Shown here one piece after another: positions 1 to 39,332 of a DNA stretch of 39,332 bases. How positions within the stretch are numbered: the stretch's first letter is position 1; each line of letters starts with the position of its first letter. The DNA is from a virus. The stretch covers positions 1 to 39,332 of IMG/VR virus record IMGVR_UViG_3300037246_001032; one strand, written 5' to 3'. Both the position numbers and the translations under genes were made by a program. The notes beneath the pieces were generated by a model, which worked only from the letters and a program-made list of their open reading frames with translations, was not told the DNA's origin and made no database searches.

Positions 1-1
1 T

Positions 2-451
2 GATTTTGATGCGTACTGTCTTGAACACACCAAGCCTAAGACCGTTGAAAGACTCTGTACCTTCCTGGGGATAGACAGGGCTACGCTCATAAAGTATGAA
101 AACTATCATGCTGACCAGATTGCCAAAGGTGGAGAGTATGGGAATAAGGACAGTGATTCAGCCCTAATGCTCAACTTAATAAAACAGGTTCGCGCTGAAA
201 TATTAGCGGACCGTGTTGATTCTCTTGTTGACATGACGAATCGAAACGCAGCAGGCTCAATCTTCCTTTTAAAGAACTCTCATGGCTTCAAAGACCGCAT
301 TGATCACGTTGTAGAGAAGAATACACACCTACATATTCACATATCAGACGACGAGCAGAAGCGATTACAGGGCGGGACCATAGAGAGTATGGCTGGTGAG
401 GCGCTAGACGCCGAGTTTAGTGTAAGCGAAGTTGACGTTGTTGATAAGTAG
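2..451 (+). CDS. terS: Terminase small subunit (partial, 5' end outside window)
   Basis: The reading frame is open from base 2, so the gene enters from the left edge; the first ATG at 167 is probably internal. The translation has the layout of the P22 gp3-type DNA-packaging protein: an N-terminal helical DNA-recognition part (ERLCTFLGIDRATL), a central helix (QVRAEILADRVDSLVD) and the family-typical segment AGSIFLLKNSHGFKDR near the C-terminus, followed by an acidic tail. Small terminase subunits bind the phage packaging site and load the large subunit onto concatemeric DNA. The large subunit follows at 2362, separated by accessory genes, which supports the assignment. The call rests on recognised family motifs, not a search. 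Confidence 0.8.
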   Translation, partial: DFDAYCLEHTKPKTVERLCTFLGIDRATLIKYENYHADQIAKGGEYGNKDSDSALMLNLIKQVRAEILADRVDSLVDMTNRNAAGSIFLLKNSHGFKDRIDHVVEKNTHLHIHISDDEQKRLQGGTIESMAGEALDAEFSVSEVDVVDK

Positions 452-500
452 TGTAAAGTAAACCTGTAAAGTCCGCATGTTGATAACTCCACCCCTATTT

Positions 501-523
501 TAACTAATCAATTCAATTAGTTA
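501..523. repeat. Inverted repeat, operator-like dyad
   Basis: TAACTAAT and ATTAGTTA form 8-bp arms around a 7-nt spacer. It is AT-rich with no T-run after it, so a protein-binding dyad is more likely than a terminator. A second dyad, TAATCAA/TTGATTA with a 9-nt spacer, lies at 576-598. Confidence 0.35.
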
Positions 524-766
524 CAGCTTATGACCGATAATAGGTATTATGTTAAGTTAGAGTATTATCCCTTATTAATCAATAGCTTGCCTTGATTACT
601 CACTCTCTGTTGCCTCATTGTTGTGCATTACATCTCCCGCGTTCTGATCACGTGCTGGCGTGCTCATCTTGCCCGGGCCTCCGCCGGCCGGCCGCGGCAG
701 CTCCGCCTACCCTCGGTACTTATTTGAAAACCTCAGGAAAAAAGAATTCTTTTCTATGCGAGAAGG

Positions 767-793
767 CGACCCCGGATTTTCGGGGGTGGGTCG
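767..793. repeat. Nested GC-rich hairpin in intergenic region
   Basis: The outer arms CGACCC and GGGTCG are perfect complements and enclose a shorter CCGG/CGGG pairing around an ATTTT loop. No T-run follows on the + strand, so it is not a standard intrinsic terminator for terS. It could be an RNA structure or a protein site. Confidence 0.35.
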
Positions 794-876
794 ATTCATA
801 TACTATGTGTGCAGGTAGTCATGACTGTGTAATTTTAATTATATTTTTTTGTTATATTTTTTAAGTATGTTTTTTC

Positions 877-905
877 TTGACATCGATTCTGTTATTTGAT
901 ATTCT
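877..905 (+). promoter_or_regulatory. Sigma70-type promoter
   Basis: A perfect -35 hexamer TTGACA (877-882) is followed by exactly 17 bases and a -10 hexamer TATTCT (900-905, 4 of 6 matches). The start of transcription would fall near 912, at or just after the ATG at 911. This would either make that gene leaderless or favour the in-frame ATG at 974. It likely drives the accessory genes leading into terL. Confidence 0.6.
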
Positions 906-910
906 TTTGC

Positions 911-1273
911 ATGGCCGATAAGAACCCGAACACTCATACCGAGAAAACAGCAAGGACAAAAGAGTGTAAGATCATGGGTCCCGCCCCGGTCTTGGCAATG
1001 TTATCTGCCGAACAAATATCAAAAGTTAGAACCTTATTACTTTGCACTGCTTCTAATTGTTTTCATTGGAAGTGGGCTCCAGGACAAGATCCTGTCAAGT
1101 CCAAGGAGTTTATTCAGTCTGAGAGTAAGCGGACCGATCAGAACGTTAAGAATACCGAAGCCTTAAAGGAATCGGACGTTGTTAAGTCCGCCGCTATTGA
1201 TAAGATCAAAGAGGACTTTTTAAAGTTCAAAGAGAATAACCAGCCTGAAGGATATTGCGGGCTGACAAAATAA
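911..1273 (+). CDS. Hypothetical phage protein
   Basis: No family is recognised. The product is hydrophilic and about 120 residues from the ATG at 911. The central part has a short hydrophobic stretch with two cysteines (LLLCTASNC) and the C-terminal half is highly charged and probably helical. The start is uncertain: the ATG at 911 has no SD and sits at the predicted transcription start, whereas an in-frame ATG at 974 would give a 99-residue protein with a ~60-nt leader and a weak purine-rich SD. It is the first gene of the accessory group between terS and terL. Confidence 0.5.
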   Translation: MADKNPNTHTEKTARTKECKIMGPAPVLAMLSAEQISKVRTLLLCTASNCFHWKWAPGQDPVKSKEFIQSESKRTDQNVKNTEALKESDVVKSAAIDKIKEDFLKFKENNQPEGYCGLTK

Positions 1274-1296
1274 GCTGACCGAGAAACGGAGGCCGT

Positions 1297-1614
1297 ATGA
1301 AAATTAAAAGTTCAGTAATCATCGTTGTAATTATTTCTTTCCTTGTTTTAATTCCAAGCGTACAGGCTCACAATTCAATAGACGAGAAATGCATTCCAAG
1401 CGAGACGCACGACTGCACACATGATTTTTTATATTGGACTGTTCCGCTGGAAGAATTTGAATTACCAATCTCTACCAAGTTTACTTTTATTGGTGAGAAT
1501 GGCAAAAAAGCCATCATTGATTTTGGCGGTGAGTCTATAAAGTATTCAGGAGAGTTAACAGTAGAGGAAAGCGCGAAACTGTTTTTTGAGGCTTATGGTA
1601 ATTTATGCAAGTAA
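1297..1614 (+). CDS. Small exported protein with Sec signal peptide
   Basis: The 105-residue product starts with a clear signal peptide: charged MKIK, a long hydrophobic core and a cleavage-type end SVQA before HNSIDEK. The mature part (~80 residues) has three cysteines (EKC, HDC and NLCK), acidic patches and no recognised domain. A GGAGG-like SD lies 6-7 bases before the ATG. It would act in the periplasm or on the cell surface. Function is unknown; an accessory host-modifying product is possible. Confidence 0.65.
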   Translation: MKIKSSVIIVVIISFLVLIPSVQAHNSIDEKCIPSETHDCTHDFLYWTVPLEEFELPISTKFTFIGENGKKAIIDFGGESIKYSGELTVEESAKLFFEAYGNLCK

Positions 1615-1658
1615 TGCCAGTGATAGACAGGAGGAAGGGATGAAAGAATGAGATATAA

Positions 1659-1802
1659 ATGAAATATTTAATCATCGTAGTTTTACTCACCGCAGTTTTT
1701 TACTTCTCTAATGGAAATGTAAATGTGTGGGATGAAGATATCATGACCGCACCTCCGACAAATGGAGTCCCGATATGGATGCAGAATTCGGCTTTGGGGT
1801 GA
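1659..1802 (+). CDS. Small membrane-anchored or exported peptide (47 aa)
   Basis: This short frame begins MKYLIIVVLLTAVFYFSNG, a single hydrophobic helix, followed by about 28 soluble residues. A strong AGGAGG lies at about 1630-1635. Two tiny frames, starting at ATG 1640 (3 codons) and ATG 1648 (4 codons), lie between that SD and the start at 1659, which itself sits on the ATGA of the second. The downstream half is overlapped by another frame (1775-1876) that looks at least as protein-like, so the true product could be a frameshifted fusion or two small proteins. Confidence 0.4.
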   Translation: MKYLIIVVLLTAVFYFSNGNVNVWDEDIMTAPPTNGVPIWMQNSALG

Positions 1803-1876
1803 TGTTTGTTTTAACGGAAGGTGGTTCAGGAGACGTAGACTTTGTTTTTGTTGATAACGAGGCATCGGGGGATTAA
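1775..1876 (+). CDS. Small acidic ORF overlapping the 3' end of the 1659 gene
   Basis: A 33-residue frame starts at an ATG with GGAG 7 bases upstream and ends one base before the ATG of the next gene (1878). It is rich in Asp, Glu, Val and Phe (for example EFGFGVMFVLTEGG) and has no cysteine. The same frame stays open upstream from about 1729, which allows it to be the C-terminal part of a frameshifted version of the 1659 gene. The function is not recognised. Confidence 0.3.
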   Translation: MDAEFGFGVMFVLTEGGSGDVDFVFVDNEASGD

Positions 1877-1877
1877 T

Positions 1878-2069
1878 ATGAACTGCATTAAAGCAACATT
1901 ACCTCAAGACGTTTGGGACAAAATACCGGTAGCTGAAAGGTCCAAGGTTCAAGATTGGTTGCGTGAGGTAGAGGAAAAATTATATGAAGAATACATCAGG
2001 CAAACGAGAAACCTGTTACTTTACGGTTGTAGCGAATTGCCGTCAGATGTTCCCGAGAGGTTGAAATGA
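1878..2069 (+). CDS. Hypothetical phage protein (63 aa)
   Basis: The start at 1878 is preceded by a G-rich SD (GGGGGATT); a longer upstream start at 1842 would run through the preceding frame and has no better SD. The product begins MNCIKATLPQDVWDKIP and is mostly charged helix (VQDWLREVEEKLYEEYIRQ). It overlaps the next gene by an ATGA, so the two are probably translated together. No family is recognised. Confidence 0.6.
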   Translation: MNCIKATLPQDVWDKIPVAERSKVQDWLREVEEKLYEEYIRQTRNLLLYGCSELPSDVPERLK

Positions 2070-2365
2070 AAGATATAATCGACAAGGCGATGGAGAGGGG
2101 ATTTTGTGAACAAGTGGGTCAGTATCATGTTGACATTTTGCCTATGCGAGGACCTACGGTAAGAGTCGCAATGTTTACCGCTCTCATCTTCTCCCACTCG
2201 TTCCTGAAAGCGTTTTTCGGGGAGGAAAGAATATACCAAGGCGATTCGGATTACGTTCAGTATAATTACAGGTCTGATAATTCAGGGGTTGTCAGGTGGC
2301 AATACCATGCAAGGGAACTCGTCCTCGCTGAAGACAGGATCGAATATCTGGAGAAATTTATTTGA
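2066..2365 (+). CDS. Hypothetical phage protein (99 aa)
   Basis: This frame is coupled on both sides: its ATG overlaps the stop of the upstream gene as ATGA, and its stop overlaps the TTG start of terL. The product begins MKDIIDKAMERGFCEQVGQY and ends in a charged helix (RELVLAEDRIEYLEKFI). There is one cysteine, no signal peptide and no recognised domain. Placement directly before terL suggests a packaging or early accessory role, by context only. Confidence 0.6.
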   Translation: MKDIIDKAMERGFCEQVGQYHVDILPMRGPTVRVAMFTALIFSHSFLKAFFGEERIYQGDSDYVQYNYRSDNSGVVRWQYHARELVLAEDRIEYLEKFI

Positions 2366-4059
2366 GTAAAAAACCATCAGCCTTACAGGAGCAGGCATAT
2401 AAAGAACGTAAGGCGAGTTGCCTTTACTGGATTATCAATGACAAAATAAAATTCCCGCCGAACCTTGATTTCGATCCTGCGAATTTCATGTTCCAGTTTT
2501 ACCTATTTGGAATGTTCCCCTTACCGATGAAAGCCGAGAACATGTCTGGTATTCAATCGAGGATTATGGGCGGCAAGAAAGCTGCTCAGATCGGCATTAC
2601 TGTATGGGCAATTATCACTTCTATTCATGGTCTGAAATATGGCCTCTATCCGAATGGGGTAATTCACCTTTTCCCGACTGACTCGGATTCTCAGTATATC
2701 TCCAAAACCAAGGTCGGCCCGATGATCGATATTAATCCGGATACTATTAAACCATTTATCGGAAAGGTCGATGAGGTCGGGGCCCGGCAGATCGGTGACG
2801 GATTTTACTACATGAGGGGAGCGAGTCAGACGCGGCAGATTGACGGACAGGCAGGATCGTCCTCTAAGGCAAAGTCTATTACTGGGGACCGGCTCATATA
2901 TGACGAATACGACGAAATGGATATGGATATGGTCGAGCTCTTTAAAAAGCGTGTATATGCTTCGAAGCGTAAAGAGGAGGTGTATATCTCGACTCCTACC
3001 CTGCCGGACTACGGGATAGACAAGAAGTACAATGAATCGAATCAGTGTATGTGGGCCATTAAGTGCTCACGCTGCAGCAAGGAAACAATACTCGAAATGG
3101 AGTTCCCCGAGATACTCGTTGAAAGCCATGGCGAGGTATATCGAGTCTGTAAACATTGTCGTAAGCCTTTATCTGATAGAGACATTGCTTCCGGTCAGTG
3201 GGTGGCACAGTATCCGAGCAGGACCAGGGACTCAAGTATGGTATGGATCTCAAGCCTGGCTGTACCGAACAGGGACCCGCGCGATATTTACCGGATGATG
3301 CAGAGTACCGATCCGGTCGTGCTGAAGAATCTTTACAATTCAGACCTTGCCATGCCTTATTTGCAGAGTGACGATGCACTTACTAAACAGGATATTTATG
3401 CTTGTTGCGGGTCGGATGCTTTGACGATAAGATCGAGCAATATTAACGCCGCGGGCGTGGATGTTAAATCGCGTCATCTACACGTTGTAATCGGTTATCC
3501 GAAAAGTGAGAATAATTTTAAAGTCATTTGGGTTGGAAGGCTCGGAGGCTTTGAAGAATTACATGATATATTTGCTCGTTTGAATGTCAGGTGTGCGATT
3601 ATTGACTATGAACCGGAAACAAGAAAAGTGCGTGAATTTAGAAAAAAAGAGACGAAGATTAAAATTCACATGATAGATTATCAGGAGAGACTTAAAGCCG
3701 AGAAGAAGATAGACGACATAACAGGGATATTGACTGTAAGGCGAACCGAAACAATGGATCAATGTGCCGAAACATATAGACAGCGCCGCATAGAATTGCC
3801 AAGAAGAAACTCGGAAATCGATGAAGTAGCACGAGAAATGGTTAAAACAGTGAAAGTTCTCGAAGAAGATAAGAAAACAGGGAGCCGAAGATATACCTGG
3901 AAGAAGATAGGTCCTGAACATTATTTTCATGCCTCAAGTTACTTCATAATGGCTTGTGGAGATTATAAAATATTAGCTGACAATAAAAGGCGAAGCACCA
4001 TGCCTAAAAAGAAAAAGAAACCTTATGATCCTTTTGATGCAGTACGGGGAACACGATAA
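2362..4059 (+). CDS. terL: Terminase large subunit (GpA-like)
   Basis: The 565-residue packaging motor ATPase/nuclease matches the phage lambda GpA-like family in layout. Visible elements are a divergent Walker A around residues 66-77 (MGGKKAAQIGIT, lacking the usual GxxxxGK[ST]), Walker B around 178-187 (LIYDEYDEMD), a coupling motif ISTPT near 209, a zinc-ribbon insertion with CSRC near 235 and CKHC near 263, and a C-terminal RNase H-like nuclease with Asp near 367 (GVDV) and Asp near 415 (AIIDYEPE). It ends in a lysine-rich tail. The start is TTG at 2362, overlapping the preceding stop (TTGA). It would translocate DNA through the portal encoded at 7633. Confidence 0.93.
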   Translation: MSKKPSALQEQAYKERKASCLYWIINDKIKFPPNLDFDPANFMFQFYLFGMFPLPMKAENMSGIQSRIMGGKKAAQIGITVWAIITSIHGLKYGLYPNGVIHLFPTDSDSQYISKTKVGPMIDINPDTIKPFIGKVDEVGARQIGDGFYYMRGASQTRQIDGQAGSSSKAKSITGDRLIYDEYDEMDMDMVELFKKRVYASKRKEEVYISTPTLPDYGIDKKYNESNQCMWAIKCSRCSKETILEMEFPEILVESHGEVYRVCKHCRKPLSDRDIASGQWVAQYPSRTRDSSMVWISSLAVPNRDPRDIYRMMQSTDPVVLKNLYNSDLAMPYLQSDDALTKQDIYACCGSDALTIRSSNINAAGVDVKSRHLHVVIGYPKSENNFKVIWVGRLGGFEELHDIFARLNVRCAIIDYEPETRKVREFRKKETKIKIHMIDYQERLKAEKKIDDITGILTVRRTETMDQCAETYRQRRIELPRRNSEIDEVAREMVKTVKVLEEDKKTGSRRYTWKKIGPEHYFHASSYFIMACGDYKILADNKRRSTMPKKKKKPYDPFDAVRGTR

Positions 4060-4343
4060 TGCAAAACTTAAAATTAACAGGAATCCACAAAGTAGCTCAC
4101 GGAACCGGCCAGTATCTCGGGGAGGTTACGATTGACCAATACGGTCATATTATTATGACGGAGGTTTGCCTGATGTCTTTAAGGGAATCTGAACTGAACC
4201 CTGGTAAACCAGTGAGTAGGATAGAAGCATTTACCGATAATCGCATACGGTTAGTAGGGAACATGATGATAGTGTCGATGTCAAAAGAGAACCTTGCCGA
4301 CTACGAAAGGGCGAGGGCTCTTGTTAATTTGCCGAAAGGGTAA
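4059..4343 (+). CDS. Hypothetical phage protein (94 aa)
   Basis: The ATG shares one base with the terL stop (TAATG), so translation is probably coupled. The product begins MQNLKLTGIHKVAHGTGQYL and looks like a small beta-rich protein in its first 75 residues with a short C-terminal helix (KENLADYERARALV). There is one cysteine, no signal and no recognised family. It is followed at once by the ParB-like gene. Confidence 0.6.
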   Translation: MQNLKLTGIHKVAHGTGQYLGEVTIDQYGHIIMTEVCLMSLRESELNPGKPVSRIEAFTDNRIRLVGNMMIVSMSKENLADYERARALVNLPKG

Positions 4344-4344
4344 A

Positions 4345-4695
4345 ATGATAGAGTATGTTTCGAGAGAAATACCGGGGAAGGACCTTAAGCTCGGTTTCCG
4401 TGGTGAGTTCGTGTATTTCCGGCATCGCAAGTTCGAGGACCGGCCGACTGATCATCAAGAAGACTACTTTAACTTGAATTTGTCCATTTCAGCTGTAGGC
4501 ATAAAAAAACCTCTTATAGTTTTTGATAATCATGTGCTTATCGGGATGAGGCGGTATGAGATAGCGATGGACTTGAATCCTGATTGTATTTTCGATTGCG
4601 TGGTGATTCTGGAGAATGTGAAAAGTGAGTGGACTCGATTTGATATACCGCGGCTTGATGAACTCAAGGAACATATAGGGGAGATTGAATACTGA
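4345..4695 (+). CDS. ParB-like nuclease/sulfiredoxin-fold domain protein
   Basis: The 116-residue product from the ATG at 4345 (SD AAAGGG) carries the signature of the ParB N-terminal fold: ISAVGIKKPLIVFDNHVLIG followed by MRRYEIAMDL and a closing beta strand FDCVVILEN. The G-x-RR-x-x-x-A pattern corresponds to the CTP/DNA-binding box of ParB-type proteins. It has no helix-turn-helix or dimer domain, so it is a stand-alone domain as often found near phage terminases, where such proteins may bind or modify packaging-site DNA. A longer start at 4294 would overlap the upstream gene and has no SD. The fold is inferred from motif resemblance; the function is unknown. Confidence 0.55.
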   Translation: MIEYVSREIPGKDLKLGFRGEFVYFRHRKFEDRPTDHQEDYFNLNLSISAVGIKKPLIVFDNHVLIGMRRYEIAMDLNPDCIFDCVVILENVKSEWTRFDIPRLDELKEHIGEIEY

Positions 4696-4871
4696 TGTCT
4701 GACTTTTGGGCTTGCGATATACATGAGAGATATGGCGAAGGTGATTTTAATTGCTATCTATGTGGGTTGGATGCGATGTTTGCATGGTCCCGTCTTTATG
4801 AAAATATTATCACCGCAAATCTCGTTGTGAATAAACCTATGATCTATGGGAGGCTGAACACTCAAGTATGA
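4695..4871 (+). CDS. Small Cys/His-motif protein (58 aa)
   Basis: This gene overlaps the ParB-like stop by TGATG and the next gene by ATGA. It begins MSDFWACDIHERYGEGDF. Residues arranged as Cys-x2-His ... Cys-x2-Cys (ACDIH, then NCYLC) in the first 25 residues suggest a small zinc knuckle. The rest is not recognised. Tight coupling on both sides supports a real gene despite its short length. Confidence 0.55.
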   Translation: MSDFWACDIHERYGEGDFNCYLCGLDAMFAWSRLYENIITANLVVNKPMIYGRLNTQV

Positions 4872-5125
4872 AAACCGCAATGTTGATTCTATCGATTTTA
4901 TTTATTGGCTGTGACAATTCACCCGAACCGTGGGGAGAGGGTTTACCTCTCAACGAAGTATGGATATTAGAAGAAGGAGAAACAGAAATGATAGGCGGCA
5001 CCATTTTTGGTAATTGTTGGTATTTCGTATCTGTTCAAAGCAATATACGATATAGAGGTTGCATGAACAAGAGAGTAGTGGACATAGAAAACTTTGATTT
5101 TGCGGCGAGTAGGGATAAACGATGA
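4868..5125 (+). CDS. Small putative lipoprotein (85 aa)
   Basis: The N-terminus MKTAMLILSILFIGC has a charged start, hydrophobic core and a lipobox-type Cys at residue 15, predicting lipid modification and envelope anchoring. The mature part is acidic with two more cysteines (FGNCWYF, YRGCMN). It overlaps the neighbours by ATGA on both sides. Phage lipoproteins include o-spanins and superinfection-exclusion proteins. It lies far from the lysis cassette and next to a pyruvyl-transferase-like gene, so an envelope-modifying or exclusion role is more likely, by inference. Confidence 0.6.
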   Translation: MKTAMLILSILFIGCDNSPEPWGEGLPLNEVWILEEGETEMIGGTIFGNCWYFVSVQSNIRYRGCMNKRVVDIENFDFAASRDKR

Positions 5126-5898
5126 AAACCGTAACAGTCAACGATACATCAGATGTGCATTTCGGCTGCAAGCTGACAATGGAAGTGTACCGCGAACAAC
5201 TGGAAAGGGTGGGTATTGAGCTCATCGGAACGGTCAAGATGCAGGACAAGTGGAACAGACATAGACCCTTGCTCGATAAGGCTGACCTCGTAATAGTCAA
5301 CGGTGAAGGTTCTATTCATCACGGCCGGAGGCAGGATCTCGTTGATATAGCCTTTGAATATCCCTGTGTGCTCTTAAATGCTGTATATGAGGACAATCCC
5401 CCAAACGACAATATCTTTAAATTCAAACTCATTACTGCCCGGGAATCAGAGAGCCAAGCGGAGCTGCCATATGACGTTAAGATCGTACCGGATATGGTTT
5501 TTGCGTCGAGTACTTTAAGGAATTATCGGAAGTGGACAAAGGGAACACGTGTTGTCGGGGTAACTGATAGCGCTAATGGGACCCCAGGATTTTCATTGTC
5601 AAGAAGTCCTGAGAAGTACCTTGAGACACTCTTGCGATGTGGCAGGGTGTGTGCAGGGCGTTTTCATGCCATTGTCAGTTGCGCTGTCCTCGGTATTCCC
5701 TTTTCAGCTTACGATTCGAACACTCATAAAAATCAAGGGCTGATGTATGACATGGCCGCTGAACACCTGTATAGTGAGAAGATTGGGGATGCTATGCAAT
5801 TAATACCCGGAGAATTTCCTGCTTCAGTTGGATTTTATGCAACCACCGCAGTTGAAAGAATCGAAAACCTCTTTGACAGTTTGGAGAAATATGTATGA
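5122..5898 (+). CDS. Polysaccharide pyruvyl transferase-like protein
   Basis: The 258-residue product resembles the polysaccharide pyruvyl transferase family (CsaB/WcaK type; GT-B-like fold). The N-terminal half ends in a conserved-type glycine loop, VIVNGEGSIHH (near residue 57-67), and the C-terminal half has CAGRFHAIVSCAVLGIPF (near 177-194) and an SNTHKNQGLMYDM segment, both typical of the substrate pocket. Family members transfer pyruvate from phosphoenolpyruvate to sugars of surface glycans. It has ATGA overlaps on both sides within the post-terL accessory operon. It could modify host surface polysaccharide, hiding the receptor, or a virion glycan. Fold confidence is good; substrate is unknown. 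Confidence 0.72.
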   Translation: MKTVTVNDTSDVHFGCKLTMEVYREQLERVGIELIGTVKMQDKWNRHRPLLDKADLVIVNGEGSIHHGRRQDLVDIAFEYPCVLLNAVYEDNPPNDNIFKFKLITARESESQAELPYDVKIVPDMVFASSTLRNYRKWTKGTRVVGVTDSANGTPGFSLSRSPEKYLETLLRCGRVCAGRFHAIVSCAVLGIPFSAYDSNTHKNQGLMYDMAAEHLYSEKIGDAMQLIPGEFPASVGFYATTAVERIENLFDSLEKYV

Positions 5899-6233
5899 AA
5901 AAAGACACAAGATTTATTCCCGGAACGTTTAGCGGTCTTGCAATAAAAACAGGCAGAGAAGCGAAGGAAGTGCATGAGTCATTTACCTACGCGGAGTATG
6001 CTATTGAGAAGTTCTTTGCTGGAGAACCAAACTGGGTAACCCATATTGATTATGGCTTAGAGTCAAGCAGTAACAAATATATAAGTGAGTTTTTATTTCA
6101 CAGAATTAACGGTAAGATGCGGACAGTAGTTGACAGGGATGTTGTCGATAATGCGATAACTTCGCTTTCGGGTGGTGGTGGGCCTACTGGCATGAGATTT
6201 GAAATTGAAATGCGACAGTTGGGTTGTAAATGA
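5895..6233 (+). CDS. Hypothetical phage protein (112 aa)
   Basis: This gene is coupled to the pyruvyl-transferase-like gene by ATGA and to the next gene by a further overlap. It starts MKKDTRFIPGTFSGLAIKTG and has a Gly-rich turn (SLSGGGGPTG) near residues 90-100 and a single C-terminal cysteine. There is no signal peptide and no recognised domain. Confidence 0.55.
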   Translation: MKKDTRFIPGTFSGLAIKTGREAKEVHESFTYAEYAIEKFFAGEPNWVTHIDYGLESSSNKYISEFLFHRINGKMRTVVDRDVVDNAITSLSGGGGPTGMRFEIEMRQLGCK

Positions 6234-6397
6234 AAAAAGAATTCTTGACAAAAACACACGATTCTGATAATGATAAGGTACTAAAGAAAGTAGTTGAGTT
6301 TTTGGAAAATGATGAATATCGTTTTGGAACATTAATTATTAAAAGACAAGATGGAAAGCCGGTATTGATGGACGAGCAAAAGAAGACTTTTTTATAA
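6230..6397 (+). CDS. DUF2292-like small protein (55 aa)
   Basis: The short frame overlaps the previous stop as AATGA and ends 25 bases before a strong terminator. The core, KKVVEFLENDEYRFGTLIIK followed by RQDGKPVLMDEQKKTFL, resembles DUF2292 (YezD-type) proteins: a helix, an aromatic-Gly turn, a beta strand and a short strand ending near a charged EK segment. DUF2292 function is unknown; members are often small stand-alone proteins. It is the last gene of the terL transcription unit. Confidence 0.5.
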   Translation: MKKEFLTKTHDSDNDKVLKKVVEFLENDEYRFGTLIIKRQDGKPVLMDEQKKTFL

Positions 6398-6422
6398 AAC
6401 CTAACCGGTGACTGAAAAACAG

Positions 6423-6467
6423 AGCCGACGGTGATAGCCCAAAAGGGTTGTCCCGTCGGCTTTTTTT
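6423..6467 (+). terminator. Rho-independent terminator
   Basis: The arms AGCCGACGG and CCGTCGGCT pair perfectly, then an inner stem GATAGCCC/GGGTTGTC (with two G-T pairs and one bulged T) closes on an AAAA loop. Seven T follow at 6461-6467. It ends the terL-accessory unit and separates it from the GNAT and head genes. Confidence 0.9.
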
Positions 6468-6485
6468 GTTTTAAGAGGATTGACT

Positions 6486-6524
6486 ATGCCAAAGAAAAAG
6501 ACAAAAAAGAAACCTAAATATTAG
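6486..6524 (+). CDS. Possible 12-residue Lys-rich peptide
   Basis: A start with an AGAGGA SD 7 bases upstream opens a 12-codon frame, MPKKKTKKKPKY, directly after the terminator. Its opening echoes the lysine-rich C-terminal tail of TerL (MPKKKKKPYDPF), which could mark a duplicated or decayed gene end. It could also be a leader peptide for the GNAT gene 8 bases downstream. Confidence 0.25.
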   Translation: MPKKKTKKKPKY

Positions 6525-6531
6525 AGTCTAT

Positions 6532-7020
6532 ATGAATATCGGAAATATACATTTAACACCGACAAAAGAGGGTGATGTTCATCGCTTTTATGAAATGCTC
6601 CAAGACTATCCTGATTTCTACGATGATAGTATCCAGCTCAATAGCCTCTATGAATTCTGTAAATTATTCGATGATATTGTAAAAGACAGTCTGACTCTTA
6701 AGAAGGGTGACGAAGTAGTTGGCTGGATTTATCTGGATACACTCGACGAGAAATTCGCAACATATAATATTTTATTCAAAAGAAGGTCGGTGGATCCCTC
6801 GTATACTCCCTCGGTAGCGACCGAAGCTCTCCGATATTTTTTCAATAAACACGATGTTAAGATGATAGGCGGAATTGTAAGAGTCAATAATTTTGCGGCG
6901 CTAAGGGGACTTAAGCAGGTCGGGGCGGTGATAACTGGATATATGCCTAAGCATGAGAATATCAACGGTGAACCCATTGATTGCGTATATGCCGGAATCT
7001 TAAGAGAGGTTTTAGTATGA
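6532..7020 (+). CDS. GNAT-like N-acetyltransferase
   Basis: The 162-residue product has the GCN5-related acetyltransferase layout: an N-terminal helix region, a strand pair around EVVGWIYLDTL, the motif-A-like region SYTPSVATEALRYFF (helix after the acyl-CoA loop) and the C-terminal VNNFAALRGLKQVGAVITGY, typical of the last helix and strand. The glycine pattern of the CoA loop is weak. It overlaps the next gene by ATGA. Similar short GNAT proteins occur next to portal genes in podovirus-like phages and may modify host proteins; the target is unknown. Confidence 0.65.
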   Translation: MNIGNIHLTPTKEGDVHRFYEMLQDYPDFYDDSIQLNSLYEFCKLFDDIVKDSLTLKKGDEVVGWIYLDTLDEKFATYNILFKRRSVDPSYTPSVATEALRYFFNKHDVKMIGGIVRVNNFAALRGLKQVGAVITGYMPKHENINGEPIDCVYAGILREVLV

Positions 7021-7649
7021 AGATATACACAAAAATCGTCCTTGATCCAGACGGTAAAATAGTCGAGGAACGTTCATTCGAGTATAAAGGCCCGGTCGCT
7101 CAATGCAAAGGTGGCGGCGGTCAAAAGCAGGCCGCAGAACAGGCTGAAAAATCCTTCCAGTTGCAAAAAGAAATGTTTGAACATCAAAAGCAGGAAGCAT
7201 TGAAACTTGAGCAAGGCAAGGAGTCAGAAGAAGCAAAGGCGGCCGCAATAAAACAAAGAGGGATAGATATCAAGCGTCAAGGGCGCAGTTCGACAATTCT
7301 GACACAACAAGCAAAACCGGGTTTTTCTGCTTTTCAGGCAAAAGACCCATTTGCTGCTCCAAAAGAACTTCGTGATCCAACTAAAATTCCGAGCGAAAAA
7401 AGAGGAGTTTTAATTCGTAGAGACGTAAAGGGCCGAGTAATAAGCGAGGAAAAAGATGCGTTGCTTAATAAAGCTGAAATTGATGCAGCAAATAAGGCAG
7501 AAAGTGAAAGGTTAGCAAAAGTCAAAGAGTTACAGTCTGCCCATAATATTAGACTCAGAACTGAATTTGATAAAATCTTACCCTTCAAGAGAAGGGCATT
7601 GGGAGCGCCACCAATAAAAAGGAGAAAGTTAAGTGCCGGAAACTCTTAG
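7017..7649 (+). CDS. Coiled-coil head-region protein upstream of portal
   Basis: The product is about 210 residues from the ATG at 7017, which overlaps the GNAT stop (ATGA); a longer start at 6981 lies wholly inside the GNAT gene. It begins MKIYTKIVLDPDGKIVEERS followed by an FEYKGPVA motif and a Cys-Lys-Gly4 stretch, an opening I associate with podovirus proteins encoded next to the portal. A long Gln/Lys/Glu-rich coiled coil (residues ~30-80) and a basic C-terminus follow. Its 3' end overlaps the portal start. It is probably a minor structural or assembly protein. Confidence 0.5.
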   Translation: MKIYTKIVLDPDGKIVEERSFEYKGPVAQCKGGGGQKQAAEQAEKSFQLQKEMFEHQKQEALKLEQGKESEEAKAAAIKQRGIDIKRQGRSSTILTQQAKPGFSAFQAKDPFAAPKELRDPTKIPSEKRGVLIRRDVKGRVISEEKDALLNKAEIDAANKAESERLAKVKELQSAHNIRLRTEFDKILPFKRRALGAPPIKRRKLSAGNS

Positions 7650-9348
7650 AGAACTGAAAAAATATTTCGGCTTTGTCGAAACTCATCGCAAGTTTTGGGA
7701 TAATAATTCCTGGCTCGATATTGGCGACTTCCTTTCTCCGCAATATCAGGATTTTCAGAATTGGGATGCTCATAGGGGTCAACGCAAGGCAACAAAGATT
7801 TATGACAGTTCCCCGATAATCTATTTGGGAGTGTTTTCTGACGGCATACATGGCAACGTTATAAATCCTGCTATGACTTGGTGGATATTCCGTTTGCCAG
7901 CCCACTTGAGGTTTCTCGAAGAAGATCCCGAAGTGAAGCGGTGGATGCAGACTGTACAGGAGCTTATCTATGATTGGCTTGCGGAGAGTAATTTTTATAC
8001 TTCCATGAGACAGTTTTTCAGATATGGAGGTTCATTCGGTACGGCCTACTTAACTCTTGAGATAAACCGCAAGAATAATAAATTCGTTTTTAATTGTTTG
8101 CATCCGCGAGAATGTTACATTGCGGAGAATCAATATGGTGAAGTCGATGTGATGTTCAGGCGCATTATGCTTTCAGCGCGGAAGATGAAACAGAAGTTCG
8201 GTGATGTGAGTAAGTTTTCGGCCCCTGTTAAGAGGTCATTGGAAACAAATCCCTTCACAGAGTATCCGGTAATTCATGCGGTTTACCCAAACGACGAATT
8301 CGACAGCACTAAATTAGGCCAACAGTTCAAATCTTTCAGTGGTAAATATTTTGAGTTAAACCGTAATTCTACTGAGTTTTTGGCAGAACAAGGGCACGAT
8401 GAATTTCCTTTAAAGGTTTGGAGATATTACAAGGGAGAGCCCGGACCTTATGGTGACTCTCCGGGGACTTTTGCAATATCCGAGATCATGGGCCTTCAGT
8501 CAATGAGGAAAGGATTGCTTAGAGCCGGTGAAATGTCAGTTGACGGTGCATATAACATCCCTTCCGAAATGGAAGGCGAGGAAGATATCAATCCAAACGG
8601 TTTCAATTATTATGGTACGGACTTTAACAGAAGGATTTATCCATTAAACGACAATATCCGATATGCGATTGGACAGACAGCTGTAGATGATAGTCGGAAT
8701 ATTTTAAAACAGCACTTCCATGTTGACACATTTTTAACGATGGATGCTTCTAAAGACAAGGTTAAAACTGCTCAGGAAGTATTCGAAATGAAAAGCGAAT
8801 CGTCCATGATTTTATCAGCAAGTATTGGCGATCTTACCGTCACGTTAGATGGGATCATAGACTACGCATATAATTTAAGAATGAAGGCCGGGCAACTTCC
8901 TCAAGTTCCGGAAGTATTGGCACAGCATCTTGGTAATAAAAGAATCCCGATCGAGTACATGGGTCCTCTTGCTCAGGCACAAAAGAGAATGTTTCAGACA
9001 AGCGGAATATTGGATTCGGTAGAGATCCTTGCTCCTTTCTTCGGTGAGTTCCCTGATATGAAGGATATATTCAACAGTGATCGGATAGCCCGTAAGATTG
9101 CCTTGGCCTATCAGTATCCCCAGGACAGCTTTAATTCTCAGGAAACAATAGATGCCATCAGGGAAGGCCGGTCGATACAGCTTCAGGAAGAAGCCAAGAA
9201 GTTAGATATGGATCGCATGGCCGAGTTTCTTAAGAAATTTTCGCAAGCAGATAAAAACGTAGATGGCAAGTTGTGGGGCGCTTTAAACGATGTTCTTGGA
9301 GACCAAGCAGCAGGACCTCAAGGTGTAGCAGTTGGAGCGATACAGTAA
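7633..9348 (+). CDS. Portal protein (T7 gp8-like head-tail connector)
   Basis: At 571 residues it has the length of the head-to-tail connector family (PF12236 type). The start is GTG at 7633 with GGAG 7-8 bases upstream, overlapping the previous gene by 17 bases. Family-like segments include the N-terminal RKFWDNNSWLDIGDFLSPQY, DSSPIIYLGVFSDGIHGNVI, FFRYGGSFGTAYL and the stem region QTAVDDSRNILKQHF. The portal forms the dodecameric vertex ring through which TerL pumps DNA and to which the tail adaptor binds. Confidence 0.9.
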   Translation: MPETLRELKKYFGFVETHRKFWDNNSWLDIGDFLSPQYQDFQNWDAHRGQRKATKIYDSSPIIYLGVFSDGIHGNVINPAMTWWIFRLPAHLRFLEEDPEVKRWMQTVQELIYDWLAESNFYTSMRQFFRYGGSFGTAYLTLEINRKNNKFVFNCLHPRECYIAENQYGEVDVMFRRIMLSARKMKQKFGDVSKFSAPVKRSLETNPFTEYPVIHAVYPNDEFDSTKLGQQFKSFSGKYFELNRNSTEFLAEQGHDEFPLKVWRYYKGEPGPYGDSPGTFAISEIMGLQSMRKGLLRAGEMSVDGAYNIPSEMEGEEDINPNGFNYYGTDFNRRIYPLNDNIRYAIGQTAVDDSRNILKQHFHVDTFLTMDASKDKVKTAQEVFEMKSESSMILSASIGDLTVTLDGIIDYAYNLRMKAGQLPQVPEVLAQHLGNKRIPIEYMGPLAQAQKRMFQTSGILDSVEILAPFFGEFPDMKDIFNSDRIARKIALAYQYPQDSFNSQETIDAIREGRSIQLQEEAKKLDMDRMAEFLKKFSQADKNVDGKLWGALNDVLGDQAAGPQGVAVGAIQ

Positions 9349-9665
9349 TGGACGAACTTAAAAAGAAAAAAGCAGCCGACAAAAAGAAAGTATACGATGA
9401 TGAATATGCTTTAAGAATTGCTTATAGAAATACATTTCTGAATCCTCAAAACAAAGAGGGTCAGAAGGTACTCAAGGACATATTCAAGAACGGCTATTTA
9501 TTCAATGACGATTTACCGTTGGACAGGCCGGACTTAATAGGAAAGCGAAATGCAGCGGCTAAGATTTTAAATAAATTAGTTTGTTGGGATGAGCCGGACA
9601 AAACAATGGATGAAATTATCGTGGCACTTGGCAAGTGGCCCGTTTTAGTTAAATCAAATAAATAA
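9348..9665 (+). CDS. Bbp19-like phage protein
   Basis: The 105-residue product from the ATG at 9348 (TAATG overlap with the portal stop) resembles the Bbp19 family found directly after the portal in BPP-1-like phages: a YRNTFLNPQNKEGQKVLKDI segment early, then GKRNAAAKILNKLV near residue 65. A longer start at 9273 overlaps the portal with an Arg/Ser-rich, implausible extension. The function is unknown; it may be an assembly factor. Confidence 0.65.
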   Translation: MDELKKKKAADKKKVYDDEYALRIAYRNTFLNPQNKEGQKVLKDIFKNGYLFNDDLPLDRPDLIGKRNAAAKILNKLVCWDEPDKTMDEIIVALGKWPVLVKSNK

Positions 9666-9676
9666 GGAGAAAAATT

Positions 9677-10447
9677 ATGCCAGATATGCCTACATTTACC
9701 GAGCAGCTTGGAGAAAGCCTTAAGGGTGACGAGAGATTAAGCCAGTGGTTATCGACCGCGAAGGAAGCTGGCAGGGACGGAAACCTGTCTGATTTCGTAA
9801 CGGATCATTTTTCATTGGGGGACGCTCATACCAAACTTAAGGGAGATACTGAGGGAATGGTAAGGATCCCTGGCGAGGATTCGTCTGATGAGGACCGGAC
9901 ATCATTCAGGGGTAACGTAAACAAGTTCCTGGGTGTACCGGAAAACGTCGCAGGGTATGAGATCACGAAGCCGAACGACTTGCCAGAAGGAATGGAGTAT
10001 GATGATACGTTATCGGACAAAATGCTCGAAACGCTACATAAACACAATGCTCCCAAAGAGCTTGTTCATGCTCTATTTGGAACCTTCAATGAGTATCATG
10101 CAGGGCTCCAGACTGAATTTAATACATTCAGAAAAGATGCCAGCGAGAAGGATCTGAATTCTTTGAAGGAATTGTGGGGAGACGGATTTGAGCAAAAGAA
10201 CCGCGAAACCTTTGAAGTCCTGAGTCGGATGGCCGAAAAGATCAAAATACCTGACTCGATTGGTGGAATAGAAGGATTTAAGAGCGACTTGGAATCGTTG
10301 GCATTGACTAACAATCCCAGGTTTAACGTTCTTTTCAATTCACTTTTTGAAAAGCTTGGAGACCCTGAGCTCCTGTTCGGTAATCCCTCGAAAGAGGCAT
10401 TAGACGAAGGGGATACATGGTACCCAAGTATGAAAAAAGCAAAATAA
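9677..10447 (+). CDS. Capsid scaffolding protein
   Basis: The 256-residue acidic protein lies between the portal/Bbp19 genes and the capsid gene, the canonical scaffold position. It has no cysteine, many charged helices and a basic C-terminal tip (SMKKAK), as expected for a capsid-binding C-terminus. A strong AAGGAG precedes the ATG. Scaffolds guide procapsid assembly and leave before or during packaging. The call depends on position and composition more than on sequence motifs. Confidence 0.7.
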   Translation: MPDMPTFTEQLGESLKGDERLSQWLSTAKEAGRDGNLSDFVTDHFSLGDAHTKLKGDTEGMVRIPGEDSSDEDRTSFRGNVNKFLGVPENVAGYEITKPNDLPEGMEYDDTLSDKMLETLHKHNAPKELVHALFGTFNEYHAGLQTEFNTFRKDASEKDLNSLKELWGDGFEQKNRETFEVLSRMAEKIKIPDSIGGIEGFKSDLESLALTNNPRFNVLFNSLFEKLGDPELLFGNPSKEALDEGDTWYPSMKKAK

Positions 10448-10469
10448 TTAAAGAGAGGAGAACATTCGT

Positions 10470-11450
10470 ATGGGTACATTAACAGCAGGACATACAATTA
10501 TCGAGATGGCGAAGATGATCAGCCCGACCGGTAAGCAGATGAAGATAGCAGAAGTCCTTGCGAAGGAAATCTCCATGCTGTTTGACATCATATTTACGCC
10601 TTCAAATGATATATGGGGGCATAAATCGTTAGAGGAAGCATCTGAGGATACCGCTTCATGGAGAGCTCTGAATGAGCACGTTGCAAGTGGCGAAGAACTC
10701 ACTAACGAGAACTATGATGTTATCGGCATTTTGGAGAGATTCGCAGAGTTCGATATAGAATGGGTGGACAACCAGCCTAATCCGCAGATGGCCAGAGTGA
10801 TGAAATCTAAGAGCAAGCTCAAGGCGATGGCCCGGGCGCTTTGTTCAGCGTTTCTTTACTCGAATAACAAAGTTACACCGAAGCAGCCTCATGGTATGAT
10901 GCCAAGACTTGCTTCAACCGGGAGATATGTTATATCTCACGGTGATTCATCGGCATTAACCTCGATCTTAGTGGTAACGCATGGCGAGGATGCCGTTCAT
11001 GGTATTTATCCTATGAACAGCGAAGCACCTGACGAAGAATTCGTGATCCGTCACAAGGATCTCGGTGAGCAGTTGATCACAGATTCAAGTGGTAATCACC
11101 TGAGGAAGTATGTTGATAACTTTAAGTTTAAGGGTGGGCTCGTTGTTGAGGATTACAGGACTCTCGGAAGGGTAGCAAATATCGGTTCGGCAACTGCGCA
11201 GGTACAGGCATGGGAGAACGACTTGATAACGTTGACAGAACGCATGGAGATCACGGATAAAACCGTTATCTACATGAACGAAACAATGACATCCGCAGCC
11301 CGTATCCGTCAGAAGGATAAAGGCAACGTCCACTGGACACCGGGCAAGGGTGAAGGTCTTTTCGGCAAGCCGGTGTTGATGTTCGACGAAATACCGGTCA
11401 AAAAAATTGATTCTCGGATTCTCTTAAACTCTGAATCCCAGATCTCATAG
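10470..11450 (+). CDS. Major capsid protein
   Basis: The 326-residue product matches the gp7/Bbp17-type major capsid family. Recognisable parts are the N-terminal EMAKMISPTGKQMKIAEVLA, the central ALTSILVVTHGEDAVHGIYP and the C-terminal KFKGGLVVEDYRTLGRVANI followed by SRILLNSE near the end. A strong AGAGGAGAA SD precedes the ATG. It contains one cysteine. It forms the icosahedral shell with the cement protein encoded just after it. Confidence 0.88.
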   Translation: MGTLTAGHTIIEMAKMISPTGKQMKIAEVLAKEISMLFDIIFTPSNDIWGHKSLEEASEDTASWRALNEHVASGEELTNENYDVIGILERFAEFDIEWVDNQPNPQMARVMKSKSKLKAMARALCSAFLYSNNKVTPKQPHGMMPRLASTGRYVISHGDSSALTSILVVTHGEDAVHGIYPMNSEAPDEEFVIRHKDLGEQLITDSSGNHLRKYVDNFKFKGGLVVEDYRTLGRVANIGSATAQVQAWENDLITLTERMEITDKTVIYMNETMTSAARIRQKDKGNVHWTPGKGEGLFGKPVLMFDEIPVKKIDSRILLNSESQIS

Positions 11451-11466
11451 AAAGGAGAACGATACA

Positions 11467-11910
11467 ATGTTAGATGACAAATATGTATTTTCAGCGTTGC
11501 AGGTAATAACAGCAAATGCAACAACTGTAAATTCCACCAGTACAGTAGATCTTGGTGCTCTCATTGAGGAATTCTCCTTAGGTGCCGGAACGCCGGTAGC
11601 AAGGACAAAGATGGGGCCCAAGAGTGGCCGTATAAATCTTGTCATTCGCATGGCGGTTCTGCCAACCGCAGGGACAAGTATCGCTTTTGTTTTGCAGGAT
11701 TCAGCAGATGATTCCACGTTTGCGGATACTGAAATTTCGGTTGCGACTATTGCAATCGCGGATTTGGTTCCGGGATATGAAGTATTGAATATTCCGTTGC
11801 CATTCGGTATAAATCGGTATCTGTTGATCGAGTACGAAACAACAGGGGACCATACTGGCAGTGTTGGTTCTATCAATGCACAGTTGGAATTCGGATCGCA
11901 TATGCGGTAA
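11467..11910 (+). CDS. Bbp16-like capsid cement protein
   Basis: The 147-residue, beta-rich product follows the capsid gene with its own AAAGGAGAA SD. The layout VFSALQVITANATTVNSTST ... VLQDSADDSTFADTE ... VPGYEVLNIPLPFGINRYLL and a short C-terminal strand resembles Bbp16-type jelly-roll cement proteins that clamp capsomers from outside. It has no cysteine and no signal peptide. It ends the head operon: an intrinsic terminator follows 18 bases later. Confidence 0.75.
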   Translation: MLDDKYVFSALQVITANATTVNSTSTVDLGALIEEFSLGAGTPVARTKMGPKSGRINLVIRMAVLPTAGTSIAFVLQDSADDSTFADTEISVATIAIADLVPGYEVLNIPLPFGINRYLLIEYETTGDHTGSVGSINAQLEFGSHMR

Positions 11911-11927
11911 AGGTGTGCGTAAATCTT

Positions 11928-11958
11928 GGGGGAGAGGGTTTCCTCTCCCCCCTTTTTT
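11928..11958 (+). terminator. Rho-independent terminator after head genes
   Basis: A perfect 10-bp stem GGGGGAGAGG/CCTCTCCCCC with a 4-nt loop GTTT is followed by one C and six T. It lies between the cement gene and gene 11973 and would reduce transcription of the tail genes relative to the capsid genes. Confidence 0.92.
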
Positions 11959-11972
11959 AAAGGAGAGTTGAA

Positions 11973-13535
11973 ATGAAAAAGACGTTTTTCAATAAAATAC
12001 CAGCATGGATAATTGTATTGCTGTTGACGGTATTTATATCTATCAGCTATGCGACTTTCAATGACGGTGAGCACAGTCAGAATGGCAGATTTACTATTAA
12101 CGGTGTTATTCAGGAATTGGATAGCGCAACCGATGGAACTTCACTCTGTTTTGAGGGAACAACTGCAAATGCTTTTGAAACCTGTTTCCTATTCACTGAT
12201 CCAACGGCTGACAATGTAGTGACATTCGGTGACAGTTCGTTTTCGGCCGGAGCTACTAATGCTCATTCAGCTATAACTTCAATCACAGTTACAGACACCA
12301 CAACAAATGTAGTAAGCGACCTTCTGGTGATTGATCATTCAGGGGGAGACACTACTACTGGATTCGGAACTGGCATTTCATTCAAGCTCGAAGATGATAC
12401 TGGTACAACTACTGAGGAACACGCTTCAATTGATGTTGTCATAACTGATGGCACGTCCACTACTGAGGACTCGGATGTTGTATTTAGTGCGATGACAAAC
12501 GGAGACGTGGCTGAACAATTCCGACTTGTATCCGCAAATTCTGCGACTACTGGAGATTATGCCGTACATACAACAAATTCCACTGAGACGAACGGGATTA
12601 TTGACGTCATGCAGTTCAAGACAGCGGGGGTGGCCCCGGCGGGTAACTTCGGCATGAGTATTTCTTTCTGGATACCTGATGATGGGGACTCAACGCTTAA
12701 CGAGAACGCAAGCATAGACATATTCCAGAATTCTGCCACTGATGGTACGGAACAGACTGATTTTGTTTTTGAGTCTATGACCGCTGGCACTAAAGCTGAG
12801 ATACTCAGGATAGTAGCTAATAGTTCTGTCTCTACAGGTGACAGATTAACAATCACATCAAACACTACTGATGACAATGCTATTATCCCTATTCTTCGAC
12901 TTGCTCAAGCCAACGGCGCAAGCACAGCCACAACAGGCAATGGACTGTCAATAGAGTTCTGGCCTGAAGACGCTGGTGGTTCTGAATTACAGGGAAGTAT
13001 CGGTGTAGTCTTCACGGACGCTACGGATGCAAGTGAAGACACTGACATGGTGTTCAGCCTTCAGAACGCCGGCGCTATTGGAGAAGTGGCAAGGTTTACT
13101 GGTGCTGGAACCCTGACTATAGCTTCTGGAGGAGGATTTTTACCCCCTGCCGAAACCGTAACTAATACAAACGTAATACTTGCGGCTGAATGCGGAACAA
13201 CTTATTATCTGTCAGGTGATGGTAGTTTCTTGTCTACTCTGCCAGCGGTATCTACTGTAACTTCTGGATGTGAATTTGCGTTTGTTTCAAAATCTCCGCC
13301 AACTGGTGCTGACATCCATTCAGTTACTACTGGTAATTCACATGAGAATTTAATATACGGTTCTGTAGTTGTTAATGGGGCTGTAGTCGCTTGTGTTGCT
13401 GAAGATGTCGTTAGATTTGATGCTAGCGGTACAGTAGCTATCGGAGATCAGATAATTCTTAAATCTGATGGAGCTGCTTGGTATCTTTCTGGCGATGGAG
13501 TGTCAGCAAGTTCGCTAGTTTGTACAACTACATAG
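11973..13535 (+). CDS. Secreted-type virion protein with three ~95-residue repeats
   Basis: The 520-residue product has an N-terminal signal peptide (charged MKKTFFNK, core WIIVLLLTVFISIS, cleavage-type SYA-TF). The mature part is Thr/Ser/Gly/Asp-rich and contains three imperfect repeats starting near residues 134, 226 and 323, each with a GISFxxxDD strand, an acidic E-x-ASID-like strand, a DVVFSxMT-like strand and an NSS-TTGD-like turn. The C-terminus resembles phage fibre ends (GAAWYLSGDG). Six cysteines occur, two as TSLC...ETC. The AAAGGAGAG SD is strong. The position between cement and tail adaptor suggests a decoration or fibre protein; the signal peptide is unusual for that role. Confidence 0.6.
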   Translation: MKKTFFNKIPAWIIVLLLTVFISISYATFNDGEHSQNGRFTINGVIQELDSATDGTSLCFEGTTANAFETCFLFTDPTADNVVTFGDSSFSAGATNAHSAITSITVTDTTTNVVSDLLVIDHSGGDTTTGFGTGISFKLEDDTGTTTEEHASIDVVITDGTSTTEDSDVVFSAMTNGDVAEQFRLVSANSATTGDYAVHTTNSTETNGIIDVMQFKTAGVAPAGNFGMSISFWIPDDGDSTLNENASIDIFQNSATDGTEQTDFVFESMTAGTKAEILRIVANSSVSTGDRLTITSNTTDDNAIIPILRLAQANGASTATTGNGLSIEFWPEDAGGSELQGSIGVVFTDATDASEDTDMVFSLQNAGAIGEVARFTGAGTLTIASGGGFLPPAETVTNTNVILAAECGTTYYLSGDGSFLSTLPAVSTVTSGCEFAFVSKSPPTGADIHSVTTGNSHENLIYGSVVVNGAVVACVAEDVVRFDASGTVAIGDQIILKSDGAAWYLSGDGVSASSLVCTTT

Positions 13536-13567
13536 GCTAATTAAAATTAATATTAAAGGAGAATAAC

Positions 13568-13873
13568 ATGAGATTTGTATGTATTCAAAATTGTTTTACT
13601 GAATCCCTTGTTGAAAGAGGGCAGATTGCTCACTTCGAAAACGCAGAAGCAATCAACGAGGCGGTAAGGCCGTTTTTCAGACCGCTAAAAGCTTCCGATA
13701 AAGTTGTCAAAGGTGCGGACAACGAGGAACAGACCGAAAACGAGAAGCCTCTAGAGAAGATGTCAAAGGCTGAATTGCTTATTGAATGCGAAAGGGTCGG
13801 CGCGGCTGTTAATTCGGTGTGGCCTAAGCCAAAACTGTTGATAGAAATAAAAAAGAAAATCATAGGGTTCTAA
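13568..13873 (+). CDS. Small structural-region protein (101 aa)
   Basis: A good AAGGAGAA SD precedes the ATG. The N-terminus MRFVCIQNCFTESLVERGQI looks like a small beta domain (a common opening for phage proteins before the tail adaptor), and the middle is an acidic linker with Glu/Lys. The C-terminal part (KMSKAELLIECERVGAAV) is a short helical SAP/Rho-N-like fold by resemblance. It may be a minor head or head-tail joining protein; this is inferred from position. Confidence 0.5.
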   Translation: MRFVCIQNCFTESLVERGQIAHFENAEAINEAVRPFFRPLKASDKVVKGADNEEQTENEKPLEKMSKAELLIECERVGAAVNSVWPKPKLLIEIKKKIIGF

Positions 13874-13876
13874 GTT

Positions 13877-14755
13877 ATGGGTGCTACAGATATTGCCGTA
13901 GCTAACAGGGCGATGGCTATGATAGGTCAGGAGCTCATAGTTTCCGCCTTGACCGAGAATGCGAAACTGAATGCTGTTTATACTGCTGAACGTGATAGTG
14001 TTCTTACGATGCACCCCTGGAACTTTGCTCTTAAAAGGGATAGGGTCACGGTAGCCGGTATACTCGATTGTTCTGCAAAAGTGATTAGTTTTGTTGATTC
14101 CGATCCGGACACTATTACCGATGATGGCAACGGTTTTGTAGATGCCAATTTCGAAACTGGTGATATTGCTAATATTGCCGGTTCAGCTACGAACGAATCG
14201 ACTTATAGTGTCAATACCGTTGCTGCAGGGACATTAACGCTTGAATCTCACGAAGAAGTAACTGCTGAGGTCCTTACAAATGATACTGATCTTAAACTGT
14301 ATGCTTTAACTGCAGACGGTCGGTTTAAATTTCCCAAACCTTCAGACTGTTTGAGAGTTCATAAGGTCAACGAGGTCAATATCTGGAACGAGCCCTATCC
14401 TTGGGCGAAAGAAGGTAAGTATATTCTGTCAGAAACGATTGACGAAAACGATCAGTTGCCAATCGCTTACATTAAACAAATAACAGATCCTACGTTGTTT
14501 GATCCATTATTTGAGGAATGTTTTGTAGTCAAACTTTGCGCCGTCATGTCAATGGCTGACAAGGAAAATGCAGATCAGGCGTTGATGTGGATGAAGCATT
14601 TTGATTTCAAATTCAAACAGGCGACTCAGCGTAATGCCTATGAAAGCAGGAAAAGAAAAAGGAGAAGGAATACCGAATGGCAAAGAAACGGCAGAGGTGG
14701 ACGGTTCGACGAGAACGAGGGCTACGACAGATCGGGACGTTTTTATCCGCGCTAA
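13877..14755 (+). CDS. Tail tube/adaptor protein (T7 gp11-like) with beta insertion
   Basis: The N-terminus, AVANRAMAMIGQELIVSALT then AERDSVLTMHPWNFALKRDR, is typical of tail tubular protein A, the ring joining portal and nozzle. A beta-rich insertion (residues ~57-145) with Asp/Gly/Thr turns interrupts the family region before FKFPKPSDCLRVHKVNEVN resumes. The helical C-terminal part (VVKLCAVMSMADKENADQAL) is also family-like. The last ~25 residues are Arg/Lys/Gly-rich and overlap the start of the nozzle gene by 79 bases in another frame. It has four cysteines and no signal peptide. Confidence 0.8.
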   Translation: MGATDIAVANRAMAMIGQELIVSALTENAKLNAVYTAERDSVLTMHPWNFALKRDRVTVAGILDCSAKVISFVDSDPDTITDDGNGFVDANFETGDIANIAGSATNESTYSVNTVAAGTLTLESHEEVTAEVLTNDTDLKLYALTADGRFKFPKPSDCLRVHKVNEVNIWNEPYPWAKEGKYILSETIDENDQLPIAYIKQITDPTLFDPLFEECFVVKLCAVMSMADKENADQALMWMKHFDFKFKQATQRNAYESRKRKRRRNTEWQRNGRGGRFDENEGYDRSGRFYPR

Positions 14756-17700
14756 TACTGGTTATATTATTTACTTTACCCGTATCGGCTGGAAAGTTTA
14801 ACGATATCCAGGCGGGCTTTCAAGCCGGTGAACTAAGTTCTTACATTGACGGACAAGTGAATCTGGAACAGTATCGTTTTGGTGCAAAAACCATGACGAA
14901 CTTTATTCCTCATATCCAGGGGCCTGTTTCGAACCGGTCAGGTTTTAAATATATAGCTGAAACGAAAACATCAAGCAAAACCTCGCGGTTGATTCCTTTT
15001 GAGTTTTCTACAGAGCAAGCTTATGTTCTTGAATTCGGAGAATCATACATTCGTTATTATATGAATGGCGGTCAGATACAAACAGTCCCAAGTACAACTG
15101 TTTTACTTCTCTCGTCCAATGGAACCAATGCGGACACGACATTTACAGACGATTCTCCGATAACTCCCCATACTGTAACAGCAAATGGCAATGCACAACT
15201 TGACACTGCTGACAAGAAATTCGGATCAGCTTCAGGTCGCTTTGACGGCACAGGTGATTATCTTACTATTCCAGACGATGCAGATTTTGATTTAAGTGCA
15301 TCTGACGGAGGTTTCGATGCTTGGGTTAAGCCGGTAGTTGGGAGTTCGAATAATTATACCGTTTTTAGACAGGATATTGATGCAGATTCAGAAATATACA
15401 TGCAGGCGTATCTTGATAAATACACCGGGTTGCTTCTTAATGGCAATGGCACTGACGAAAGCACCATAATAACCGATTCATCGTTAAACACAAAAACCAT
15501 TACAAGAGATGGCAATACATCTTTACTGCTTCATGGAACTGGTTCGGACGGAAGTTCAAATATTATTGACTCCTCTTCAAATGAATATTCTATAGTACGA
15601 AATGGTACAGTTTCAGGGCCAATAATAGATACAAACACATATAAGTTTGGTGGAAGTTCTATTATATTTGATGAGAGTGACAGTCAATACTTAGTAACCC
15701 CTGACAATGCTGATTTCAATTTGAATGGCGTTGACTTTACTATATCAGCATGGATAAATCTAGACACTCTTGACACTGGAGATTCTGGTCAATTTATCTG
15801 GTGCTATAACGATTCGGCAGGTGCGGGAGTAGCACAAAGATTTGACGGTCACATATCACAAGCTGCCGGTAAATTTGTAGTTACTGTATCGGACAATTCG
15901 GGCAATACTCAAACAGTAACATCCTCAACATCAATTACTGCAAATAACTGGCATCATCTTGAGTTTGCATCTGATGGTACGAACTACTATATGTTTATTG
16001 ATGGCGCCTTAGATAAAAACCCTCTTATAACTGCTTCTATTCCTACGTTTCCAGACTATGAAGTTCAAATCGGAAGATATGAGCAAGACATTTCAGGTGG
16101 CGGGACAACGGCCAATTACTTGTCTGGGTGGCTAGATGATTTTGCAATACTAAAGGGGGCGATATCGCATACAGATTCATTCAGTGTTCCAACATCTGCC
16201 AATGCCGCCGTTGAAATAGACACCTCAGACCCTAAGTTCGGAACAGGGGCTATTAAGTTCGGTGGTCAAGATCATTTAATTGTAACAGGTAGTAGTGATA
16301 CTGATTTCAATGATGATGTTTTTACAATTAGCGGGTGGTTTAATTATGATGCTCAACCAGGAGAAGGAGTTGAGCAGTATATATATCACCAGTATGTCGA
16401 TGTTGATAATTTCATATCTATATTAATAACCACGAATACAAAACAGCCTCAAATGGAAATAATTTTACAAAATGGGGGGAATTCAGATGTAAATGCAAAA
16501 CAAATTTTTTCTGGTTGGAACCATTTCGTAGTTACATGTGATGGTGGTTCAAATTATGGCATTTTTATTAATGGATCTAGAAGTCCAGTATTTAGTCTAT
16601 CATCTTCATTTCCAGATATGTCTGCTACTGACATATATCTTGGCACAGATAAAGATGGAGCCAATGGGTTTGTTGGATTGTTAGACGATATAAAGATAAT
16701 GAAGTCAGAACGATATGACGTTAGCACGTCAACTTTAACCGTTCCAAGTGCAGAGGACAAGTACATCGCTCATCCTGTATTCGAGATAGGAGATACCGTC
16801 CCAACGGTTGATACGGTGAAATATCACGACGACACTATAACGGCTGACGCCTTTCACCATGTTGAAATAAACTATGATGTGTCCGAGCCTCAAGTATACA
16901 TGTTCGTAGATGGTCAGCTACATTCCGGCGGTGTTCAGGCCATGACGTTAACAGCGTCAGGTTCGCTTGACAGCGTTTTTTCAATTGGCGCTGACCCTGA
17001 CGGTTCAACTCTTCCATATGAAGGTTGGATGGACGAGATAAGATTTGTCAATGGCGCTCTTAGTCATACTGCTAATTTCGTTCCGAATACTGTTGAATAT
17101 TTAACTCTTGGAACTACTCCTTACGAGACAATCACAACGTATACTGAAGCTGAATTAGCTCAATTACAATATGTTCAGTCAGCAGATACTTTGTATATTG
17201 TTCATCCTAATCACTTCCCCGCTCAATTAACGAGGACCGGTCATGTAAGCTGGACATTAACCTCATCGCCGATTGTCAATGCTCCTATATCTTGGGCTGT
17301 AGCGTCTTATCCATCTTCGGTTGTATTCTTTGAAGATCGGTTATGGTATTCCTATTCGCAGACCTTATTTTCTTCTCAGGCCGGTGACTATACTAATTTT
17401 GTGCCTAATGATGCTGGTAGCGTCGAAACTCAGGCAGCTGGAAGCTGGACAATAGCAACTGATTTAGTTACCGTTGCCAGCAATAATACTACTTGGATTG
17501 ACGGCTATAAAATTCAACTTACAACATCTGATACCTTGCCTTCCGGTTTGGCGTTGGCCACGGACTACTATGTTTACAGGTCAGACTCAACACACATCGG
17601 TTTTGCTACTACGGCAGTAAACGCATACGCAGGGACATTGATAGATTTTACGGATCAGGGTGTGGGCAATCACACGATAACCTTGCAGGATACTTGCACA

Positions 17701-18801
17701 GGCGATGCTTGTGCCATGCAATATACGATTGCTTCAAATAATGTTAATGAAATTCAATGGCTGTCTTCAGGAAAAATACTTGTTGCCGGAACCACTGGAG
17801 GCGAATATAAAATATCAGCTTCCTCTCAGGATGAGGCCCTTACCCCTACAAATGTTAGGGTGGTGAAACAGTCGTCTTATGGTTCTGCTTATATATTGCC
17901 ATTGACTATAAAAGATGTCGTTCTTTATCTTCAGCGACTCGGCAGGAAAGTTCGGGAATTCACATATCGCTTTGAAGATGATACTTATGTTTCCCCGGAC
18001 CTGACCGTACTTGCTGAACACATAACGGAGAGCAGCATTAAGTATATGGATTATCAGCAGGAACCAAACTCTATTGTGTGGGCCGTTAAAAATAACGGAG
18101 ATTTAATAGGGATGACATATTCACGCGAAAGCGGTACGGTGGCATGGCATAAACACACAACGAACGGAAACTTCGAAAGTCTTGCTGTAATTCCAAGTAT
18201 TACAGGTAACGACTATGAAGAACTTTGGGTAATAGTGAAGAGGACGAAAAACAGTTCAATTGTTCGGTATATCGAACAACTGCAACCTCAATTCGATCAT
18301 AATGATTCTATTGAAGATGCTTTTTTTGTAGATAGTGGGCTTTCTTATGAGGGAGTCCTGACTACTTCTATATGTGGACTGGATCACCTGGAAGCCGAAA
18401 CGGTGGTTGTCTTGGCAGGTGGCGTAGTCCAAGCATCAAAGACTGTTTCAAGTGGGTGTGTGACTATTGATACCGCAGCCCGAAAAGCTTCAATAGGGCT
18501 TTCTTATTCTTCTACGCTTCAAACTATGAGGTATGCTGGGAATGGTCCGAAGGGTACTTTGGCAGGACAGGAGAAACGCATACCTAAAGTGGTTATAAGG
18601 CTTGAGAACGCAAAACAGTTTCAATACGGGCATAGCGCGTTAGGGACTTTAAAAACAAAAACTCTTTCGAGTCTGACTACGGGGGACATAGAACTCACAA
18701 TGCCTTTGGGTATTAACCGAGAAGGCTATGTAGCTATTGTAAACACTCAACCTTTGCCTATAACGATCACGGCAATAATTCCGGAGGTTAACTTTAATTA
18801 A
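14677..18801 (+). CDS. Tail nozzle protein (T7 gp12-like) with signal peptide and LamG-like insertions
   Basis: The 1374-residue protein begins with a basic n-region, the hydrophobic core TFLSALILVILFTLPVSA and a predicted cleavage before GKFNDIQ. The mature start (FQAGELSSYIDGQVNLEQYR, then NFIPHIQGPVSNRSGFKYI) is the normal start of podovirus nozzle proteins. From about residue 140 to 810 the family sequence is broken by several LamG/concanavalin-like modules (WHHLEFASDG near 424, WNHFVVTCDGG near 614, FHHVEINYD near 725); nozzle sequence resumes at TYTEAELAQLQYVQSADTLY (~817). A second insertion near 915-1005 (LPSGLALATDYYVYRSD) is a known virion module. SD AAGGA lies 7 bases before ATG 14677; no other ATG, GTG or TTG skips the signal. 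Confidence 0.85.
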   Translation: MAKKRQRWTVRRERGLRQIGTFLSALILVILFTLPVSAGKFNDIQAGFQAGELSSYIDGQVNLEQYRFGAKTMTNFIPHIQGPVSNRSGFKYIAETKTSSKTSRLIPFEFSTEQAYVLEFGESYIRYYMNGGQIQTVPSTTVLLLSSNGTNADTTFTDDSPITPHTVTANGNAQLDTADKKFGSASGRFDGTGDYLTIPDDADFDLSASDGGFDAWVKPVVGSSNNYTVFRQDIDADSEIYMQAYLDKYTGLLLNGNGTDESTIITDSSLNTKTITRDGNTSLLLHGTGSDGSSNIIDSSSNEYSIVRNGTVSGPIIDTNTYKFGGSSIIFDESDSQYLVTPDNADFNLNGVDFTISAWINLDTLDTGDSGQFIWCYNDSAGAGVAQRFDGHISQAAGKFVVTVSDNSGNTQTVTSSTSITANNWHHLEFASDGTNYYMFIDGALDKNPLITASIPTFPDYEVQIGRYEQDISGGGTTANYLSGWLDDFAILKGAISHTDSFSVPTSANAAVEIDTSDPKFGTGAIKFGGQDHLIVTGSSDTDFNDDVFTISGWFNYDAQPGEGVEQYIYHQYVDVDNFISILITTNTKQPQMEIILQNGGNSDVNAKQIFSGWNHFVVTCDGGSNYGIFINGSRSPVFSLSSSFPDMSATDIYLGTDKDGANGFVGLLDDIKIMKSERYDVSTSTLTVPSAEDKYIAHPVFEIGDTVPTVDTVKYHDDTITADAFHHVEINYDVSEPQVYMFVDGQLHSGGVQAMTLTASGSLDSVFSIGADPDGSTLPYEGWMDEIRFVNGALSHTANFVPNTVEYLTLGTTPYETITTYTEAELAQLQYVQSADTLYIVHPNHFPAQLTRTGHVSWTLTSSPIVNAPISWAVASYPSSVVFFEDRLWYSYSQTLFSSQAGDYTNFVPNDAGSVETQAAGSWTIATDLVTVASNNTTWIDGYKIQLTTSDTLPSGLALATDYYVYRSDSTHIGFATTAVNAYAGTLIDFTDQGVGNHTITLQDTCTGDACAMQYTIASNNVNEIQWLSSGKILVAGTTGGEYKISASSQDEALTPTNVRVVKQSSYGSAYILPLTIKDVVLYLQRLGRKVREFTYRFEDDTYVSPDLTVLAEHITESSIKYMDYQQEPNSIVWAVKNNGDLIGMTYSRESGTVAWHKHTTNGNFESLAVIPSITGNDYEELWVIVKRTKNSSIVRYIEQLQPQFDHNDSIEDAFFVDSGLSYEGVLTTSICGLDHLEAETVVVLAGGVVQASKTVSSGCVTIDTAARKASIGLSYSSTLQTMRYAGNGPKGTLAGQEKRIPKVVIRLENAKQFQYGHSALGTLKTKTLSSLTTGDIELTMPLGINREGYVAIVNTQPLPITITAIIPEVNFN

Positions 18802-19307
18802 TGGCTCTTTTAACTACAATAGCCTTAATAGCAACTGTTGTGTCAGCCGGAGTTTCAGCTTATTCGTCTATTCAGCAAGGCAAGGCGGCCTCTCGAATGG
18901 CGAGTTACAATGCCTTAATTGCTAAGAGAAACGCTGATCTTGCTTTAAAGAGGCAGGAGTTACAGCAGATTCAAATTCGCATCGAAGAGAAAAGACACAG
19001 GGAAAAATCTAAGAGAACTATTGCGACTCAAAGAACATTATTCGGCAAGGCGGGCGTTGTCTCGGAAACAGGCACGCCGTTATTGGTGATGGCAGATACG
19101 GCAGCAGAGGCAGAACTTGATGCAATATCAATACGTCTTGCCGGAAGTGCCGAGGAAGCACGAATTGTAGCTGAAGGGGCGGGATTCGAACAACAGTCTC
19201 AACTTGCCAAAATGCGAGGCTCTGCGGCAAAGACAGTAGGGCGTATAGGCGCGGGGAGTGCCTTGCTGAGTGGAATAACTCAATTTCAGCAATTAAAGGC
19301 TTCTTAA
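18801..19307 (+). CDS. Internal virion protein B-like (gp14-type)
   Basis: The 168-residue product overlaps the nozzle stop (TAATG). It begins with a hydrophobic stretch (MALLTTIALIATVVSAGVSA) without positive n-region or clear cleavage end, then a long Gln/Arg/Lys helix (ADLALKRQELQQIQIRIEEK) and a Gly/Ala-rich C-terminal half. This layout matches T7 gp14-like ejection proteins that form part of the inner core and insert into the host outer membrane on infection. It has no cysteine. The order B, C, D after the nozzle supports the call. Confidence 0.7.
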   Translation: MALLTTIALIATVVSAGVSAYSSIQQGKAASRMASYNALIAKRNADLALKRQELQQIQIRIEEKRHREKSKRTIATQRTLFGKAGVVSETGTPLLVMADTAAEAELDAISIRLAGSAEEARIVAEGAGFEQQSQLAKMRGSAAKTVGRIGAGSALLSGITQFQQLKAS

Positions 19308-19308
19308 T

Positions 19309-21027
19309 ATGGCAGATAACATACCAAAACTTCAAAGGATAACAAATTTACCAAGCAGAACTGGAGGGCCCGGTACCGGCCTGAGGCTTGCTGATGAGGG
19401 AATCACTGCTGCGCCTTTCCGAGCTTTAGATACTTTGGGGAAAGAGATCGGCAGTTTCGGCGAAGTTCTATTTATAAAAGCACAGCAGCACGAAAAACAG
19501 GATAGAGATCTCGGGCAAAAGAAATTGCTTTTAGATATAGAGAATCAGACCGGGGCAATATACAATCAATTTCAAACTGCTGAGAGTCCCCAAGAAATAC
19601 TTAGATTGCATGATGAGCATTTCGAGAAAGATTCGATAACTGGGATAAAGAGTTTAAAGCGCCTTCATTCTTTTGGTGACGATCTTTCTCGGATAGATAG
19701 CAAAGATGATGTGTTACTTGATAGATATAAGAAGCTGAACTTAACAGAGCAAGATACCGCAGAATTCAAGCTAAATCGAGAGGGTTATCTTGACAGGGTA
19801 GAAAATAAAATCACGGCACTTGTCGCAGGGGCCCGGTTTGATGTTTTCAAGGAAACCGTAGGGCTCGTAGATCAAAGCATCATAAACAATGTCCGAAACG
19901 GTATTGTTGATTTTGATGACGGTATCCTGGGCATATTGGACAATTATGAGGATAATGGATATCCGGAATCTGTAAATGCTCCCTTAAGAGAAAGTGCCGT
20001 TCAGTTTGCTACGAAGACATATCTTGACGATGAATTTGACAAGGGGAATATCGAAGTCATACAGGCGGTTCTTAGCGGACAATTCGATGATGAGCTCAAC
20101 GATGTCTACAAGGAAGAGCAGATAGTTAATGATTTCAAAGACAAGGCCCGGATCGCAGAATCAAAAGTCAAAGTTGATCAGGCGAACATAAAATATGATC
20201 CGGAACAATATGAACGTGATTTTAATGCACTTGAAAAGGATGTCCAGGCTGATAAGGGTCTCGATGCCGACGAAAAGAACAAGGTTCTCCAGACAGCTCA
20301 GGTGGAGATAAACAGACGTAATGCTGCCGATCAGAAAGTTATAACGGCGCGGCGTACCGAGCAGAAAAATCAATATAGCAATCTTCTTGCTGAAGGTGAT
20401 ACAACTTCGGCCTTGAAATACATTGATGACATGGACGACTTTGAGGACTTTGAGAAGAACAAAATGAGAGCCGAGCTTGCCAAGGGTATCGACATTACCG
20501 CCGATAACAATGCTTTAGTTGAAAAGGACTTTCGCATAAGAGTTGAAGATATAAATCATAATACCGATAGGCATGAAATAGATAAGCTAAAGAGCGAGGT
20601 ATTGGACGCTTTCGCTAATTCAGATAAAAAGAAACGTATCAGCGAAACCAATAGAGACACCCTTTTAAATGAGATTGATGAAAATGTAACCGAGTCTCTT
20701 GGGGGCGGCCTGAAAGATGCGCTCAAGAAGGTGGACGAGTTGGATAAGCAGTTCGCATTTGCACCCGATGTAGGGGGGTCTGACATTGAAAAAGAAATGG
20801 CAAACTCAGAAGCGGCGTTAACGGTTAAAAGTGAGATAAGAAGGCGAGTTGAAAAAGGCGAAGATCCGATATTGGCCTATAATAATGCTATGAAACCGAT
20901 ATTGGAGGCGCAATCGAAAACATTGTTGGATAGGTTTTACGATACCATTATTAGGCCATTTGCGGGGACAGGAAAAAAGAAGAAAACCACAACTGGCAAT
21001 AGATTTACCATTAAGGAGACACCGTAA
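19309..21027 (+). CDS. Internal virion protein C-like (gp15-type)
   Basis: The 572-residue hydrophilic protein lies in the second position of the ejection-protein trio. Predicted secondary structure is almost entirely helical, with many acidic/basic heptad-like stretches (for example ARIAESKVKVDQANIKYDPE) and no cysteine. It ends in a basic Lys/Thr tail and shares its last base with the next start (TAATG). T7 gp15-like proteins line the periplasmic DNA channel during genome ejection. No catalytic motif is seen; the call is mainly from position, length and composition. Confidence 0.6.
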   Translation: MADNIPKLQRITNLPSRTGGPGTGLRLADEGITAAPFRALDTLGKEIGSFGEVLFIKAQQHEKQDRDLGQKKLLLDIENQTGAIYNQFQTAESPQEILRLHDEHFEKDSITGIKSLKRLHSFGDDLSRIDSKDDVLLDRYKKLNLTEQDTAEFKLNREGYLDRVENKITALVAGARFDVFKETVGLVDQSIINNVRNGIVDFDDGILGILDNYEDNGYPESVNAPLRESAVQFATKTYLDDEFDKGNIEVIQAVLSGQFDDELNDVYKEEQIVNDFKDKARIAESKVKVDQANIKYDPEQYERDFNALEKDVQADKGLDADEKNKVLQTAQVEINRRNAADQKVITARRTEQKNQYSNLLAEGDTTSALKYIDDMDDFEDFEKNKMRAELAKGIDITADNNALVEKDFRIRVEDINHNTDRHEIDKLKSEVLDAFANSDKKKRISETNRDTLLNEIDENVTESLGGGLKDALKKVDELDKQFAFAPDVGGSDIEKEMANSEAALTVKSEIRRRVEKGEDPILAYNNAMKPILEAQSKTLLDRFYDTIIRPFAGTGKKKKTTTGNRFTIKETP

Positions 21028-24000
21028 TGCCTTTCGAGGTAATAGACAATGCAACCGGCAGAACGGCAACTTTCGATAATGAGCCGACAGAGACAGACTT
21101 ACTTGAGGCTTTTGGTAGTGAGCCCGTTGATGTTCCTGTATTGCCCGATATACCCGATGAGTCAGTTGCCGAAAGATTAACCAGAGAAAAAAAAGAAGGC
21201 ATTGCTCCGACAATATCGACCCTTGAAGTTCAATCATTATGGGAAAAGTCAGGTATTATGGATTTAATTCGCAATGAACCTGAGTTAAAAGCTAAGTCAC
21301 AAAATTCTATTGCTTTTGCTGAGATGTTTAACATATCGCCGTCACAGGCGTTTGATTTACACGATGAGTTATCTGAGGAGGTCGGATTAAGGCAGGAAAT
21401 AACAACCGAGGAGTTTATAGGTGGAGCCATGCTTCCCGTGGTCGCCGCTGGACTTGCAATGAATCCCGTGGGAGCATTGTTAGGCATTGCAACTTTTGAA
21501 GCGATAAGTGAGGTAGAGAGTGCCGTTATAAATGTAATTGAGGGTGAGAAGTATCAGGCATTTCAGAAAAAAGGACTGTCTGATTTGCTACCTGAAGAAG
21601 CAAGCCAACTAACAACAGACATTGTTGATACGCTTGATTTTATAGGCAAGGGGTTGTTGGCTCATCAGGTATTTAGGACATCTCCCCGGTTAGCAGAAAA
21701 AGTAGCCAAAGAAATAATTACTGAGCACAAAGCTCCTAAGACTATTTATATCGACCCTGCCGAATTGAGACTACATTTACAGGAACAACCGAGCAAGATA
21801 GGCGCTACCGAAGCAGGGATTATCTCTGAAATGAAAGGCGTTGGCGCTTTAGAAGGTAAGGCACTCATTCGTCAAGCATTAAAAGACGGGGTTAAAATCG
21901 AAATACCTGCCGAGAGAATAACTATATTAAGAGATAGGCCGTGGTTTGCTAAAGTCAAGGAGATATTAAAAATTGATCCGGCACAGGAAGTTAGAACCGT
22001 CACGGAAGAAGGTGTTAAGACTTTCAAGTTTGGTGAGCGTGAAGTTAAGGCAACTAAGCCGGAAGAAATTAAGTTGCTTGAGAAGTTAGAGGTGGAACGT
22101 AAAGCAATTGAAACTTCAACCGAACCGGAACCTATCAAACGTGTAACTGAGATCGATAAAGAAATATCAGAGATAACAAAGCCGCTTGTCACTACTGAGG
22201 TTGAACTCAAAAAAGAGATTAAAGTGGTCAAGGAGGAAACTCCCGAAAAAACACAGGACATCGTTATCAAGGCAACCGAAGACGCATTTAAAAGGGAACT
22301 CTCCACTATAAGAGATGTTGTCAGTCAAGAACCTGAATTGGAAATATCCAAACTCGGAGCAACTAAAGGCTTCACAAATAAGGAAATAGCCAAGGGACTC
22401 CAGAAAGCCGAACAGGGCAAGAAACTCAATGTAAGAGAAAAGAGAATATTAGGTGGTGCTATCTCAACAGCACATGAGAGATTGTCTGAGCAATTGGCTA
22501 GAGTTCCACAAACGGACATGGAAGCATTTATTGATAACTCCATTACTCAGATAGCACAAGAACATCTGTCTGCCGCTGAGATGGAGAAGTTGATTGTGTC
22601 GGAAATAAAGAAACAGACGCAGAAGGTGATGAAGGGTGAGGTAGTAACTACTGAGGCCATACTCCTGCGTAAAAGGCTACGAGACGAGGCTAGAGGTGCA
22701 AGGTTAGCCGAAAGAGTCACTAGGAAGCAAATGGTGGACGAATTCAGGCGTTCAAGTAAGAATCTCAAGGATACTCGGAAGATGCTCATTGATTTCATAG
22801 AAGATCAATTACCGAAAGAGGCGCAGGGTAAGTTTATTAAATCTCTACAAGATGATTTAACGCTCAAAAAACAGGCTTCTATTTTTGGTAGAGTGGAAAA
22901 GCTTTCAGAAGAATTGACGAGGAAAGAGCTGGTTGCTGATATCAAAAAACTCAAAAAACCTAAAGGAAATATAGCCGTTGATTATCAGAAACGAATAGTG
23001 GCTATCGCACAAGACTTTCAAATAACCACGCCAACACAGAAAACTATTGATAAGCTGACGGGACTCAAAGAGTTTATCGAGAGTAATCCCGATTTAAATA
23101 TTCCTCAAAAGCATATTGATAAACTTGACAAACTTTCAAAAAAACCGATTCAGGATTATACAACTGATGAATTGACTGACTTAAGGGATACGCTATTAAG
23201 GTTGTCTGAACACGGAAAATTGAAGCAAAAGCTAAAGAATAAGTACAATGAGCGTGAACGTCAAGTTGCCCTTAATAGATTGTTAAAGTCTACCAGAAAT
23301 ATTGACCCTAAGCTATTTGGTGCCGAAAAGGGTGTCAAGAAAAAGATAGACACTTTTAAGCGTGGCGGCTTGATTGCATATCTCAATACTTTGCATACTC
23401 CAAGGGTGGCTGATTTCATAGATGGTTTCAGGGGATATGAGGGCGAGAACGCCAAACTGATGAAACGATTAGGATTTGCAGAAACTCAAGCCAATCTCGA
23501 AACGAGAACCGTAATAGACACTGCTTTACAAGAAATCAAAGACATAGGCATTGAAGAGATAACCGCCGAAGACCAAGTGAGAATTGCCATCAACCTACAT
23601 ATACAGCAGAAAGCATTTGAGCAGGCTAAAACTATAATGACGGATAACGGACTGACCAAGGTACCCGACATATCAACAAAGGAACAGGAACTTATTAATG
23701 TAGTCAGGAAACATCTCAATGCAAATGTCGAGCAGATAGCGGCATTGTCAGAAGAATTGAAAAATGTTCCCTACGAAAAGGTTGAGAATTATTTTCCAAT
23801 TAAATATAAAAGAGATTTCAATATAGATCCTGATAAACTTGTCATGCAAACAGGTCGCAGAACTGCCCAAACATTCGAGGGTTTTAATTTGCAGAGACAA
23901 AAAGGGGTGTCAAAGAGCCCTAGGACAGATATACTTGCAGTATTTGAAGAAGCTATAAACGAACAGCAGTGGTACCTGAAGATGCAACCTGAACTTGAGA

Positions 24001-25169
24001 ACATAAAGCAGTTAGTTAAGTCTAAGGAATACCTTGAGCAAGGGGGAGAGATAGCTACAAACTATTGGACGAATCAGTTAGACATTGTTGCTCGCAGAGG
24101 ATGGAGCGCAGGAGCAAGGTCAAATGAGATATTGAGACAGTCAAGGATTAATTTAAATCAGGCGATACTTGGATATAAATTATCTTCAATATTGATGCAA
24201 CCGTTTGCTGTATTCGATGCAATGGCATATGCACAGTCACGTTACGGAAGCACGGCATCTCTTGAGATATTAAGCGAGTTCTCGAAAGCATGGACTAATC
24301 CAAGGTCGGCACGGGAATTCATTAAAACGTCTCCCGCACTTCAAACAAGGCAAGGCGGTGAATTAGCCATAGAAGAAACTCTTGAAAGCGTTGGTAGAAC
24401 AGAAGGGTTTTTGCAGTCATTCCAAAAAGGTGGATTGTCTTTATTGCAAAAGGCTGATTTACAGACAGCCGCAGGAGTCCAGAAGGGTGTTCAGAATATT
24501 CTTGAAAAAAATAATATTCCTGATGCTGCAAAGGAAGCTGAATTTGTAATGAACATGGTATCGGGTAGCGCAGAGGTAGCTTATAGACCACAGATATTGG
24601 CAAGTGGCGAGGGCGCAAGAACATGGTTCACATTCCAGACATTCTTTCTTAACAGGTGGGGTATAATGGCCCATGACTTAATAGCCTCAGGGTTGATAAT
24701 GGGCAAGACATGGCAGGCAAAAGCATCTGCACTTATCGGGCTAGGTATATTTATGGCGGGCAATATAGCTGAAGAAGAAGCGAGAGAGTTTTTGTTTGAA
24801 ACAGTTACTGGCAAGGAACTCCCCGAACAATCAATGTTTAAAACAGCGGCCTTATCAATTCCCTCACAGGTTCCATATTTCGGCAATGTTCTTCAGGCAG
24901 CTGTCAGGGGTGGAAGTTCTAATCCTCCAACCATAAGAGTTGTTGAAAATATCTTTAGAGGTGGAGCGCAAATAGCAAGTGGGATTGAAAAGGAAGATTC
25001 AGGTAAAATAGCGAGGGGAGCATTAAAATTGACAGAAAACGCTTTGGCTGTATCTTTGGGGGTACCCGGTACGGCTCAAGCCTTTGATGTTTTTGAGGGA
25101 ATATTTCTAAGACCAGAAGAAAGACGCAGATCCAAAAGAAAAAAATCACGAAAAAAACATAAAAAATAA
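21027..25169 (+). CDS. Large internal virion/ejection protein (gp16-like position)
   Basis: The 1380-residue protein is helical and has not one cysteine. Visible parts are a hydrophobic helix near 133-158 (GGAMLPVVAAGLAMNPVGAL), a KTIYIDPAELRLHLQ motif near 235 that recurs in large phage virion proteins, long charged coiled coils (300-760), an amphipathic region near 1200-1270 (HDLIASGLIMGKTWQAKASA) and a strongly basic tail (RRRSKRKKSRKKHKK). It fits the third ejection protein, exported into the cell with the DNA. I see no lytic transglycosylase signature, unlike T7 gp16, so peptidoglycan opening may come from another protein. Confidence 0.65.
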   Translation: MPFEVIDNATGRTATFDNEPTETDLLEAFGSEPVDVPVLPDIPDESVAERLTREKKEGIAPTISTLEVQSLWEKSGIMDLIRNEPELKAKSQNSIAFAEMFNISPSQAFDLHDELSEEVGLRQEITTEEFIGGAMLPVVAAGLAMNPVGALLGIATFEAISEVESAVINVIEGEKYQAFQKKGLSDLLPEEASQLTTDIVDTLDFIGKGLLAHQVFRTSPRLAEKVAKEIITEHKAPKTIYIDPAELRLHLQEQPSKIGATEAGIISEMKGVGALEGKALIRQALKDGVKIEIPAERITILRDRPWFAKVKEILKIDPAQEVRTVTEEGVKTFKFGEREVKATKPEEIKLLEKLEVERKAIETSTEPEPIKRVTEIDKEISEITKPLVTTEVELKKEIKVVKEETPEKTQDIVIKATEDAFKRELSTIRDVVSQEPELEISKLGATKGFTNKEIAKGLQKAEQGKKLNVREKRILGGAISTAHERLSEQLARVPQTDMEAFIDNSITQIAQEHLSAAEMEKLIVSEIKKQTQKVMKGEVVTTEAILLRKRLRDEARGARLAERVTRKQMVDEFRRSSKNLKDTRKMLIDFIEDQLPKEAQGKFIKSLQDDLTLKKQASIFGRVEKLSEELTRKELVADIKKLKKPKGNIAVDYQKRIVAIAQDFQITTPTQKTIDKLTGLKEFIESNPDLNIPQKHIDKLDKLSKKPIQDYTTDELTDLRDTLLRLSEHGKLKQKLKNKYNERERQVALNRLLKSTRNIDPKLFGAEKGVKKKIDTFKRGGLIAYLNTLHTPRVADFIDGFRGYEGENAKLMKRLGFAETQANLETRTVIDTALQEIKDIGIEEITAEDQVRIAINLHIQQKAFEQAKTIMTDNGLTKVPDISTKEQELINVVRKHLNANVEQIAALSEELKNVPYEKVENYFPIKYKRDFNIDPDKLVMQTGRRTAQTFEGFNLQRQKGVSKSPRTDILAVFEEAINEQQWYLKMQPELENIKQLVKSKEYLEQGGEIATNYWTNQLDIVARRGWSAGARSNEILRQSRINLNQAILGYKLSSILMQPFAVFDAMAYAQSRYGSTASLEILSEFSKAWTNPRSAREFIKTSPALQTRQGGELAIEETLESVGRTEGFLQSFQKGGLSLLQKADLQTAAGVQKGVQNILEKNNIPDAAKEAEFVMNMVSGSAEVAYRPQILASGEGARTWFTFQTFFLNRWGIMAHDLIASGLIMGKTWQAKASALIGLGIFMAGNIAEEEAREFLFETVTGKELPEQSMFKTAALSIPSQVPYFGNVLQAAVRGGSSNPPTIRVVENIFRGGAQIASGIEKEDSGKIARGALKLTENALAVSLGVPGTAQAFDVFEGIFLRPEERRRSKRKKSRKKHKK

Positions 25170-25187
25170 AAAAAGGGGGAGGTTGTT

Positions 25188-25907
25188 ATGAAAAGATTTA
25201 TTGTAGTATTAGCAGTTCTGTTGCTTTCAGTAGTGCCGGTTTTTGCAGGAGATATTAATGTATCGACGTGCATATACACTTTCACGAATATTACAACGGT
25301 ATCAACCGGACCGTCTTCATGTATTGGCCGAGGGGTTGATCGGTGTTCGGAAAATACTAATTGTGCTATGAATACTGCCGGGGCTGAAACTGTCAGAACT
25401 GAGCATATTCCTTCTGCTGTAACACATACGGCTACGGATTGGGACGTAGAGGTGTGGACAAATGATGTTGTGGGTGGTCCCTTTAAATATTATACAGACG
25501 CAGAAACTGCTGACGGTGCATTAGCTACTATCGGTGGGGCTGCTGATACACAGTATGATGTTACGGTATCAAGTGGAACAGTCACATATACATGGGATGA
25601 TACTGGGACTGACCCCACAATTACAACGACCGATCCCCCGAGAGGTTCTGTTATATGTATATCCGGTTTTGCAACTGCGAATAATGGATGCTTTATAGTT
25701 GAGTCAACGGTCGCTAAGGCTTTTTCTATATATAATACTTCCGGTACTGCTGAAACAAATGTGACTTCGGCAACAATAGTATCTGGCACAAACGCAGCTG
25801 GTTCAAATGGTATCACTTCGGGGTATAATTGGGTGCTTCCGAAGATATCCGAAAATGGAGCCTTGAGGGTTGATGCAACCGTAACTGTAACAGTGACAAA
25901 GAGGTAA
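25188..25907 (+). CDS. Secreted-type tail appendage protein (239 aa) with signal peptide
   Basis: The signal peptide is textbook: MKRF, core IVVLAVLLLSVVPV and FA-GD cleavage end. The mature part (~219 residues) is Thr/Ser/Val-rich beta structure with six cysteines, several closely spaced (SSCIGRGVDRC, CSENTNC, CISGFATANNGC), as expected for disulfide-bonded exported proteins. A strong GGGGGAGG SD precedes the ATG, and the gene follows the ejection proteins directly. The segment AETADGALATIGGAADTQYD is like repeats in phage appendage proteins. Likely a tail fibre or adhesin-type protein; it could instead be a host-surface protein. Confidence 0.55.
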   Translation: MKRFIVVLAVLLLSVVPVFAGDINVSTCIYTFTNITTVSTGPSSCIGRGVDRCSENTNCAMNTAGAETVRTEHIPSAVTHTATDWDVEVWTNDVVGGPFKYYTDAETADGALATIGGAADTQYDVTVSSGTVTYTWDDTGTDPTITTTDPPRGSVICISGFATANNGCFIVESTVAKAFSIYNTSGTAETNVTSATIVSGTNAAGSNGITSGYNWVLPKISENGALRVDATVTVTVTKR

Positions 25908-25908
25908 C

Positions 25909-28035
25909 ATGAAAAAAATATACTGTTTAATAATAGTATTGTCTTTGCTTTGTGCGATCTCGGTATTTGCGGAAGACAAACCACAACTTCCCGCTGTCAA
26001 CGCTTCTGGGGTTCCGATAAATCCTGCAACAGATGAGGGCCTTAACAATATTATTACCGAACTCCAGACCGTTACAGTAGTAAGTGCCGTCAATTCAACG
26101 ACAACGCCGCTACTCGGGACTGCCTCTGCGCCTGCTGACACATTTACAGGAACCGCCACAATTTTAACTTCATGGGCTTCTGGTACTGTTTCGGTTCTTG
26201 CAGATCAGGATTCAGTAACGGACGGATTTAAGGTTCAATATTCATCCGATGGCACAAATTGGGACCACGAACATTCATATAGCGTAATGGCGAACGTATC
26301 TAAAACCATACCTATTGATCGTGAAGGTTTGTATTACAGGGTTGTATATACGAATGGAGCGGCAGCGCAAGGAACTTTCAGGCTCCAGACACTATTAAGC
26401 AAGAATACCTCAAATCCACATACTCATCCTATTGAATATGTTTTTGATGGCACTCATCCTGCACCTTTAACCCGGACAGTTATTTCAGCTAAAAAACCAA
26501 ACGCTGCTTACTGCAATGTAGAGGCTACGTCAGGCTGTAATTTGAAACTCTCCCTTGAAGAATCAAACGGGGATGTTAAACGTGACGGCCTGAATGTCAG
26601 GGAAAAGTCTCGTACTGCTTTTGATGAAGTTCTCATGGCTCAATTAACTCCTGTTGTCCAGTTGCAATTTCCATACAATATAAATTCTGTCTTAGTGGAT
26701 TCAAGGGCGAATCAAAGCGGTGCGGTTACCCAGGCTTCAAATATGGCTCATCTATCCACTGGAGCTGCTGCAAATTCATCGGCGCAACTATTATCAAAAG
26801 ACCACATTGACTACAATCCCGGGCAGGGTACCGTTGAAAGGTTCACCGCATCGGGGATAACGTGTGTTGCTAACTCAACTCAAGTAATTGGTGTTGGCGA
26901 TTCAGGGGATGGCTATTTCTTCGGTTGTGATGGTGCTGATTTTGGAGTATTAAGACGCAAGGGCGGTTCACCTGAAATAAGAACCCTGACAGTCTCTACA
27001 GCTTCATCTGATGCAGAAAACATAACTATTACGCTTGATGGTGATGCACAGAGTTCCGTAACAGTGACGGCGAGCGGAGTAATTACCACAACAGCCAATG
27101 AGATAGCAGCTGCGGATTATACAGATACAGGCCGTGGTTGGACAGCGGAAGCCGTGGGCGATACAGTTATATTTTATTCATGGGATTCTTCGGTGCGTAC
27201 AGGGTCGTACACTTTATCAAGTGCAACCTCTGCGGTAGGTGCTATTGCTCAGACAGTAGCCGGAATTGCCCCCACTGATACATGGAATGCTCAAGCAAAT
27301 TGGTCCGAAGATCAAGGTGATAATTCCGTTCTATTACCTGTAATGGATTGGACGAAAGGCAACGTCTTTCAGATACGTTATCAGTGGCTCGGATTCGGCA
27401 TGATTTCTTATTCGGTAGAAAACCCCGATACTGGAAGGTTTGTAAAAGTACATGAAATAGAATATGCCAATGCAAACACAAGCCCATCAGTTAATGACCC
27501 TTCATTACCCTTGTGTGCGATAGTCGCCAACGCTTCTAATGCTACAGACCTGACTATGGATATCGGTTCAATGGCAGGGTTTATAGAGGGTAAAGATGCG
27601 GAGTTAGGATCCAAGCGTGCCGTTAAGAATAACAAGACAAATGCCGGAGCTACAGAGATACCCATACTGACAATTAGAAACAAAACCGTTTATCAGGGGA
27701 GATTGAATAGAACTAAAGTTAAAGTGAAATTGGCAAGTATGTCGGTCGAGCATACAAAACCAATGACCGTTAATTTCTATCTGAACCCTACATTGACGGC
27801 GGCTTCTTATTCCGACGTTGATACAAATACATCTGTCATTCAAACAGATACTTCCGCAACATCTTTTTCGGGGGGAACGCTTTTGTATTCGATCGATCTC
27901 GGCAAGACCGGAAATCAGTTGATTGATTTGTCGGATGTATTGTTGCCAGGAAATCATGTAACGGCAACCTCAATTCCCAATAGCAGTAATGGATCTGAAA
28001 CGAATGTAACCTTCAATTTTATAGAATTATTTTAA
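25909..28035 (+). CDS. Conserved phage tail protein (708 aa) with signal peptide
   Basis: The start MKKIYCLIIVLSLLCAISVF is a signal peptide ending in an FA-ED site. The mature sequence opens with a module common in phage tail proteins (LPAVNASGVPINPATDEGLN), has a beta domain with FKVQYSSDGTNWDHEHSY, and a central region (RTAFDEVLMAQLTPVVQLQF, then SGAAANSSAQLLSKDHIDYN) that I recognise from tail-associated proteins of environmental phages. A further module (TTANEIAAADYTDTGRGWTA) follows near 385. The C-terminal third is beta-rich. Five mature cysteines include the pair CNVEATSGC. Probably a tail fibre/baseplate-type protein. Confidence 0.65.
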   Translation: MKKIYCLIIVLSLLCAISVFAEDKPQLPAVNASGVPINPATDEGLNNIITELQTVTVVSAVNSTTTPLLGTASAPADTFTGTATILTSWASGTVSVLADQDSVTDGFKVQYSSDGTNWDHEHSYSVMANVSKTIPIDREGLYYRVVYTNGAAAQGTFRLQTLLSKNTSNPHTHPIEYVFDGTHPAPLTRTVISAKKPNAAYCNVEATSGCNLKLSLEESNGDVKRDGLNVREKSRTAFDEVLMAQLTPVVQLQFPYNINSVLVDSRANQSGAVTQASNMAHLSTGAAANSSAQLLSKDHIDYNPGQGTVERFTASGITCVANSTQVIGVGDSGDGYFFGCDGADFGVLRRKGGSPEIRTLTVSTASSDAENITITLDGDAQSSVTVTASGVITTTANEIAAADYTDTGRGWTAEAVGDTVIFYSWDSSVRTGSYTLSSATSAVGAIAQTVAGIAPTDTWNAQANWSEDQGDNSVLLPVMDWTKGNVFQIRYQWLGFGMISYSVENPDTGRFVKVHEIEYANANTSPSVNDPSLPLCAIVANASNATDLTMDIGSMAGFIEGKDAELGSKRAVKNNKTNAGATEIPILTIRNKTVYQGRLNRTKVKVKLASMSVEHTKPMTVNFYLNPTLTAASYSDVDTNTSVIQTDTSATSFSGGTLLYSIDLGKTGNQLIDLSDVLLPGNHVTATSIPNSSNGSETNVTFNFIELF

Positions 28036-28044
28036 AGGGGAACT

Positions 28045-29793
28045 ATGAAGAAAATAATAATCTTGTTTTTGATATTAATGGCAACATCTGTTCTTGCTGA
28101 TGAGAAGTCAGGAAATAAACCTCGCACTATTGACGGTGCAACGGGAGGGACGATCAACGGCCCCTTAGTGGTCACAGGCCCCGCAACCGTAGGTGGTGGA
28201 TTGATTGTTGATAAGCCAACAAGTTTAAATTCCGCCGAAGCACTTACCAATACCACCTTTGCTACTGGTGGTTCAAGTTGGACAGTGACGGCTCCCTGTG
28301 TTTTATCTACGGGGTTCATAACCTGTACAGGCCCAGGTACGGGCACGATTAAGCAGACAGTAGCCAATATGGCTTTAGCCCCTGCCAGTTCCTCCCTATA
28401 CAGACTATTATATAGTGAGTCCACCGTAACAAACACTCCTATAGCAACATTAAAGGCTACAGGGGGCATGTCTGATGCCGATGTCTCATTGACGATAGCT
28501 CAAGACACTGACCTATTTCACTTTTTTCAGTCTGCTGCTGCTCCCACCGAGTTTTTAATAAATATCTCCTTGGATGCAGGTGATGTCATAGCGTTTTCTA
28601 AATTATCATTAGAGCAGGCATCTGCTAATCTTACAAATTTCGGAAGAGTTTACGGGAATTTGTGGATTCATGGTGATCCTGCGGATGATACAAAAATTAG
28701 CCGGATTATATTTACGGAAGAGGGATTGGTCAATCCACTGACTCTAACGCTTCCTCATAATAGTTACGGAGAAATAGGCAGGCAAGGCTCTACAGGGGTT
28801 CTTGACGTAAGGGGATTTGGAACTGGCAGCGAATCGCTGCATCTTCGTGGTCACACTGGAAGCATATCCCCAAGTGCTGCTGTCATATCAATAGATGCAA
28901 GCAAAAACAATGGAGCAAACTACGTTACCATTTTAGCAGACAATGAAATGATATCATGTTTCCAAAATAACCATAATGATAGGGTATGTGTATTTGGAAA
29001 CGGTACATTGAGCTTGGGAGCTAGTCAGGGAACGTCTATAATACCTAACCCAAATGCGGCAATAGGTACTAGAATTACCCCAGACTCAGGTACGACATAT
29101 GATTTGTCGCTCGGCTCCAATTCTTCCAACAATTTAATAACAACCAAAGGGAATGTTATCGGGTTTGGAACCGATGCCAGCAACCTTAGCATTGAAATGC
29201 TGAACGGATCAGCCGATAACCTAGGTGTGAAATTAGGCACTCCATTAAATGCTTTTTCTACATACTTGCAAATGGATACATTAAACAATGATGAGAATGG
29301 TGCTACGGGCCTAGAAACGAGCCATTGCGATGCCGATGCAGAGGCGGGGCGTATGATTCTGTCTAACAGATATTCAGCACCGGCAGAATACAGGGAATGG
29401 AAATGTACTAAAACTGGTGCTTCGTCCTATGCGTGGAAATACAAACAGCTTGATTTAAGTGGGACTGTAACCTGTGGAGACGGTACTAATGTTTGCGCCT
29501 ACACTACCGGGCAATCTGCTTTCTATATAACGCTTGACGATGACGCAGACGGCAACGATGTTATGACCGTAACCGATGGGAACCAAGGTGATGAAGTATT
29601 TATTTCACTTCAAAGTCTTGGCGGTGGGGCAGTTGCGCTTGAAATAACGCCATCTAATTTAGCTAATGGAACAACGGTGACTCTTGATGCGGCGGGTGAA
29701 TCAGTCACGTTTCATTTTGACGGCTCTAATTGGAATATTAAAGGTTGCTATAACTCAACTGCCGATGGTGGTTGCGCTGATTTAGTAACTTAA
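28045..29793 (+). CDS. Tail fibre-like protein (582 aa) with signal peptide and paired cysteines
   Basis: The product opens with MKKIIILFLILMATSVLA, a signal peptide with a clean LA-DE cleavage end. The N-terminal mature part (TIDGATGGTINGPLVVTGPA) resembles fibre shaft repeats; the middle has beta-helix-like Gly/Asn/Ser repeats, and the C-terminal ~100 residues (MTVTDGNQGDEVFISLQSLG, FHFDGSNWNIKG) look like a fibre tip domain. Ten cysteines occur, eight as close pairs (Cx8C, Cx9C, Cx6C, Cx8C). SD AAAGGGG precedes ATG 28045. It ends the structural block and is a candidate receptor-binding protein. Confidence 0.65.
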   Translation: MKKIIILFLILMATSVLADEKSGNKPRTIDGATGGTINGPLVVTGPATVGGGLIVDKPTSLNSAEALTNTTFATGGSSWTVTAPCVLSTGFITCTGPGTGTIKQTVANMALAPASSSLYRLLYSESTVTNTPIATLKATGGMSDADVSLTIAQDTDLFHFFQSAAAPTEFLINISLDAGDVIAFSKLSLEQASANLTNFGRVYGNLWIHGDPADDTKISRIIFTEEGLVNPLTLTLPHNSYGEIGRQGSTGVLDVRGFGTGSESLHLRGHTGSISPSAAVISIDASKNNGANYVTILADNEMISCFQNNHNDRVCVFGNGTLSLGASQGTSIIPNPNAAIGTRITPDSGTTYDLSLGSNSSNNLITTKGNVIGFGTDASNLSIEMLNGSADNLGVKLGTPLNAFSTYLQMDTLNNDENGATGLETSHCDADAEAGRMILSNRYSAPAEYREWKCTKTGASSYAWKYKQLDLSGTVTCGDGTNVCAYTTGQSAFYITLDDDADGNDVMTVTDGNQGDEVFISLQSLGGGAVALEITPSNLANGTTVTLDAAGESVTFHFDGSNWNIKGCYNSTADGGCADLVT

Positions 29794-29835
29794 ATGGAAA
29801 CGAAATATACAGTATTAAACTAAGGAAGGGAAGCA

Positions 29836-30144
29836 ATGTCTGAACTTTCAGAGATCTTGGAAAAATTAACAGTCCAGGGCGTTCATCTTGAAAATATCAA
29901 GGAAGATATTTCAGAAATGAAGACCGAACGCGAAAACCATAAAGAAAAATTCTGGAAAAATATTAACAAGATGCATGATGATATTCATAAAGAAGAGACA
30001 GCTCGCATAAGTGGCGATAATGATATTGAAAAAGATGTGACTAAAATCAAAACGAAAGTAGGCATTATAGCTGCAGGATTATCTACAGGCATAACAATTT
30101 TAATATTTACCATAAAAGGAATGTTTAAAAACGGGGGAAGTTAA
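29836..30144 (+). CDS. Coiled-coil protein with C-terminal membrane helix (XhlA-like)
   Basis: The 102-residue product has an N-terminal coiled coil (MSELSEILEKLTVQGVHLEN onward, to about residue 75) and one membrane helix near the C-terminus (VGIIAAGLSTGITILIFTIK) followed by a short basic end. This layout matches hemolysin XhlA-type phage proteins that pair with holins and endolysins. A strong AAGGAAGGG SD precedes it and it is coupled to the peptidase gene by TAATG. It is placed first in the lysis cassette. Assignment is by layout. Confidence 0.5.
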   Translation: MSELSEILEKLTVQGVHLENIKEDISEMKTERENHKEKFWKNINKMHDDIHKEETARISGDNDIEKDVTKIKTKVGIIAAGLSTGITILIFTIKGMFKNGGS

Positions 30145-30500
30145 TGTTTCATGTGAATGTAAAGCACGGAGTATCTTTAGCAGGACTCAGCAGTGAAATG
30201 TGGGTAGCTCTTGGCATTGCAAAGCTTGTATACAAAGAACATGGGGACCAGGATCTTGTTGTAACCGCAGGAACCGAAACGCCGGAAGTACATAAAGCCA
30301 AGAACACAAGACACGCATACGGTGACGCAGCAGATACCAGGACAAGAGATTTCACTAAAAGCGTTGCAACGGTCGTTGCGGGCGCGATACGTAACTTGTT
30401 GGCTGTATTGTCAAGTAATTATGATGTTGTGCTTGAGGGTAATCATATTCATATTGAATGGGACCCTAATAAAAAACGTTCGGAGGAGGCTTCGGCATGA
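30144..30500 (+). CDS. Peptidase M15-like endolysin
   Basis: The 118-residue protein carries the two zinc motifs of small M15/VanY-type peptidoglycan peptidases: RHAYGDAADTRT (His near 57, Asp near 64) and the closing GNHIHIEWD (His near 101 and 103). The preceding strand LVVTAGTETPEVHK and the length fit short phage D-Ala-D-Ala or L-Ala-D-Glu peptidases. There is no signal peptide, so it would reach the wall through a holin. It starts at the TAATG overlap with the coiled-coil gene. It is the best endolysin candidate here. Confidence 0.72.
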   Translation: MFHVNVKHGVSLAGLSSEMWVALGIAKLVYKEHGDQDLVVTAGTETPEVHKAKNTRHAYGDAADTRTRDFTKSVATVVAGAIRNLLAVLSSNYDVVLEGNHIHIEWDPNKKRSEEASA

Positions 30501-30775
30501 AATATAATCTTAAATGGGATGCACCCAAAGTCAATGAGGACGGAACGCCATTAACCGATCTAAAGGGTTTCAGGATTTACGTGAACGGCATTAAGGTGGA
30601 AGACGTAGGGAATGTGACCTCGCACATAGTAGATGTTCCTGAAGGTTCAAATAAGTATACTGTAAGGGCTTATGATAACCTTGACAATGAATCCGCTGAC
30701 TCTGATCATATGATGTTTGAAGTGTCCGTATGCCCTGGACCTCCCAAGAACCTTACAGCGGAGAAGGTGGAGTGA
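30497..30775 (+). CDS. Fibronectin type III-like domain protein (92 aa)
   Basis: The sequence LKWDAPKVNEDGTPLTDLKG then FRIYVNGIKVEDVGNV and NKYTVRAYDNLDNESADSD follows the FN3 pattern (W-x-x-P, G-aromatic-x-I-Y, Y-x-V-x-A-x-D). One domain plus a short Pro-rich linker (CPGPPKNLTAEKVE) makes up the whole protein. It overlaps the upstream peptidase by ATGA. FN3 or Ig-like domains on phage proteins often bind surface sugars. Its position between two wall hydrolases could mean a binding subunit, but that is inference. Confidence 0.6.
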   Translation: MKYNLKWDAPKVNEDGTPLTDLKGFRIYVNGIKVEDVGNVTSHIVDVPEGSNKYTVRAYDNLDNESADSDHMMFEVSVCPGPPKNLTAEKVE

Positions 30776-30776
30776 A

Positions 30777-31292
30777 ATGGTAAAGCTACAGAAAGGCGAC
30801 ATGTTCGCAACTGCGTTTCCGGGAGCCCTCGGTAAAGTAATTAACTTCTTTCAGTGGATGAATAACGTGGACGGAGAAAGCGAGTATTCACATATCGGAG
30901 ACATTATCAACGAAGACGGAACAACCTTTGAAGCGTTGTGGCATTACAAGTGTCAAAATATCTTTGAAGATTACAAGGGCATAAAGGTGATTATTGTCAG
31001 GCATAAACGAATGACCCCAGAGGCTTTTCATAAAGGGATTGACGCAATAAAACACCTGGAGGGCAAGCAGTATCCGTGGTATCGGCTCCCGCTTTTCATC
31101 ATTCCGGCTATGGCGAAAATATCGGTTATCAAAAAAACGGTTTGCAGTGAAACGCACCGACTATTCATAAAGGGAACAAACATCATGAGGCCCACGGAAT
31201 CAAAAAGGGTATTTGGCTACGACCCCGACGACCTTGTAGATAGGTGGCGTATTCATCAGGATTATACTATTATATTTGAAGGTAAGCTTTAA
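30777..31292 (+). CDS. Permuted NlpC/P60 (YiiX-like) cysteine hydrolase
   Basis: The 171-residue product from ATG 30777 (SD GGTGGAG) shows the order of the circularly permuted papain-like family: an opening KGDMFATAFPG, the catalytic-type His in EYSHIGDI (near residue 39), an acidic TTFEAL (near 53), and the nucleophile-type Cys in KKTVCSETHRL (near 123). Family members cleave amide bonds in peptidoglycan or fatty-acid/lipid substrates. A longer start at 30717 lies inside the FN3 gene. It follows the M15-like enzyme in the lysis cassette, so it could be a second lysin, or act on host lipids. Confidence 0.65.
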   Translation: MVKLQKGDMFATAFPGALGKVINFFQWMNNVDGESEYSHIGDIINEDGTTFEALWHYKCQNIFEDYKGIKVIIVRHKRMTPEAFHKGIDAIKHLEGKQYPWYRLPLFIIPAMAKISVIKKTVCSETHRLFIKGTNIMRPTESKRVFGYDPDDLVDRWRIHQDYTIIFEGKL

Positions 31293-31303
31293 GGGATGAA
31301 ATA

Positions 31304-31492
31304 ATGGACTGGGAAAATATGACACCGAAAGATATGGTCAGACCGTTGATTGCGATTATGCTCGTCGGAACAACGTGTTATATGGCTATAGAGAATAAGG
31401 GAATTACCCCGCAGGACATAAAGGAATTAACATTAATAGCATTGGCGTTTTATTTTGCGGCCAAAGCAATGAACAATAAAAAGGAGAGTTAA
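31304..31492 (+). CDS. Putative class II-type holin (62 aa)
   Basis: The 62-residue protein has two hydrophobic helices (MVRPLIAIMLVGTTCYMAIE and the region KELTLIALAFYFAAKAM) joined by a short loop, and a charged C-terminus (NNKKES). Size and topology are typical of small phage holins that form pores or rafts in the inner membrane. Position between the lysins and small exported proteins supports a lysis role. No family match is claimed. Confidence 0.55.
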   Translation: MDWENMTPKDMVRPLIAIMLVGTTCYMAIENKGITPQDIKELTLIALAFYFAAKAMNNKKES

Positions 31493-31494
31493 GA

Positions 31495-31779
31495 ATGAAA
31501 AGAATATTCTGGACAGTTTTATTTTTTGCGCTTCTGGTATTCGTGAGTATCGGGCAGGCTGAAGAACAAAAACCTCAGACATATGATTTCGTGATTACGG
31601 TTGAATACCACGGCCTCACGCTTAAAGAGATATCCGATAAAGAAAAAAAGATTCGGGAAGTATTTCACGATGCAAATAAAAGAAGGGTTGAATTTGAACA
31701 AAGTTGTCCAAGTTGCAATTACGGTTGGGGCAATAACTTAATATTTAACCAAGATACTACTACTGTAACCCCTAATTAA
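31495..31779 (+). CDS. Small exported protein (94 aa) with signal peptide
   Basis: The N-terminus MKRIFWTVLFFALLVFVSIG ends in QA-EE, a classic signal. The mature part is a short beta strand region (TYDFVITVEYHGLTLKEI), a charged helix and a Cys pair SCPSC before a polar tail. An AAGGAGAG SD precedes it. Because it follows the holin-like gene it may be a spanin-like or periplasmic helper, but there is no lipobox and no other spanin feature. Confidence 0.55.
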   Translation: MKRIFWTVLFFALLVFVSIGQAEEQKPQTYDFVITVEYHGLTLKEISDKEKKIREVFHDANKRRVEFEQSCPSCNYGWGNNLIFNQDTTTVTPN

Positions 31780-31792
31780 AGGAGCAAATGAA

Positions 31793-32041
31793 ATGAAAAA
31801 GTTTCTGATTTTATTTGTAGCGGTAATGTGTATGATCCCATTTTTCCCGATACCGGAAGTAAGCGCTGATGAAAGCAAAGGAACTCTTGATCTTGTTCAG
31901 TTCGAGAAAGATTTAAAGATAGCCGTCGCTGAATCTGCAAGGGAAGCGGATATAATATTTGAAAAAGAGCTTGCAGAGTTTGACCGCCGAAACGAACAAA
32001 TGGCAGAGTACATAAAGGAATATTTCCCAGAAAAAAGATGA
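31793..32041 (+). CDS. Small exported protein (82 aa) with signal peptide
   Basis: The start MKKFLILFVAVMCMIPFFPI with a VSA-DE site is a signal peptide. The mature ~57 residues are one charged, probably coiled-coil helix (LVQFEKDLKIAVAESAREAD). The good SD AAAGGAGC and the following ATGA overlap make it part of the lysis/envelope operon. A role as a periplasmic helper of lysis or of the outer-membrane barrel is possible; not recognised. Confidence 0.5.
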   Translation: MKKFLILFVAVMCMIPFFPIPEVSADESKGTLDLVQFEKDLKIAVAESAREADIIFEKELAEFDRRNEQMAEYIKEYFPEKR

Positions 32042-32124
32042 AAGAAAACAGGGAACACGACAGATATTTGAAGGTTAGAGAAGTTGAACAATTAACAGAG
32101 CATATTGAGAGGGAAGTAAAATGA
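32038..32124 (+). CDS. Very small coupled protein (28 aa)
   Basis: A 28-codon frame, charged and helical (MKENREHDRYLKVREVEQLT), has ATGA overlaps with both the upstream exported protein and the downstream barrel gene. Double coupling over a short frame suggests it is translated, perhaps mainly to carry ribosomes to the barrel gene. AGAGGGAA at its 3' end serves as the barrel gene's SD. Confidence 0.4.
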   Translation: MKENREHDRYLKVREVEQLTEHIEREVK

Positions 32125-32834
32125 AAAAGTTTTTCGTAGTATTGATGGCGGTAGCGTTTATGTTTATTATGAAGCCAACAGGTGAGGGCGTAGCAAGTGC
32201 CGACTGGAGCGGTGATATGACCGTAGGCTTGAAATCAGTCTCCGGCAATAGTAATGGTTCAGCTCTCTCGTTAAGTGCCAAGGCAAGCAAGACTGACGGC
32301 GACGAGAGGTATACAGTATCGGGTGGATTTGACTACTCCAAAGAAAGTGACGTCTTGACTGCCCGTAAAAGTAGGGGATCATTGCAGTATGACAAATTCA
32401 TAACTCCCAAGGTGTATGCTCTATTGAATATTGAACTTTCAAAAGATGAAATCCGAAATATCGATATGCTGACTACGATCGGTCCGGGTTTCGGTTATCA
32501 GTTATCTGATAGCCTCAGATTTGAAGGTGGGTTTGCTTACAATGATAAGAATGTTTCCATGGGAGAAGATGAGCAGTGGACAACCGCGAGATTAAGCATG
32601 TACTCGAAAGACAATTTCACCGACTCGTTGAGCCTTAGCAACCTCTTAACATGGAATCCTTCGCTTGAAGACTTCGGAGATTACACGCTTAGGAACAAGC
32701 TTGATCTTGCATACGCTTTCACCGATAAATGGAGCGGTAAGCTCACTCAACTTATAAATTACGACAAGACCCCATCCCCCGGCGTTGACCCGCTGGACAA
32801 GACGCTGATGTTAAGCTTTCAGTATAGCCTCTAA
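32121..32834 (+). CDS. DUF481-like outer-membrane beta-barrel protein
   Basis: The 237-residue protein has a signal peptide (MKKFFVVLMAVAFMFIMKPT, cleavage-type ASA-DW) followed by alternating amphipathic strands: DMTVGLKSVSGNSNGSALSL, RYTVSGGFDYSKESDV, FITPKVYALLNIELSKDEI, GFGYQLSDSLRFEGGFAYND, ARLSMYSKDNFTDSLS and a final LMLSFQYSL. The strand pattern and the F/Y-rich girdle resemble DUF481/YdiY-type outer-membrane proteins. A beta-barrel gene at the end of a phage lysis cassette is unusual; superinfection exclusion, envelope weakening or surface alteration are possible roles. It is followed by a terminator. Confidence 0.7.
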   Translation: MKKFFVVLMAVAFMFIMKPTGEGVASADWSGDMTVGLKSVSGNSNGSALSLSAKASKTDGDERYTVSGGFDYSKESDVLTARKSRGSLQYDKFITPKVYALLNIELSKDEIRNIDMLTTIGPGFGYQLSDSLRFEGGFAYNDKNVSMGEDEQWTTARLSMYSKDNFTDSLSLSNLLTWNPSLEDFGDYTLRNKLDLAYAFTDKWSGKLTQLINYDKTPSPGVDPLDKTLMLSFQYSL

Positions 32835-32854
32835 CTGACAAGGAATTTCACTAG

Positions 32855-32883
32855 CCGTCCTCAGGAATGGGGGCGGTTTTTTT
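32855..32883 (+). terminator. Rho-independent terminator after barrel gene
   Basis: The arms CCGTCCTC and GGGGGCGG form an 8-bp stem (including two G-T pairs) with a 6-nt loop AGGAAT and are followed by seven T at 32877-32883. It closes the structural/lysis transcription unit. Confidence 0.88.
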
Positions 32884-32905
32884 ATGCCTGTTTTTTTGTA
32901 TAGGG

Positions 32906-32934
32906 TTGACATTATTTGAAAAGTATATTATTGT
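32906..32934 (+). promoter_or_regulatory. Sigma70-type promoter
   Basis: TTGACA (32906-32911) is a perfect -35; after exactly 17 bases comes TATTGT (32929-32934, 4 of 6 matches to TATAAT). The predicted start near 32941 coincides with the first stem of the RNA element that follows. It lies just after a terminator, so it should drive the 33078 onward region. Confidence 0.65.
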
Positions 32935-32942
32935 TTCAATAT

Positions 32943-33053
32943 GCACGGTATCAAATTTCATATTCAATTTCAATTCAATAATTCACTCGTCGGAACTCCT
33001 GCGCGTCCTTTGTTTGATACCGTGCAAAGTTCAAATATGCCGGGAGTTCCGGC
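32943..33053 (+). ncRNA. Structured leader RNA with pseudoknot topology
   Basis: Arm A GCACGGTATCAAA (32943-32955) is exactly complementary to A' at 33013-33025 (13 bp). Arm B CGGAACTCCTG (32991-33001), inside the A loop, is complementary to B' at 33041-33051 downstream of A' (11 bp, one G-T pair). This interleaved A-B-A'-B' order is an H-type pseudoknot. B' also lies in a local hairpin GCCGG-GAGTT-CCGGC (33039-33053) whose loop pairs with B, so two alternative folds or a kissing loop are possible. It begins at the predicted transcription start and ends 11 bases before the SD of gene 33078. It could be a cis-regulatory switch or a small RNA; a paired operator is the alternative. Confidence 0.55.
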
Positions 33054-33077
33054 AATAAATTTTAATGGAGGATACCC

Positions 33078-33398
33078 ATGGGCAAGGTAAGAGACAGGCA
33101 ACGGAACCACGACAACTGGATGGGGTCTTTAATATCTGGAACATTCTGGAGTATGGGATTAATAATTGCAGGGGCTTTAACTCAGCAATTATGGCTTATA
33201 GGATACGCCTTTGTAGGGTGTATTATCACAATAACTTTATCGGAAAGGAGAGGTGCTATGAAAGATTTAATGAAGCGCGTTCTTGGTATAAGAACAATGG
33301 AAATGAAGCTCGGAGCAGTTGCAAAATACTTAAAAGTCAAATTCACACATGTCCCTGAGCAGTATCGTTGCGATGAAATCAAAGAAGTTTCTCAGTAG
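33078..33398 (+). CDS. Small membrane protein with internal in-frame start
   Basis: The 106-residue protein has two hydrophobic segments (NWMGSLISGTFWSMGLIIAG and LWLIGYAFVGCIITITL), then a soluble basic C-terminal part. SD TGGAGG lies 8 bases before the ATG. Within the frame a second strong SD (AAAGGAGAGG) precedes an ATG at 33258, which would give a 46-residue soluble product beginning MKDLMKRVLGIRTMEMKLGA. Two products, membrane-bound and soluble, are likely. An overlapping frame at 33065 has no SD and is not favoured. The function is unknown; it is the first gene behind the RNA element. Confidence 0.6.
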   Translation: MGKVRDRQRNHDNWMGSLISGTFWSMGLIIAGALTQQLWLIGYAFVGCIITITLSERRGAMKDLMKRVLGIRTMEMKLGAVAKYLKVKFTHVPEQYRCDEIKEVSQ

Positions 33399-33406
33399 CT
33401 TCACTA

Positions 33407-33422
33407 GCCCCTTACGAGGGGC
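33407..33422 (+). repeat. Short GC-rich hairpin
   Basis: GCCCCT and AGGGGC form a perfect 6-bp stem around a TACG tetraloop, 9 bases after the stop of gene 33078. No T-run follows. It may protect the 3' end of that mRNA or form part of the larger structured region up to 33523. Confidence 0.4.
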
Positions 33423-33439
33423 CTGTGTGGCGATTGAAT

Positions 33440-33553
33440 ATGGCAATGATAAATAACAAGGTGGGCGGGAGCTTTAGAGAGGTGAATACAGGTAATGAGC
33501 ACTGCCTTAATCCTGCCCACCTTAATAAAAGTGCCAACGGGAGGATAAAATGA
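33440..33553 (+). CDS. Possible 37-residue protein overlapping a long RNA stem
   Basis: This frame begins MAMINNKVGGSFREVNTGNE and ends with an ATGA overlap with the next gene. It has only a weak SD. It covers an inverted repeat with 13-bp arms (33458-33470 and 33511-33523, one G-T pair), so the stretch may be an RNA element rather than a gene. Confidence 0.3.
   Translation: MAMINNKVGGSFREVNTGNEHCLNPAHLNKSANGRIK
33458..33523 (+). repeat. Long stem-loop (13-bp arms)
   Basis: AAGGTGGGCGGGA pairs with TCCTGCCCACCTT (one G-T pair) around a 40-nt loop. Such a long stem within a dense phage operon points to a structured RNA or a recombination/protein site. It lies between genes 33078 and 33550 and 26 bases before the ATG of the latter. 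Confidence 0.45.
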
Positions 33554-33633
33554 ACCTATTTCTATACACATTATCAGCCATAGCAACAGGGCTAGTTATC
33601 TGGTTGGCTATTTGGCTGATCGGGAGGTTTTAG
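33550..33633 (+). CDS. Single-helix membrane peptide (27 aa)
   Basis: MNLFLYTLSAIATGLVIWLA and a short end (IWLIGRF) form one transmembrane helix with almost no soluble part. GGGAGGAT lies 5-6 bases before the ATG. It abuts gene 33634, whose SD (GGGAGG) is inside its last codons. Tiny membrane peptides are common in early phage operons; function unknown. Confidence 0.45.
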   Translation: MNLFLYTLSAIATGLVIWLAIWLIGRF

Positions 33634-33834
33634 ATGGATGATATAAAGGGAGACACTTTAGAAGACTTGGCACTTAGAATGCCTAATCATATTGTAATGG
33701 CAAAACGTTTGTGGGTTGGCAATATATCTGTCGATATCAATCATATTGATAACGACTTAAATAAGCCTCTCAACTACATTGACGCATTCAAGGAAATGGC
33801 TGAGATACTGGACGGCAAGGCGGTGAAGCGATAA
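33634..33834 (+). CDS. Hypothetical phage protein (66 aa)
   Basis: The gene begins directly after the stop of the membrane peptide, with GGGAGG 6-7 bases upstream. The product opens MDDIKGDTLEDLALRMPNHI and is soluble and acidic in its first half. It overlaps the Cys-rich gene by TAATG. No family is recognised. Confidence 0.55.
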   Translation: MDDIKGDTLEDLALRMPNHIVMAKRLWVGNISVDINHIDNDLNKPLNYIDAFKEMAEILDGKAVKR

Positions 33835-33947
33835 TGGATCAGAGTGACCACATTAATGGCGATTTGCCTGAAGAGTCTAAATGTGATGGATGCGAGTTCG
33901 AGCATTGTAACGATTGCCCGATTTCTATGTGTCCTTATAATACGTGA
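33834..33947 (+). CDS. Cys-rich mini-protein (37 aa)
   Basis: The frame overlaps the upstream stop (TAATG). Five cysteines cluster in 17 residues as CDGCEFEHC and NDCPISMC, with a His, which fits a single zinc site. It is an example of the many small metal-binding proteins in this part of the window. Function unknown. Confidence 0.5.
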   Translation: MDQSDHINGDLPEESKCDGCEFEHCNDCPISMCPYNT

Positions 33948-33983
33948 ATCAGTTGTTAAGCCCCTAGGTGGGGAAGGAGAGAG

Positions 33984-34418
33984 ATGGAAACAATATACAA
34001 AAATCATACAATTGAGTGGGGCGATCTTGCTGGAATTTTTTCAATCAAAAAGGATGGTATTGAGCTTAAGCGTGGATTCAGGAGAGTATCTGAATGCGAA
34101 GAGTGGATCGACAAGCAACTCAAAAAGAAGTTCAAGAGGGTTCCCGTGTTACATGTATTCGGGTTCGGTTCTAAACATGTTGATAGAGTCGAAGGCAATG
34201 CTACAAGTATCGTTGACGTTGATTATGTATGGGTTACGTCAAAGGGTAATCGTGGTAAAGTTCAGATGAAAAGGGTCTGGGTTGATAACCCCGAAAACAG
34301 GGAGGCTCTTAAGATTGTCCTTGAGAAAGAAAAGCAGATCGAGTCTCTTAAGGATGAGGTACGCGAAATATCAGATAAAACGATTCGCTTAACAGCGGAA
34401 ATGATGATTGCAGATTAA
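33984..34418 (+). CDS. Hypothetical early-region protein (144 aa)
   Basis: SD AAGGAGAGAG precedes the ATG; a CCCCTAGGTGGGG hairpin lies just before it at 33960-33972. The N-terminal part (METIYKNHTIEWGDLAGIFS) is a small beta-rich domain, the middle is basic (KQLKKKFKRVPV), and the C-terminus is a coiled coil from about residue 105. No signal, no known domain. It precedes the recombination genes. Confidence 0.55.
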   Translation: METIYKNHTIEWGDLAGIFSIKKDGIELKRGFRRVSECEEWIDKQLKKKFKRVPVLHVFGFGSKHVDRVEGNATSIVDVDYVWVTSKGNRGKVQMKRVWVDNPENREALKIVLEKEKQIESLKDEVREISDKTIRLTAEMMIAD

Positions 34419-34439
34419 CACTCAAAAAGGAGGGGATAA

Positions 34440-35321
34440 GTGAATCTTAAATCTGGAATACATATAATTAACAATGAAGCCTATCACGCTGACCCTGTGG
34501 TTAAGCCTTCGTTGTCCAGAAGCATGATAAGGGAAATTCTCAACTGTCCGGCTAAAGCTTTTATTAAGCATCCAAGATTGAATCCTGACTTTGTGCCGGA
34601 TGAGCCGAAGTCAATATTTGATATTGGCACAGCTTCACATTCTCTCTTATTAGAGGGTGTTGATAACTGCGAGATTATCTATGCTGACGACAAGCGAACC
34701 AAGGCGGTCAAAGAGAAGATTGTCGAGGCAAGAGCAAAAGGAAGAACTCCGTTACTTGAGAAGGAATATGACAAAACAATTATCATGGTCGAGCGGGCAG
34801 AAGAACAGATAATTGCATGTCCAGACCTTGACATAATAGATCTCCAAAAAGACGGAAAGGCCGAGCAGACATTTATCTGGAAAGAGAAAGATGGAATAGG
34901 CCGTGAGTCATGGCACAGAATAAGAACCGACTGGTTGAGCAATGACTTTAAGGTGACCTTTGATTATAAAACTACCGGAACTAGTGCTGATCCGAACTGG
35001 TTTGCAAAGCACATAGCCGATATGAATTATGACATTCAGGAACCTTATTACCGCAGAGGAATAAAAGCGGTCACGGGAATCGACTCGACATTTATCTTTG
35101 TAGTTCAGGAGACAACCGAGCCGTTCCTTTGCTCATTCATAGGGTTAAGCCCTCAGTATCAGGAGATGGGAAAACAGAAAGCAGAGTTCGGTATATTTTT
35201 ATGGAATCAGTGCATGGAGTCAGGTAAATGGGAAGGATACCCAAAGAAAATATGTTATGTCGAACCTCCGGCATATACTTTAACGCAATGGGAACAGAAA
35301 TCAATGGAGATAGGAGTTTAA
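34440..35321 (+). CDS. RecE-like/PD-(D/E)XK exonuclease (DUF3799 type)
   Basis: The 293-residue product starts at GTG 34440 with a perfect AAGGAGGGG SD. It opens with HIINNEAYHADP and SLSRSMIREILNCPAKAF, the usual entry of phage RecE-type nucleases. Active-site elements are ASHSLLLEG (His near 67), RIRTDWL (Asp near 165), FDYKTT (Asp-x-Lys near 175-177) and the YDIQEPYYRRGI helix. It would resect double-stranded ends from 5' to 3' to feed the Sak4-like protein and SSB encoded directly after it. Confidence 0.8.
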   Translation: MNLKSGIHIINNEAYHADPVVKPSLSRSMIREILNCPAKAFIKHPRLNPDFVPDEPKSIFDIGTASHSLLLEGVDNCEIIYADDKRTKAVKEKIVEARAKGRTPLLEKEYDKTIIMVERAEEQIIACPDLDIIDLQKDGKAEQTFIWKEKDGIGRESWHRIRTDWLSNDFKVTFDYKTTGTSADPNWFAKHIADMNYDIQEPYYRRGIKAVTGIDSTFIFVVQETTEPFLCSFIGLSPQYQEMGKQKAEFGIFLWNQCMESGKWEGYPKKICYVEPPAYTLTQWEQKSMEIGV

Positions 35322-35323
35322 TT

Positions 35324-36283
35324 ATGAGCTATACATTTAGACCAGCAGTTAGGGTTGAAACACCTGTAATAATAGGATTGGCAGGGCCATCAAAATCAGG
35401 CAAAACCTACTCAGCCATGAGGCTTGCAATAGGGTTAGCGCAGGGCGGTAAGATTGCCATGATTAACACCGAGGGGCCGAGAGGGCATCAATATGCGAAT
35501 GCCCCCTTTAAGTATGATGCCTGTGACTTAAAAGAGCCGTTTAGTATGAAAAGTTACGAGGAAGCCATTAAGGAAGCTGGCAAATTCAATCCGGCTGTTC
35601 TTATCATTGACAGTATGAGCCATGCACATGAAGGAGTCGGGGGTATGCTCGACCAACACGAATCTATACTCGACCAGAAGGCTGGCAATGATTTTGCAAA
35701 GAGGGATAAACTCACATGGTTTGCGTGGGTAAAACCAAAGAAGGATGAAGCCTCCATGATAAACACGATGCTTCAGCAGAAATTCCACATTATCTTATGC
35801 TTCAGAGCAAAGGAAAAGCTTAAAATAGTACGAGGCAAAGAGCCTGAAAATCTTGGATGGAGGCCGATAGCTTCTGACCGTATCCATTACGAAACAGCCA
35901 TTACCTTAATATTGCCTCCGAGTAGCAAGGGCAAGCCCGATTTATCAGAAAAGGGGTCTGAATTGAGAGAGCCTTTTGATAGTATGGTCAAGAGCGTGCA
36001 AATCAACGAGGAGTTAGGCGAAAAGATAGCTGAGTGGTCTTCTGGTGGCATTTCTAAGCCTGCCCCGACCTCTGAGCCGGAGACAGAAGTAGGATCAACA
36101 CAGAGCAATACAGACACTTTGGAAGAGAAATTGTCTGCTTGTGAGAATATTGAGGAAATCAAGTTTATATGGGGCGAGATAAACAAAGCGTTGGAAGCCA
36201 AAGTGATTACCAAGGGCATGTACGAAATCCTGACCAAAATCAAGAACACGAAAAAACATCAGTTTAAGTCGGAGGCTAAATAA
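35324..36283 (+). CDS. Sak4-like RecA-fold recombinase/ATPase
   Basis: From ATG 35324 (SD GGAG) the 319-residue product has a P-loop GPSKSGKTYS (near residues 22-31), a Walker B VLIIDSMSH (near 92-100) and a GKEPENLGWRPIASDRIHYE region, a pattern typical of phage Sak4-type ATP-binding recombinases. A longer frame from 35228 overlaps the exonuclease and lacks an SD. The C-terminal ~100 residues are an acidic Pro/Thr linker plus a helical part. It overlaps the SSB start (TAATG). It should act in DNA annealing during phage recombination. Confidence 0.78.
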   Translation: MSYTFRPAVRVETPVIIGLAGPSKSGKTYSAMRLAIGLAQGGKIAMINTEGPRGHQYANAPFKYDACDLKEPFSMKSYEEAIKEAGKFNPAVLIIDSMSHAHEGVGGMLDQHESILDQKAGNDFAKRDKLTWFAWVKPKKDEASMINTMLQQKFHIILCFRAKEKLKIVRGKEPENLGWRPIASDRIHYETAITLILPPSSKGKPDLSEKGSELREPFDSMVKSVQINEELGEKIAEWSSGGISKPAPTSEPETEVGSTQSNTDTLEEKLSACENIEEIKFIWGEINKALEAKVITKGMYEILTKIKNTKKHQFKSEAK

Positions 36284-36660
36284 TGTACAACAAGATAATA
36301 ATGATAGGAAACTTAACCCGTGACCCTGAGTTAAGGAACACGCCTCAAGGCACACCAGTTTGCGGATTTGGCATAGCAGTAAATAAGAAGTACAAGCAGG
36401 GCGAGGAAATGAAAGAGGAAGTTACCTTTATCAATGTAATCGTGTTCGGCAAACAGGCTGAATCATGTGGTCAATATTTGAACAAGGGTAGTCAGATTCT
36501 TGTTGAAGGTAGTTTACGTGAAAGCAGATGGGAAACCGATGACGGGAAGAAGAGAAGCAAGCATGAGATCATAGCCCAGAGTGTAAGGTTCATGTCCAAG
36601 TCGCAAGCTCAGGAAAGCACAGATAAGCCAGAAGAGACTACGGACGTGGAACCCTTCTGA
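36283..36660 (+). CDS. ssb: Single-stranded DNA-binding protein
   Basis: The 125-residue product has the classical OB-fold start MYNKIIMIGNLTRDPELRNT, then FGIAVNKKY, FINVIVFGKQAESCGQYLNK and VEGSLRESRWETDDGKKR. It ends in an acidic tail DVEPF, like the protein-interaction tip of bacterial SSB. It is translated together with the Sak4-like gene (TAATG) and completes the nuclease/annealing/SSB set. Confidence 0.93.
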   Translation: MYNKIIMIGNLTRDPELRNTPQGTPVCGFGIAVNKKYKQGEEMKEEVTFINVIVFGKQAESCGQYLNKGSQILVEGSLRESRWETDDGKKRSKHEIIAQSVRFMSKSQAQESTDKPEETTDVEPF

Positions 36661-36671
36661 AGATAAACAAT

Positions 36672-36747
36672 TCGAGTGAATAGCATAAAAGGCGAATGTG
36701 CCTGCAACCACGTGGGGGAGATAGCCGTTTCGCACCGGCTCACTCGA
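36672..36747 (+). ncRNA. Compact multi-hairpin RNA element (about 76 nt)
   Basis: An 8-bp closing stem TCGAGTGA/TCACTCGA encloses three small stems: GGC/GCC (36691-36702), CCAC/GTGG (36708-36715) and GCCG/CGGC (36724-36739, with a TTTCGCAC loop). Overall size and closing-stem geometry resemble a tRNA, but the T-arm has an 8-nt loop, there is no proper D or anticodon arm and no CCA. It sits between ssb and gene 36776, 28 bases before that ATG, so it may be a leader or switch. Confidence 0.5.
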
Positions 36748-36775
36748 TTTAACTTTAACAATGTGAGGGAGAACT

Positions 36776-36952
36776 ATGCAAGACTTTGTAATTGAAACCT
36801 TATCACCAGAAGAAATACAGAAGCATTTAAGGCAGTGGAGACATGAATACACTATAAAAATAATCCACTATAGCGTTGTCATGTCACAGCAGACCGAGTT
36901 TGAGGGTGTCAGGTTGGCTCACATCGTTGTGGAGAGAATTAAGAAACAATGA
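36776..36952 (+). CDS. Hypothetical phage protein (58 aa)
   Basis: A GAGGGAGAA SD precedes the ATG. The product begins MQDFVIETLSPEEIQKHLRQ and ends in a basic helix (AHIVVERIKKQ). It overlaps the next gene by ATGA and lies behind the structured RNA element. No family is recognised. Confidence 0.5.
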   Translation: MQDFVIETLSPEEIQKHLRQWRHEYTIKIIHYSVVMSQQTEFEGVRLAHIVVERIKKQ

Positions 36953-37149
36953 AAAAAGGAATGAAAAACGCAGAAAAGAGGCGCTTCAGGTCTACATGTT
37001 GCAAGGCGACGATCAACCTTAATAAGATGCAGGTCCCCTACTGTAACATGTGCGGGAACCTGTGCAGCGTGGTAAGAGTGAAAATCATACATATTCCATA
37101 TATTGAACAGAGAAACGACGATTTAACCTTAGATAATTTGGGGAGGTGA
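36949..37149 (+). CDS. Small zinc-ribbon-like protein (66 aa)
   Basis: Coupled by ATGA to the previous gene. After a basic start (MKKGMKNAEKRRFRSTCCKA) it has CC and CNMCGNLC, a pattern that fits a zinc ribbon. The C-terminal part is short and not recognised. Confidence 0.5.
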   Translation: MKKGMKNAEKRRFRSTCCKATINLNKMQVPYCNMCGNLCSVVRVKIIHIPYIEQRNDDLTLDNLGR

Positions 37150-37155
37150 GGGGAA

Positions 37156-37569
37156 ATGAATGATGGAGCTGCATTGCAAATTAAACAGCAGTTCGAGGTT
37201 GTCTATTGCTGTACGTGTAAAATGGCTTTTGCTGTTCCTGAATATATAAGAAGCAATTGGCTTGATAGTGGCGATAGTTTTTATTGTCCAAATGGTCATA
37301 GTCAACATTATTCAAAAAGCAATATCCAGAAGCTTGAAAAAAAGTTAGCAAGTGAAAAGAAACGGCGTGAATGGGCCGAGAACGATGCTTCACACGCTAA
37401 ATCCCAAAGGGATAGGGCTCTCCATTGCGTAAGGGCTCAGAAAGCAGCTAAGACAAAATTAAAAAAACGTATTCACGCCGGAGTCTGCCCTTGCTGTAAT
37501 AGACATTTTGTGAATTTGGAGAGGCATATGAATACTAAGCATAAAGATTATATAGAAAAGGATAAGTAA
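37156..37569 (+). CDS. Coiled-coil protein with zinc knuckles at both ends (C2H2-like)
   Basis: The 137-residue protein has an N-terminal metal site (YCCTCK ... FYCPNGHSQ), a long charged coiled coil (KLEKKLASEKKRREWAENDA onwards) and a C-terminal CPCCNRHFVNLERHMNTKH, which has the C-x2-C ... H-x4-H spacing of a C2H2 zinc finger. It may bind nucleic acid. SD GGGAGG(TGAGGGG) lies upstream. Confidence 0.65.
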   Translation: MNDGAALQIKQQFEVVYCCTCKMAFAVPEYIRSNWLDSGDSFYCPNGHSQHYSKSNIQKLEKKLASEKKRREWAENDASHAKSQRDRALHCVRAQKAAKTKLKKRIHAGVCPCCNRHFVNLERHMNTKHKDYIEKDK

Positions 37570-37570
37570 C

Positions 37571-37867
37571 ATGCCTGACCTCGAAGGCCAAGCCCTATCA
37601 AACTTCAACGCCGCACAGATCGAGATTAAGCTGATATGTGTTGGCAAGCGCAAGTGCTGGAAGGAAGACCCTTATACGTGTCCGTCAGCACTTACCGAAA
37701 TGGCGAGGGACTTTTGCACGCTTCACATGGATAAGCCAGAAGCGGACGGTGCTGTAAAATTTAAATGTCCCTATGGTGGAGCAACGGTTACATTGCCAAC
37801 GTGCGGTAAGTGCCACAGGAAGGGCTACTGTGAGAAACTTAAAGAGTATATGGGGGCGAAGGGATGA
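37571..37867 (+). CDS. Cys-rich protein (98 aa)
   Basis: Starts one base after the previous stop. Eight or nine cysteines and several His occur, including CVGKRKCWKEDPYTC and CGKCHRKGYC, suggesting one or two zinc sites. It overlaps the next gene by ATGA. The function is unknown. Confidence 0.55.
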   Translation: MPDLEGQALSNFNAAQIEIKLICVGKRKCWKEDPYTCPSALTEMARDFCTLHMDKPEADGAVKFKCPYGGATVTLPTCGKCHRKGYCEKLKEYMGAKG

Positions 37868-38190
37868 ACTGTGAATATGCAAGGGATCACTATGGAGTTC
37901 CGGCAGAAATAGGCATGAAGGTTATCGCTTACGGTAAATCGGGTATCATAGTCGAGGATAGAGGGCATTATCTCGGGATCACATTGGACACCGAAAAACC
38001 CGGAACTGTGAATAATTACCATCCAACCGACGGGATAGAATACGGTGAGCTGGGGAAAATAAGGCCTATGACACGATCACAGAGACGATACCAACGGTAT
38101 TTAGAATACGGAGACTGGTTTAATAATTTCCTTGATTTTTGCCGATGGGACTCTGACCCCGAAAGAAGCTGGAACAGGGGAACTTCTTAA
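37864..38190 (+). CDS. Conserved hypothetical phage protein (108 aa)
   Basis: The product has a KOW/SH3-like beta part (MKVIAYGKSGIIVEDRGHYL, then GITLDTEKPGTVNNYHPTDG) and a basic helical C-terminal part (MTRSQRRYQRYLEYGDWFNN). I have seen this two-part layout in early phage regions of other phages, but no function is established. It is coupled by ATGA to the upstream gene. Confidence 0.55.
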   Translation: MNCEYARDHYGVPAEIGMKVIAYGKSGIIVEDRGHYLGITLDTEKPGTVNNYHPTDGIEYGELGKIRPMTRSQRRYQRYLEYGDWFNNFLDFCRWDSDPERSWNRGTS

Positions 38191-38210
38191 ATGAACCGCA
38201 AGGGAGAGGG

Positions 38211-38414
38211 ATGAGTAAATTAACCTGGAGCGAGAGGGTCAATGTCATATCAATTAATCCGGTCGCAGACAAAGAAGAAATAGCGAGGCTTGCCGGTGAA
38301 CATGGTCGCATGGCTCAGGCGTTGCGGGGTTTCATTGTAGCTCGTAACGGCTTCGCAGATCCCGAAGAAGTATACGAAAGCGTTTTGCATGTTTTGGGGG
38401 ATCTGGAGAAATGA
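38211..38414 (+). CDS. Hypothetical phage protein (67 aa)
   Basis: GGGAGAGGG lies immediately before the ATG. A helical, acidic product (MSKLTWSERVNVISINPVAD, then GFADPEEVYESVLHVLGDL). It overlaps the nuclease start by ATGA. No family is recognised. Confidence 0.5.
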   Translation: MSKLTWSERVNVISINPVADKEEIARLAGEHGRMAQALRGFIVARNGFADPEEVYESVLHVLGDLEK

Positions 38415-38713
38415 GCAAACACCGTCAGGCGGCGAAGGTGGACAATAGCCAGACATCCATTGTGCGTGACCTCCGAAAAATACCGGGATTAATCGTTGAA
38501 GTCGGGCACGACGATGTTTTGATTGGCTATAAAGACCGGACATACTGGTACGACCTGAAGAACCCTGAAGACGTTTCTAAGAAGACAGGCGAGATAAGGC
38601 CGTCCAAGCTTACTGACAACGACAAGAGACGGCTGAGAGATTACACTGGCCATTTCAAGATCGTCTGGAGCATTGAACAGATATTGAAAGAGATGGGAAT
38701 TGTTAACAATTAA
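38411..38713 (+). CDS. PD-(D/E)XK nuclease-like protein (resolvase type)
   Basis: The 100-residue product shows a minimal restriction-endonuclease fold: VGHDDVLIGYKDRTYWYDLK with Asp near 34/35 and Asp48-x-Lys50, then a SKKTGEIRPSKLTDNDKRRL loop/helix and FKIVWSIEQILKEMGI as the closing strand and helix. Small phage proteins of this type resemble VRR-NUC or Holliday-junction resolvase-like nucleases. Its position near the recombination genes fits. Activity is inferred. Confidence 0.65.
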   Translation: MSKHRQAAKVDNSQTSIVRDLRKIPGLIVEVGHDDVLIGYKDRTYWYDLKNPEDVSKKTGEIRPSKLTDNDKRRLRDYTGHFKIVWSIEQILKEMGIVNN

Positions 38714-38725
38714 AAGGAGGTGTGT

Positions 38726-39004
38726 ATGCACGATCATTTACGGAAATTAATTAAAGGGTTTAACGGTCTAAAGAACGATGTGGACAGGTTTAAGTTCCTT
38801 GCTATTCATCCTGATATTTTCATGCTTCGCTTAGACAATGACAGTACGCACCTCAACCTCACCGAGTCAACATGTAAAAATTTCACAGAAGCAGAGGTTG
38901 ATGATTTCATAGATAGCATGGGTAATTTTGACGGCTATCTCGGATATTCCGGCGGAGTTATATCTTTGCTGAAAGCAATAGGAATAGACGGTCAACCAGT
39001 ATAA
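38726..39004 (+). CDS. Hypothetical phage protein (92 aa)
   Basis: SD AGGAGG lies 5 bases before ATG 38726; an in-frame GTG two codons upstream (38720) overlaps the SD and is unlikely. The product starts MHDHLRKLIKGFNGLKNDVD and has a beta-hairpin-like FLAIHPDIFMLRLDND. No family is recognised. Confidence 0.5.
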   Translation: MHDHLRKLIKGFNGLKNDVDRFKFLAIHPDIFMLRLDNDSTHLNLTESTCKNFTEAEVDDFIDSMGNFDGYLGYSGGVISLLKAIGIDGQPV

Positions 39005-39031
39005 CCTCAACCCTGAACTTGCGGAGGGCTA

Positions 39032-39058
39032 ATGAAACAATCGCACAGCACGGCATAG
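39032..39058 (+). CDS. Possible 8-residue leader peptide
   Basis: A near-perfect SD (GGAGGG) precedes an ATG whose frame stops after MKQSHSTA. The frame is followed by two copies of AGGATTAAGAC (about 39057 and 39086) and a strong hairpin, a layout that could be a translated leader. It could also be a decayed gene start. Confidence 0.25.
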   Translation: MKQSHSTA

Positions 39059-39093
39059 GATTAAGACATATAGATAGTACACCAAGGATTAAG

Positions 39094-39123
39094 ACCGGGG
39101 CCGGACGATCAGCTGGCCCCGGT
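39094..39123 (+). terminator. Strong GC hairpin, terminator-like but without T-run
   Basis: ACCGGGGCC and GGCCCCGGT form a perfect 9-bp stem with a 12-nt loop. Only TAAATAAAG follows, so intrinsic termination is doubtful; the hairpin may protect mRNA or be a Rho-linked end between genes 38726 and 39179. Confidence 0.4.
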
Positions 39124-39178
39124 TAAATAAAGAGAACAAATTAATAATAGTTAAGAGCTGAGGCTCGGAGGGGGAGAT

Positions 39179-39332
39179 ATGAAAGAGTGCGAACATGGCG
39201 TACATAGTGAACCTTGCCCAGACTGCATTAAAGAGCATGAGAGCGATAAACCAGAAGACAAGGTAAGCAGCTTTCAGGCGAGGGTTGCGACCGTGATGTT
39301 CGAGAGAAGGGTTACTTGTTTTGTATGTAAAA
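39179..39332 (+). CDS. Zinc-binding protein, cut by window end
   Basis: An SD (GGAGGGGGAGAT) precedes the ATG and the frame is open to the last base. The translation begins MKECEHGVHSEPCPDCIKEH and includes a later FVCK, so a Cys/His metal site is likely in the first 16 residues and another near the cut. The rest lies outside the window. Confidence 0.55.
   Translation, partial: MKECEHGVHSEPCPDCIKEHESDKPEDKVSSFQARVATVMFERRVTCFVCK

Follow-up and report, generated by a model that had tools for sequence, protein, structure and literature searches.

Late region of the podovirus

The window analyzed here is the whole of IMG/VR record IMGVR_UViG_3300037246_001032, a stretch of 39,332 nt belonging to an epsilon15/BPP-1-like podovirus. 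Along its late region, a terminase (phrog_675) is followed by a portal (phrog_332), a scaffold-like protein (phrog_3742), the capsid protein, a cement-like protein (phrog_427), an adaptor (phrog_394), a tail nozzle (phrog_376), a T7 gp14-type protein (phrog_418), two large ejection-type genes, and three further large genes. The assignment to this class of podoviruses is based on the presence of capsid, cement, portal, adaptor, and nozzle homologues in the epsilon15/BPP-1-like order, and the gp14-type gene also keeps its place in it. All the genes given below with both coordinates lie on the plus strand.

The portal or head-tail connector (positions 7633 to 9348; E value of 2.9e-83) has no signal peptide and two cysteines, while the scaffold-like (9677 to 10447) and cement-like (11467 to 11910) proteins are devoid of both. 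The major capsid protein of the epsilon15/BPP-1 type (10470 to 11450), for which tblastn gave matches in 88 phage records, epsilon15 and Bordetella phages among them, is signal-less with a single cysteine, and so is the T7 gp11-type adaptor (13877 to 14755; E value of 5.9e-29) with four; the 3' end of the adaptor gene overlaps the codons of the nozzle signal described below. After the nozzle, the T7 gp14-type ejection protein (18801 to 19307) has no cysteine and a hydrophobic N terminus without positive charge, and the two ejection proteins assigned by their position to gp15 (19309 to 21027) and gp16 (21027 to 25169) contain neither signal nor cysteine.

Further downstream, after the lysis-type genes, there are three small or medium genes with signal-like hydrophobic N termini (starting at 31495, 31793, and 32121, and spanning 31495 to 32834), of which only the one at 31495 is called by the strict form of our rule, the other two being judged by eye. 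The gene at 32121 codes for a DUF481 outer-membrane barrel and this, together with its two signal-like neighbors, suggests a diderm host.

Five large genes with Sec-type leaders

The preliminary description of this sequence had reported complete Sec signals on five virion-type genes, and all five N termini proved to be exactly as described. They have a basic n-region, a hydrophobic core, and a small-residue motif at positions -3 and -1, and pass our rule-based caller. The first gene (11973 to 13535) encodes a 520-aa fibre-like protein, with a signal at 11973 to 12053 and predicted cleavage at SYA^TF (leader MKKTFFNKIPAWIIVLLLTVFISISYA^TF). It had no PHROG or Pfam match but shares a short matching segment with a gene found at the same locus position in two related loci (L375 and L376), which is signal-bearing and contains no cysteines. 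Lying between the cement protein and the adaptor, it belongs to the head/connector module and not to the tail module, a point omitted from the preliminary description. The second is the 1,374-aa tail nozzle of the T7 gp12 type (14677 to 18801; signal at 14677 to 14790, predicted cleavage VSA^GK, leader MAKKRQRWTVRRERGLRQIGTFLSALILVILFTLPVSA^GK). Directly 3' of the ejection-protein genes, a 239-aa protein (25188 to 25907; signal at 25188 to 25247, predicted cleavage VFA^GD, leader MKRFIVVLAVLLLSVVPVFA^GD) had no family match. It is followed by a 708-aa virion structural protein of phrog_1645 (25909 to 28035; E value of 7.7e-36), with a signal at 25909 to 25971 and predicted cleavage at VFA^ED (leader MKKIYCLIIVLSLLCAISVFA^ED), in which an N-terminal region is added; none of its six phrog_1645 relatives from cyanophages and huge phages carries a signal. 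The last one, a 582-aa putative tail fibre (28045 to 29793; signal at 28045 to 28098, predicted cleavage VLA^DE, leader MKKIIILFLILMATSVLA^DE), had only a weak Pfam match to Phage_depo_C and no direct match to the fibre-like proteins of loci L155 and L375. No relatives of the products of 11973, 25188, and 28045 were found in cultured phages, and the structure predictions of 11973 (pLDDT of 39) and of the mature protein of 28045 (pLDDT of 37) were unusable.

Signals were identified with a transparent home-made rule and not with SignalP. The rule did not recognize the MalE control, and its strict form also failed on one of the signal-bearing nozzles discussed below (L197). Applied in its lenient form to 2,023 non-overlapping open reading frames of ≥200 aa from related viral loci, it flagged 36 (1.8%), of which five belong to the window and many others are spurious. 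Five of about 17 large genes of the window carry signals versus 15 of 1,990 in a background filtered by eye (P ~1e-7, assuming that open reading frames are independent). Five signals in one phage are thus far above background. At all five starts, the match to the anti-Shine-Dalgarno sequence was between -7.1 and -12.0 kcal/mol, compared to a median of -2.9 and a 5th percentile of -7.8 at random sites. The leaders are uninterrupted coding sequence with good ribosome-binding sites in front, and they are well supported as predicted export tags.

Signals on tail nozzles of related phages

The identity of the nozzle is clear, with E values of 3.7e-157 to phrog_376 and 1.6e-77 to the solved structure 8ck1, labeled "Tail Nozzle." The family match spans the N-terminal platform region and the C-terminal half, the gene comes directly after the adaptor and directly before the gp14-type gene, as expected for a T7 gp12 relative, and there is no other copy in the record. 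It differs from the T7 gp12-type nozzle in three LamG-like insertions (PF13385) and in a 38-residue Sec signal at the front, with a long and strongly basic n-region. The protein starts 47 residues before the F..GE motif, whereas the usual start (not family-defining) lies 8 to 11 residues before it, and there is no in-frame ATG, GTG, or TTG from the signal start to the conserved F.

We recovered 362 nozzle N-terminal regions in the fetched loci, three of which were truncated and left out. Among the remaining 359, 352 had a canonical Met start without any hydrophobic extension. The other seven comprised four with a signal (the window and loci L002, L139, and L197), two with a short polar extension, and one with an unusual start codon. 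The frequency of signals is therefore ca. 1% of the nozzles in a set of loci gathered by pattern searches that favor some clades. No signal-bearing nozzle appeared among the 52 loci of a pattern scan with one genome per species, nor among ca. 20 prophage nozzles from the Pseudodesulfovibrio phylum (in a draw of 395 genomes). All the signal-bearing phages found are uncultured and known from metagenomic contigs. In its signals the window differs from the cultured epsilon15/BPP-1-like relatives examined (epsilon15, AF, HTVC010P, DC33, and Tr60_Ab31), in which no annotated virion gene gave a signal call.

In the tree of the nozzle core, the window, the pair L002/L139, and L197 fall in three places, each adjoining signal-less sequences. 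Besides the window, at least two unrelated lineages have the putative tag at the tail tip. The case of L002 and L139, which are related and do not count as independent observations, is informative on account of their close sister L144 (~75% identity to L002). The 3' end of the adaptor, the Shine-Dalgarno region, and the TTG start are common to the three. In L144 the start (TTG-AGT-AGA-TAT) leads straight into SRYNFIK, with no signal, while in L002 and L139 the TTG is followed by ca. 21 signal codons and then by (S/A)RYNFIK in the same frame. The absence of the signal in L144 is thus a clean indel just after the common start codon. Since support for joining L002 with L139 and leaving L144 outside is weak (0.23), a gain plus a loss within this trio is possible. 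The signals of L002 and L139 have diverged in sequence, yet they keep their layout, which suggests selection for signal function.

Fibres and predicted cleavage positions

Signals were also detected on tail fibres. Among 119 T7-type fibre N termini in the loci, 117 were canonical without extension and two, in L197 and L277, had a signal. L197 carries signals on the nozzle, the T7-type fibre, and a third protein, and none on the capsid, adaptor, or ejection proteins. In L277, the fibre is signal-bearing, as is a small protein encoded close to the cement gene, and the nozzle is signal-less. Both fibres have the virion-binding N-terminal domain, and their match to the tail family starts at residue 28 (position 2 of the profile), right after the predicted cleavage.

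The canonical start of these six proteins (four nozzles and two fibres) is known from their families and can be compared with the predicted cleavage. In five of the six, a strict AxA-type motif would place the cut precisely at canonical residue 2, and in the sixth (L002) one residue before, in a background of two to four such motifs per 17 positions around each boundary. With the motif at the normal start, removal of the leader would give the usual mature N terminus. This coincidence is our main argument, albeit an indirect one and with two of the six proteins (L002 and L139) related, for inferring that tail proteins have received, at an exact position, export tags that are cleaved off, and not membrane anchors.

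A possible assembly route in two compartments

Tailed phages are taken to assemble wholly in the cytoplasm, and the nozzle is a part that podoviruses need. Having a signal and a single copy, the virion-building protein itself would be addressed to the Sec pathway. The preliminary description had proposed passage of the outer tail parts through the inner membrane or, as an alternative, that they are surface-displayed and not part of the virion. The comparison of 359 nozzles, the three branches, and the exact placement of the motifs strengthen the former, while the latter is weakened for the nozzle, as a single-copy phrog_376 member. Our preferred reading, which we regard as evenly poised between right and wrong, is that all five leaders are true Sec signals that can be cleaved, and that the outer parts of the tail, once exported and processed, serve to finish the heads when the membrane opens. 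The nozzle and the other outer parts would be made as preproteins and pass through SecYEG, signal peptidase I would remove the leader, and the mature proteins would wait in the periplasm, where the cysteines of the window proteins could form disulfides. Meanwhile, heads would be assembled in the cytoplasm from signal-less proteins, take up their DNA, and receive portal and adaptor as a cap. Opening of the inner membrane by the holin would bring the two pools together, and the nozzle and fibres would close and finish the heads.

The heads would have to keep their DNA until then without the nozzle, and this counts against the export model, because in T7 the nozzle, a hexamer under the adaptor, is the main DNA seal (PMC6702177). 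The closed portal of T7 has been proposed to hold the DNA before tail addition (PMC6702177), so that a delayed addition of the nozzle is physically reasonable. Also unfavorable to the model are L277, with the signal on its fibre and not on its nozzle, so that the parts need not move together, and the rarity of the signals, with none in the prophage nozzles of the Pseudodesulfovibrio phylum mentioned above.

Other explanations have to be weighed against export followed by late assembly, and the single-copy nozzle and the coincidence at the boundary count, to different degrees, against the first three of them. The leaders could work as membrane tethers, keeping nozzle and fibres bound to the inner membrane so that heads dock there to receive the tail before lysis, with later cleavage being optional. 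An n-region and an h-region would serve equally well for this purpose, and the n-region of the window nozzle is long and strongly basic. A tether, however, needs no type I cleavage motif at the normal start, where five of the six proteins have one, and a classical Sec signal places the rest of the protein across the membrane; we consider this explanation unlikely. Export to serve some function other than in the particle (receptor blocking, superinfection exclusion, or surface display) would be in keeping with the presence in this phage of a DUF481 outer-membrane barrel and of further exported proteins, and with the lack of a proven virion homologue for 25188 and 28045. Against it, the nozzle is a tail part that defines its family, present in a single copy with no signal-less second one in the window, and the L197 and L277 fibres retain their virion-binding domain, making it improbable that these proteins are not virion parts.

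The hydrophobic N termini might also remain uncleaved around the nozzle and fibres and insert into the host envelope during infection. Hydrophobic segments in the outer tail could conceivably touch the membrane at adsorption, but the N terminus of the fibre is its docking end, the cleavage motifs at the canonical boundaries would be left unexplained, and fibres and nozzle would need to have reached the same solution independently, so that we give this idea very little probability. Even less credit can be given to chance or annotation artefacts, in the form of wrong start codons or a captured leader without function, in spite of the home-made signal caller and of the fact that only metagenomic contigs are involved. 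The contigs are distinct and come from different samples, there are good Shine-Dalgarno sequences at the leader starts, and the layout of the signal is kept in L002 and L139 despite the change in sequence. Wrong start codons in particular were rejected, since the Shine-Dalgarno sequence lies at the start of the leader and neither the window nor L002 or L197 has an ATG, GTG, or TTG at the canonical position; in L139 there is an internal GTG.

The wider version of the export model, namely, a two-compartment route with cytoplasmic heads, a nozzle and fibres matured in the periplasm, completion at the opening of the inner membrane, and at least three separate gains of the signal among podovirus lineages, is more tentative, and we place it somewhat short of an even chance. 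The protein families involved are known, and what is new is the export tag. In the open literature searched, we found no precedent for a tail nozzle or a T7-type fibre with a Sec signal. A categorically new assembly route is a possibility. Filamentous phages (inoviruses) also have virion proteins with signal sequences and membrane-routed assembly (PMC4823517), but the window belongs to a double-stranded DNA tailed phage, with signal-less icosahedral head and ejection proteins and no extrusion machinery seen. In inoviruses it is the major coat protein that is inserted in the membrane by its signal, and the capsid protein of the window has none. Rotavirus VP7 (PMC13043047) is similar in principle, being an outer protein of a non-enveloped virus that has its signal removed in another compartment; it belongs to an unrelated eukaryotic virus and the analogy is one of principle only. 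In any case, a recurrent and precisely placed tag on a core tail part points either to a trans-membrane step in morphogenesis or to an unknown use of Sec signals in virions. If the former were true, lysis would be the gate for final assembly, the use of disulfides in some phage fibres could be explained, and these phages would provide a natural example of the Sec pathway handling large beta-rich tail proteins.

Cysteine content

The numbers of cysteines given previously for the mature products of 11973, 14677, 25188, 25909, and 28045 (6, 6, 6, 5, and 10, respectively), as well as the spacings quoted for them, were correct. The generalization drawn from them, that signal and cysteines go together, did not hold as a rule across homologues. 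There was no link with cysteine density in the nozzles: the conserved part of the signal-bearing ones has 0.29 to 0.51%, values around or below the median of 0.49% for 211 nozzles lacking a signal. The truncated nozzle of L375 (684 aa) has 13 cysteines and no signal, while the fibre of L197 and the fibre-like protein of L375 are signal-bearing and have none. Because the ejection proteins of signal-less phages are likewise cysteine-free, the contrast between signal-bearing and core proteins is largely a family trait.

Some other proteins of the window also contain cysteines and were omitted in the preliminary description: in addition to the adaptor and portal, with the four and two mentioned above, the product of 13568 has three.

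Within the window nozzle, C1233 and C1261 may be a paired gain. Among 284 sequences, this is the only one with cysteine at both positions, and the other 283 have it at neither. This pair keeps an oxidative role of the cysteines within the window plausible.

Both residues 1233 and 1261 of the tail nozzle encoded in the window (14677-18801) are cysteines, a combination seen in this one alone of the 284 nozzles compared, the other 283 having no cysteine at either position, not even singly. These residues represent a candidate disulfide that may have been acquired as a pair. The same protein carries three LamG/ConA-like insertions beyond its N-terminal part and, compared with the nozzle of BPP-1, which is about half as long, these insertions account for the doubling in length. 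The nozzle of the related locus L375 (from 5726) was very cysteine rich, with 13 cysteines in a truncated 684 aa, and had no predicted Sec signal peptide.

Among the relatives, small signal-bearing proteins were encoded close to the capsid and portal genes in L277 (8263-8943) and L156 (4934-5344). Neither gave a family match, and they are possibly additional exported outer parts. Small fibronectin/Ig-like proteins appeared with a signal in L139 (16773-17186) and without one in the window (30497-30775). The window also encodes a DUF481 outer membrane beta-barrel (32121-32834), adjoining lysis-type and other exported-type genes, and a polysaccharide pyruvyl transferase-like gene (5122-5898) flanked by terminase and portal.

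One related locus, PQ492659.1 (Limnohabitans phage DC33, L386), is placed within the Inoviridae in the database. However, both the capsid protein it encodes and the arrangement of its genes are of the epsilon15-like podovirus type.
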